Below are positions 1-39,946 of a stretch of 39,946 nucleotides of DNA, in pieces; the first letter of the stretch is position 1; every line of letters starts with the position of its first letter. A model generated the notes under the pieces. It worked only from the letters and a program-made list of their open reading frames with translations. It was not told where the DNA came from and ran no database searches. The translations under genes and the position numbers were made by a program. The DNA is from Rhodobacter capsulatus (GTDB taxonomy: Bacteria; Pseudomonadota; Alphaproteobacteria; Rhodobacterales; Rhodobacteraceae). The DNA lies in NCBI RefSeq assembly GCF_005144475.1, contig NZ_SWJZ01000058.1, positions 1 to 39,946 of the forward strand. Reading direction: 5' to 3'.

Positions 1-957
1 GCGATCGAATATCCGACGCGGCCCGTGTTTGTCATCAATATCTCGCGCGGCGGCATCCCGATTGCGCAATGGGACGCCGCCGCGGCCGATCCGAACATGT
101 GGGCCGCAACCCTGGCCAACGTCCCCGCGGCGCTCGCCGAAATCGCGGCGCTGACCGGCCAGACCGTGGACCGCATTGATGCCGCCTTCTGGTGGCAGGG
201 AGAGGCCGATGCCTCGAACGCCGCCGGATATCCGGCGCTGCTGGACGCGCTGATCACGCGTTTCCGGGATCTCTCCTGGTTTGGCCGGACGGCCCCGGTG
301 ATTTGCTCCGGGCTCTCGCCGTACTGGTCGACCAACCTCGAATCCATCATGGATTTGGCGATCCGCATGGCGGTCTCGATGGACGCTGGCCGCCGCCGTT
401 TCGTTGACACCAACCTGCTCCCCCAGTCGTTTTGGGATCCGACGGACAGCTACATCCACATGACCGGCGCCGGATACTGGGAGGCCTCCGATCTCGCTTG
501 GGACGCCTACGCAAACGGCGGCGGCTCGGCGGCCGTGGGCGAGAATTGGCAATATGATGGCGAAAACACCGGTGGTTTTGTTTTCGGCCGGTCGTTGCCG
601 CTGGCCGGGTATTTCAGCGCCTTCGTCAAGGACTTTGCAGGGGCATCGTTGCTGGCGATCGTCAACAACAGCACCGACGGCGCTGCCCGCGCCAGATTGC
701 AGGCGCGGGTCGGCGCCAAGTCGGTCAATATGGAGTGCGATCCCGGCAGTGGCGGGCGCCTTGTCTCGACGGACGATTACTGGGGGCTGATCGCCGCGGG
801 TCTGACGCTGGCGGTGTTTCAGGCCCCGGCGGCCGACAACCAGACCAGCGCCACGCTGCTCACGAAGATCGGGGGCGTCACCGTGACCAAGAAGGTCAAG
901 ATCGGCGCGGCGGACAGTGGCGGCACCGGGTATCGCATGCTGCGCATCGACAACTGA
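1..957 (+). CDS. Partial SGNH/SASA-like carbohydrate esterase, 5' end outside window
   Basis: The frame is open from base 1, so the start lies upstream; the GTG at 25 is only the first start-like codon inside the window. Seen: a GG-x-P-I-x-x-W block near residues 17-24, WWQGEAD at about 64-70, and an Asp/His segment (DSYIH) near 149-153. This order matches the sialate O-acetylesterase (SASA) branch of SGNH hydrolases, which remove O-acetyl groups from glycans. About 150 further residues follow and may be a separate beta-rich domain. In phages of this bacterial group such esterases often sit with tail-fibre genes and modify surface polysaccharide; that role is inferred from the integrated-element context. 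It could also be a non-phage esterase. Confidence 0.7.
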   Translation, partial: AIEYPTRPVFVINISRGGIPIAQWDAAAADPNMWAATLANVPAALAEIAALTGQTVDRIDAAFWWQGEADASNAAGYPALLDALITRFRDLSWFGRTAPVICSGLSPYWSTNLESIMDLAIRMAVSMDAGRRRFVDTNLLPQSFWDPTDSYIHMTGAGYWEASDLAWDAYANGGGSAAVGENWQYDGENTGGFVFGRSLPLAGYFSAFVKDFAGASLLAIVNNSTDGAARARLQARVGAKSVNMECDPGSGGRLVSTDDYWGLIAAGLTLAVFQAPAADNQTSATLLTKIGGVTVTKKVKIGAADSGGTGYRMLRIDN

Positions 958-1195
958 GGGGCATGTCTGGCGGTGGCGCCTGATGGCAGATCTGGGCGGT
1001 ACCCGCAAGGCTATGCGGCTGGCGCATAGCTTGATCGCAGTGCCCGTTTCCGGTTCCAGGCGCGGCCAAAGCGCCGCCTCTGCAGGGAGTTCCAACGTAA
1101 GTCACTGATATTAAATAACTTTGCACTAGGCGCAACAAGATGCGTCAAAAGTGCAAAGTTCCCGCCGCGCCAACGTCGATACCGCAACGCAAAAT

Positions 1196-1213
1196 CCCAA
1201 TAAAATAAGGCTT
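1196..1213 (+). repeat. 18-bp shared sequence, copy 1
   Basis: CCCAATAAAATAAGGCTT here is identical, in the same orientation, to 9154-9171. It is AT-rich within GC-rich surroundings. Both copies lie in gene-free DNA and are surrounded by a short word repeated in both orientations, but the word differs between the two places. Confidence 0.85.
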
Positions 1214-1267
1214 GAATGGGGTTTTCATCGGAGCGTACCGAAGTGACGTGGATAGGAGATCAAGCCT

Positions 1268-1298
1268 CATGTGGCGATGGCACGGTCATCGCCACATG
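1268..1298. other. Perfect 12-bp inverted repeat with 7-base loop
   Basis: CATGTGGCGATG at 1268-1279 is followed after seven bases by its exact reverse complement at 1287-1298. No T-tract follows on either strand, so a classical intrinsic terminator is not indicated. It could be a protein site or an RNA hairpin at the end of one of the converging transcripts. Confidence 0.7.
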
Positions 1299-1517
1299 GC
1301 ACAAAGTGCAAAGTTCGAGCGCACTCTGGAAGCCCATAGCATCCATAACGCTATGATCTATCGACACAAATCATCTTTTACCGGCTTTTCCCAGCTGTTC
1401 CCGGTTTTTGTCCGATGTACCGGGTGTTTTTGTCGGGTGACACCATCTGGGATCGGCTCGACGTCATTTTGAACCGAATCGAAAGGGGGAACGGCGGGCC
1501 TCCACCGTTCCAACGCC

Positions 1518-1685
1518 TCATCCCGCATCGAGGAGTTCACGCAGCGCTCGCACACGCGCCGGGGTTACCTTTGGATCGCGACCACCGCTGATCACGCGGA
1601 TGAACTCGATCCACGCCTTCTCGTTCTCGCTCAGCTGGTCCCACGGTCCCAGTGGTCCCCTCGGCACCATGAAGAGATCGCTCAT
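1518..1685 (-). CDS. 55-residue mini-protein matching the C-terminal segment of the adjacent XRE regulator
   Basis: The ATG at 1685 overlaps the stop of the upstream regulator by four bases (ATGA), so translation is probably coupled; this decides the start over a longer open frame to 1775. The protein has no helix-turn-helix. Residues from about 20 onward (NEKAWIEFIR, then GRDP) align with the last 35 residues of the regulator (NEKAWLDELR, then NSDP), ending in a similar Arg-rich helix. It therefore looks like a duplicated dimerisation or effector segment encoded separately. It might bind the regulator and change its activity; that is inference. No known family was recognised. Confidence 0.6.
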   Translation of the reverse strand: MSDLFMVPRGPLGPWDQLSENEKAWIEFIRVISGGRDPKVTPARVRALRELLDAG

Positions 1686-2080
1686 TTGCCGAAGATTCCA
1701 CGCAGCGTGCTCCGCCGCCGTGCCGTGATCCGAGGATCGCTGTTGCCAGATGCATCGCGCAGTTCGTCCAGCCAAGCCTTCTCGTTCGCGGTCACGGGCG
1801 TGCCGAAGATCTCGGTGATCGCTTTCGCCGCCGTCACACCCACCGCCTGTTCAAGTGCGATGCGCATCAGATAGGCCGGGTCGACCTCGAGCGCCTTCGC
1901 GAGCGACGGCACCCGGTCGAGTGGTAACTTGCTTTTGCCGGACTTCAGGATCGAGATGAAGTTCGCATTCGCGAAGCCAGCCTCGGCGGCGATCTCGTTT
2001 TGGGTCTTGCGATGGGCGAGCGCGTCGACACGATCGGAGATGAGCCGGGCGACTTCGCTGGTTTTGAAAGGGGTCGTCAT
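1682..2080 (-). CDS. XRE-family helix-turn-helix regulator (132 aa)
   Basis: A helix-turn-helix of the lambda-repressor/XRE type occupies roughly residues 10-70: the run TQNEIAAEAGFANANFIS is the scaffold and recognition helix, followed by KSGKSKLPL and a DRVPSLAKALEV turn. The C-terminal half is a separate helical segment found again in the overlapping mini-gene. I chose the ATG at 2080 because the longer open frame upstream gives low-complexity, unlikely sequence before the domain. It probably represses itself and perhaps neighbouring element genes. The 295 bases between it and the large NTPase gene hold no gene I can support; the promoter for this pair should lie there. The gene is transcribed leftward, like the NTPase and hipBA. 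Confidence 0.8.
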   Translation of the reverse strand: MTTPFKTSEVARLISDRVDALAHRKTQNEIAAEAGFANANFISILKSGKSKLPLDRVPSLAKALEVDPAYLMRIALEQAVGVTAAKAITEIFGTPVTANEKAWLDELRDASGNSDPRITARRRSTLRGIFGK

Positions 2081-2375
2081 GGTGGTTTTCGTCTCGTTTT
2101 TGTTGCTGATGAGACGACCGTAACGAACCGCACCGAGCGCGTCGGGTGGGAGTTGCGCGCGAATGACCGGGATCTGAATGCACGACCGAAGTCCTAGAAA
2201 AAACGCGTCGTGGTGATGGGGGTGCAGCCGGTGCCAGCCGGTTGGGGGCGTCTGAACCCTCCACTCCCGGTCGAAATGGCGATGACGGCCCACAGGCGAC
2301 ATTTATTTCGATCCAGCGCGCTGCAGTGCAGTGTCGCTAGACCGGACTTTCGCCGCGCCGCCCCCACAATCAAGT

Positions 2376-5300
2376 CTAGTCCACTGATGTGATGAAAACT
2401 TTCTCGGGAGTTTCCTGTCCGAGAAGCCTCTTCTCTCGCTCCTTGTTTCGGTCCTCGATTGCCGACTTTCTCGCTCTTCGAAACACAGGGGCATATTGTC
2501 TCCAGAGACTGGTCGTTGGTGCTTCGGGACTCACACGCGCATCCATAGAGGTCTTTGCAATTATCAAGCATCGCCAGAAGTCCTCTGGCTTCTGGGCGTT
2601 CCACATGCTCTCAACCCAATGCCCCGCCCATATGGCACCTTCGTGTTCCGAAAACGCATTCTTGGCGGCTTGCCCTGATACGCCTCTCTGATCGATGTGC
2701 TTGCCCAAGATGTCAGCAAACTCACCAGATCGAATTGAGTAGCCCGCAATCGAAATTGCATATGCTTGATCTAAGCTATCTTCGCTTGCCGCCAGTTCTA
2801 GGACCATCGATTTGATAAAGTCGGCAGCACCGAAGCGTTCGGCTGCAAGGACTTCCCGGGCGAGGACCGCGTCATTTTCTGAAGCCAGCAGCCTTTGACG
2901 CCACAACGCCTTCATTGGTTCTGACACTTCACCCCCCCAAATCGCTTGGTGCTCAAGCGTCAGGTCGTCTCCCAAGGCAAGCAATAAGAAACCCCGGGAT
3001 GATGAAGCCCGCTTCAGCAGAGCAACAGCATGTTCAGGGGCCTTCCCTGAAATAAGGTTTGCCACCGCGAAAGCTACGTTCTTGAGCCATACAAACTGAG
3101 CAATGTCTGCCTGATCCAATATATCGAAAAGATCACTCAGCAGTGCCGGGACTTCACGAACAAGACGCCCGAGGTTGTCGATGCCGATGTCCTGAACCAA
3201 AAGTTTTGCATCTGTCGCATTCAATTCTTCGAAAAACGCCTTCGCCACAGAGTTCAGTTTATTTCGCTTTTCATCGAAGTCATCATCACCTCCCAGAACG
3301 TCTTTAAGGATCCGTTGCTTGGGAAAGCGCTCTCCGTCGCGGTCCGTTTCTTCAATGGACAGAAAGGGAAACGGAGCCGGTTCAGATTTGGAAAGCTTCA
3401 AATCTGCCGAGGGCGGCTGAATTCCGTGCGTAGCCACGACCGCACTGCGAAGTCGCTGCACAAAGCAAGCCACCATCGGCTCCGTAAATTTTTTTCCAAG
3501 CCTTTCACTCGCCGCAAACCAAGTTTTCGAGCTAATCCGCTTCAGGAGGTCATCGACAGGCATTTCGCCGTGTGCGCATGCCTCAACCAGCAACATTGAA
3601 CCGAACCAGCCCTCATAAGTCTTTTCATCCAATGAGGCCGCGTTCCAGTTGCTGCGCATGTGTGCTTGCCGAACAACATCCAGATCATTGTAGGTGGCTA
3701 ACTCATAGGCAACGGCGCGGAGCTTCGAAGACGCCCCACGAGAACAGGCCAATATCTGTTGTTCGAGTTCACCGGTAATCTGCGTTTGACCGTAGAGCGC
3801 CGCCGCAAGGGCACCATACGCCGCTTCTTCATTGTTTCTTTGAAGGGCGTCCCGAATTGCGGATGCTATCTCGTCTGTTGGCTGCGCCTTTAAGCTTGGG
3901 ATGACCGAAAGAAGATAGTCTGATCCAAAAGCCCTGTCTGTCATGCACCTAAGCTGTTCAGCTGCCGAAATCTGCCCGGCGCAATAGTAAAATCCGAAAG
4001 CTCGACAAATCCACTGATCTTGATCCGGCAATGTATCGAAATCGTTACTCGCTTGAACTCTCTTAAACAAGCCCACTGCCAAGTCAGCATCGATCAGCGG
4101 GAGGTGATCCTCGGAATTCAAGATTACTTGTCGTAAAGGAAAACCAGTTCTTGTAAGTAGGCCCGACAATATGCTGCGAGTTTTTTCAACAGCGGCTTCG
4201 GGTTCAAAACGGGCGGCGATAGGAAGAAAGTCTCCGAAATTGTGGTCTTCGCCGCTGACCCCCATGGTCTGCCGCATCTTGTTAACGTCGAGAGCAACGA
4301 ACTGCCGCACGCCTTGATCCATGTCTGAAGGTCGCATGACTCCGGGGTCTGCCACTTTGACCTGACGCCATTCGGTTGGCGATGGCGGCTCAAAGTGATG
4401 CCAGTCTTTTTGCAATTCTCTGGCTATCACAGAAGCTTCCTGAGCGTCTCTCTCGTCACCGCTGGCATAGAGCATTCGAACAACCGTCCATTGTCCACCT
4501 TTCGAAGATTCTTCAAGGCGCAGTGGTTCAATCGCCTTTCGGAAGGCATCTCTCGTCGCGGCGCGATCAATTCGATTGAAAGTTGTAAGCTGCGGAAACT
4601 CTTTTCGCGCTTTATAAATATTTCGATCCAGTGCGAACGCAATGCCCATCGCCACAAAGCTTTCTGCGAACGGCACTAGGGAATGACCTGCCAGCAGCCT
4701 CAGAGCCAACGATATCAAGTCGTCAGGTTCGCTCGGCACTTCGGTCATCTGATCTAGAAGCCGCCTTTCGAACGTGCAGAGGCTTGCCAATTCCCCATCG
4801 ATCTCCGCTTTCCTTTTTTCCACTTTTTCTGCGTAATCTGCATCACCCTGCGTATGATAACGCTTGGCTTGCTCAGCGGCGTCTTTGTGATAGCAGCGAA
4901 GCCAGTGATGGATTGCGGTTTCGGCAGCACGCCAACCCTCATCGGTCAAAGAGACCATGAATGCAGCATGGACCAACCAGTCGTGATTTATCCGCCGACC
5001 ACTTTCAAGGCACAGCAACTTGAGGGTATCGAATAGCGCATCCGGTTGATTTTTTATAATCTCGACAAACTCTTCGAAGCGTTTTTCGCTCACGTTCTGG
5101 AGGTTAGCGAAAGCATCCAGCAGAACGGAAAAAATCGCGCGATCGAAACGGATATTATCCAAAGCGCATATCAGTAACGAAGCAAATATGACGTCAATCG
5201 TTCGGTCCATCGCATTGATTGGTTCGACAAGTTGAGTTATCCGGTCGGACAAATCACGGTTTGCCAAGTGAGTTTGCCACAGTTGGTCGATGAGCGTGAA

Positions 5301-6920
5301 ACCCAGTGCAAGGGTCAAGCCCTCATCTCGAAGTTCATAAAGATCGCCTGGCCCCGGGAGCGGCCGAAAAAATCTTGTCTCAATGACCGCTTCGGAGTCG
5401 GCGTGAAAGTTCTGAGGCGGTTCGTTCTGTGACGCTTGCACCCGTTCAAGAACCTTTCTTGCATGGTCACTAAGACGGTTTGTGAGCTGCTTAAAGGTCT
5501 CGTCTTCGTAGTTCTCTAGCTGTGATGCGCGAAGGTGCTCCATCAGCAGCCTGTCTGTGGTCAACCCTTTCCATGCGATGGCATCTCGATGTGGTAGGGT
5601 TGCGACCGCGACCGCCAGTAATCTCGGATTCTTGAGTGTTTTCAAGGTTTTTTGGTCGAGCCAGTCGAGTGCGATCCCATAGTGCTTCAATAGCTCATCG
5701 CGCTCTGTGGGCGACCATTCAGGAACCCCGAAGGTTTTCGGCCTAAATGCCAAACCGCGGGCGATTGTTTTCTCCCAGAAGTGGGATCTGACGGTTACGA
5801 CCATCCTACCTCTGATTTCCGCCAACCGGGATTGGATGCCGTTAAGTAGTTTGTCCCAACGGAAGTTTTGTCGCTGATTTAAGCCATCGACGACGACCAG
5901 CAACGAGGCTATTGACGGCGTAGCTCTCCATGCCTCAAGCCGGTGCATCCACCTACGCTTTAGCGCATCATCGGCAAATTCGCCAGTTTGCTTGATTAGC
6001 AGGTCGACCAAGAAATCATCAAGGTCGTGGACAGACACGCCGTCAAGCTGCTCAGCGCTGATGAATAGCGCCAAACCTGTGTCGTCGGAACATAACTGAG
6101 CGGCAAGCCATGATTTCCCGTGCCCCTCATCCCCCAATAGGATTACTTCTTTGCCTGTTGCCAGTTCACTCGAAATGTTTTTGCGTAGCTCAGTGCGCAT
6201 TGGCGGAAAGTTCTTCTCCTGCTGAACTGCAAGCCCTTGTCCGAGCCGCTCCCTAGCGTGACGTGTGGAGCCAAAGGTTTGTTGTCGCCATGTGGCATTC
6301 TGATCGACCGCGCGCTTGAACGACAGCTTCGAGACATTGAGGCTGGATTTGAGATACTGGAGGAGACTTTCGAACTCCGGATGCGCTGAAATGGAAGAGA
6401 ACGCATTTTTTAGATCCTCTTTGCTTATTTCTTTCTGCGCGGTTTTCTTATCGTAATTTCCGACAATGAAATCTATTGCCGAACTATCTGCTGCAACCAC
6501 AGCAATGGCTAGAAGCGGCAGCGGGGCGGCAGTCCAATCTAGAATCAATGTGGAGATAGCGTTTTTATCACCATCCTCCTCAAGGTCTTTTGCTATCTGC
6601 GTGCTGACTTCAATTGTTGCGCCGAGAACCCATAAACGATCTGCAGCTTTTTCCCGTCGACCCAGATCGGCGATTTTGACTATAACGTCTTTCCGATCAA
6701 TCTTTCCTGAATACAATTTGGCCTCAAAACAGACGGGATCGGTTCGCATTGCTGCGTCGCCATCCATCCCTCCTTGCAGACCACTGGCCGCAAGCCGAAA
6801 CGGAATGCCTGTTAGGTTGGTCAGCGCAATCCGAAGGAGTCCTTCAAATCCATCTGCGCCTGCGGCCTTGAGCGACAGTAGGCCGGTTTTTACCGTTTGA
6901 AGGTGCGCGTTGATAGACAT
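2376..6920 (-). CDS. Avs-like STAND NTPase with N-terminal PD-(D/E)XK nuclease-like domain (1514 aa)
   Basis: Three parts are visible. Residues about 20-100 carry a nuclease-like core: GFEG (E26), GGMDGD (D53) and FEAKLY (E66-x-K68), in the order of PD-(D/E)XK enzymes. Residues about 220-480 are a P-loop NTPase: Walker A GDEGHGKSW at 263-271, Walker B LLVVVDGLNQ ending at D345, and an Arg after the next strand (VVTVRSHF, R378), as in NACHT/STAND proteins. The remaining roughly 1000 residues are mainly helical with no motif I recognise, like the sensor arms of bacterial NLR-type proteins. Effector, NTPase and long sensor in one chain is the plan of Avs proteins, which detect phage proteins, assemble and cleave DNA. 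That function is inferred by architecture. The gene is clearly lower in GC than the rest of the window, a sign of transfer. A conflict-related restriction-type ATPase is the alternative. Confidence 0.75.
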   Translation of the reverse strand: MSINAHLQTVKTGLLSLKAAGADGFEGLLRIALTNLTGIPFRLAASGLQGGMDGDAAMRTDPVCFEAKLYSGKIDRKDVIVKIADLGRREKAADRLWVLGATIEVSTQIAKDLEEDGDKNAISTLILDWTAAPLPLLAIAVVAADSSAIDFIVGNYDKKTAQKEISKEDLKNAFSSISAHPEFESLLQYLKSSLNVSKLSFKRAVDQNATWRQQTFGSTRHARERLGQGLAVQQEKNFPPMRTELRKNISSELATGKEVILLGDEGHGKSWLAAQLCSDDTGLALFISAEQLDGVSVHDLDDFLVDLLIKQTGEFADDALKRRWMHRLEAWRATPSIASLLVVVDGLNQRQNFRWDKLLNGIQSRLAEIRGRMVVTVRSHFWEKTIARGLAFRPKTFGVPEWSPTERDELLKHYGIALDWLDQKTLKTLKNPRLLAVAVATLPHRDAIAWKGLTTDRLLMEHLRASQLENYEDETFKQLTNRLSDHARKVLERVQASQNEPPQNFHADSEAVIETRFFRPLPGPGDLYELRDEGLTLALGFTLIDQLWQTHLANRDLSDRITQLVEPINAMDRTIDVIFASLLICALDNIRFDRAIFSVLLDAFANLQNVSEKRFEEFVEIIKNQPDALFDTLKLLCLESGRRINHDWLVHAAFMVSLTDEGWRAAETAIHHWLRCYHKDAAEQAKRYHTQGDADYAEKVEKRKAEIDGELASLCTFERRLLDQMTEVPSEPDDLISLALRLLAGHSLVPFAESFVAMGIAFALDRNIYKARKEFPQLTTFNRIDRAATRDAFRKAIEPLRLEESSKGGQWTVVRMLYASGDERDAQEASVIARELQKDWHHFEPPSPTEWRQVKVADPGVMRPSDMDQGVRQFVALDVNKMRQTMGVSGEDHNFGDFLPIAARFEPEAAVEKTRSILSGLLTRTGFPLRQVILNSEDHLPLIDADLAVGLFKRVQASNDFDTLPDQDQWICRAFGFYYCAGQISAAEQLRCMTDRAFGSDYLLSVIPSLKAQPTDEIASAIRDALQRNNEEAAYGALAAALYGQTQITGELEQQILACSRGASSKLRAVAYELATYNDLDVVRQAHMRSNWNAASLDEKTYEGWFGSMLLVEACAHGEMPVDDLLKRISSKTWFAASERLGKKFTEPMVACFVQRLRSAVVATHGIQPPSADLKLSKSEPAPFPFLSIEETDRDGERFPKQRILKDVLGGDDDFDEKRNKLNSVAKAFFEELNATDAKLLVQDIGIDNLGRLVREVPALLSDLFDILDQADIAQFVWLKNVAFAVANLISGKAPEHAVALLKRASSSRGFLLLALGDDLTLEHQAIWGGEVSEPMKALWRQRLLASENDAVLAREVLAAERFGAADFIKSMVLELAASEDSLDQAYAISIAGYSIRSGEFADILGKHIDQRGVSGQAAKNAFSEHEGAIWAGHWVESMWNAQKPEDFWRCLIIAKTSMDARVSPEAPTTSLWRQYAPVFRRARKSAIEDRNKEREKRLLGQETPEKVFITSVD

Positions 6921-7206
6921 ATACTTAACCTAACTCTAATCCATATAAGATGCCCGCAGTGCGTGAGAGCGGCACGGTTCTCTTCGCTGCCAGTAGAATT
7001 ACAGCTACCAAGGGCTGCCCTCAATCACTTGCAGTTACCAAAAGTCACAGCGTGTATTCTTCAGACAGGTGGCGTTGGGCGCATCTGCTTTCGCTTAACC
7101 CCTATTCGTGCCTGTGTCTCTGGCGACACCCTGCGTCCAAAGCAACCTCGGCGCTTCACGGTTGCCGCCCGCGGAACACCGGAACCGAATGGGGCCAAAA
7201 TCTCGC

Positions 7207-8511
7207 TTACGGTCGATTGATGATCAAACCATCGCGTTCAGGTATATCGATCTCCGCGTTCAGCGCCTGCGCGAACCAGCCTGCCTGTTCTGCCATCGAA
7301 TCGCCGAGCGGTTTCAGACTCGGTCCCCGCATCGGAGCGATCTGGACGACGGCGGCCTGCACGATCTCGATCAGGCGCTTGCGCAGCGCGGGTGTGAAGC
7401 GCGGAAAACCAAGCGCGCGGATAAAGTCTTCGAGGTCGGCCGCAGTGATCTCGTCGGTCATTTGCGCGCGTCCGATGTCGAAGGCCAGCTGATGCGTCAC
7501 TTCGCGGTCGATCAGCACCGGCGCGACGTCATAGACCGGCGCCAGAACGGGACGCGCTCCGGTGTAAAGCAGCGCATGGTTCTTCGCGTGGTTGTCGGTG
7601 TTGCCGAGAAGCAGGTTCACCAGCGTCACCTCAAGGAACGCTTGACGCGCGCGGCCGGGGTTGGCGGTCTGCGCGAGCAGCTCTCCCACCGAGCGCGCCT
7701 CGAAGCGGCGGCTATCGCTGCTGTTGCGCTGGTATTTCAGATGCGGACCAAGACCGAGCGCCTGGGCGAAATCCTCCTGATGGATGCGATGCACGACCCC
7801 GCCGTCGCACAGCCGATCGAAACGGGTGACGAGCAGTCCTTGAAGGTCGCCCTCTCCAAACATCGCGGTTTCAGCGACCGGGTGGCGCTGCATCCCGCGC
7901 ATCAGGCTCATCAGCACATGTTCCTGTCGCACCAGCGCCATTTCTGACGACCGGGGCACCTTCAGGATATGCGTCGTCGGCACGTTCAGCCCGCGTTTGG
8001 GCAGCGCAAAGCGTCCATCCGCAAGCTGTGTCAGTGCGACCTTGCCTTGAACGCCCGCAAGCGGAGATGGATCGCGGGTGTCGTCGGGCAGACGACGGCG
8101 GTCACGCAGCGAGACCATGATCCGAGTGAGATCCTCCGCATCGAGCGCGTCATAGTCGGTCGCAAGATCGCCGGGCGTCTTCGCCGGACCTGCCCCCATC
8201 GAAACGCAAGAGATCGCACCGGGGCAATCGGCGCCCAGGTGTTCAAGCTGCCCGACGATGTCGGACCAGTCGAGCCGGTAGCGTTGCAGGATCTGCTCGC
8301 GCTGCGCATTCTCGAAGAGCAGGTTCGAGAAGAAGGCGCGTGTCACGGCATCGCTGAAGGGTTCTTCGCGGAGTGGCAGCGAGAGCGACAGCGGATGGGG
8401 CAGCGTGTCGGTGAGATAGGCGAAAGCAAGCGCCCCATCGTCGAACCGGGTCAAACGACCGATCGGCTGCGCGCGGGCTTCAAGGAAGACGTCGAGGTCG
8501 AGCCGGGGCAT
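7207..8511 (-). CDS. hipA: HipA-type Ser/Thr kinase toxin (434 aa)
   Basis: HipA kinases phosphorylate a translation target (glutamyl-tRNA synthetase in E. coli) and cause growth arrest; the target here is unknown. Seen: the P-loop region SPLAGVQGK at about 149-157, THILK at 180-184, HQEDFAQ at 244-250, the catalytic loop LLGNTDNHAKNH with D306 and N304/H308, and the metal-binding APVYD with D328. All key kinase positions appear intact and the length is usual for the family. The start lies one base beyond the hipB stop, so the two are one operon under the hipB promoter. About 285 bases follow before the start of the NTPase gene on the same strand, so read-through into that gene is possible. 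Confidence 0.92.
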   Translation of the reverse strand: MPRLDLDVFLEARAQPIGRLTRFDDGALAFAYLTDTLPHPLSLSLPLREEPFSDAVTRAFFSNLLFENAQREQILQRYRLDWSDIVGQLEHLGADCPGAISCVSMGAGPAKTPGDLATDYDALDAEDLTRIMVSLRDRRRLPDDTRDPSPLAGVQGKVALTQLADGRFALPKRGLNVPTTHILKVPRSSEMALVRQEHVLMSLMRGMQRHPVAETAMFGEGDLQGLLVTRFDRLCDGGVVHRIHQEDFAQALGLGPHLKYQRNSSDSRRFEARSVGELLAQTANPGRARQAFLEVTLVNLLLGNTDNHAKNHALLYTGARPVLAPVYDVAPVLIDREVTHQLAFDIGRAQMTDEITAADLEDFIRALGFPRFTPALRKRLIEIVQAAVVQIAPMRGPSLKPLGDSMAEQAGWFAQALNAEIDIPERDGLIINRP

Positions 8512-8512
8512 C

Positions 8513-8734
8513 TCAGGCGCTCAAGGTGATCTGCAAGCCGAGATCGCGGCAGATTTGCAGGACAAGACCGATGCGGGCGGTCTCCTTGCCGTTCTCGATC
8601 GCACTGAACGTCGCCGCCGAGACCCCGCTCTGCATCGCGGCCTCGGCCTGCTGCAAGCCAAGTGCCTGCCTGCGCGCCCGGATCGCCTGTCCGAGCTCGG
8701 CAACGGTGGAGATGGGGGTGAGGGTGTCGGTCAT
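8513..8734 (-). CDS. hipB: HipB-type antitoxin and operon repressor (73 aa)
   Basis: This is a small XRE helix-turn-helix protein: ARRQALGLQQAEAAMQSGVS then ATFSAIENGK at about residues 20-50. HipB proteins bind and silence HipA and repress the shared promoter. Its stop is one base before the hipA start, as in known hipBA operons. Three palindromic sites lie just upstream, the nearest only eight bases before the ATG, which fits tight autoregulation. The length is normal for HipB. Confidence 0.9.
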   Translation of the reverse strand: MTDTLTPISTVAELGQAIRARRQALGLQQAEAAMQSGVSAATFSAIENGKETARIGLVLQICRDLGLQITLSA

Positions 8735-8741
8735 CGCGCCA

Positions 8742-8859
8742 TCGACGATCGTTGAAATGAGTGTTGAGGATGCACCACCTTGGGGCTTGCGTCAACGATC
8801 GTTGAAATTGCAGTTTGAGGAGGGCTGCAGGGGGGGGGCGCCGTTTCAATGATGGTTGA
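8742..8859 (-). promoter_or_regulatory. Three palindromic operators upstream of hipBA
   Basis: A perfect 14-bp palindrome TCAACGATCGTTGA lies at 8792-8805. Near-palindromic relatives lie at 8742-8755 (TCGACGATCGTTGA) and 8846-8859 (TCAATGATGGTTGA). Start-to-start spacings are 50 and 54 bp, close to five helical turns, so bound dimers would sit on about the same face of the DNA. A possible leftward -35 box (TTGACG) overlaps the middle site. By analogy with HipB in other bacteria these are probably its operators. Confidence 0.75.
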
Positions 8860-9023
8860 TATGACGTCCCAAGCGGGCCGGGGCAGTCGCCGATGCAAAG
8901 GTGCAGGTTTCCGAGGAGACATGCCTTGAAGGCAGAGAGGCGAAGTCCACATGCGCGCCGCCAACGATGCCTTCGGCGAGTTCGCCAGAGCGTGCTGAGA
9001 GGGTTGCATCAGGGTTGCATTTT

Positions 9024-9191
9024 GGTTGACACTTGGTTGACAAAATGGCCTCCAAAGTTGACAACGGGTTGACATTTGGTTGACAGGCGACATCAAAAAC
9101 GTCGTTTCTGTCAACCTTTCGGGTCTTTTTGTCAACCTTGTCAACCTCGAAAGCCCAATAAAATAAGGCTTCGACGCTCCCAAGGTTGACA
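9024..9191. repeat. Array of nine GGTTGACA octamers, helically phased
   Basis: Forward copies start at 9024, 9035, 9056 (AGTTGACA), 9067, 9078 and 9184; reverse copies (TGTCAACC) start at 9109, 9130 and 9139. Spacings within the left block are 11, 21, 11 and 11 bp, close to one or two helical turns. This looks like an iteron or multi-operator array. The 18-bp shared sequence lies between the last reverse copy and the last forward copy. The TTGACA core also equals a sigma-70 -35 box, but so many copies make a simple promoter reading unlikely. Confidence 0.8.
9154..9171 (+). repeat. 18-bp shared sequence, copy 2
   Basis: This is identical to 1196-1213 and in the same orientation. Here the surrounding word is GGTTGACA instead of AGTGCAAAGTT. 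Read on the minus strand in one frame, both copies would encode KPYFIG, but neither sits in a convincing gene. Confidence 0.85.
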
Positions 9192-9903
9192 AAAGTCTCG
9201 GAAAACTTTTTTCCACCTTAAAGCGCGGACTTCAGGACGGGGCATCCCGAAACGAAATCCATCGAAACCGGATCGAAAACCCTGCTCTGCGGCATGAAAA
9301 CGCGTCGGCCCATGACGATCACACCGGCGCGGATTTCGATGTGAAGGTGGCTGTTATGAGCATGTTTCCTGCGCCGCGCTTCGTGAAATGACTGTAGCTC
9401 ATCAGCTGAACAGTTATTCAGCTATGTAGACAGCGCGGCGAAGGACGTCGTTTCTCCGGTTCGATCGAAAATGCACTTGGGGCGGTCACAGGCTGCGATC
9501 TCGCGCGGGTGCACGTGACCTCATGCGTGATGATGGATGCGACTCAGCGCGCGCCCCAATGGGTCTGACGCACGCTCCGTGGTCGATCTGCGGTGGTTGA
9601 TGTCGATCTGCATGATGAAGTGCGAAGCTAAAGGGTGGAGGACAGCGGCGCCCGCGGCTTCTTTTTCGTGAGCCGATCTGTGCCCGAGCCCTCCACTGCT
9701 GTCCGGGCCTTGGCTCCCCAACGACCCCGCACAGTCGGTGATCCGTTTCGGGGATGTCTGCTCGCCGCGCGCGCAAGAGGCGTCTTCGGCTCGACGTTAA
9801 CAAGGCGAATGGGTCGACGTCGACCGAAGAACACGCTACCGTGAGAGCGCTCGCCTTTCCACGACGCCCAACGCAAGCGCTCCCTATGTGCAGGCGGCTG
9901 TTG

Positions 9904-10380
9904 ATGATAGATATGGATTTTCGAATGTTCGGCCTTTTTTCTAAAGTCTTGTTCTTCGGGATTGTCGGTTACGCTGGATATGTCGCGTATGATCTCCATC
10001 GAGCTGGGTATTTTGAGCTCCCTGACATCCCAGACGGGTCTTACCCAATCTCGTTCACTTCTGGGTTTCGAGCCATCGTTCATGGCGTAGATGCGACCGA
10101 AGAGGTGATGTATGACGCGCCCAAGTGGTTTCGTCGGCTCAACAGCGCGGTTCCTGAGCGCAGGTTCTTGGGTATCCCTGCGAATGTCGCTCCTTGGTTC
10201 GCTAGCTCTTGGTCGAATTGCTACCCACCGACCGCAGAAGAGCGGGATGGCTACTACGCATCACTGCCTGAGGAAACTCAGAAAAACCTCGAGCACGCGC
10301 GTCTTGATGGTGTGTGCGTCATCGAGGTGGATGGCGACAAAATGCTCCGTGGATTGATTTTCTCGGTGCCGAGGGTGTAG
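9904..10380 (+). CDS. Orphan single-pass membrane protein, hypothetical (158 aa)
   Basis: I do not recognise this protein. One clear membrane segment lies near the N-terminus (about residues 9-25, FSKVLFFGIVGYAGYVAY), followed by about 130 soluble residues with aromatic-rich stretches (FRAIVHGV, APKWFRRL, SSWSNCYPP). The ATG at 9904 puts the membrane helix in the usual place; ATGs at 9886 and 9913 are alternatives, and a longer open frame to 9754 adds only Arg-rich sequence. It stands alone between the repeat array and the serine recombinase. A small inner-membrane accessory protein of the element is the most that can be said. Confidence 0.55.
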   Translation: MIDMDFRMFGLFSKVLFFGIVGYAGYVAYDLHRAGYFELPDIPDGSYPISFTSGFRAIVHGVDATEEVMYDAPKWFRRLNSAVPERRFLGIPANVAPWFASSWSNCYPPTAEERDGYYASLPEETQKNLEHARLDGVCVIEVDGDKMLRGLIFSVPRV

Positions 10381-10495
10381 GCCGCTCGTCGCTCACCTCT
10401 ACACACACTTCATATTGTGGCTGCGGTGAGAGCCGGGCGCGCTGAACATGTCCGGTGAACCCTGATCTTCCTTGCGCTCGGAGAGGGGATGCTCC

Positions 10496-10532
10496 ATTGT
10501 GCTATTCGTCGGAAATCTGCTAATAGCACAAT
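10496..10532. promoter_or_regulatory. 11-bp perfect inverted repeat upstream of the serine recombinase
   Basis: ATTGTGCTATT (10496-10506) and AATAGCACAAT (10522-10532) are exact reverse complements separated by 15 bases. The site lies about 65 bases before the recombinase start. It could be the recombinase's own binding site, an operator, or an RNA hairpin. There is no T-tract. Confidence 0.65.
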
Positions 10533-10597
10533 CTGACACCTCAAAACCCGACCGCAACCCCCCGTAATTCATCACCCCCTCAAAGACCCCACCCAAC

Positions 10598-11473
10598 ATG
10601 AGCACTAGCAAAGATCGTCCAAGCATAGCAGTAGGTTACATCCGCCTCTCTACAGAGAAGCAAGCTCAGGATGACATAGAATTCGAAAAGCAGGCCGCGC
10701 GCATCAGGAAAGCCTGTGCAAGCCGTCGTTTCACCCTTCTCGGTATCTACGAAGACACCGCTTCCGGTGCTGATCCTCTTGGAGGTGTGCGTCGTGATGG
10801 TCTGATCGAAGCCGTCGCCCGCGCTCGTGCCGAGGATGCTTTGTTGATCATTCCCGAGCCGACCCGTCTGTTTCGAAACGTCGAAGCCGCGCGTGACTTC
10901 CTCAAGACGCTCGATGTTCCGGTCTTTTCTGTCAAAGATGCCCGTTTCATGAAAGCACCTGCCCTGCTTCGGGCGATCGAACGCGGCGAGGAAGTCGTTC
11001 AAAACATCCGCAAAGGCACGTCCGAGGCGCTGTCGACGAAGAAAGCCGAAGGCGTAGAATTCTCCGACACGTCTGTTCGCAAGAAAGCGGCCCAGGCTTC
11101 TGCGAAAGCCAGGTCAGAGAAATCCGAGGGCATCGTCATTCGAGTGGCGAACATCCTCCGGTCCGATCCTGCTTACCGTGATCTGTCGCACAAGGCGCTT
11201 GCGGATCTTCTGAACCGTCACCGTATCCTGACCGGGTGGAAACGACCCTGGACGCAGAACAGCGTCAGGGACGTGCGCAGGAAAGCCGAAGAGTTCATCG
11301 CGATGCAGGACGAGATCGACAACATGGACGACGATCTGGAGGCCCTTCCTGCGGTTCAAGGTGTCTCTACCCCCGTTCCGGTCATTGAGGCCACCGAGCC
11401 GCCTGCTGAGCCCACCGAGGAAGAGCTGGTGCTGATGGAGTTGCAGAAGAACCCGAACTTCGGCGTGTTTTGA
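10598..11473 (+). CDS. Small serine recombinase/resolvase-like protein (291 aa)
   Basis: The N-terminal 130 residues form a resolvase domain: VGYIRLSTEKQ places the nucleophile at S18 with R16 beside it. The later EPTRLFRN supplies R90 and R93, matching the paired active-site arginines of the family. A Thr precedes the first of them, where many resolvases have Asp. A helix-turn-helix-like region follows (about 195-235, KALADLLNRHRILTG then WTQNSVRDV), then an acidic, Pro-rich tail. No strong ribosome site precedes the ATG. It should catalyse site-specific DNA exchange, or act as an invertase or resolvase for the element. The C-terminal half is shorter than in large serine integrases, so it is unlikely to be the main integrase. 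Confidence 0.8.
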   Translation: MSTSKDRPSIAVGYIRLSTEKQAQDDIEFEKQAARIRKACASRRFTLLGIYEDTASGADPLGGVRRDGLIEAVARARAEDALLIIPEPTRLFRNVEAARDFLKTLDVPVFSVKDARFMKAPALLRAIERGEEVVQNIRKGTSEALSTKKAEGVEFSDTSVRKKAAQASAKARSEKSEGIVIRVANILRSDPAYRDLSHKALADLLNRHRILTGWKRPWTQNSVRDVRRKAEEFIAMQDEIDNMDDDLEALPAVQGVSTPVPVIEATEPPAEPTEEELVLMELQKNPNFGVF

Positions 11474-11510
11474 GGCCGATCTGCTGCCCGGTTGTGATCC
11501 CCCTGGCTTC

Positions 11511-11522
11511 GTAGAATTCTAC
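11511..11522. repeat. GTAGAATTCTAC palindrome, downstream copy
   Basis: This is a perfect 12-bp palindrome just after the serine recombinase gene and beyond the 3' end of the leftward broken gene. The same palindrome recurs at 12283-12294 with a one-base variant at 12243-12254. A weaker relative (GTAGAATTCTCC, 11054-11065) lies inside the recombinase gene. Confidence 0.7.
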
Positions 11523-11610
11523 CGTTGCAGCCATCGGTGCATGGTGTCCGGAATTGGGGAATGGCTACAAGGTGGGACCGACCGCCGGGCGAACGTGATC
11601 CGTTTGAGGG

Positions 11611-12210
11611 TCAGGATTTCCGGTTCGTTTCGATCCAACGACGCAGCTGGTCGAGAAGATCGGCCGTGAGCGTCGTCCCTCGTGCAAGGGCGGTTCCAAG
11701 CGATGCATCAAGCGGTTTGCGACCCAGTTCGCGCATGACCTCGCCGACTTTCATGCTGCGCCGGTCTATGATCTCTCGCACTTCGGTGCGCTCGTCATCG
11801 GTGAGTTGGCCGCGGCCTGGTTGCAGATGTTTTGGCATCAGAACGGGCGTGGTTGCGACGTTGGTTGGTCGCCCCGGCGCAGGATATGTCACAAGATTCA
11901 CGGAGCGAGTCACTGGCTGCATTGATGGTGCTCCGGCCCCAAACCCGCCACCCGGCGCAGAGATGGCTGCAGGAGCGCCTGTGGCGGCCATGCAGCCTAT
12001 GCGCATCTTGAAGGTATCGCGCTCTACCGCGGATGCCTCGGTCCACGCCTCTTCGAGCTTCTCGAGCGCCGTCTTGACCTTGATCTGACCAGCGGCCTTT
12101 CTCGCCTCGGTGATGTTCTTGAACTTCCCGGCGAGGTAATCGGCATGGATCTGCGGGTGTTCGCGGCGCAGGCGTTCAAGCTAATAAGTGTTGTCGCGCT
12201 TCTGCTTCAT
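11611..12210 (-). pseudogene. Conserved hypothetical gene interrupted by an in-frame amber codon
   Basis: From the ATG at 12210 the frame reads MKQKRDNTY, then TAG at 12183-12181, then continues in the same frame without another stop to 11611: LERLRREHPQIHADYLAGKF and onward, about 190 residues. The sequence across the stop keeps one character (basic N-terminus, a YLERLRREHP-type helix), so a sense codon, perhaps Tyr or Gln, was probably lost. The C-terminal third (MPKHLQPGRGQLTDDERTEV to the end) is helical. I place it with small proteins that accompany recombinases and phage-type islands but know no function. A downstream ATG at 12006 could still give a 131-residue fragment. Confidence 0.65.
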
Positions 12211-12242
12211 GGTCGTGTTGGCGTTCTTGTCCGATGATCTGC

Positions 12243-12294
12243 GTAGAATTCTATGGTGGGCGAGCAGGCTGATGCTCGGTCGGTAGAATTCTAC
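12243..12294. repeat. Pair of GTAGAATTCTAC-type palindromes
   Basis: GTAGAATTCTAT lies at 12243-12254 and the perfect palindrome GTAGAATTCTAC at 12283-12294, 40 bp apart (about four helical turns). They sit just upstream of the broken leftward gene. With the copy at 11511-11522 they bracket that gene. They probably bind a symmetric dimeric protein. Confidence 0.7.
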
Positions 12295-12465
12295 GAGCCT
12301 GCCTTATGGCTCGGCATGACGAATACACATCCGGGGAACGGCAGCAAAGCGGGATCGGTCAGACGTCACCTTGTCCACTGCCTCGGCTATTGCCCGGGCC
12401 CGGCTCAGAACCTAAGACGAGGACTGTTTTTCGGATGTTTGAGGTGAAGCTGCACGAAAAGGACG

Positions 12466-13089
12466 GTGTTCGAGGTGGCAATCTGTGACAAATGCGGCGG
12501 CGAGATCGCGTTTCGCTATGTCGATGGTGTGCTCAGGCCGCTTCACATCGGTGGCGGGCTGTGTGACGGCCTGGAACGCGTCACTGAACCGGTTCCGCGT
12601 CACGGCTGGACGCACGACTGTTACCTCGATCCGAACGCGTCCTGCCCGGTTTGCGGGGCTCGGGTGTATTTCTACCAAAGTCGGCACGGTGGGAGGGTCT
12701 TGTTCGACGATGTCGGGTGGCCGTGGCCGAAGCATGGATGCACGGACGACGATCAGCGGTCGATCAGGGTCAAGCGTGCTCCGTCCGGTCGATCCCGCGT
12801 GTTTCGCGACAAATCCGGCGCGCTGCTCAAGATCTATGACCTTGACGACATCGAAGACCGGGGTCGTAACTACCTGCTCGTGCTGCGCAACCAGATGACC
12901 GGCTCCCGGGTGCGTGTCCTCGTCGGTAAGACCAGGCTCTCGCAAGGCAACATTCGTCTTGCAGACTTCCAGGATGCGCCGAGCATCGTCGTCCACGAGT
13001 TCGAACAAGGGGCGAGCCACATTCGGCTTGATTTCGTCTGTGTGAGGCTGGGCAAGGTCGCACGGGTGAAGTTGCGGGCCGCGCGGTGA
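12466..13089 (+). CDS. Zinc-ribbon conserved hypothetical protein (207 aa)
   Basis: Two Cys pairs are visible: CDKC at residues 7-10, and C60-P-V-C63 followed by H74, H90 and C92, with C33 and C52 between them. The core CPVCGARVYFYQS, then GGRVLFDDVGWPWPKHGC, is a recognisable pattern of a widespread uncharacterised zinc-ribbon family often found in mobile and accessory regions. The C-terminal half is soluble and beta-rich, perhaps a nucleic-acid-binding fold. The GTG at 12466 is preferred because AAAAGGA lies just before it; GTG at 12475 is possible. It is transcribed rightward towards the leftward integrase gene. Function is unknown. Confidence 0.7.
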   Translation: MFEVAICDKCGGEIAFRYVDGVLRPLHIGGGLCDGLERVTEPVPRHGWTHDCYLDPNASCPVCGARVYFYQSRHGGRVLFDDVGWPWPKHGCTDDDQRSIRVKRAPSGRSRVFRDKSGALLKIYDLDDIEDRGRNYLLVLRNQMTGSRVRVLVGKTRLSQGNIRLADFQDAPSIVVHEFEQGASHIRLDFVCVRLGKVARVKLRAAR

Positions 13090-13120
13090 CCTGCCCTGCT
13101 TGACCTCCAGCGCGACGTCG

Positions 13121-14766
13121 TCATGATCCGCTCAGAAACCGCGGAAAATTCGCCATCTGCTTCGCCAGCGCGGGTAGCATCGCTTGCGATTTGCCATACC
13201 CGGCAGCGGAGCCCTTTATCGAACGACCAGTGATGTAGTTCGAACCGTCGGTCTCGATCGCACCAAAGCGGAGATCTTCGAAAAGATGACGAAAACCGTG
13301 GTTAGGGCCGGGTTTCGGATAAACCAACTCCGGCAGGACCTGTTCCCTTATCCAGTCGCGGAGGTTACCGTCCATACGCGCGTTGGTGAATATCTTACCC
13401 CCGGCCTGCTGTCGACAAAGTTGATCAGTCCTTCATCGACAAGCGCAGGATGAACAGGGACTGTCCGGCTCGTTTTCGTCTTCGTCGTGCGATCGCCGCC
13501 ATGCCGAATATGATAGAACCAGTCCTGCCCGATTTGGAAGAAGTCCTCCTTGGTCAATTGAAGGATCTCTCTCACGCGCGCGCCGCTATAAGCGAGCATC
13601 CACGGCACCCAGCGCTTATAACTGGCCTCTTGCGCCCGCGCTGCGATCAAAACCCTCTCGGCCTGCGCGACGGTGTAGGTGCGTTCTGCGCTGTCGCGTT
13701 CCTCAAGCTCAGGAAGCTCGAAGCCATCGAGAGGAACCCCTGCAGGAAAGAGCTTCTCGCTCGACTGTGACTGCCCCCAGTTCAGCACCGATTTGATGCA
13801 ACTGACTTTGTCGCGCACCGTCTTTGTCGCGAAATCGTTGTCGATCAGCTCGTCACGCCAACGTTCGACTTCTTCCTTCGTCACTGTCGCGGCGCGCGGG
13901 TTCTTGCGCCATTCGACGAATTCCTTGGTGATCGTGCGATACTTGCGAAAGGTGCTCTCGGACTTCGTCCGGCCGAGGCCCCGCCGCGAGCGCTTCTCCT
14001 GTTCGTCGATGATGTCGGAGAACGAAGTGAGATCGAGCTTGGTATTGCCCTTCCGGAGCATGGGGTCACGCGGGCCTCCGCCAAAGTCTCCTTGGTCGCG
14101 CTCGTTCTGACGTTCGAGCAACTCGATCTCCGCGCGCATCAGACGATCACACAACTTGATGAACTCTTCCGAGACCTCATCGGGATTGAGCGGGTTATAA
14201 CGTGTGATCGGCAGCGACTGACTTTCGATCAGGTGCTCGGCCTCATGCGCAATCAAGGCGTATTCTCGTCTTGCGAGATGCGCGCGCAACTCACTCAGGC
14301 GGATACGCCTGTGATCTTGCGCCATATTCGATAGATCCAAGTTGCTGATTTCGTCGAGCATCAGATCCAGCGCCTTGGAGGGATCAACATTCGCACCGGA
14401 TTGGCGAGGACGAACAGCGAGCCGACCGACCGCCTCCTCCATCCAAGCATCCTTCTGCGCCGCAAGCGGGCGCTTGTCGCGTTCAGCCAGATCGGCCTGC
14501 TCTTGCTGGTGGTAGTAATACCGCGCTAGCGTCTCGACATCAGCGGTGCTCAAGTCAGGCTTTCGGCGGGCTTCTTCGATTTCACGGTCCCATCCCACAA
14601 GAACGGCGCGAACCTTCTTGCGTGCGAGGCGCTCGTCTCGTGTCTCAAGCGACTTTGAGAACTCGTCCCTTCCGATCACCCCAGCAACATCCCTCGGAAC
14701 ACGACGACGCGCATACCAAATGCCACTCTTGGGGTGTTTTGTCAGGTAGTCCGGCAGCTTGCTCAT
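13121..14766 (-). pseudogene. Tyrosine-recombinase integrase with a C-terminal frameshift
   Basis: The main frame starts at MSKLPDYLTKHPKSGIWYAR (ATG at 14766, GGCGGG just before it). It reads a SAM-like DNA-binding region and the first catalytic block YSGARVREI (catalytic Arg about residue 397), then KTKTSRTVPVHPAL. It then runs into unlike residues and stops at 13348. The missing end lies one frame away, 13375-13121: NHGFRHLFED (HxxR box), GRSIKGSAAGYGKSQAM (catalytic Tyr) and FPRFL. Restoring one base in the C run at 13398-13402 joins both frames smoothly. The gene sits beside the tRNA-derived att site with its start towards it, as expected for the element's integrase. It may be inactive, rescued by slippage, or a sequence error. 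Confidence 0.85.
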
Positions 14767-14874
14767 TACCCGCCTGTGTAGCAGTCTGTGGTGCAGCCGG
14801 TGTATCAATCGCGCCGAAAAACATCAATATTCCGGTAAGTTAGTGTTTTTCAAAGGTGCACGCCGGTGAAAGAG

Positions 14875-14902
14875 GAGAGTTCGAGTCTCTCATCACCCAC
14901 CA
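14875..14902 (+). other. tRNA 3'-end fragment: attachment-site (att) end of the integrated element
   Basis: Bases 14875-14891 form a T arm: stem GAGAG, loop TTCGAGT, stem CTCTC. Then come the acceptor strand ATCACCC, discriminator A and CCA (14899-14902). The expected 5' partner GGGTGAT, D arm and a matching anticodon arm are absent to the left, where integrase leader DNA lies instead. This is the 3' part of a split tRNA gene left by integration. The whole tRNA should be rebuilt at the other end, outside the window. A GGGTGAT acceptor fits a valine-type tRNA best, but the identity is not settled. Confidence 0.8.
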
Positions 14903-15019
14903 GGCCCCGCCGCGACCGGCCCGCTGAACCGGACAACCTTTGCGCAAGCCCCATGTCGGCGCTTGCGCAAACGGATCTCGGCGCTGGGGGATTGTCAGGG
15001 CGCAGAACCGGAGGCCCGC

Positions 15020-16117
15020 TCAGGCCTCGGACATCACCCTGCCGCGCAGCGTGAAGGTGATCCCGCCCAAAAGCGCCACCTTGCGGTAGATCAGCAGATA
15101 GACCGCCGTCACCAGCGCGATCGCCCCGAGGATCAGCGCCGTGCTGTCCCAAAACAGCACCATCATCCCGGTCGAGGCGAAGGGCAGCCCCATCACCACC
15201 AGACCCGACATCGCATTGCGCAGCTGCGGCGCTCCCAGACGTCCGGCCAGCCGCCGCGCCCGCGAGCGGTAGATCAGGCTGTGCAGATGCAGCCGGTCCG
15301 CCTGACCGGGGTTCGTGCCCGCACGCACCACACGGCGGTGGATCGAGACCATCGTCTCGGTCACCGGATAGGACAGCGCCAGCAGCCCGATCAGCGGCGA
15401 GACCTCGGGGTTGCGGGCGGGCAGCGCCACCGCCAGCGCCGACAGCATGAACCCCGTCGCATAGGCCCCGGCATCGCCCAGAAAGATCCGCCCCATCGGG
15501 AAGTTCATCAGGAAAAAGCCGCCCAGCGCCCCCGCCAGCACCAGGCAGATCCCCAGAAGCTGCTGATCCCCGACCCCGGCCGCGACCACCCCGAACCCCG
15601 CCAGAATGAGGATCGAAGTGCCCGAGGCCAGACCGTTCACCCCGTCGATCAGGTTGATCGCATTGGCGACGCCCCCGATGGCGAAAGCGGTGAACGGAAT
15701 CGCGAAGGCGGCGAAGGCAAAAAGCAGATCGAGGCCGGGCAGGCCGACTTGCGCAAGATGATAGCCCGAGGCGACGCAAAAGATCAGGCCCGAGCAGATC
15801 GTCGCCAGCAGCCGGGTTTTCACCCCCACCCGCTTCGTCACATCCTCGATCAGGCCGAAGACAAAGGCGGGCAGCGCCGAAAGCGACATCACCCACCACA
15901 ACGCCCGCGTGTCCTCGGGCAACAGCATCCCGCCCGCAACCGCCCCGGCGCACAGCGCCATCCCGCCGACCCGCGGCGTCGGAAGACTGTGCAGCTTTTG
16001 CACGCCGCCATGGCTGTCATGGGTCAGATGCCCATGAAAACGCTGCGTGAGGATGATCGTCAGGGCTACGGAAAGACTGGCGATCAGCGAAATGGAAAAA
16101 GCAGCCGAGAGGATCAT
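15020..16117 (-). CDS. Undecaprenyl-phosphate sugar-1-phosphate transferase, WecA/MraY family (365 aa)
   Basis: This polytopic inner-membrane enzyme should move a sugar-1-phosphate (GlcNAc-1-P in WecA) from a UDP-sugar to undecaprenyl phosphate, starting glycan synthesis. Seen: HSLPTPRVGG near residue 43, FGLIEDVTKR, the acidic NAINLIDGVNGLASG block, GRIFLGDAGAYATGF, and RLHLHSLIYRSR as the His-rich cytoplasmic loop, with about ten membrane helices. These are the family's Mg and substrate motifs in order. ATG at 16117 has GGTAGG before it; a GTG one codon upstream is possible. It is the first chromosomal gene beyond the att site, and its 3' end lies about 120 bases from it. A second initiating transferase (37200) exists in the locus. 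Confidence 0.9.
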   Translation of the reverse strand: MILSAAFSISLIASLSVALTIILTQRFHGHLTHDSHGGVQKLHSLPTPRVGGMALCAGAVAGGMLLPEDTRALWWVMSLSALPAFVFGLIEDVTKRVGVKTRLLATICSGLIFCVASGYHLAQVGLPGLDLLFAFAAFAIPFTAFAIGGVANAINLIDGVNGLASGTSILILAGFGVVAAGVGDQQLLGICLVLAGALGGFFLMNFPMGRIFLGDAGAYATGFMLSALAVALPARNPEVSPLIGLLALSYPVTETMVSIHRRVVRAGTNPGQADRLHLHSLIYRSRARRLAGRLGAPQLRNAMSGLVVMGLPFASTGMMVLFWDSTALILGAIALVTAVYLLIYRKVALLGGITFTLRGRVMSEA

Positions 16118-16454
16118 CACTACCTACCCGAAGTTGAGAACAGTATTACAAGGAATGAGCACCAGGTGCATCGTTAACACTTCATTCATCTTAAGGTAGA
16201 TTGCGCGTCTGTCCTAGAGGCTTTCGCCCCGACCTTGCTGCGATGCCGCAAATTTGCCGGAATCGGTGCGGACCCTTGACAGGGTTGAACAAACTGCGAC
16301 GCCGGAATGGTTAACCGTTCCGGCGCGCACAAGGATCAGACCCGTTCCGCGGCGCTCTGATCGGGGAAAGACCGGCGGGCAGCCGAATCGCCCGCCCACC
16401 AGCCGGATCAGGACGCCGGTTCTCCGGCGGCGCCCCGTTCCGGCCCTGCCGCGC
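16118..16454. other. Intergenic region between the WecA-like and ClpP-like genes
   Basis: Both flanking genes run leftward, so this holds the end of one transcript and the promoter of the next. A perfect 7-bp stem (GGCGGGC 16374-16380, GCCCGCC 16390-16396, nine-base loop) lies shortly after the ClpP-like stop. It may help termination, though no U-tract follows. The large palindrome at 16300-16325 is listed separately. I see no gene here. Confidence 0.5.
16300..16325. promoter_or_regulatory. 26-bp near-perfect palindrome with GGTTAACC core
   Basis: Outer arms CGCCGGAA (16300-16307) and TTCCGGCG (16318-16325) are exact reverse complements. The centre GGTTAACC (16309-16316) is itself a perfect palindrome. 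Only the pair 16308/16317 (T against G) breaks full symmetry. It lies about 185 bases upstream of the WecA-like start and could be an operator or a symmetric terminator hairpin. Confidence 0.6.
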
Positions 16455-16970
16455 TCAGGCGCGGTGACATTCCGCAACGCCCAGATCGATGAGCTGCGCG
16501 CCCGAGATCGTCCGCAGGCCCGCGCTGTAGCGGCCCTCGCGCAGATACCAGTCGCGCAGGGCGGGCGGATAATGCGCCGCGATCACCCGGGACCAGAAAT
16601 CGAACTCCTCGGGCGCCAGCGCGACACCGTAAAAGCTGGGGCGATGGAAGCCGAACTGGCTTTTGCGGTTGATGCAGCTGCCGGGCAGGCCCAGATACAT
16701 CGTGCAGGCGGAATAGCAGGCGCCGCGGATCTCGACGGTCTGGCCCGCCGCGGCCATGGCGCGGATGCGGTTGGCAAAGGCGCCGACATCGCCGCCCAGA
16801 TCGTTGCGCACGATCACCGGCGCGGGCTGGCTGTAGCCCGCCGGCAGGCTCTGTGCCGCAGCAGACCCCGGCGCGAATGGCGACAGGCCGGTCAGACCCG
16901 CCCCGACCACGGCCACAAGGACAAGCGCAAGGCTCCGCCCCGCCCTGAGGCGTGCGAAAAAGTCAGTCAT
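16455..16970 (-). CDS. Periplasmic ClpP/crotonase-like protein (171 aa)
   Basis: A signal peptide spans about residues 1-39 (RSLALVLVAVVGAGLTGLS, cleavage near SAAAQ). The mature part carries VEIRGACYSACTMYLGL with a candidate nucleophile S87 between C85 and C89, then a Cys (C99) and FGFHRPSFYG with H109. This pattern fits an uncharacterised periplasmic family with a ClpP-like fold; whether it is a peptidase is not known. The ATG at 16970 has GGGGTG about seven bases upstream and gives a proper signal peptide, so it is preferred over an open frame to 17060. It is divergent from the phosphomannomutase gene, with 227 bases between them. Confidence 0.75.
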   Translation of the reverse strand: MTDFFARLRAGRSLALVLVAVVGAGLTGLSPFAPGSAAAQSLPAGYSQPAPVIVRNDLGGDVGAFANRIRAMAAAGQTVEIRGACYSACTMYLGLPGSCINRKSQFGFHRPSFYGVALAPEEFDFWSRVIAAHYPPALRDWYLREGRYSAGLRTISGAQLIDLGVAECHRA

Positions 16971-17197
16971 TTGATCACCCCAAGTCTTGGCATGCCAAGG
17001 CACGCCCCCCCGGACGCCTCGCAAGCGCCCGGGGCCAGTAGAGCGTCGCGGGTTTAACAAAGCCTTAGCTTGTGCCGGACGGCCCGGGACGAATGGCTAA
17101 AGTTCTCGAAAAAGGCGACGCAACCCGCCCGGGACGCGCCTTGCTCGACAGCGCCGCGCCCGGCCCTTAGAACGGGGCAAAACCCGAGAGGACAGCG

Positions 17198-18598
17198 ATG
17201 CCCCCCAAATTCGGAACCAGCGGCCTGCGCGGACGTGTCGTCGATCTGACGCCCGGGCTGATCGGCGCCCATGTCGCGGCCTTCCTCGCCGCCTGCCCCG
17301 GCGGCAGCGGGCTTTTCGTCGGCCAGGATCTGCGCCCCTCCTCGGGCCGCATCGCGGCGGATGTGATCGCGACGGCGCGCGCGGCGGGGCTTGCGGTCAG
17401 CGATTGCGGCGCCCTGCCCACGCCCGCGCTGGCGATGGCGGCGATGGCGTCCGGCGCGGCGGCGATCATGGTCACCGGCAGCCACATCCCGGCCGATCGC
17501 AACGGGCTGAAATTCTACACCCCCACCGGCGAGATCACCAAGACGGAGGAGGCGGCGATCGTGGCCGCGCTGGGCCAGACGGCCCCGAAGCGCCCGCAAG
17601 GCGCGCTGACCCCCGCCCCGGCGGCGGCCGAGGCCTATGTCGCTCGTTACGTCACCGCCTTTGGTGCCACGGCGCTTTCGGGGCTGCGGCTCGGGCTTTA
17701 CGAACATTCCTCGGTGGCGCGCGATCTGCTGCACGAGATCCTGCACGCGCTTGGCGCGACGGTGGTGCGGCTGGCGCGCTCTGACAGCTTCCTCCCCGTC
17801 GATACCGAGGCGGTCGATCCCGCAACCCGGGCGCAGCTGGCCGCCTGGTGTCAGGCCGAGGATCTGGCGGCGGTGCTGTCGACCGATGGCGATGCCGACC
17901 GGCCGATGCTGGCCGACGGCACGGGGCAGGTGATCGCGGGCGATCTGCTCGGCGTGCTGACGGCGCGGGCGCTGGGCGCGCGGGTGATCTGCACCCCGGT
18001 CTCGTCGAATTCGCTGCTGGAAGAGCTTCCCGATTTCGACGCCATCACCCGCACGAAGATCGGCTCGCCCTTTGTCATCGCCGCGATGGTGGCGGCGCGG
18101 GCGCAGGATCCCGCCGCGAAAGTCGTGGGTTTCGAGGCGAATGGCGGCTTTCTGCTCGGCTTTGACGCCGTCGGCCCGGCCGGGCCGCTGCCCGCCCTGC
18201 GCACCCGCGATGCGGTGCTGCCGCTGCTCGCCCCGCTCGTCGCCGCCCGGCAGGCGGGGCAAGGCCTTGCCGCGCTGGTCGCCGCCCTGCCCGCCCGGGT
18301 GACCGCCTCGGACCGGCTGAGCGACACGCCGACGGAGGCCAGCGCCGCCTTTCTGGCGCGGCTGTCGCAAGATGGCGCCGCCCGCGCGGCCTTTCTGGCC
18401 CGCTTCGGCACCGAGACCGCGCTTGACCGCACCGACGGGCTGCGGATCGGGCTGCAGGACGGGCGGGTGCTGCATCTGCGCCCCTCGGGCAATGCGCCCG
18501 AATTCCGCCTTTACACCGAGGCCGCCACCGCCGCCGCGGCACAGGACCTGCTGCGCGACGCGATGGAAACGGTGGCCGCGGCGCTGGGCCGGAATTAG
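17198..18598 (+). CDS. manB: Phosphomannomutase/phosphoglucomutase (466 aa)
   Basis: It interconverts mannose-6-phosphate and mannose-1-phosphate in the cytoplasm, the step before GDP-mannose. Seen: FGTSGLRGR at the N-terminus, the phosphoserine loop VTGSHIPADRNG with S95, the metal loop STDGDADRP (D230, D232, D234), the sugar-binding GFEANGG near 313, and the phosphate-binding RPSGNAPEFRLY near 430. All four active-site loops of the family are present. GAGAGGA lies before the ATG. The GDP-mannose pyrophosphorylase gene follows 102 bases downstream on the same strand, so the pair probably makes GDP-mannose for this locus. Phosphoglucomutase activity cannot be excluded. Confidence 0.9.
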   Translation: MPPKFGTSGLRGRVVDLTPGLIGAHVAAFLAACPGGSGLFVGQDLRPSSGRIAADVIATARAAGLAVSDCGALPTPALAMAAMASGAAAIMVTGSHIPADRNGLKFYTPTGEITKTEEAAIVAALGQTAPKRPQGALTPAPAAAEAYVARYVTAFGATALSGLRLGLYEHSSVARDLLHEILHALGATVVRLARSDSFLPVDTEAVDPATRAQLAAWCQAEDLAAVLSTDGDADRPMLADGTGQVIAGDLLGVLTARALGARVICTPVSSNSLLEELPDFDAITRTKIGSPFVIAAMVAARAQDPAAKVVGFEANGGFLLGFDAVGPAGPLPALRTRDAVLPLLAPLVAARQAGQGLAALVAALPARVTASDRLSDTPTEASAAFLARLSQDGAARAAFLARFGTETALDRTDGLRIGLQDGRVLHLRPSGNAPEFRLYTEAATAAAAQDLLRDAMETVAAALGRN

Positions 18599-18649
18599 GG
18601 AATTGCGGCCGCGCCGCCTTCGTGCTTGCCTTGCCCTGTCCAGACTTGC

Positions 18650-18677
18650 ACCGTCACGACTTGAACCGTCACGACTT
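18650..18677 (+). repeat. Two tandem copies of ACCGTCACGACTT between manB and manC
   Basis: The 13-bp unit ACCGTCACGACTT lies at 18650-18662 and 18665-18677 with a 15-bp period. A partial relative (GACTTG) precedes them. They sit in the 102-base gap ahead of manC and might affect its translation or reflect local duplication. Confidence 0.7.
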
Positions 18678-18700
18678 TCACCATCCCGAGGGGGCCGCCG

Positions 18701-20134
18701 ATGATCTATCCGACGATTCTCTGTGGCGGCTCCGGCACCCGTCTGTGGCCGCTGTCGCGCAAGTCCTATCCGAAGCAATTCGTGCCGCTTCTGGGCCCGG
18801 AAACGCTGTTTCAGGCCTCGGCGCGGCGGCTGCACGGCCCGGGGTTTGCGCCCCCCGTGGTGCTGACGAACAGCGATTTCCGCTTCATCGTTACCGAACA
18901 ACTGGCCGAGGCGGGCATCGATCCCGGCGCGATCCTGATCGAGCCCGAGGGCCGCAACACCGCCCCCGCCGTGCTGGCCGCCGCGCTGCATGTGCTGCAA
19001 GACGACCCCGAGGCGGTGCTGCTCGTCGCGCCTTCGGATCATGCGATCCCCGATGCGGTGGCCTTTCGCAACGCCGTCACCCGCGGGCTGCCCGCGGTGG
19101 CGGCGGGGCAGATCGTCACCTTCGGCATCACGCCCGCGCGCCCCGAAACCGGCTATGGCTATCTGGAACTGACCGCGCCGCCCGGCCCCGGGGGCGCGCC
19201 GGTGCCGCTGGCCCGCTTTGTCGAAAAGCCCGACCTTGCCCGCGCCGAGGCCATGCTGGCGGCGGGCACCTATCTGTGGAACGCCGGGATTTTCCTGTTT
19301 CGCGCCGCCGACATGCTGGAAGCCTTTCGGACCCATGCGCCCGAGGTCGTGGCCCCGGTCGAGGCCGCGCTGGCGGCGGCGCGCGCCGATCTGGGTTTTT
19401 TGCGCCTTGACCCCAAGGCCTGGGCGCAGGCCCCCGACATCTCGATCGACTATGCGGTGATGGAGCGGGCGACGAACCTTTGCGCCGTGCCCTTTGGCGG
19501 CGACTGGTCGGACCTTGGCGGCTGGGATGCGGTCTGGGCGGCGCAACCGCGCGATGCGGCCGGGGTCGCGACCTCGCAGGGGGCGACGGCGATCGAATGT
19601 CACGACAGCCTGCTGCGCTCGGAAAGCGAGGGGGTCGAGCTGGTCGGCATCGGGCTGACGAATGTGATCGCGGTGGCGATGAACGATGCGGTGCTGGTCG
19701 CCGACATGTCCCGGGCGCAGGAGGTGAAAAAGGCGGTCGAGGCGCTAAAGGCGCGCAAGGCCAAGCAGGCGGTGCAGTTTCCGAAGGATCACCGGCCCTG
19801 GGGCTGGTTCGAGACCCTGGCGCTGGCCGACCGCTTTCAGGTCAAGCGCATCGTCGTGCATCCGGGCGCCAGCCTGAGCCTGCAAAGCCACCACCACCGC
19901 GCCGAACACTGGATCGTCGTGCAGGGCACGGCGCGGGTGACGGTCGATGACCGGGTGACGCTGGTGACGGAAAACCAGTCCGTCTATGTGCCCTTGGGCG
20001 CGGTGCACCGGATGGAAAACCCCGGCAAGATGCCGATGGTGCTGATCGAGGTGCAGACCGGCGCCTATCTGGGCGAGGATGACATCATCCGCTATGACGA
20101 CGCCTATGCCCGCGGTCAGGGCGCGAAGGGATAA
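18701..20134 (+). CDS. manC: Mannose-1-phosphate guanylyltransferase / mannose-6-phosphate isomerase (477 aa)
   Basis: This bifunctional cytoplasmic enzyme isomerises fructose-6-P to mannose-6-P and forms GDP-mannose from GTP and mannose-1-P. The N-terminal nucleotidyltransferase has ILCGGSGTRLWPLSRKSYPK at residues 6-25 and FVEKPD near 176-181. The C-terminal cupin, from about residue 350, contains HHHRAEHWIVVQGTA and VPLGAVHRMENPG, the isomerase metal site. The length matches AlgA/ManC proteins. The start follows GAGGGGG. The epimerase gene begins four bases after the stop, so the two are co-transcribed. Confidence 0.94.
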   Translation: MIYPTILCGGSGTRLWPLSRKSYPKQFVPLLGPETLFQASARRLHGPGFAPPVVLTNSDFRFIVTEQLAEAGIDPGAILIEPEGRNTAPAVLAAALHVLQDDPEAVLLVAPSDHAIPDAVAFRNAVTRGLPAVAAGQIVTFGITPARPETGYGYLELTAPPGPGGAPVPLARFVEKPDLARAEAMLAAGTYLWNAGIFLFRAADMLEAFRTHAPEVVAPVEAALAAARADLGFLRLDPKAWAQAPDISIDYAVMERATNLCAVPFGGDWSDLGGWDAVWAAQPRDAAGVATSQGATAIECHDSLLRSESEGVELVGIGLTNVIAVAMNDAVLVADMSRAQEVKKAVEALKARKAKQAVQFPKDHRPWGWFETLALADRFQVKRIVVHPGASLSLQSHHHRAEHWIVVQGTARVTVDDRVTLVTENQSVYVPLGAVHRMENPGKMPMVLIEVQTGAYLGEDDIIRYDDAYARGQGAKG

Positions 20135-20138
20135 GAGC

Positions 20139-21119
20139 ATGACAGAACCCGCCCCCACTGGCGCAACCGAGGTCGTCTTCGGCGGCTCGGGCTTCATCGG
20201 CACGCATCTTCTGGGGCGGCTGCGCGCCTTGGGCGCGGCAAGGATCGTCAGCCTCGATCTGCGCCCGCCACCGCGGCCGGTCGCCGGGGTGGACTACCGG
20301 ATCGGCGACGTGCGCGACCTTTCCGGGCTGACGCTTCCGGGGCCGGTGTCGCGCATCTTCAACCTGGCGGCGGTGCATACGACGCCCGGTCACGCGCCCT
20401 GGGAATATTACGACGCCAATGTCCGCGGCGCCCGCGAGGTGGCGCGCTTTGCCGCCCGGCAGGGTTGCGGGCAGATCGTCTTCACCAGCTCGATTTCCGT
20501 CTATGGCCCCGACGAGGCCGCCAAGGACGAGAGCACCGCCCCCGCGCCGGTGTCGGATTACGGCCGCTCGAAGCGGATCGCCGAGGATCTGCACCGTGAC
20601 TGGCTCGAGGCCGATCCGGACCGCCATCTGGTGATCCTGCGCCCCGCCGTCGTCTTCGGCCTGGGCGAGGGCGGCAATTTCACCCGGCTGGCGCGGATGC
20701 TGGAAAAGGGGATTTTCGTCTATCCGGGCCGCAGGGACACGATCAAATCCTGCATCCATGTCGCCGATCTGCTCGACTGGATGCTGGCGGCGGCGGATCG
20801 GCGCGAGCGCAACGTGCTGCTCAACGGCGCCTATGCGAACCGCTACACGATCGAGGAGATCGTCGAGACCTTCCGCCGCGTCGCCTTTCCGAAGGCGCGC
20901 ACGGTGATGCTGCCCGCCGGGGTGCTGAAAACGGCGGCGGCGGCCTTGCGGCCGATCTCGGCGACCGGGCTGGGCATCCATCCCGAGCGGATCGAGAAGC
21001 TGATGATCTCGACCAACATCCTGCCGCTCTGGGCCGAGGCCGCGGGGCTGCCGACGCGCGACCGGCTGGAACCGGCCTTGCGGGCCTGGCGCGCGGCGGG
21101 CGGCGGGCGGTTCCTGTAA
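20139..21119 (+). CDS. NAD-dependent sugar epimerase/dehydratase (326 aa)
   Basis: This is an extended short-chain dehydrogenase. The NAD-binding turn GGSGFIG is at 15-21; the catalytic set is S117/S118 in FTSSISVYG with Y141-GRS-K145. The C-terminal part (SCIHVADLLDWML, then the HPERIEKLM segment) should bind the sugar nucleotide. It is expected to epimerise or dehydrate a nucleotide sugar for the polysaccharide; the substrate is not deducible. The ATG at 20139 follows GAAGGG and lies four bases after the manC stop, which rules out the longer frame reaching back into manC. The leftward sulfotransferase-like gene ends 10 bases beyond the stop. Confidence 0.85.
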   Translation: MTEPAPTGATEVVFGGSGFIGTHLLGRLRALGAARIVSLDLRPPPRPVAGVDYRIGDVRDLSGLTLPGPVSRIFNLAAVHTTPGHAPWEYYDANVRGAREVARFAARQGCGQIVFTSSISVYGPDEAAKDESTAPAPVSDYGRSKRIAEDLHRDWLEADPDRHLVILRPAVVFGLGEGGNFTRLARMLEKGIFVYPGRRDTIKSCIHVADLLDWMLAAADRRERNVLLNGAYANRYTIEEIVETFRRVAFPKARTVMLPAGVLKTAAAALRPISATGLGIHPERIEKLMISTNILPLWAEAAGLPTRDRLEPALRAWRAAGGGRFL

Positions 21120-21128
21120 CCGTCCGGC

Positions 21129-21923
21129 TCAACCGCTGCGGATCATCGCTTCGAAGCGCAGATAGGCCGCCTCGGCCTGATCGCGCAGCGCTTCGGGGAT
21201 GTCGAGCGGCACGGCGGCATCGCGGGCCGGGTCGTCGCGGCGCGGCTCGATCCGGGTGAAGCGGCCGCTTTGCGTCGGATCACCGCCGCCGCCGCGACGC
21301 GAGGCCGCGGGGCTGACATAGCGGTTTTCCAGCGCCGGAACGATCCGCAGCGCGGTGGACATCCGCGAAAGCTCGGCCTCGGGGTCCGAGACCAGCGCGC
21401 CAAAGGTCAAACCGACGCGACGATCGCGCGGAAACCGCGCCCAAAGCCGCGCCAGCGCGTCGAGCCGGGTGATGTAATAGCGCGCCGCCGCCGCATCGTC
21501 GGGATATTCTTCCTCCCGGCCAATGCCCTGGAAAAGATCGCGGATCGAGCGGATGCTCGGCCCCGGCCGTCGCGCCAGGAAGATCGCCCGGGCGGCAAAG
21601 AACCCGGGCGGGGCTTGCGCGTCATGGCGGTCGTGCAGGATCTTGTCGAACAGATGCGCCGCCCCGGGCCGGAAACTGCCGCGCCGCGCCTGATTGACGA
21701 CAAGCCGCCCCAGCGCGCCGGGGCTGTCATAGCGGATATGCGCCTCGCCATAGCCGCTGATGTCGGGGCGCGAACACAGGATGTTCGACAGCGCCGTCGA
21801 GCCGCAGCGCATATGCGCCAGCAGAAAGATCGACCGCTCGAACCGGCACTGCGGCAACAAGAGCCGCAGCCCCTGCCCCAGCCCGTGTTTCAGCCCGTCG
21901 CGCCAGGGATCGGTCGTCGTCAT
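21129..21923 (-). CDS. Sulfotransferase-like protein (264 aa)
   Basis: The segment IFLLAHMRCGSTALSNIL (residues 32-49) resembles the PAPS 5'-phosphosulfate loop (R-S-G-S-T type), with Cys in place of the first Ser. SGYGEAHIRYD follows, as in Stf0 and similar sulfotransferases. A second PAPS contact may be RPGPSIRSIRDLF. It may transfer sulfate from PAPS to the polysaccharide. Distant P-loop relatives with other roles exist, so the substrate is open. The ATG at 21923 overlaps the stop of the upstream polymerase gene by four bases, so both are translated from one message. The C-terminus is Arg/Asp-rich. Confidence 0.75.
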   Translation of the reverse strand: MTTTDPWRDGLKHGLGQGLRLLLPQCRFERSIFLLAHMRCGSTALSNILCSRPDISGYGEAHIRYDSPGALGRLVVNQARRGSFRPGAAHLFDKILHDRHDAQAPPGFFAARAIFLARRPGPSIRSIRDLFQGIGREEEYPDDAAAARYYITRLDALARLWARFPRDRRVGLTFGALVSDPEAELSRMSTALRIVPALENRYVSPAASRRGGGGDPTQSGRFTRIEPRRDDPARDAAVPLDIPEALRDQAEAAYLRFEAMIRSG

Positions 21924-23350
21924 CTGCCCTCCATGCCCAAGGCGGGGCGGCGCCGGGGCCCGGCCGGGCGGCGGCCGTTCAGCCACAGCCCGACCAGAAG
22001 ACCGGCCATGCCCAGAAAGATGTAATCGAGATTGGGGCTCGACTTGACCACCAGCGCCCGGCACAGGCAGCCCGCCATCCCCAGTTTCAGCGCCGCCGCC
22101 AGCTGCCAGCGCAGCGCATCCGTCCGGTCGAACCGCAACCGGAACAGCCGCCACAGGAACAGCAAAAGCAGCCCAAGCCCGATCAGCCCCGTCGTGCCCA
22201 GCGTCGCCGCGATCCAGCTCGACGCCCGCACCGATCCAAGCCCCGCCCCCAGCCCCCAGGTGTCCAGGAAATTGCGATAGGCCTGGGCATCCCAGCTGCC
22301 GCGCTCCTCGGCCGATTGGGTCGAGAGCTTGTCCAGAAGCGCCCGGTCAAGGAACTGCGCGACCGCCGGAACGGTCTGGTAAAGCGCATAAAGCGCCAGC
22401 AGCCCCAGCCCCAGCGCCGCAAGCCCGCCAAGAACCACCAGCGCCGCCCGCCGCGGCACCCCGAAGCGGCGCCGCCGCACCAGCTCGAAGAACCGCGGCA
22501 GCGCGAAAACCATGAGCAGCAAGAGCCCGCCCACATAGGCCGAAGACGAGGTCGAGCGCAGCCACAAGAGCACCAGAAGCGCCAGCAGCGCCACCGGCCA
22601 GCGCCGCCCCGACCGGTCGTGATAGACATGGCCCAGCCAGAAGCCGATCAGCCCGATCAGCACATAGCCATAGGACGAGGCCTCGGAAAACCCGCCGATC
22701 AGCCGGTTCAGCCCGGCCATCTCGTTGCCCAGCATCAGCGCGTAATTGGCCGTGCGCAAAGGCTGCAGGATCCAGCTGGTCCCCGTCGCCTGGGTGGCGA
22801 TGTCCAGCAGGCCCAGACCGGCATGGCACAGCGTCACCGCCGTCATCGCGCGCAGCACGATCCCCGGATCGGGGCGGCGCGCGATGACAAAGGCGACGGC
22901 GAAAAACAGCAGCGTGCTCAGGAGCATGCGCAAAAGCTGCGACAGGTTCCCGCCGCCCGGCGCCAGCGGCTGGCTGACGATCCCCGCCTCATTGCCCGCC
23001 CGGGCGAGGCTGAAGACCTGCGTCGCGCCCGCGAAGACGCGCGGAAAGAAGAAGGTCGCGAAAATGGCATGGGCCAGGAACAGCGCCAGCGCGATCCCCG
23101 CCCCGCGCGGCGCCAGCAGACGCCCCAGATCCGTGGTCACCCCGCGCCGCACCAGCGCCATTCCGGCCAGCGTCACCACCACCAGATCGCTGGCCAGAAG
23201 CGAGGTGTTGCCCAGCGCGGGCAGGTTGATCGCCGCCATCATGCCAAAGGGGATCGCGGCGAACAGCGCCACCACCGCCCCCGAGGGGCCGCGCCAAAGC
23301 GCCCAGATCACGAAGGCCAGACCAAGGAACGTGCTGGAAACGAGTTGCAT
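21920..23350 (-). CDS. Wzy/O-antigen-ligase-type membrane polymerase (476 aa)
   Basis: The protein has about ten to twelve membrane helices and the marks of the Wzy/WaaL superfamily: a periplasmic loop with LIGGFSEASSYGYVLIG (about residues 228-244), STSSSAYVGG, and a late loop with GLGAGLGSVRASSWIA. In a Wzx/Wzy system it would polymerise lipid-linked repeat units on the periplasmic face. The start at 23350 is uncertain because no clear ribosome site precedes it, and the longer open frame adds low-complexity sequence. It is divergent from the flippase gene (121 bases apart) and its stop overlaps the sulfotransferase-like start. A WaaL-like ligase is the alternative. Confidence 0.8.
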   Translation of the reverse strand: MQLVSSTFLGLAFVIWALWRGPSGAVVALFAAIPFGMMAAINLPALGNTSLLASDLVVVTLAGMALVRRGVTTDLGRLLAPRGAGIALALFLAHAIFATFFFPRVFAGATQVFSLARAGNEAGIVSQPLAPGGGNLSQLLRMLLSTLLFFAVAFVIARRPDPGIVLRAMTAVTLCHAGLGLLDIATQATGTSWILQPLRTANYALMLGNEMAGLNRLIGGFSEASSYGYVLIGLIGFWLGHVYHDRSGRRWPVALLALLVLLWLRSTSSSAYVGGLLLLMVFALPRFFELVRRRRFGVPRRAALVVLGGLAALGLGLLALYALYQTVPAVAQFLDRALLDKLSTQSAEERGSWDAQAYRNFLDTWGLGAGLGSVRASSWIAATLGTTGLIGLGLLLLFLWRLFRLRFDRTDALRWQLAAALKLGMAGCLCRALVVKSSPNLDYIFLGMAGLLVGLWLNGRRPAGPRRRPALGMEGR

Positions 23351-23471
23351 GAGGCCAGAGCAGGTCCGGGTTGAGGGCGTTGACGCCGGGGTGATTTCCG
23401 ATATGCCTTGCTCTCGAAGGCGGTCTGGCGCCTTCACGGCACCCGCACAGTATAGGGGACAGTGGCAGCCC

Positions 23472-24965
23472 ATGACCAGCGATTTGCCCCCCGGTCCCGC
23501 GGCCCGGGACGCGGCGCAACCGCCCGCCGCCGCCGGGACAGGCCGCGGCCGTCGCGGCGCGCTTGCGGTCTTCGCCTTTGTCGCGCGGGCGACGCAGCAG
23601 CTGTCGACCTTTGCCATCACGCTGCTCGCGGCGCGGTTCCTGACCCCGGCCGATTATGGCGTCTATGCGCTGGGCATCGTCTTCGTCACCCTGATCCAGA
23701 CCCTCAGCTACACCGGCTTTTATCATTTCATCGTCACCGCGAAACAGGACGACCGCGCCGTCGAGGCGACCAGTTTCTGGCTGATCGCGGGGCTGTCCCT
23801 CGCCGCCTCGGCGCTGCTGGCGCTGGCGGCGCCGCAGATCGCCGCGATCCTGCACGCGCCCGAGCTGTGCCGGGTGCTGCAGCTTCTGGCGCTGGTGCAG
23901 CCGGTGGCGGGGCTTGGCGCCTGGTATTCGGCGGTGCTGTTGCGCCGCCAGCAGGTGAACCGGCATTTCCTGATCATGTTCCTGCAAAACGCCATCGCGC
24001 TGGTGGGCGGGGTTTTGCTGCTCTGGTGGTGGCAATCGCTGCTGGCGCTGGTGGCGTTCCGCTTCCTGCGCGTGCTTTCGGGGCAGCTGCTTTATGGCCT
24101 GCTGACGCCGATCCGGCCCGGGCGCGGCTTCGATCCGGCGCTGGCGCGGCAGGCGCTGCGCTATTCGGGCGGGCTTTACGGGTCGCGGTTTCTGACCTTC
24201 CTGCAGCTTTACGCGGGCGATCTGCTGCTGGGGCTGATGTTCACCACCGCCGAGGCCGGGCTTTACCGCTTTGGCAACCGCATCGCGGGCGGCGCGGTCG
24301 AGGTGGTGCAACAGCCGATGTCCAGCTTCGCGCTGACCCAGCTTGGCGCCGCCGCGCGGCAGGACCGGGACCTCTCGGGGCTGATCGCGCGCTTTGCGGG
24401 CACGATGGCGGTGCTGACCGGCGGCGTCGCGGCGACGGTGATCGTCTTTGCCCCCACCCTGATGACCGAGGTCTTCAACCCCGCCTATGCGGCCGGGATC
24501 GGCGTCACCTATGCGATGGCGATGCGGGCGGTTTTCGGTCTTGGCGCGCAGCTGCTGGAACCGGCGCTGGCGGCGCAGCACAAGACCCGGCTGGGGATGA
24601 TGTTCACCCTGGTCTTTGCGCTTGGCACAGTGCTGGCGGTGCTTCTGGCGGCGCCGCTGGGGCTCGGTGTGCTGGCCTGGAGCCAGGCCGGGACAAGCCT
24701 TCTGGGCACCGCCGCCGCGCTGTGGCTGCTGCGCCGCGAGGGCATCGCGATCGGCGCCGCGCTGCGGGCGCTTGTCCGCGCGCTGGGGCTGGTGCTGGCC
24801 TATGCGCTGGCGTTGGCGCAGGTCTGGCCGGCCGTGCAGGCGGGCTTCGGAACCGGGCTTGTGGGGCTTGGCCTTGGCCTTGCGGTGGCGGCGGCGCTGG
24901 GCGCGGTCACGCTGCTTCTGGGCTGGCGGCTGCGGGTCGTCAGCCTCTCCGCCTTTTCCGGCTGA
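23472..24965 (+). CDS. Wzx-type polysaccharide flippase (497 aa)
   Basis: An N-terminal cytoplasmic tail of about 30 residues precedes some twelve to fourteen membrane helices. FVARATQQLSTFAITLLAAR then FLTPADYGVYAL is the typical first helix and loop of the PST/Wzx family in the MATE/MVF superfamily. It should move lipid-linked repeat units across the inner membrane. The ATG at 23472 is chosen because the longer frame passes through the opposite-strand polymerase gene. A weak promoter-like pair (TTGACG at 23380, TATGCC at 23402) lies upstream. The RTX gene follows 164 bases later. Confidence 0.85.
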   Translation: MTSDLPPGPAARDAAQPPAAAGTGRGRRGALAVFAFVARATQQLSTFAITLLAARFLTPADYGVYALGIVFVTLIQTLSYTGFYHFIVTAKQDDRAVEATSFWLIAGLSLAASALLALAAPQIAAILHAPELCRVLQLLALVQPVAGLGAWYSAVLLRRQQVNRHFLIMFLQNAIALVGGVLLLWWWQSLLALVAFRFLRVLSGQLLYGLLTPIRPGRGFDPALARQALRYSGGLYGSRFLTFLQLYAGDLLLGLMFTTAEAGLYRFGNRIAGGAVEVVQQPMSSFALTQLGAAARQDRDLSGLIARFAGTMAVLTGGVAATVIVFAPTLMTEVFNPAYAAGIGVTYAMAMRAVFGLGAQLLEPALAAQHKTRLGMMFTLVFALGTVLAVLLAAPLGLGVLAWSQAGTSLLGTAAALWLLRREGIAIGAALRALVRALGLVLAYALALAQVWPAVQAGFGTGLVGLGLGLAVAAALGAVTLLLGWRLRVVSLSAFSG

Positions 24966-25129
24966 ACCGGCGGCAAACCGCCCGGCCGCATTTATTAACC
25001 ATTTCGGCCTTAATTCTTTCATAACCATCAAGACAAGATGACCGCTGTCTTCCCCCTTCGCGTGGGGCCCGGGGCCGGTCCTGCCGGGGCCGGGGGTCTT
25101 CCGCGCGACCAGACCCGAAAGGACCCCAG

Positions 25130-25696
25130 ATGCGTGGCACCAACCTGTTTCAGTCCAGCCTTTTTGACGCGTTCAAGGCGCTCAAGCTGACCGTGCTCGA
25201 CAATTCCGCCAACCGGCTGAGCGCGGGGGCGGAAAACGACTTCGTGCTTGGCCTTGGCGGCGCCGATTCCCTTGCCGGCAATGACGGCAACGACACCCTT
25301 CTGGGCGGCGCGGGCAATGACCTGCTGCTGGGCGGGGCGGGCACCGACCGGATCGACGGCGGCTCGGGCAATGACGAGATCTACGGCGGCAAGGACGCCG
25401 ACCGGCTCTCGGGCGGCAGCGGGTCGGACACGCTTTCGGGCGATTTCGGCGCCGACACCCTGACCGGCGGCTCGGGCCGCGACACATTCGTCTTCGTCGC
25501 GCGCACGGCCGATGCGACCGATGTGATCACCGATTTCTCCTTTGGCGAGACGATCCAGCTGAAGGGCTTTTCGGGCCATGCCAGCTACGAGACGGTGAAC
25601 GGCAATGATGTCGCGGTGTCGATCGACGGCCATGTCATCGCGCTGCTCGAGGATGCGGCGGGCCGCGTCAGCGACGCCACCTTCACCTATGTCTGA
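25130..25696 (+). CDS. RTX (hemolysin-type Ca-binding) repeat protein (188 aa)
   Basis: Residues about 38-125 are a run of about nine GGxGxD-type nonapeptides (GGAGNDLLL, GGAGTDRID, GGSGNDEIY, GGSGSDTLS, GGSGRDTFV), which form a calcium-binding beta-roll. The C-terminal 60 residues (DVITDFSFGETIQL and onward) resemble the end of type I-secreted proteins. There is no N-terminal signal peptide. Such proteins leave by a type I secretion system, but no ABC or membrane-fusion gene is near. Its place in the locus suggests a surface or matrix role. A TTAACCAT element lies upstream at 24995-25002. The stop is six bases from the convergent FAD-oxidoreductase end. Confidence 0.88.
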   Translation: MRGTNLFQSSLFDAFKALKLTVLDNSANRLSAGAENDFVLGLGGADSLAGNDGNDTLLGGAGNDLLLGGAGTDRIDGGSGNDEIYGGKDADRLSGGSGSDTLSGDFGADTLTGGSGRDTFVFVARTADATDVITDFSFGETIQLKGFSGHASYETVNGNDVAVSIDGHVIALLEDAAGRVSDATFTYV

Positions 25697-25702
25697 GCGC
25701 CA

Positions 25703-27064
25703 TCACGGCTGACCGTCGCGACCCGCGTGGGCCAGCCCCGCGCGGGTCAGCTCTTCCTGCACCCGCCGCGCGACGCCGCTGGCGGTGGGCAGATATTCGA
25801 ACCGGCCCTGCCGCCCGACCGGCATCACCCCCGCCTGCGCAAGCCGTTCCAGCACCGCCGCGCGCCGGGCCAATTGGCCCGGGCGGTAAAGCGGATAGGC
25901 CTGCGGTGTCGTCACCGCGCCTTCCAGCCGCAGATCCTCGCCCAGACCCAGCCGCAGACACTGCGCGGCAAATTCGGCAAAGACCGCCTCGGGCGTCAGC
26001 CGCTCCTCGGGGCGCAGCGTCACCTCGACCGAGAAATACTCGCGCGGGATCGCCGGATCGGGGTAGATCCGCGAATAGAAGGTGGCGCGTTTCCAGCGCC
26101 CCTCGCCGTGGAAGTTGAAGAGCAGATCGCCCGCCCCGGGCGCAAACCGGCCCGCCGAGACGAACAGCGTCAGCAGCGACAGGCTTTCAAAACCGCTCGC
26201 CGTGCCGAAAACCGCCCGGTGCAGCATGTCGAGCGGCGCCGCCCCGATCACCGTGCCCGCCGTGAACGCGCCCGCGGCGGTGGTCACGACCATCCGCCCC
26301 GCCGCGTCGCGCTCGATCCGCGTCACCGGCGCCTGCAGCACGAAGCGCACCCCCGCCGCCTCCAGCCGTGCCCGGATCCGCTCGAAAAGAACCCCATAGC
26401 CCGCACGCGGGCGCACCCGCAGCGGCTCGCGCGGTTTCACCCGGAAGGCGCCGTGGCGCAGCCCGTTCCAGCCCGCGCGCAGCATCGCGGCGAAAGCGGT
26501 CTGCCGATGCACGAAGCGCATCCGGTCGACGAAGAATTCCGCGTCGATCGCCTCGGGCGGGCTGACGTTGAACCGCGCCACATAATCGCGCAGCCCGGTG
26601 CCGCGGTAAAAGACCGGCCCGAGCCGGTTCACGCAGGCCCGGTCCAGCGTGCCGTCCGGCCGCACCAGAAGCCGCGCCGCCAGCATCGCCGCCACCGCCC
26701 CCGCCAGCCGCGCGCGCGGCCATCGGCGCAGATCGCGCAGCTCGATCGGGTAATGACACAGCGCGCCTTCGGGATCGATCCGGCACTGCACCCGCTGCAC
26801 CTGCGGGCACAGATCGCGCAGCCCCGGCGCAAGCGCGAAAAGCGCCGCCTCCTCCTCGTAAAAGATCGCGCCCAGATCGAAACTGTAGGGGCCGATCTCG
26901 ACCGAATGATGCATCCCGCCCAGCCAGTCCCCGGCCTCGATCACCAGAACCCGGTGCCCCGCCCGCGCCAGCACATCGGCCGCGACAAGCCCGCCGATGC
27001 CGCCGCCGATCACCAGAACCTCGGCCGATCGCGGCGGCGTGATGTCGGTTTGCAGATCGCGCAT
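25703..27064 (-). CDS. FAD-dependent amine-oxidase-like oxidoreductase (453 aa)
   Basis: The N-terminal dinucleotide fold is complete: VLVIGGGIGGLVAADVLARA, then the acidic VLVIEAGDWLGG, within residues 15-50. The rest resembles the protoporphyrinogen-oxidase/amine-oxidase/UDP-galactopyranose-mutase group, including a late GQFEYL-like segment (GRFEYLPTASG). In polysaccharide loci such flavoproteins may act on nucleotide sugars, but no substrate residues allow a choice here. The ATG at 27064 gives the usual few residues before the fold; a much longer opposite-strand frame upstream is rejected. It is divergent from the pyruvyl-transferase gene, with 177 bases between. Confidence 0.75.
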   Translation of the reverse strand: MRDLQTDITPPRSAEVLVIGGGIGGLVAADVLARAGHRVLVIEAGDWLGGMHHSVEIGPYSFDLGAIFYEEEAALFALAPGLRDLCPQVQRVQCRIDPEGALCHYPIELRDLRRWPRARLAGAVAAMLAARLLVRPDGTLDRACVNRLGPVFYRGTGLRDYVARFNVSPPEAIDAEFFVDRMRFVHRQTAFAAMLRAGWNGLRHGAFRVKPREPLRVRPRAGYGVLFERIRARLEAAGVRFVLQAPVTRIERDAAGRMVVTTAAGAFTAGTVIGAAPLDMLHRAVFGTASGFESLSLLTLFVSAGRFAPGAGDLLFNFHGEGRWKRATFYSRIYPDPAIPREYFSVEVTLRPEERLTPEAVFAEFAAQCLRLGLGEDLRLEGAVTTPQAYPLYRPGQLARRAAVLERLAQAGVMPVGRQGRFEYLPTASGVARRVQEELTRAGLAHAGRDGQP

Positions 27065-27241
27065 CCGCCTGCCCCCTGCCCCTATTGCCCTTGCCCCTGT
27101 TTCCCCGTCCCGGTTGCCGCAGTCTGACCCGGCGGGGCCCGGGCAATCAAGGCTTTTCGGCCCCCCGCTTGCCATCGGGCCGCATTCCGGTCTAGCTGAC
27201 CGGATCCGTCCCCGGACCGCCAGCCCCAGTCGGAGCCACCG

Positions 27242-28450
27242 ATGCCGCCTGCCCCCCTGATCCGCCTGATGAACGTGAAGTTCAGCCCCAATCTGGGCGA
27301 CGGGCTGCTGTCGGACTGCCTCGAGGCGGGGCTGCGCGCGCGCGGCGCGGCGGCCGGCTCGATCGATCTGGCGGCGCGGACGGGCTACGGGCAGGGTCTG
27401 GCCGGGCGCGGAAAGGTGATGCGGCTGCTGGAGGCGATGCCGCGGGGGCTGCGCGCACAGGCGGTGCGGGCGCCGCTCGCCCTTGCTTCGGCGCGCAAAT
27501 GGGCGCCGCATTATGCGCGTGAACTGACCGGGGCGACGGCCATGGTGATCGGCGGCGGCAATCTGCTGTCCGATCACGATCTGAATTTTCCGACCAAGCT
27601 GGCGCTGGCGCTGACCGCGGCGCGGGACCGCGGCCTGCCGGTGGCGTTCCATGCCTGCGGCATGGCCGCGGACTGGAGCGTCGAGGGCGATCGCCGCCTG
27701 CGCCGCGCCCTTGCGGGCGTCGATCTGCGGGCGGTCTTCCTGCGCGATGCGCCCTCCTGCGCGCGCTGGGATGCCCGCTTCGCCGAGGCGACCGGGCAGC
27801 GCGCCAAACAGGTGCGCGACCCCGGGCTGCTGGCCGCTCTGACCTGGGCCCCGCCGCCGCGCGACCCCGGGGCGGCCGCGCCGATCGGGCTTTGCGTGAT
27901 GTCGCATCTGGCGCTGCGCTATCATGCGCGCACGACGCTTGGCGCCGCCGATCTGCTGCGCTGGTATCGCGCCCTTGCCCGGGCTCTGTGCCAAGACGGC
28001 GCGCGGCTGCGCGTCTTCACCAATGGCGCCCCCGAGGACCGCGAGACGATGGCCTTGCTTGCCCCCGATCTGCGCGCGCTGGGGGCCGAGATCGTGCAGC
28101 CCGAAACCCCGGCAGACCTCGCCGCGGTGATCGCGCCCTGCGCCGCGCTGATCGCCTTTCGGATGCATGCGGTGATCGCCGCCTATGCGAACCGCGTGCC
28201 GGTTCTGGCGCTGAAATGGGATGACAAGCTCGACGCCTTCCTCGCCTCGGTCGGACAGGAGGGCTGGCTCGCCGATGCCGCCACGCTGGCCCCGGAGGCG
28301 GCGGCAGAGCGGGTCGGACAGCTGGCCGCCGAGGGCGGGGATTTTTCCCGCCACGCCACGGTGATCGCCGAGGCCGGGGCGGATCTTGACCGGCTGCTGG
28401 CGGCGCTCAGCCCTGCCCAGACCCCGATCCCGCCCCCGAAGACCCCGTGA
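27242..28450 (+). CDS. Polysaccharide pyruvyl transferase family protein (402 aa)
   Basis: Family signs: NLGDGLLSDCLEAGL near the N-terminus, MVIGGGNLLSDHDL around residues 100-113, and the C-terminal AFRMHAVIAAYANRVPVLAL followed by WDDKLDAF. Members move a pyruvyl ketal from phosphoenolpyruvate to a sugar, adding negative charge (CsaB, ExoV, PssM types). The acceptor is not predictable. The stop lies 44 bases inside the 3' end of the convergent glycosyltransferase, and the last ten residues are Pro-rich. Start chosen at the first ATG, just after GGAGCC. Confidence 0.85.
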   Translation: MPPAPLIRLMNVKFSPNLGDGLLSDCLEAGLRARGAAAGSIDLAARTGYGQGLAGRGKVMRLLEAMPRGLRAQAVRAPLALASARKWAPHYARELTGATAMVIGGGNLLSDHDLNFPTKLALALTAARDRGLPVAFHACGMAADWSVEGDRRLRRALAGVDLRAVFLRDAPSCARWDARFAEATGQRAKQVRDPGLLAALTWAPPPRDPGAAAPIGLCVMSHLALRYHARTTLGAADLLRWYRALARALCQDGARLRVFTNGAPEDRETMALLAPDLRALGAEIVQPETPADLAAVIAPCAALIAFRMHAVIAAYANRVPVLALKWDDKLDAFLASVGQEGWLADAATLAPEAAAERVGQLAAEGGDFSRHATVIAEAGADLDRLLAALSPAQTPIPPPKTP

Positions 28451-29660
28451 CGCCCGCGTAAAGCTCCAGAAGTCCGTCGCACCAGGCGTCAGGCGTCAGG
28501 CACAGACCGGCGCTGGCGCCAAAGCCCGCCTCCGAAACCTGCCGCAGCGCCGCGGGCGGCAGATCCGCCACCCGGCGCAACAGCGCGGCAAAAGCCGCCG
28601 GGTCGCGGGTGTCGCAGACCCAACCCAGCCCCCGCGCCGCGATCTCGGGGCCCAGAAGCGCGGTCTTTGACAGGATCACCGGCAGGCCCGACAGCACCGC
28701 CTCGGCCGCGACCAGACCGAAGGGCTCGGGGTAGCGCGAGGGCATGACGACGGCGCGGGCCTGTTGCGCCTCGGCCAGCATCCCGGCGCGGTCAAGCCAG
28801 CCGGTGAAGCGCAACTGCGGATGCGCCCGGGAAAGCGGCGCGCGCAGCGGCCCCTCGCCCACCACCGTCAGCGCCACCCCGGCCGCCTGCGCCGCGGCGA
28901 TCAGCTCCTCGATGCCCTTTTCCGCCTCGATCCGGCCGATGAACAGAAAGCCGTGGTTCGTCTCGGCCGGGATGCGGCAGGGCGACAGCGCCTCGGCCGG
29001 GTTGCGCAGCACCCGCAGCCGCTCGGCCGGATAGCCCTGCGCCACGAAGCGCGGCGCCATCGCCGGATGGATCAGCACGATGCCGCCCCAGGGCGCGCGG
29101 CGCGGCAGGCTGCGGTGCAAGATCGCCTGCCGGGCGCTGCGCCAGAGCTTTTGCGCGAAGCTGCGCTTGTCGCACTGCGTCGCAAGACAGGCGGCGGAGA
29201 GCCCGCGCCGGTCGCAGGGTCGCATCGCCCGGTAATCCATGAAGCCGCCATTCGGGCAGGCCAGAAAGAAATCATGCGCGTGAATGAAAACGCGCGGCGC
29301 CACCGGGGTCAGCGCGGCAAAGACCGCGGGCGTCAGCGTCTTCGACCAGGAATGGACGTGATAGACGGTGTCGGGCCCGTCATGGGCGGCGATCACCCGC
29401 GCCAGCATCCGCCGCACGGCCGGGTTGTAAAGCCCGCGCGTCGCCGCGACATGCGGCGCGGCCTCGGTCAGCGGCTGCGCCCCCGCCAGATGCACCTCGA
29501 CGCCGATATCGCGCAGCGCTGCGGCCCCCGCGCCGCGATCGGCGCTGGCAAAGACCACCGCCAGCCCGCGCGCCCGCAACAGCCGCGCCTGCAAAAGCGC
29601 CAAGCCGGTGGCGCCGCCACGCGCGACGCTGGCATCGTTGAGGATGACGACCTTCGGCAC
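28407..29660 (-). CDS. GT4-family glycosyltransferase (417 aa, GTG start)
   Basis: This GT-B retaining glycosyltransferase shows VARGGATGLALLQARLL at the N-terminus, HVHSWSKTL and FIHAHDFFLACPNGGFMDY in the acceptor domain, FLFIGRIEAEKGIEEL at the start of the donor domain, and PSRYPEPFGLVAAEAVLSGL, the E-x7-E donor motif. It adds a sugar to the lipid-linked repeat at the cytoplasmic membrane face. The GTG at 29660 follows AAAGGA at good distance and there is no better ATG; the long frame upstream is low-complexity. Its last 44 bases overlap the end of the pyruvyl-transferase gene. It is divergent from the GT2 gene. Confidence 0.88.
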   Translation of the reverse strand: MPKVVILNDASVARGGATGLALLQARLLRARGLAVVFASADRGAGAAALRDIGVEVHLAGAQPLTEAAPHVAATRGLYNPAVRRMLARVIAAHDGPDTVYHVHSWSKTLTPAVFAALTPVAPRVFIHAHDFFLACPNGGFMDYRAMRPCDRRGLSAACLATQCDKRSFAQKLWRSARQAILHRSLPRRAPWGGIVLIHPAMAPRFVAQGYPAERLRVLRNPAEALSPCRIPAETNHGFLFIGRIEAEKGIEELIAAAQAAGVALTVVGEGPLRAPLSRAHPQLRFTGWLDRAGMLAEAQQARAVVMPSRYPEPFGLVAAEAVLSGLPVILSKTALLGPEIAARGLGWVCDTRDPAAFAALLRRVADLPPAALRQVSEAGFGASAGLCLTPDAWCDGLLELYAGVTGSSGAGSGSGQG

Positions 29661-29846
29661 CGATGTTCCTTTCGCCCTCGCGCCCCCGGCGCGGTCTTTC
29701 CGTCGCTCTTGCGCCTGCGGCGCGCGGGGGGACTGTGACGGCTTTGCCCCGGCGCGGCAACCGCTTCGTGCCGCCCGGGGCGTCGCTTTGTTGACATCGC
29801 GCGCCGCGCCCGCCATCACCCGGACAGGCAGCACGCGGGGCAGGAC

Positions 29847-30752
29847 ATGACAGCAGAGCCGAAGACCCGGATCGCGGTGGTGATCTGTTCGGTGGGACGC
29901 CCCGGCATCCTGCGCGAGCTGATGCCGCATCTGCAGCGTCAAAGCCGCGCCCCCGACCGGCTCTTGCTGATCGGCCATCAGGACAGCGACATCGGCTTCG
30001 ATCCGGCGCCGCTTTTTGGCCCCGAAACCCGCGCCGAGACGGTGCTGACCCGCAAGGGCCTGTGCCTGCAACGCAATGCGGGCCTTGAGCGGATCCGCGG
30101 CGATTGCGATCTGGTGGTGTTCTTCGACGATGATTTCGTCCCCGCCAAAGATGCGCTCGAAGGCATCGTCGCCGCCTTTGCCCGCTGGCCCGAGGTCAAC
30201 GGCATGACCGGCCTTGTGCTGGCCGACGGCATCCTGGGCCCCGGGCTGGACGATGCGCAGGCGCGCGCGCTGGTGGCCGCCTACGAGGCCACGCCGCGCG
30301 CCGCGCCGCAGATCCTGCGCGCGGGGCTTCAAAGCCTTTACGGCTGCAACATGGCCTACCGGATGGCGGCGATCGGCCCGGCGCGGTTCGACGAGACCCT
30401 GCCACTTTACGCCTGGCAGGAGGACAGCGATTTCGCCGCCCGCCTGCCCGGGGGGCGGATCAAGACAGACGCCTTTGCGGGCGTGCATCGGGGCACGAAA
30501 TCGGGCCGCGAGACGGCGGGCCGGCGGCTCGGCTACAGCCAGATCGCCAATCCCTGGTATCTGTGGCGCAAGGGCTCGATGCGGGGGCGCTTTGCCGCCC
30601 GGCTGGCGTTGCGCAACCTTCTGGCCAATCACCTGAAGATGGCCCGGCCCGAGCCCTGGATCGACCGGCGTGCCCGGGCCGCGGGCAACTGGCTGGCGCT
30701 GCGCGACATTCTGCGCGGCCGGTCGCATCCGGGCCGGATCCTGGAACTTTGA
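29847..30752 (+). CDS. GT2-family glycosyltransferase (301 aa)
   Basis: This GT-A inverting glycosyltransferase starts with TRIAVVICSVGRPGILREL. GLCLQRNAGLERI and LVVFFDDDFVP (the DxD-type metal motif, about residues 91-94) follow, then YAWQEDSDFAARL with the catalytic acidic pair. It should use a nucleotide sugar to extend the repeat unit. The start follows GGGGCAGGAC. A TTGACA lies about 55 bases upstream of the ATG. The next glycosyltransferase gene begins 97 bases after the stop. Confidence 0.87.
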   Translation: MTAEPKTRIAVVICSVGRPGILRELMPHLQRQSRAPDRLLLIGHQDSDIGFDPAPLFGPETRAETVLTRKGLCLQRNAGLERIRGDCDLVVFFDDDFVPAKDALEGIVAAFARWPEVNGMTGLVLADGILGPGLDDAQARALVAAYEATPRAAPQILRAGLQSLYGCNMAYRMAAIGPARFDETLPLYAWQEDSDFAARLPGGRIKTDAFAGVHRGTKSGRETAGRRLGYSQIANPWYLWRKGSMRGRFAARLALRNLLANHLKMARPEPWIDRRARAAGNWLALRDILRGRSHPGRILEL

Positions 30753-30849
30753 GCCGCGGCGCGGCGCGGAAACCCTCTTGCGCCGGGCCCTGACTTGCCC
30801 CGATAACGGCCGGGGCCCGACAGGCCGGGGTGGATTTGGGGGCAGGCCG

Positions 30850-31995
30850 ATGACCGTGCAAGACAGTGATCCTTTCGCGGCCGGGGCGGCCGACGGGCGC
30901 CGGGTGGCGCTGATCCATTACTGGCTGGTGGGGATGCGCGGCGGCGAAAAGGTGCTCGAAGCGCTGTGCCGGATGTTTCCGCAGGCCGACATCTTCACCC
31001 ATGTCGTCGTGCCCGAGCGGATCTCGCCCGCGCTGCGCCGCCATGCGATCTATCAGACCCGGGTCGGGCGGCTGCCCTTTGCGCCGCGGCTTTACCAGAA
31101 ATACCTGCCGCTGATGCCGCGCGCGCTCGAAGAGCTGGATCTGAGCGGCTACGATCTGGTGATCTCCTCGGAATCGGGTCCGGCCAAGGGGGTGATCGCG
31201 CCGCCGAACGCCCCGCATCTGTGCTATTGCCATTCGCCGATGCGCTATCTGTGGGACCAATACACGCTTTACCTGAACGGCGCGGGCGGGCTGACGCGGC
31301 TGATGATGCCGCATCTGGCCCATCCGCTTCGACAATGGGACGTGACCAGCGCCGCGCGCGTCGACGGCTTCGTCGCCAATTCCGCCTTTGTCGCGCGGCG
31401 GATCGAGAAATACTGGCGCCGCGGCGCCGATGTCGTGCATCCGCCGGTGGCGGTGCAGGAGTTTGCCCCGATCCCCGCGGCGGAGCGCGGCGATTACTAT
31501 CTGTGGGTGGGCGAGCTGACGCATTACAAGCGCCCCGACATCGCGGTCGAGGCGTTTCGCCGTCTGGGCCTGCCCTTCAAGATGGTGGGCGGCCCCGACA
31601 AGCTGGCGAAGGCGCTGGCGCGGCAGGCCGGGCCGCGCACGCAGATCCTGGGCAAGCGGCCCTTTGCCGAGCTCAAGGCGCTGATGGCGGGCTGCAAGGC
31701 GCTGATCTTCCCGGGAGAGGAGGATTTCGGCATGGTCCCGGTCGAGGCCATGGCCGCGGGGCGGCCGGTGATCGCGCTCGGCCGCGGCGGGGCGCTGGAA
31801 ACCGTGGTCGAGGGGGAAACCGGGCTGTTCTTCCACGACCAATCGGTCGAGGCGCTGGTCGATGCGGTCGAACGTTTCGAGGCCTCGGGGCTGGGGCGCG
31901 ACTGCACCGCGGCCTGCGTGGCGCGGGCGGCGGATTTCTCGGAAGAGCGGTTCGTCGCGGGCATCCGCGCCAGCCTGGCCCGGATCGGCGCCTGA
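30850..31995 (+). CDS. GT4-family glycosyltransferase, mannosyltransferase-like (381 aa)
   Basis: GT-B fold signs: VALIHYWLVGMRGGEKVLEA (acceptor-domain glycine loop), CYCHSPMRYLWDQY, DGFVANSAFVARRIEKYW, YLWVGELTHYKRPDIAVEAF, and the donor motif GEEDFGMVPVEAMAAGRPVI. This type is common among mannosyl- and other hexosyltransferases of capsule loci, and GDP-mannose is made by the neighbouring manB-manC, but specificity is inferred. The ATG at 30850 follows GGCAGG. The YjbH gene begins four bases after the stop, so both are in one transcript with the YjbF gene. Confidence 0.88.
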   Translation: MTVQDSDPFAAGAADGRRVALIHYWLVGMRGGEKVLEALCRMFPQADIFTHVVVPERISPALRRHAIYQTRVGRLPFAPRLYQKYLPLMPRALEELDLSGYDLVISSESGPAKGVIAPPNAPHLCYCHSPMRYLWDQYTLYLNGAGGLTRLMMPHLAHPLRQWDVTSAARVDGFVANSAFVARRIEKYWRRGADVVHPPVAVQEFAPIPAAERGDYYLWVGELTHYKRPDIAVEAFRRLGLPFKMVGGPDKLAKALARQAGPRTQILGKRPFAELKALMAGCKALIFPGEEDFGMVPVEAMAAGRPVIALGRGGALETVVEGETGLFFHDQSVEALVDAVERFEASGLGRDCTAACVARAADFSEERFVAGIRASLARIGA

Positions 31996-31999
31996 GCCG

Positions 32000-34126
32000 A
32001 TGGCCCGCCTGCGCTTTCCTGCGGCCGCCCCGACGCTGACCGGCTTTGCGCTGACCGGCCTTGCGCTGGCGGCGCTGACCGGCTTTTCCGCGCCCGCCCG
32101 CGCCGAGGGGCTTTCAAGCTACGGCACCCCCGGGCTGATCGACATGCCAGCCGCCACCGCCGCGCCCGATGGCACGCTGGCCTGGACCTCGTCCTTTCTG
32201 GGCGGGCACACCCGCAACACGCTGCAGTTCCAGATCACGCCGCGGCTGTCGGGGGTGTTTCGCTATTCGATCCTGCGCGGCTATTTCGACACGCCCGAGG
32301 CCGATCTTTACGACCGCAGCTTCGATCTGCACTATGTCTTCCGCACCGAAAGCCCGCGGTTTCCGGCGCTTGCGGTGGGCTTGCGCGATTTCGGCGGCAC
32401 CGGGGTTTTCGGCGCGGAATATCTGGTCGCGACGAAGCGGTTCCTTGACACCCGGCTGGCGCTGAGCGGCGGCATCGGCTGGGGGCGGCTGGGATCCTAT
32501 CACGGGTTTCGCAACCCGCTTGCGGGGCTCGGCGATCGCTTCGAGACCCGGCCGGGCCTGACAAGCCTGTCGGAAACCGGCCGCGTCTCGTTCAACCGTT
32601 TCTTCCGCGGCGAGGCGGCGCTGTTTGGCGGGCTGAGTTATCAGGTGAACGACCGGCTGCGGCTGGCGGTCGAATATTCCTCCGACGCCTATCGGCGCGA
32701 GGTCGCCAGCATGGGCTTTGCGCATCGCAGCCCGGTGAACCTTGGCCTGAGCTATCAGGCGAGCGAGGCGCTGACACTGACGGCCGCGGTGATCGGCGGG
32801 GCGCAGCTGGGGCTTGGCTTCAGCTATCAGCTCGATCCGCGCGCGCCGCGGGCGCCGGGCGGGCGCGAGGGCGCGGTGCCGCCGCTTCTGCCGCGCGCCG
32901 AGATCGCCGCTTTGGGCTGGCCCGAAAAGGACACGGACGCCAGCCGCAGCCGTCTGGCATCGGCGCTGGCGCAGGAGGGGTTGCGGCTGGAAAGCTACGC
33001 CGAGGACGGCCCCCGCGCCCGGATCGTGCTCGCCAATCCCCGCTATCGCGCCGCGCCGCAGGCGCTGGGGCGGGCGGCCCGCGCGATGGCCAACAGCCTG
33101 CCCGCCGGGATCGAGCGTTTCGAGATCACCCTGACCGCGCAGGGCATGCCGACGACGCGGGCGAGCTTCCGCCGCGCCGACCTGCAGCAGCTTGAACATG
33201 CCTGGGACGGCAGCTGGCAAAGCTTTGCCCGCGCGGACATCACCGATGCGCCCGCGCGGCTCGCCCCCGATCCGGGCGTCTATCCGGCGCTCGACTGGAG
33301 CCTTCTGCCCTATCTCCGCACCGCGCTGTTCGACCCCGACAGCCCGCTGCGCGCCGATCTCGGGCTGGCGGCCAGTGCCAGCTACCGCCTGGCGCCGGGG
33401 CTTTCGGTCGAAACGCTGATCCGGCAGAAAGCCTTTGGCACGCTGGATCAATCGAGCCGGATTTCGAACTCGATTCAACACCATGTGCGTTCCGACGCGC
33501 CGCTTTACGACAAGCTTTCGGGGCCGCAGCTGGTACAGCTGAGCGCCGATTACCTGGTCCGGCCCGGGGGCGATCTTTATGGCCGGGTCTCGGCGGGCTA
33601 TTTCGAACAGATGTTCGCGGGCGTCTCGGGCGAGATCCTGTGGTATCCGCAGGGCAGCCGCCTTGCCCTTGGCGCCGAGCTGAACCATCTCGCGCAGCGC
33701 GATCCCGCCGCGCGGCTGGGGCTGAGCGACTATCACGTCACCACCGGCCATGCCTCGGCCTATTACGATTTCGGCGACAGCTACCGCGGCCAGCTGGATC
33801 TGGGGCGCTATCTGGCGGGCGACTGGGGCGGCACGCTGACGCTCGCCCGCGAATTCGACAACGGCTTTCGCGTCGCGGCCTTCTTCACCCTGACCGACAT
33901 TTCCTTTGACGATTTCGGCGAGGGCTCGTTTGACAAGGGCATCAGCCTGACGATCCCGCTCGACTGGCTGACCGGAGAGCCGTCGCGGCGCGGCTTTGCG
34001 CAGACGATCCGGCCGATCCAGCGCGACGGCGGCGCCCGGGTGGCGATCGCGCATCGGCTTTACGACGAGGTCCGCGGCACGAATGCCCAGACGCTCTCCG
34101 ATCAATGGGGCAAGTTCTGGCGATGA
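32000..34126 (+). CDS. YjbH/GfcD-family outer-membrane beta-barrel protein (708 aa)
   Basis: A signal peptide (about residues 1-35, ending APARAEG) is followed by LSSYGTPGLIDMPAATAAPD, the hallmark N-terminus of YjbH/GfcD (DUF940) proteins. Many amphipathic beta strands with aromatic ends follow throughout (for example RVSAGYFEQMFAGVSGEILW), and the chain ends with DQWGKFWR. Members sit in the outer membrane and serve group-4 capsule or yjb exopolysaccharide export. The length is usual. The start lies four bases after the preceding stop. The stop overlaps the YjbF-like start (ATGA), coupling the two partners. Confidence 0.88.
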   Translation: MARLRFPAAAPTLTGFALTGLALAALTGFSAPARAEGLSSYGTPGLIDMPAATAAPDGTLAWTSSFLGGHTRNTLQFQITPRLSGVFRYSILRGYFDTPEADLYDRSFDLHYVFRTESPRFPALAVGLRDFGGTGVFGAEYLVATKRFLDTRLALSGGIGWGRLGSYHGFRNPLAGLGDRFETRPGLTSLSETGRVSFNRFFRGEAALFGGLSYQVNDRLRLAVEYSSDAYRREVASMGFAHRSPVNLGLSYQASEALTLTAAVIGGAQLGLGFSYQLDPRAPRAPGGREGAVPPLLPRAEIAALGWPEKDTDASRSRLASALAQEGLRLESYAEDGPRARIVLANPRYRAAPQALGRAARAMANSLPAGIERFEITLTAQGMPTTRASFRRADLQQLEHAWDGSWQSFARADITDAPARLAPDPGVYPALDWSLLPYLRTALFDPDSPLRADLGLAASASYRLAPGLSVETLIRQKAFGTLDQSSRISNSIQHHVRSDAPLYDKLSGPQLVQLSADYLVRPGGDLYGRVSAGYFEQMFAGVSGEILWYPQGSRLALGAELNHLAQRDPAARLGLSDYHVTTGHASAYYDFGDSYRGQLDLGRYLAGDWGGTLTLAREFDNGFRVAAFFTLTDISFDDFGEGSFDKGISLTIPLDWLTGEPSRRGFAQTIRPIQRDGGARVAIAHRLYDEVRGTNAQTLSDQWGKFWR

Positions 34127-34785
34127 ACAGGCTGCAGGTTCTGACGGCTTTTGCGGTTCTGGCGGCTCTTGCGGGCTGTTCCTCGGACCCGGGAACACGG
34201 GCGCTGCTGGCCGGGGCGCTGCCCTTGGGCGCGCGCGCGGCCGCGCCCAACCCGGCGTTTGCCGCGGCCGAGCGCGCGGGCGCCCCGGCCTTTGCGGCGG
34301 CGGTCGAATCCCGGCCAGAGGCGATCGCGGTGCTGCGGCGGCAGACCGTCTCGGAGCCCGACGGCGTCGAGACGATGATCGCGGCCGATGGCGCGCAGCT
34401 GATGTTTCAGGGCGGGCTTCTGGTCGGCAGCCGCGGCTTCGGCGCCGATGTGATGGCCGCGGAGGTGGCGCAAAGCGCGGCGCTGGTGCACCGGCTTGCG
34501 GCCGGGACATCGACACGGCTGATGACGCTGATCGATGGCAATGACCATGCGGTGACGCGGGCCTTTCGCTGCCAGATCACCCCGGGCGAGACCGAGACCC
34601 TCCGCATCGGCGCCCGCGCGGTCGCCACCCGCACGGTCACCGAGGCCTGCCGCGGCGCGCTGGCGCGGTTTTACAATTTCTACTGGGTGGTGCCCGAGAC
34701 CGGCGAGATCGTGCAATCCAGCCAATGGACCGGGCCGCTGACCGGCAAGATCTCGCTGCGCCGGATCGACCCGGCGCAGCGCTGA
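34123..34785 (+). CDS. YjbF/GfcB-like outer-membrane lipoprotein (220 aa)
   Basis: A lipoprotein signal with lipobox LAGC spans residues 1-18 (MNRLQVLTAFAVLAALAGCS). The soluble part contains GAQLMFQGGLLVGSRGFGADVM and ends near FYWVVPETGEIVQSSQWTGP, features of the YjbF/GfcB family. It is expected to sit on the periplasmic side of the outer membrane with the YjbH partner. It overlaps the YjbH stop by four bases. A GfcC/YjbG gene, usually between or next to these, is not seen in the window. Its stop is 32 bases from the end of the convergent wzc-like gene. Confidence 0.85.
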   Translation: MNRLQVLTAFAVLAALAGCSSDPGTRALLAGALPLGARAAAPNPAFAAAERAGAPAFAAAVESRPEAIAVLRRQTVSEPDGVETMIAADGAQLMFQGGLLVGSRGFGADVMAAEVAQSAALVHRLAAGTSTRLMTLIDGNDHAVTRAFRCQITPGETETLRIGARAVATRTVTEACRGALARFYNFYWVVPETGEIVQSSQWTGPLTGKISLRRIDPAQR

Positions 34786-34817
34786 GCGCGGCCACCGATC
34801 GCGGCCAAGGGTCGCAA

Positions 34818-36893
34818 CTAGTCGCGGTAATACTCCGCATGCGCCCCGGTGCGGGCGCCGTAGCTGCCGCCCCGGCCGTAGCGCTGCATCCGGTCGGTGT
34901 CGATCCGGCTCAGGATCAGGCCGCTGACCTTCTGGCGCACGCTGTCGAAAAGCTGCAACGCCTCGAAGACCTCGCTGCGCGCCGTGCCGTCCCAAAGCAC
35001 CGAAAACAGCGCCGCATCGGCCGATTGCGCGATGATCCGGGCATCGGGCACCACCAGAACCGGCGGCGTGTCGATCAGGATATAGTCGAAGCGGCGCCGC
35101 ATCTGCGCGATGAAGGCCTTCCAGGCGTCGGACATGAACAGATCGGCGGCATTGATCCGGGTGTGCTCGCCCATGATCAGCGACAGGCCCAGATCGGGAT
35201 CGGCGATCACCACCTCGTCAATCTCGGCCGCGCCGGACAGCAGCGAGACCAGCCCCTTGCGCCCGGCATGCTGCGGGAAATATTCCGCCAGCATGTTGCG
35301 GCGGATGTCGCCCTCGATCAGCAGCACCGACTTGCCGATGCCGACGAAATTCATCGCCAGCGCCAGCGCATTCGTCGTCTTGCCCTCGCCCGGCACGGAC
35401 GAGGTGAGCATGATCACCTGCGGCGGCGCATCGACATTCGACAGCAGCACCGAGGTGCGCAGGTTGCGCACCGCCTCCATCGCCGCCGAGGAGGGTTTCG
35501 CCGCCAGATAGGTCAGCACCTCGCCCCGCGTCGCGCCGGGAATGACCGGGATCTGCCCCATCACGACCAGCCCCGTGTCCTCCTCGAGCGCGCGCGCGGT
35601 GCGGTAGCCGTTGCGCAAAAGGTCGCGCAATAGCACGATCGCCACCCCCGCGATCAGCCCCAGCACGCCGCACATCGCAAGGATCAGGCCCTTGCGCGGC
35701 GCCGTCGGCACCTTGGGCACCACCGCCGCCGAGAGGATCCGGCTGTCGGCCTGCTGGATGCCCTGCTGCGCCGAGGTTTCCTTCAGCCGCCCAAGGAAAT
35801 ATTCGTAAAGCGTGCGGTTCGCCTCGGCCTCGCGGGTCAGTTGCTGCAGCGCGATCATGTCGTCGCCCTGCCGCGAGATCTGCTGCGACAGCGTCGTTTC
35901 GGTGCGCCGCATCGCGGCGAGCTGATCCTCGGCCCGCGCCCGTTCCAGCTGCGCCCGCGCCAGACGCCGGGAATATTGCGTCTCGAACTCGGCGGCATTC
36001 TCGGCCGCCAGCCGCGCCAGCGCGACCTCTCCGGCGGCGGCGACCTTTTCGGCGGGCGTCCGCGCCGCTTCCAGCGCCGTGGCCCGCGCCGAAGCCCGCG
36101 TCGCGGCCTGCGTGGTGTCGGCGATCCGCTCGCGCAGATCCTTGAGCTGCACCTGCATCGCCGCCAGCGAGTCTTCGGAAATCAGCGTCGTGCCGACGTT
36201 GAAGGATTTCACCTTTTCCTCGGTCGCCTCGAGCTGGCTCTTGAGGGCGGCCACCCGGTTGCCCAGCCAGGCCGTCGCCTGTTCGGTCGCCTCGAATTTC
36301 ACCTCGATCTGGTTGACGATGTAGCGCTTCGTCCAGGCATCGGCGATCCGCGCCGCCTTTTGCGGGTCTTCGGATTGCACCGCGACTTCAAAGACATAGC
36401 TGTCGGGCAGGTTGCGCACCGCAAGATGCGACAGGACCGCGTCCACCACCCCCGCCCGGATCGCCGCCGGATCGGGCGGCAAGGCCGCGCCAAACAGCCC
36501 GCGCAGCCGCGCCCGCAAGGACGGCGCCCCCAGCGTCGCGTTGAATTCCGGGTCCGCGCCCAGATCCAGCGTCTCCACCACCTTTTCGGCCAGCCCGCGC
36601 GAGCGCAGCACCTCGACCTCGGTGTTCAGCTCGTCCGAACTGCCGGTCAGCCCGCCCATCATCCCCTCGAGGTCGATCACCTGCGGCTTGCGGGTTTCCA
36701 GAACGACGGTGGCTTTGGCGGTATAGACCGGCGTTGCCGCAAGCTGCGCGTAAAGCAGCCCGAGCGCGAGCGCGACGCCAAAGACCGCGGCGATCGTCCG
36801 CCAGCCCGCGCGCAGGGTCCGCAGCCCCTGTGCCAGATCGATCACCTCGTCCTCGGGCGCGGGACGTTCGGCGTGAGTGTGGGGAGCGTTCAT
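34818..36893 (-). CDS. Wzc-like chain-length determinant and BY-type tyrosine kinase (691 aa)
   Basis: The N-terminal Wzz domain lies between two membrane helices, about residues 30-55 and 405-430, with a long coiled-coil middle (about 215-380). The C-terminal kinase has Walker A SVPGEGKTT (499-507), Walker A' VLLIEGDIRR, and Walker B YILIDTPPVL with D608. The tail has Tyr at 672, 678, 688 and 689 for autophosphorylation. Walker A' normally reads D-x-D; here it is E-G-D. The protein should control chain length and work with the Wza-like exporter. The ATG at 36893 has GGA six bases upstream; 36899 is possible. A separate phosphatase gene is not seen nearby. Confidence 0.92.
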   Translation of the reverse strand: MNAPHTHAERPAPEDEVIDLAQGLRTLRAGWRTIAAVFGVALALGLLYAQLAATPVYTAKATVVLETRKPQVIDLEGMMGGLTGSSDELNTEVEVLRSRGLAEKVVETLDLGADPEFNATLGAPSLRARLRGLFGAALPPDPAAIRAGVVDAVLSHLAVRNLPDSYVFEVAVQSEDPQKAARIADAWTKRYIVNQIEVKFEATEQATAWLGNRVAALKSQLEATEEKVKSFNVGTTLISEDSLAAMQVQLKDLRERIADTTQAATRASARATALEAARTPAEKVAAAGEVALARLAAENAAEFETQYSRRLARAQLERARAEDQLAAMRRTETTLSQQISRQGDDMIALQQLTREAEANRTLYEYFLGRLKETSAQQGIQQADSRILSAAVVPKVPTAPRKGLILAMCGVLGLIAGVAIVLLRDLLRNGYRTARALEEDTGLVVMGQIPVIPGATRGEVLTYLAAKPSSAAMEAVRNLRTSVLLSNVDAPPQVIMLTSSVPGEGKTTNALALAMNFVGIGKSVLLIEGDIRRNMLAEYFPQHAGRKGLVSLLSGAAEIDEVVIADPDLGLSLIMGEHTRINAADLFMSDAWKAFIAQMRRRFDYILIDTPPVLVVPDARIIAQSADAALFSVLWDGTARSEVFEALQLFDSVRQKVSGLILSRIDTDRMQRYGRGGSYGARTGAHAEYYRD

Positions 36894-37199
36894 CTGCATT
36901 CCATCGAAACCGTCGCTGCGGGGCTCGATGCGTCGCCGTCCCCGCAATTCGCCCCGTCCTAGCAGAGTTTGCCCGACAGGCTAAGCGGTTTCGACCGCGC
37001 CGCCGCAACCGCCGCATTGGCCATCGTTCGCGCAACAATACCCCCGCGCCCTTGCGCGCTGCCGCCTTTTGGAACCGGTCGCGTCTCATTTGCGCCATAC
37101 TTGTAATCAATGGGTTAACGCGTGATCTGGGATAGATCCGCTGCCCTGTGATCGTTTCTTGGTGTCGAGATTTTCTGACCTGACCTCTGGGAGTGTGAG
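36894..37199. promoter_or_regulatory. Divergent promoter region between wzc-like and sugar-transferase genes
   Basis: This 306-base gap separates two outward-reading genes and must hold promoters for both. The half near the sugar-transferase gene is relatively AT-rich (around 37090-37180) and contains TTAAC within GGGTTAACGC. A ribosome site GGGAG precedes the rightward ATG. No clear -35/-10 pair stands out. Confidence 0.5.
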
Positions 37200-37898
37200 A
37201 TGGCCTTTTATGACATCGGATCCTCGGCCGAAGACCTTGTGGCGCTGGACCGCGCCCTGGCGCCGCCGCGCGGTGTCTTGCACGCATTCTATGCCCGCTT
37301 CGGCAAGCGTCTGGTCGATGTCGTTCTGGCGGTGCTGATGCTGCCGGTGCTGCTGCCGGTGATCGGGCTGCTGTGGCTTTGGGTGCGCGCCGACGGCCAT
37401 GCGGCGCTGTTCTGCCAGCCCCGCGTCGGGCGGAACGGCCGGATCTTCGCCTGCTACAAGTTCCGCACCATGGTCCCCGAAGCCGAACGGGTGCTGGCCG
37501 AGATGTGCGCCCGCGATCCCGCCATCGCCGCCGAATGGGCGACCTATCAAAAGCTGCGCCACGACCCCCGCATCACCCGCGCGGGGGCCTGGCTGCGCAA
37601 GCTCAGCCTTGATGAATTGCCGCAGATCTTCAACGTGTTGAAGGGCGACATGAGCCTTGTCGGCCCGCGTCCCTTCCTGCCCGCGCAAGAGCCGCTTTAC
37701 CGTCAGGCGGGCGGGCGGTCCTATTGCCGGATGCGGCCGGGCGTCACCGGGCTGTGGCAGGTCGTCAGCCGCCACGACACCACCCTTGCCGCGCGGGTGC
37801 ATTTCGACGAGACCTATGGCCGCAACCTGTCGCTGCGTCAGGATCTGGGGCTGATCCTGCGCACCGCCGGGGTGGTGCTGCGCCGCACCGGCGCCTGA
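37200..37898 (+). CDS. ExoY/WbaP-type polyprenyl-phosphate sugar-1-phosphate transferase (232 aa)
   Basis: This is the short form with one N-terminal membrane helix (about residues 40-60, [20 protein letters not shown]), preceded by FGKRLVD. The catalytic domain shows [32 protein letters not shown] followed by SLVGPRPF, and [10 protein letters not shown], the full set of family motifs. It transfers a hexose-1-phosphate to undecaprenyl phosphate on the cytoplasmic face. GGGAG lies about seven bases before the ATG. The Wza-like gene follows 115 bases later. With the WecA-like gene there are two possible initiating enzymes here. Confidence 0.93.
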
Positions 37899-38013
37899 GG
37901 CTCGTCAGGGCCCGGCGGGGTCCGGCGGGGCACGGCCAGATTGCGAATCTCGCGCCCGCAGCCTAAGCGGAAGCAGTGCGCGCCGTTGCCCTGCCGCGCC
38001 GTTGCCCCGGGAG

Positions 38014-39393
38014 ATGATCTTGCGCCTGCTGACCGTGCTGCTGACCGCGACGATGCTCTCTCAGACCCTTGGCGGCTGCGGCGTCGCCTATCACGGCGCC
38101 AAGGTCCGCCCCGGCGTCAGCGCCGAGGGCAAGGTCCGCGTCCTGCCGATCACCGCGGAATCGGTGCTGGTGGCGAATGCCGCCCCCTATCAGCCGCGGC
38201 AATTGCCCGGCTATTTCCGCCAGACCGCGGGCCTTGGCGGCACGCTGGCCGCGCCCGTCGCCGCGCCCGAGGGCACGCTGCCGCGCCTCGCACGTCCCGC
38301 CCCGCCGCCGATGCGCCTGCCGCCGCCGCTTGCCCCCGCCAGCTACCGGATCGGCGTCGGCGATGTCGTGCTGCTGGCGACGCCGCGCGACGGCACCACG
38401 GTCGGGCAGCTGACCGGCATTCTGGCGGCGCAGACCGCGCGGCAGGGCTATACGGTGCAAGATGACGGCGCGATCTCGGTGCCGACGGTCGGGCGGGTGC
38501 AGATCGCGGGCCAGACCGTCGACGATGCCGAGGCGACGCTGTTCCAAAGCTTCCTCGACAAGAAGATCGACCCGACCTTCTCGCTGGAAATCGCCGAATT
38601 CCAGTCGAAGAAAGTGGCGATCGGCGGCGATGTCGCGGCGCCCGGGGTGGTGCCGGTGACGCTGGCGCCGCTGCATCTGGACGCGGCGCTGGCGGCGGTG
38701 GGCGGGGTGACCTCGGCCGATCTCGACACCGCGCTGGTGCGGCTGCACCGCGGCGGCAAGCTTTATCAGCTGCCGCTGAAGGCGGTGCAGGACGACCCGG
38801 CGGTGGGGCAGCTGCCGCTGGCGGCGGGCGACAGTCTTTTCGTCGACAGCGGCTATGCGCTGGACAAGGCGGCGGCCTATTTCGAGCAGCAGATCACGCT
38901 GGCGAATTTCAAGCAGACCGAGCGCAAGTCGCGGCTCGAGGCGCTGCAGACCGAGGTGGCGCTGCGCCGGTCCGAGCTGGCCGAAGCGCGCGAGACCTTT
39001 GCCACCCGGCTCGATCTGGGGGCAGAGGCACGCGATTACGTCTATGTCACCGGCGAGATCGGCAAGCAAAGCCGCTACCCCCTGCCCTTCGACCGCAAGG
39101 CGACGCTGGCGGATGCGCTTTATGATGCGGGCGGCGGGCTGAGCACGGCCAGTTCGAACCCGAAAGAGATCTATGTGCTGCGCGGCTCTGCCGATCCGCT
39201 GGAATATGACGCGATCACCGCCTGGCATCTGGATGCCCGCAACATGGCCGCGATGCTGCTGGCGACGCGCTTCGATCTGCATGCCAATGACGTGATCTTC
39301 GTCGCCGCCCAGCCGGTGCAGCACTGGAGCAACGTGATCAAGGCGCTGACGCCCTCGCTGCTGGTCTCCTCGGTCAACGCCGTCGCCGAGTAA
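38014..39393 (+). CDS. Wza/ExoF-like polysaccharide export lipoprotein (459 aa)
   Basis: A lipoprotein signal with lipobox LGGC (about residues 18-25) leads to a polysaccharide-export domain: YRIGVGDVVLLATP, DDGAISVPTVGRVQIAGQTV and then SLBB-type repeats (SKKVAIGGDVAAPGVV; DYVYVTGEIGKQSRY). A coiled-coil stretch lies about 285-330 (FKQTERKSRLEALQTEVALR). It should form the outer-membrane export channel with the Wzc-like protein. Start choice is open: ATG at 38014 has GGGAG directly before it, while TTG at 38020 has the same GGGAG at better distance. Both leave a good signal. Confidence 0.88.
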   Translation: MILRLLTVLLTATMLSQTLGGCGVAYHGAKVRPGVSAEGKVRVLPITAESVLVANAAPYQPRQLPGYFRQTAGLGGTLAAPVAAPEGTLPRLARPAPPPMRLPPPLAPASYRIGVGDVVLLATPRDGTTVGQLTGILAAQTARQGYTVQDDGAISVPTVGRVQIAGQTVDDAEATLFQSFLDKKIDPTFSLEIAEFQSKKVAIGGDVAAPGVVPVTLAPLHLDAALAAVGGVTSADLDTALVRLHRGGKLYQLPLKAVQDDPAVGQLPLAAGDSLFVDSGYALDKAAAYFEQQITLANFKQTERKSRLEALQTEVALRRSELAEARETFATRLDLGAEARDYVYVTGEIGKQSRYPLPFDRKATLADALYDAGGGLSTASSNPKEIYVLRGSADPLEYDAITAWHLDARNMAAMLLATRFDLHANDVIFVAAQPVQHWSNVIKALTPSLLVSSVNAVAE

Positions 39394-39447
39394 GACGGCG
39401 CCGGGTCAGTCTGGCCGGGTCAGTCGGGCCGGGTCCATTGGGCAGGC

Positions 39448-39717
39448 TCAGTTGGTGGAGGGGGTCGAACTGCCGCCGCCGCCGCCCGCCGAGAGCGCCG
39501 CAAGACCGGCGACGCCGCCCAGGAGCGGCAGCAAAAACACCAGGTTGGTGGCGCGGCCGACGGGCAGGTCGCCCTCGGGCAGGACCACCGCGGGTTTGGT
39601 TTCGTCCTTTTCGGTCTGGCTTCCGGTCTTCGGCGCCGATTGCGCCAGCGCGGGCGCGGGCATCGTCAGCGCGAAACTGCCAAGGACAGCCAGAACCACC
39701 GCAGATCTCATCTTCAT
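39448..39717 (-). CDS. GfcA/YjbE-like small secreted protein (89 aa)
   Basis: A signal peptide (about residues 1-26, ending PALAQ) is followed by a polar linker, a hydrophobic stretch (NLVFLLPLLGGVAGLAALSA) and a tail GGGGGSSTPSTN. The layout resembles YjbE and GfcA/YmcD, small Gly/Thr/Ser-rich secreted proteins of yjb and group-4 capsule operons; true homology cannot be shown from composition alone. GGGAG lies before the ATG pair at 39717 and 39711. The end faces the Wza-like stop, 54 bases away. Its role is unknown. Confidence 0.65.
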   Translation of the reverse strand: MKMRSAVVLAVLGSFALTMPAPALAQSAPKTGSQTEKDETKPAVVLPEGDLPVGRATNLVFLLPLLGGVAGLAALSAGGGGGSSTPSTN

Positions 39718-39803
39718 CTCTCCCGCCAGAAAGGCCCGTTCGCCGGAACGATAGCACGGCCGCCGCGGCTTTCACAGCACGGCAGCGGCGGCCCGCAGCC
39801 CCG

Positions 39804-39946
39804 TCATTTCGCGTAATAGTCGCGATACCAGTCGACGAAGCGGGCGATGCCGTCGCGGACATCGGTTTGCGGCCGGTAGCCGGTCAGGCTGTGCAAGAGC
39901 GTGGCATCGGCCCAGGTCGCGGGCACGTCGCCCATCTGCATCGGCA
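39804..39946 (-). CDS. UDP-glucuronate-type 4-epimerase, C-terminal end only
   Basis: The frame enters from the right edge and stops at 39804. The 47 visible residues read MQMGDVPATWADATLLHSL, then TGYRPQTDVRDGIARFVDWY, then RDYYAK. The GDVPATWAD block and the final FVDWYRDYY are typical of the C-terminus of NAD-dependent UDP-glucuronate/galacturonate 4-epimerases used in capsule synthesis. This would supply an acidic sugar to the repeat unit. The start and NAD fold lie outside the window. Confidence 0.85.
   Translation of the reverse strand, partial: PMQMGDVPATWADATLLHSLTGYRPQTDVRDGIARFVDWYRDYYAK

Follow-up and report, generated by a model that had tools for sequence, protein, structure and literature searches.

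The nuclease-STAND gene at positions 2376..6920 (-) of the window, i.e. the whole 39,946 nt stretch of Rhodobacter capsulatus DNA analyzed here, probably encodes a single-protein anti-phage nuclease switch of the Avs/bNACHT kind, with the abortive-infection mechanism proposed below. The protein most likely represents a distinct family, not named by PADLOC or NCBIfam, that would work like Avs4 or bNACHT25. Its parts and key codons are as follows.

2376..6920 (-): nuclease-STAND gene, open reading frame with an ATG start, 1514 aa; 17 full-length members aligned, dN/dS 0.18 and 0.135
6516..6920 (-): Mrr-type PD-(D/E)XK nuclease head, residues 1–135, assigned by conserved residues and Mrr_cat links
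5361..6215 (-): STAND/NACHT-like NTPase with the helical region that follows, residues 236–520, assigned by NACHT matches, an Avs4 profile match and Foldseek
2379..5360 (-): helical, solenoid-like arm, putative sensor, residues 521–1514, from a low-confidence model and homology between family clades
6843-6845 (E26), 6762-6764 (D53), 6723-6725 (E66) and 6717-6719 (K68), all (-): catalytic codons of the head
6114-6116 (K269) and 5886-5888 (D345), both (-): codons of the NTPase

The alignment consists of 17 full-length relatives and excludes L004, a frame-disrupted copy from a Roseicyclus MAG, as well as L012 (split, and a near-duplicate of L013) and partial matches. Residues invariant in 17 of 17 include E26, Q49, G51, D53, E66, Y70 and W97 in the N-terminal part, G263, G266, G268, K269, D345, G346, N348, P432 and R433 further on, and D1460 and R1462 near the C-terminal end. 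An earlier note, made from the letters alone, had read a nuclease-like core (E26, D53, E66-x-K68) and a complete Walker A/B in this protein. Both readings hold, with E26, D53 and E66 invariant and K68 nearly so (R in L025), and with K269 and D345 invariant within GDEGHGKS at positions 263–270 and DGLN at positions 345–348. The sensor Arg of the same note can be matched to R378, a residue with at least 90% conservation in a 12-row alignment but absent from the 90% list of the 17-row alignment. By mean pairwise column identity, the head (0.34) and the NTPase (0.28) are the best conserved parts and the middle of the arm (0.19) is the least conserved. The architecture observed earlier is confirmed.

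The gene is under purifying selection. For the whole gene dN/dS is 0.18 against the relative in Aliiroseovarius and 0.135 against that in Zobellella, the latter at synonymous distances near saturation (1.1–2.4). By these two values, what was observed in the sequence is more than chance. That the gene is decaying and has no present function is very improbable. Besides the frame-disrupted L004, such a reading has in its favor the split of the element's integrase between frames, and four loci in which only 3′ pieces of the gene, 80–88% identical to the window, are present.

L005 14-712: 3′ gene piece
L006 5399-5830: 3′ gene piece
L007 213-632: 3′ gene piece
L008 212-631: 3′ gene piece

The pieces in L005, L007 and L008 start no more than 340 bases from a contig end, and that in L006 comes after a transposase-like ORF. 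Gene loss is thus unproven at these loci, and the pieces may be remnants or interrupted copies. The window copy, however, is one open frame in which the motifs are present, and dN/dS is 0.085–0.253 in every region tested. A decaying gene was rejected on dN/dS.

At E ≤ 0.1 the NACHT model of Pfam matches 10 of the 12 members searched, the strongest of them with E 1.7e-6, and the match of the window protein itself, 12.9 bits, is below the Pfam cut-off of 26.7. The Walker B Asp of NACHT proteins is usually followed by a small residue, with a second acid two positions after that. Here G346 is invariant, and an equally invariant N348 is found where the second acid of NACHT would stand.

An Avs4-type set was assembled from L042, a match of the Avs4 model, and four plasmid genes; four of these sequences span the NTPase. 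Comparison of the family NTPase with these four by hhalign gives a probability of 97.4 and E 1.1e-11 (reversed control E 0.26), and comparison of full length with full length gives a probability of 95.2 and E 2.8e-8 on the same NTPase stretch. Judged by these profiles, the NTPase core is homologous to that of Avs4.

The structural model of residues 1–700 has a pLDDT of 61.5 and a pTM of 0.34; confidence in the models is low because 6 and 7 alignment rows were used for the predictions. A Foldseek search with this model places Avs4 bound to the phage portal first (8dgf, E 6.9e-6 and 1.7e-5), followed by NLRC4 (1.2e-3) and CED-4 (2.4e-3); SAMD9 is matched at 7.9e-3. The search gave 565 matches at E ≤ 10, and apart from the two Avs4 chains none of them reaches E ≤ 0.001; the TM-scores obtained for Avs4 are about 0.2. 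From 3.7e-3 onward the list has many AAA+ proteins, Cdc48/p97 for example. The weak models, the low TM-scores and these AAA+ matches count against the preferred explanation. Invariant Walker motifs, profile homology with the Avs4 core and a fold search of modest confidence together point to membership in the STAND NTPase superfamily. The Avs-like reading of the earlier note called for a PD-(D/E)XK or STAND fold and for no clear place in a non-defence family; a STAND fold was found and no non-defence family appeared, and the reading stands to that extent.

In the head, Mrr_cat (Pfam) is detected at E ≤ 1 in 8 of 16 sequences (best 0.0072), and the window protein's own head has no Mrr_cat match in Pfam. 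A profile of the family, searched against 292 genomes of the order, reached two further proteins through their N termini with E 2.9e-5 and 2.0e-4, in one genome each. These E-values are modest taken alone, since they are per-genome values in a 292-genome search. The two proteins have Mrr_cat scores of 27.4 and 28.9 bits against a cut-off of 21.

L088 5416-7404: protein with Mrr_cat and TIR
L089 4045-6321: protein with Mrr_cat and nSTAND3

F25, E26, G51, D53, K68 and Y70 are invariant in 10 of 10 sequences, i.e. eight family heads and these two proteins. The TIR and nSTAND3 proteins are like the window head in the N-terminal F-E, G-x-D, K-x-Y frame. They differ from it in that Q replaces E66 and in that the head is joined to TIR or nSTAND3 in place of the NTPase and arm of the window protein. 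The catalytic frame E...D...(E/Q)xK of Mrr_cat and of PD-(D/E)XK nucleases is present in the family heads, which by sequence belong with the Mrr_cat-type PD-(D/E)XK nucleases. The helix-strand order of the head model fits a PD-(D/E)XK fold, but most of residues 45–124 have a pLDDT below 50, and it is therefore the sequence that carries the fold assignment. The fusion of an Mrr-type head to TIR in L088 and to nSTAND3 in L089 looks as though this head could be traded between proteins as an effector. Exchangeable effectors are described for Avs and bNACHT proteins in PMC12799240.

The model of residues 500–1514 (pLDDT 54.2, pTM 0.33) is of low confidence and consists almost wholly of helices. A fold search with it gives HEAT-type proteins as the nearest solved structures, at E 2.4e-3 or worse and none at E ≤ 0.001, which suggests a solenoid. 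Pfam models find nothing at E ≤ 0.1 in the part of the window protein past residue 520 or so. The earlier description of about 1000 helical residues free of known motifs agrees with these results.

It is improbable that the protein is a far-diverged Avs4, sensing the phage portal protein through an arm that has changed beyond recognition by sequence. Avs4 is the best fold match, is of similar length and has a homologous NTPase core. The E. coli Avs4 head alone also matches the family (E 0.047 and 0.036), its catalytic residues falling in the same register, with a score equaled by 3 of 300 shuffles; a two-row profile of Avs4-type heads gives no match to the family head (E 0.62; reversed 0.41). 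The arms, however, are without detectable homology. Profile comparison of the family arm with the Avs4 arm has a best E of 0.4 (reversed control 0.85), whereas four pairs of family clades align over 845–926 columns of the arm at E 3.2e-38 or better. The heads of the same four pairs match at E 4.2e-20 or better. This clade comparison used 16 of the 17 rows (L014 was excluded as a near-duplicate), and the 16 members compared part by part gave no sign of an exchanged head or arm.

Curated models also speak against an Avs4 identity. The window protein matches no PADLOC family at E ≤ 1 and no NCBIfam family at E ≤ 0.1. Among 12 members PADLOC gives one Avs2 match at E 0.029, and Avs4 is absent among the 7 families listed; among 17 members the only NCBIfam model matched is the IS21 helper ATPase (3 members, best E 0.041). 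A search with the Avs5 model gave one weak match, which was not used for classification. In searches of PDB sequences, neither the protein itself nor the 12-row or head profile rose above chance-like matches. Plain Avs4 membership was rejected because the arms do not match. The earlier note had recognized no named Avs type in the arm and had proposed a profile search against the Avs families. This is borne out as far as tested, as no curated model of AVAST types 1–5 in PADLOC or NCBIfam matches the window protein. Surveys relying on the PADLOC and NCBIfam models used here would overlook it, since none of them names it.

A scan with one genome per species gave 17 candidate stretches, which came down to 6 loci. 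These are full-length relatives in Aliiroseovarius (85% identity) and in the gammaproteobacterium Zobellella (69% identity), the frame-disrupted L004, and the 3′ pieces L005, L006 and L007. A search of plasmid records gave 13 matches in Alphaproteobacteria and Nitrospirota, 6 of which cover at least 80% of the query; the features under the 13 are named hypothetical protein (7) or NACHT domain-containing protein (4, RefSeq), and 2 have no feature. A search of plasmid DNA gave nothing at the megablast level. Counting the gene's own genome, full-length members are present in 2 of 289 genomes of the class, 4 of 398 of the phylum, 3 of 394 of the family and 3 of 292 of the order, with partial matches in an additional 2, 4, 2 and 3 genomes, respectively. 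The family is thus rare and scattered. Viral-contig scans confirmed one full-length relative (L034) and the 3′ fragment L008, and phage records yielded no relative. In L034 (1-12569) the full-length relative is followed by what we take to be an integrase-like gene and, further on, presumably a Zot-like gene.

Altogether the members span Alphaproteobacteria, Gammaproteobacteria and Nitrospirota. A tree of 20 full-length members, rooted at the midpoint, displays three groups, and support is strong for 14 of its 17 inner branches; the placement of L017, which sits on a long branch, is uncertain. The window sequence groups with Aliiroseovarius, then with Zobellella, then with another genome of the window's family. 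The presence of a gammaproteobacterium among the sequences grouping with the window, and of Nitrospirota plasmids beside Ensifer, indicates horizontal transfer.

In the window the gene has a GC content of 51.7%, compared with 65.0% for the whole window and 69.7% for positions 16000-39946, so the earlier statement that its GC is below that of its surroundings is correct. It is the sole match to itself in its own genome at E ≤ 0.001. The gene had been placed near the end of an integrated element together with hipBA, which is confirmed in part. Flank comparison locates the right boundary of the element near position 14,877, where a congeneric genome aligns at 93%, and the hipBA genes are indeed upstream of the STAND gene; the left end was not found by this comparison.

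7207-8511 (-): hipA, upstream of the STAND gene, open frame, GC 63.8%
8513-8734 (-): HTH gene in the hipB position, open, just upstream of hipA, giving a HipBA-like pair

With a GC content of 63.8% against 51.7%, hipA need not share the origin of the STAND gene. Other loci of the window were also seen. A DUF6538 tyrosine-type integrase gene is located next to the right boundary (13121-14808, (-)), with its C-terminal catalytic part in another reading frame; being split between frames, it looks broken or reflects a sequencing error. A resolvase-type serine recombinase is at 10598-11473 (+), and a small HTH gene with a weak HTH_19 match lies directly downstream of the STAND gene at 1682-2302 (-). 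The DNA of positions 1-1443 is repetitive: 1-959 recurs as a 92% copy on a second contig of this genome, and a congener has several partial copies.

The neighborhoods of 17 loci were analyzed from predicted ORFs of at least 160 aa that reach within 6 kb of the gene (116 of 119 used; three of L002 were excluded for size). Searched with PADLOC at 1e-10, the 116 neighbors match 151 families, and the best 25 of the 151 include HamB (up to 3 members), HamA (2), Drt3a, other reverse transcriptases and PDC-M23B. In addition ten selected neighbor proteins from eight loci were scanned singly with PADLOC. Family members were found near Drt3a and Drt3b (DRT3) in L003, HamA and HamB (Hachiman) in L013, HamB adjoined by a RefSeq HamA in L017, a STAND protein with an Avs4-like stretch in L020, and PDC-S37/Hhe in L035. 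The neighbor proteins scanned from L036, L037 and L038 have no PADLOC match at 1e-8, and in the window itself hipBA is the only recognized neighbor of a defence-associated sort; both findings count against an anti-phage switch. PADLOC-recognized defence genes thus occur within about 6 kb at no fewer than 5 of 17 loci; this count covers the matches assigned to a locus, a third HamB being among the others, and leaves aside the near-duplicates of L013 (L012 and L014). L018 has a gene named RloB by RefSeq in its neighborhood. At L086, outside the 17 loci, SIR2_2 and HerA-type genes are beside a family member, with TniQ and transposase-like genes near.

As a control, 77 of 86 ORFs from seven regions (positions 16000-31900 of the window and six regions from other genomes, unmatched to the plasmid loci) were searched and gave 65 PADLOC families. 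The 25 listed include mad3, mad6, RtcR, PDC-S19, methyltransferase, PD-T4-6, C3a189 and MkoA; Hachiman, DRT and Avs are absent among these 25 of 65. The contrast between neighborhoods and control is a qualitative one, since the families compared are those listed and PADLOC matches alone are unspecific. That the control regions gave PADLOC matches as well counts against the preferred explanation. The Avs-like defence interpretation of the earlier note is supported by the relatives near Hachiman, DRT3, SIR2 with HerA and another STAND gene.

Several of these loci show further arrangements. L020 (Azospirillum) has two large STAND-type genes in tandem (556-5763 and 5881-10545), the first with an Avs4-like stretch at 858-1283 and a PDC-M54A-like N-terminal part. 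In L086 the TniQ, transposase-like, SIR2, HerA-type and STAND genes lie together (139-15160) and are possibly transposon defence cargo. In Aliiroseovarius the family gene is located between an integrase gene and tRNA-Phe, and a search for direct repeats at the ends of this island found none. A DUF6538 integrase adjoins the family member in L087 (6232-7341).

As an alternative, the nuclease switch might be aimed not at phages but at plasmids or other mobile elements, or it might serve in competition or in the upkeep of its own element. Relatives are on 13 plasmid records (in a plasmid-only search), integrase or transposase domains occur among the relatives' neighbors (Phage_integrase in 4 of 116), and the window gene is near a HipBA-like toxin-antitoxin pair. 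The recognized neighbors, however, include the anti-phage systems Hachiman and DRT3, and Avs1–4 sense phage terminase or portal according to PMC12931631 and PMC12724215. This alternative is a little less probable still than a far-diverged Avs4.

For an anti-phage switch of the Avs/bNACHT kind, the following mechanism is proposed. At rest the Mrr-type nuclease head would be kept inactive by the NTPase and the arm. On infection the C-terminal helical arm would recognize a phage product or an infection-induced host state, whereupon the NTPase would exchange nucleotide and oligomerize. The heads, brought together, would cut DNA, and the infected cell would die or stall ahead of phage release. We infer DNA cutting, oligomerization, phage sensing and the abortive outcome by analogy with known systems.

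Bacterial STAND receptors recognize phages by phage proteins, and to our knowledge few of their triggers are known. It is possible, at somewhat less than even chance, that the family is an AVAST-like type of its own, monophyletic and present in at least two phyla, in which the arm of about 950 residues and the same head are inherited as a unit and would sense a conserved phage feature other than those of Avs1–5. The reading of head and arm as a unit covers full-length members, 20 in the tree and 16 compared part by part. The arm is conserved from Alphaproteobacteria to Nitrospirota and is unrelated by sequence to that of Avs4, which suggests a conserved trigger worth finding. No published description of the family was recognized in the literature searched, which is weak evidence of absence as most subscription papers are outside its coverage.

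Compared with known systems, Avs4 (8dgf) is like the window protein in being a single protein with an N-terminal nuclease-type head, a STAND core and a long C-terminal part, and its chain length is 1587 aa compared with 1514 aa. The cores are homologous, but the Avs4 arm has no detectable relation to that of the family, the head match is marginal and PADLOC does not match the window protein. Avs1–3 and Avs5 have the effector-STAND-sensor plan in common with it and are set apart by curated models only, as no PADLOC or NCBIfam match was found. Avs1–4 are nuclease-based and Avs5 is Sir2-based, according to PMC12931631, and an NLR-like system in Caulobacter is described in PMC13236601.

The bNACHT25 and bNACHT32 proteins (clade 6) have an N-terminal PD-(D/E)XK DNase, a central NACHT module and a C-terminal helical domain according to PMC12169576. 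The window protein has the same three-part plan, a likeness by description and not by sequence; it differs in a NACHT match below cut-off and in the invariant DGLN at Walker B in place of the usual second acid. The same source reports that D48A in bNACHT25 abolishes defence, that MS2 infection leads to DNA degradation and that the trigger acts via the host chaperone DnaJ. Since bNACHT25 is triggered through DnaJ, an indirect trigger is possible for the window protein as well.
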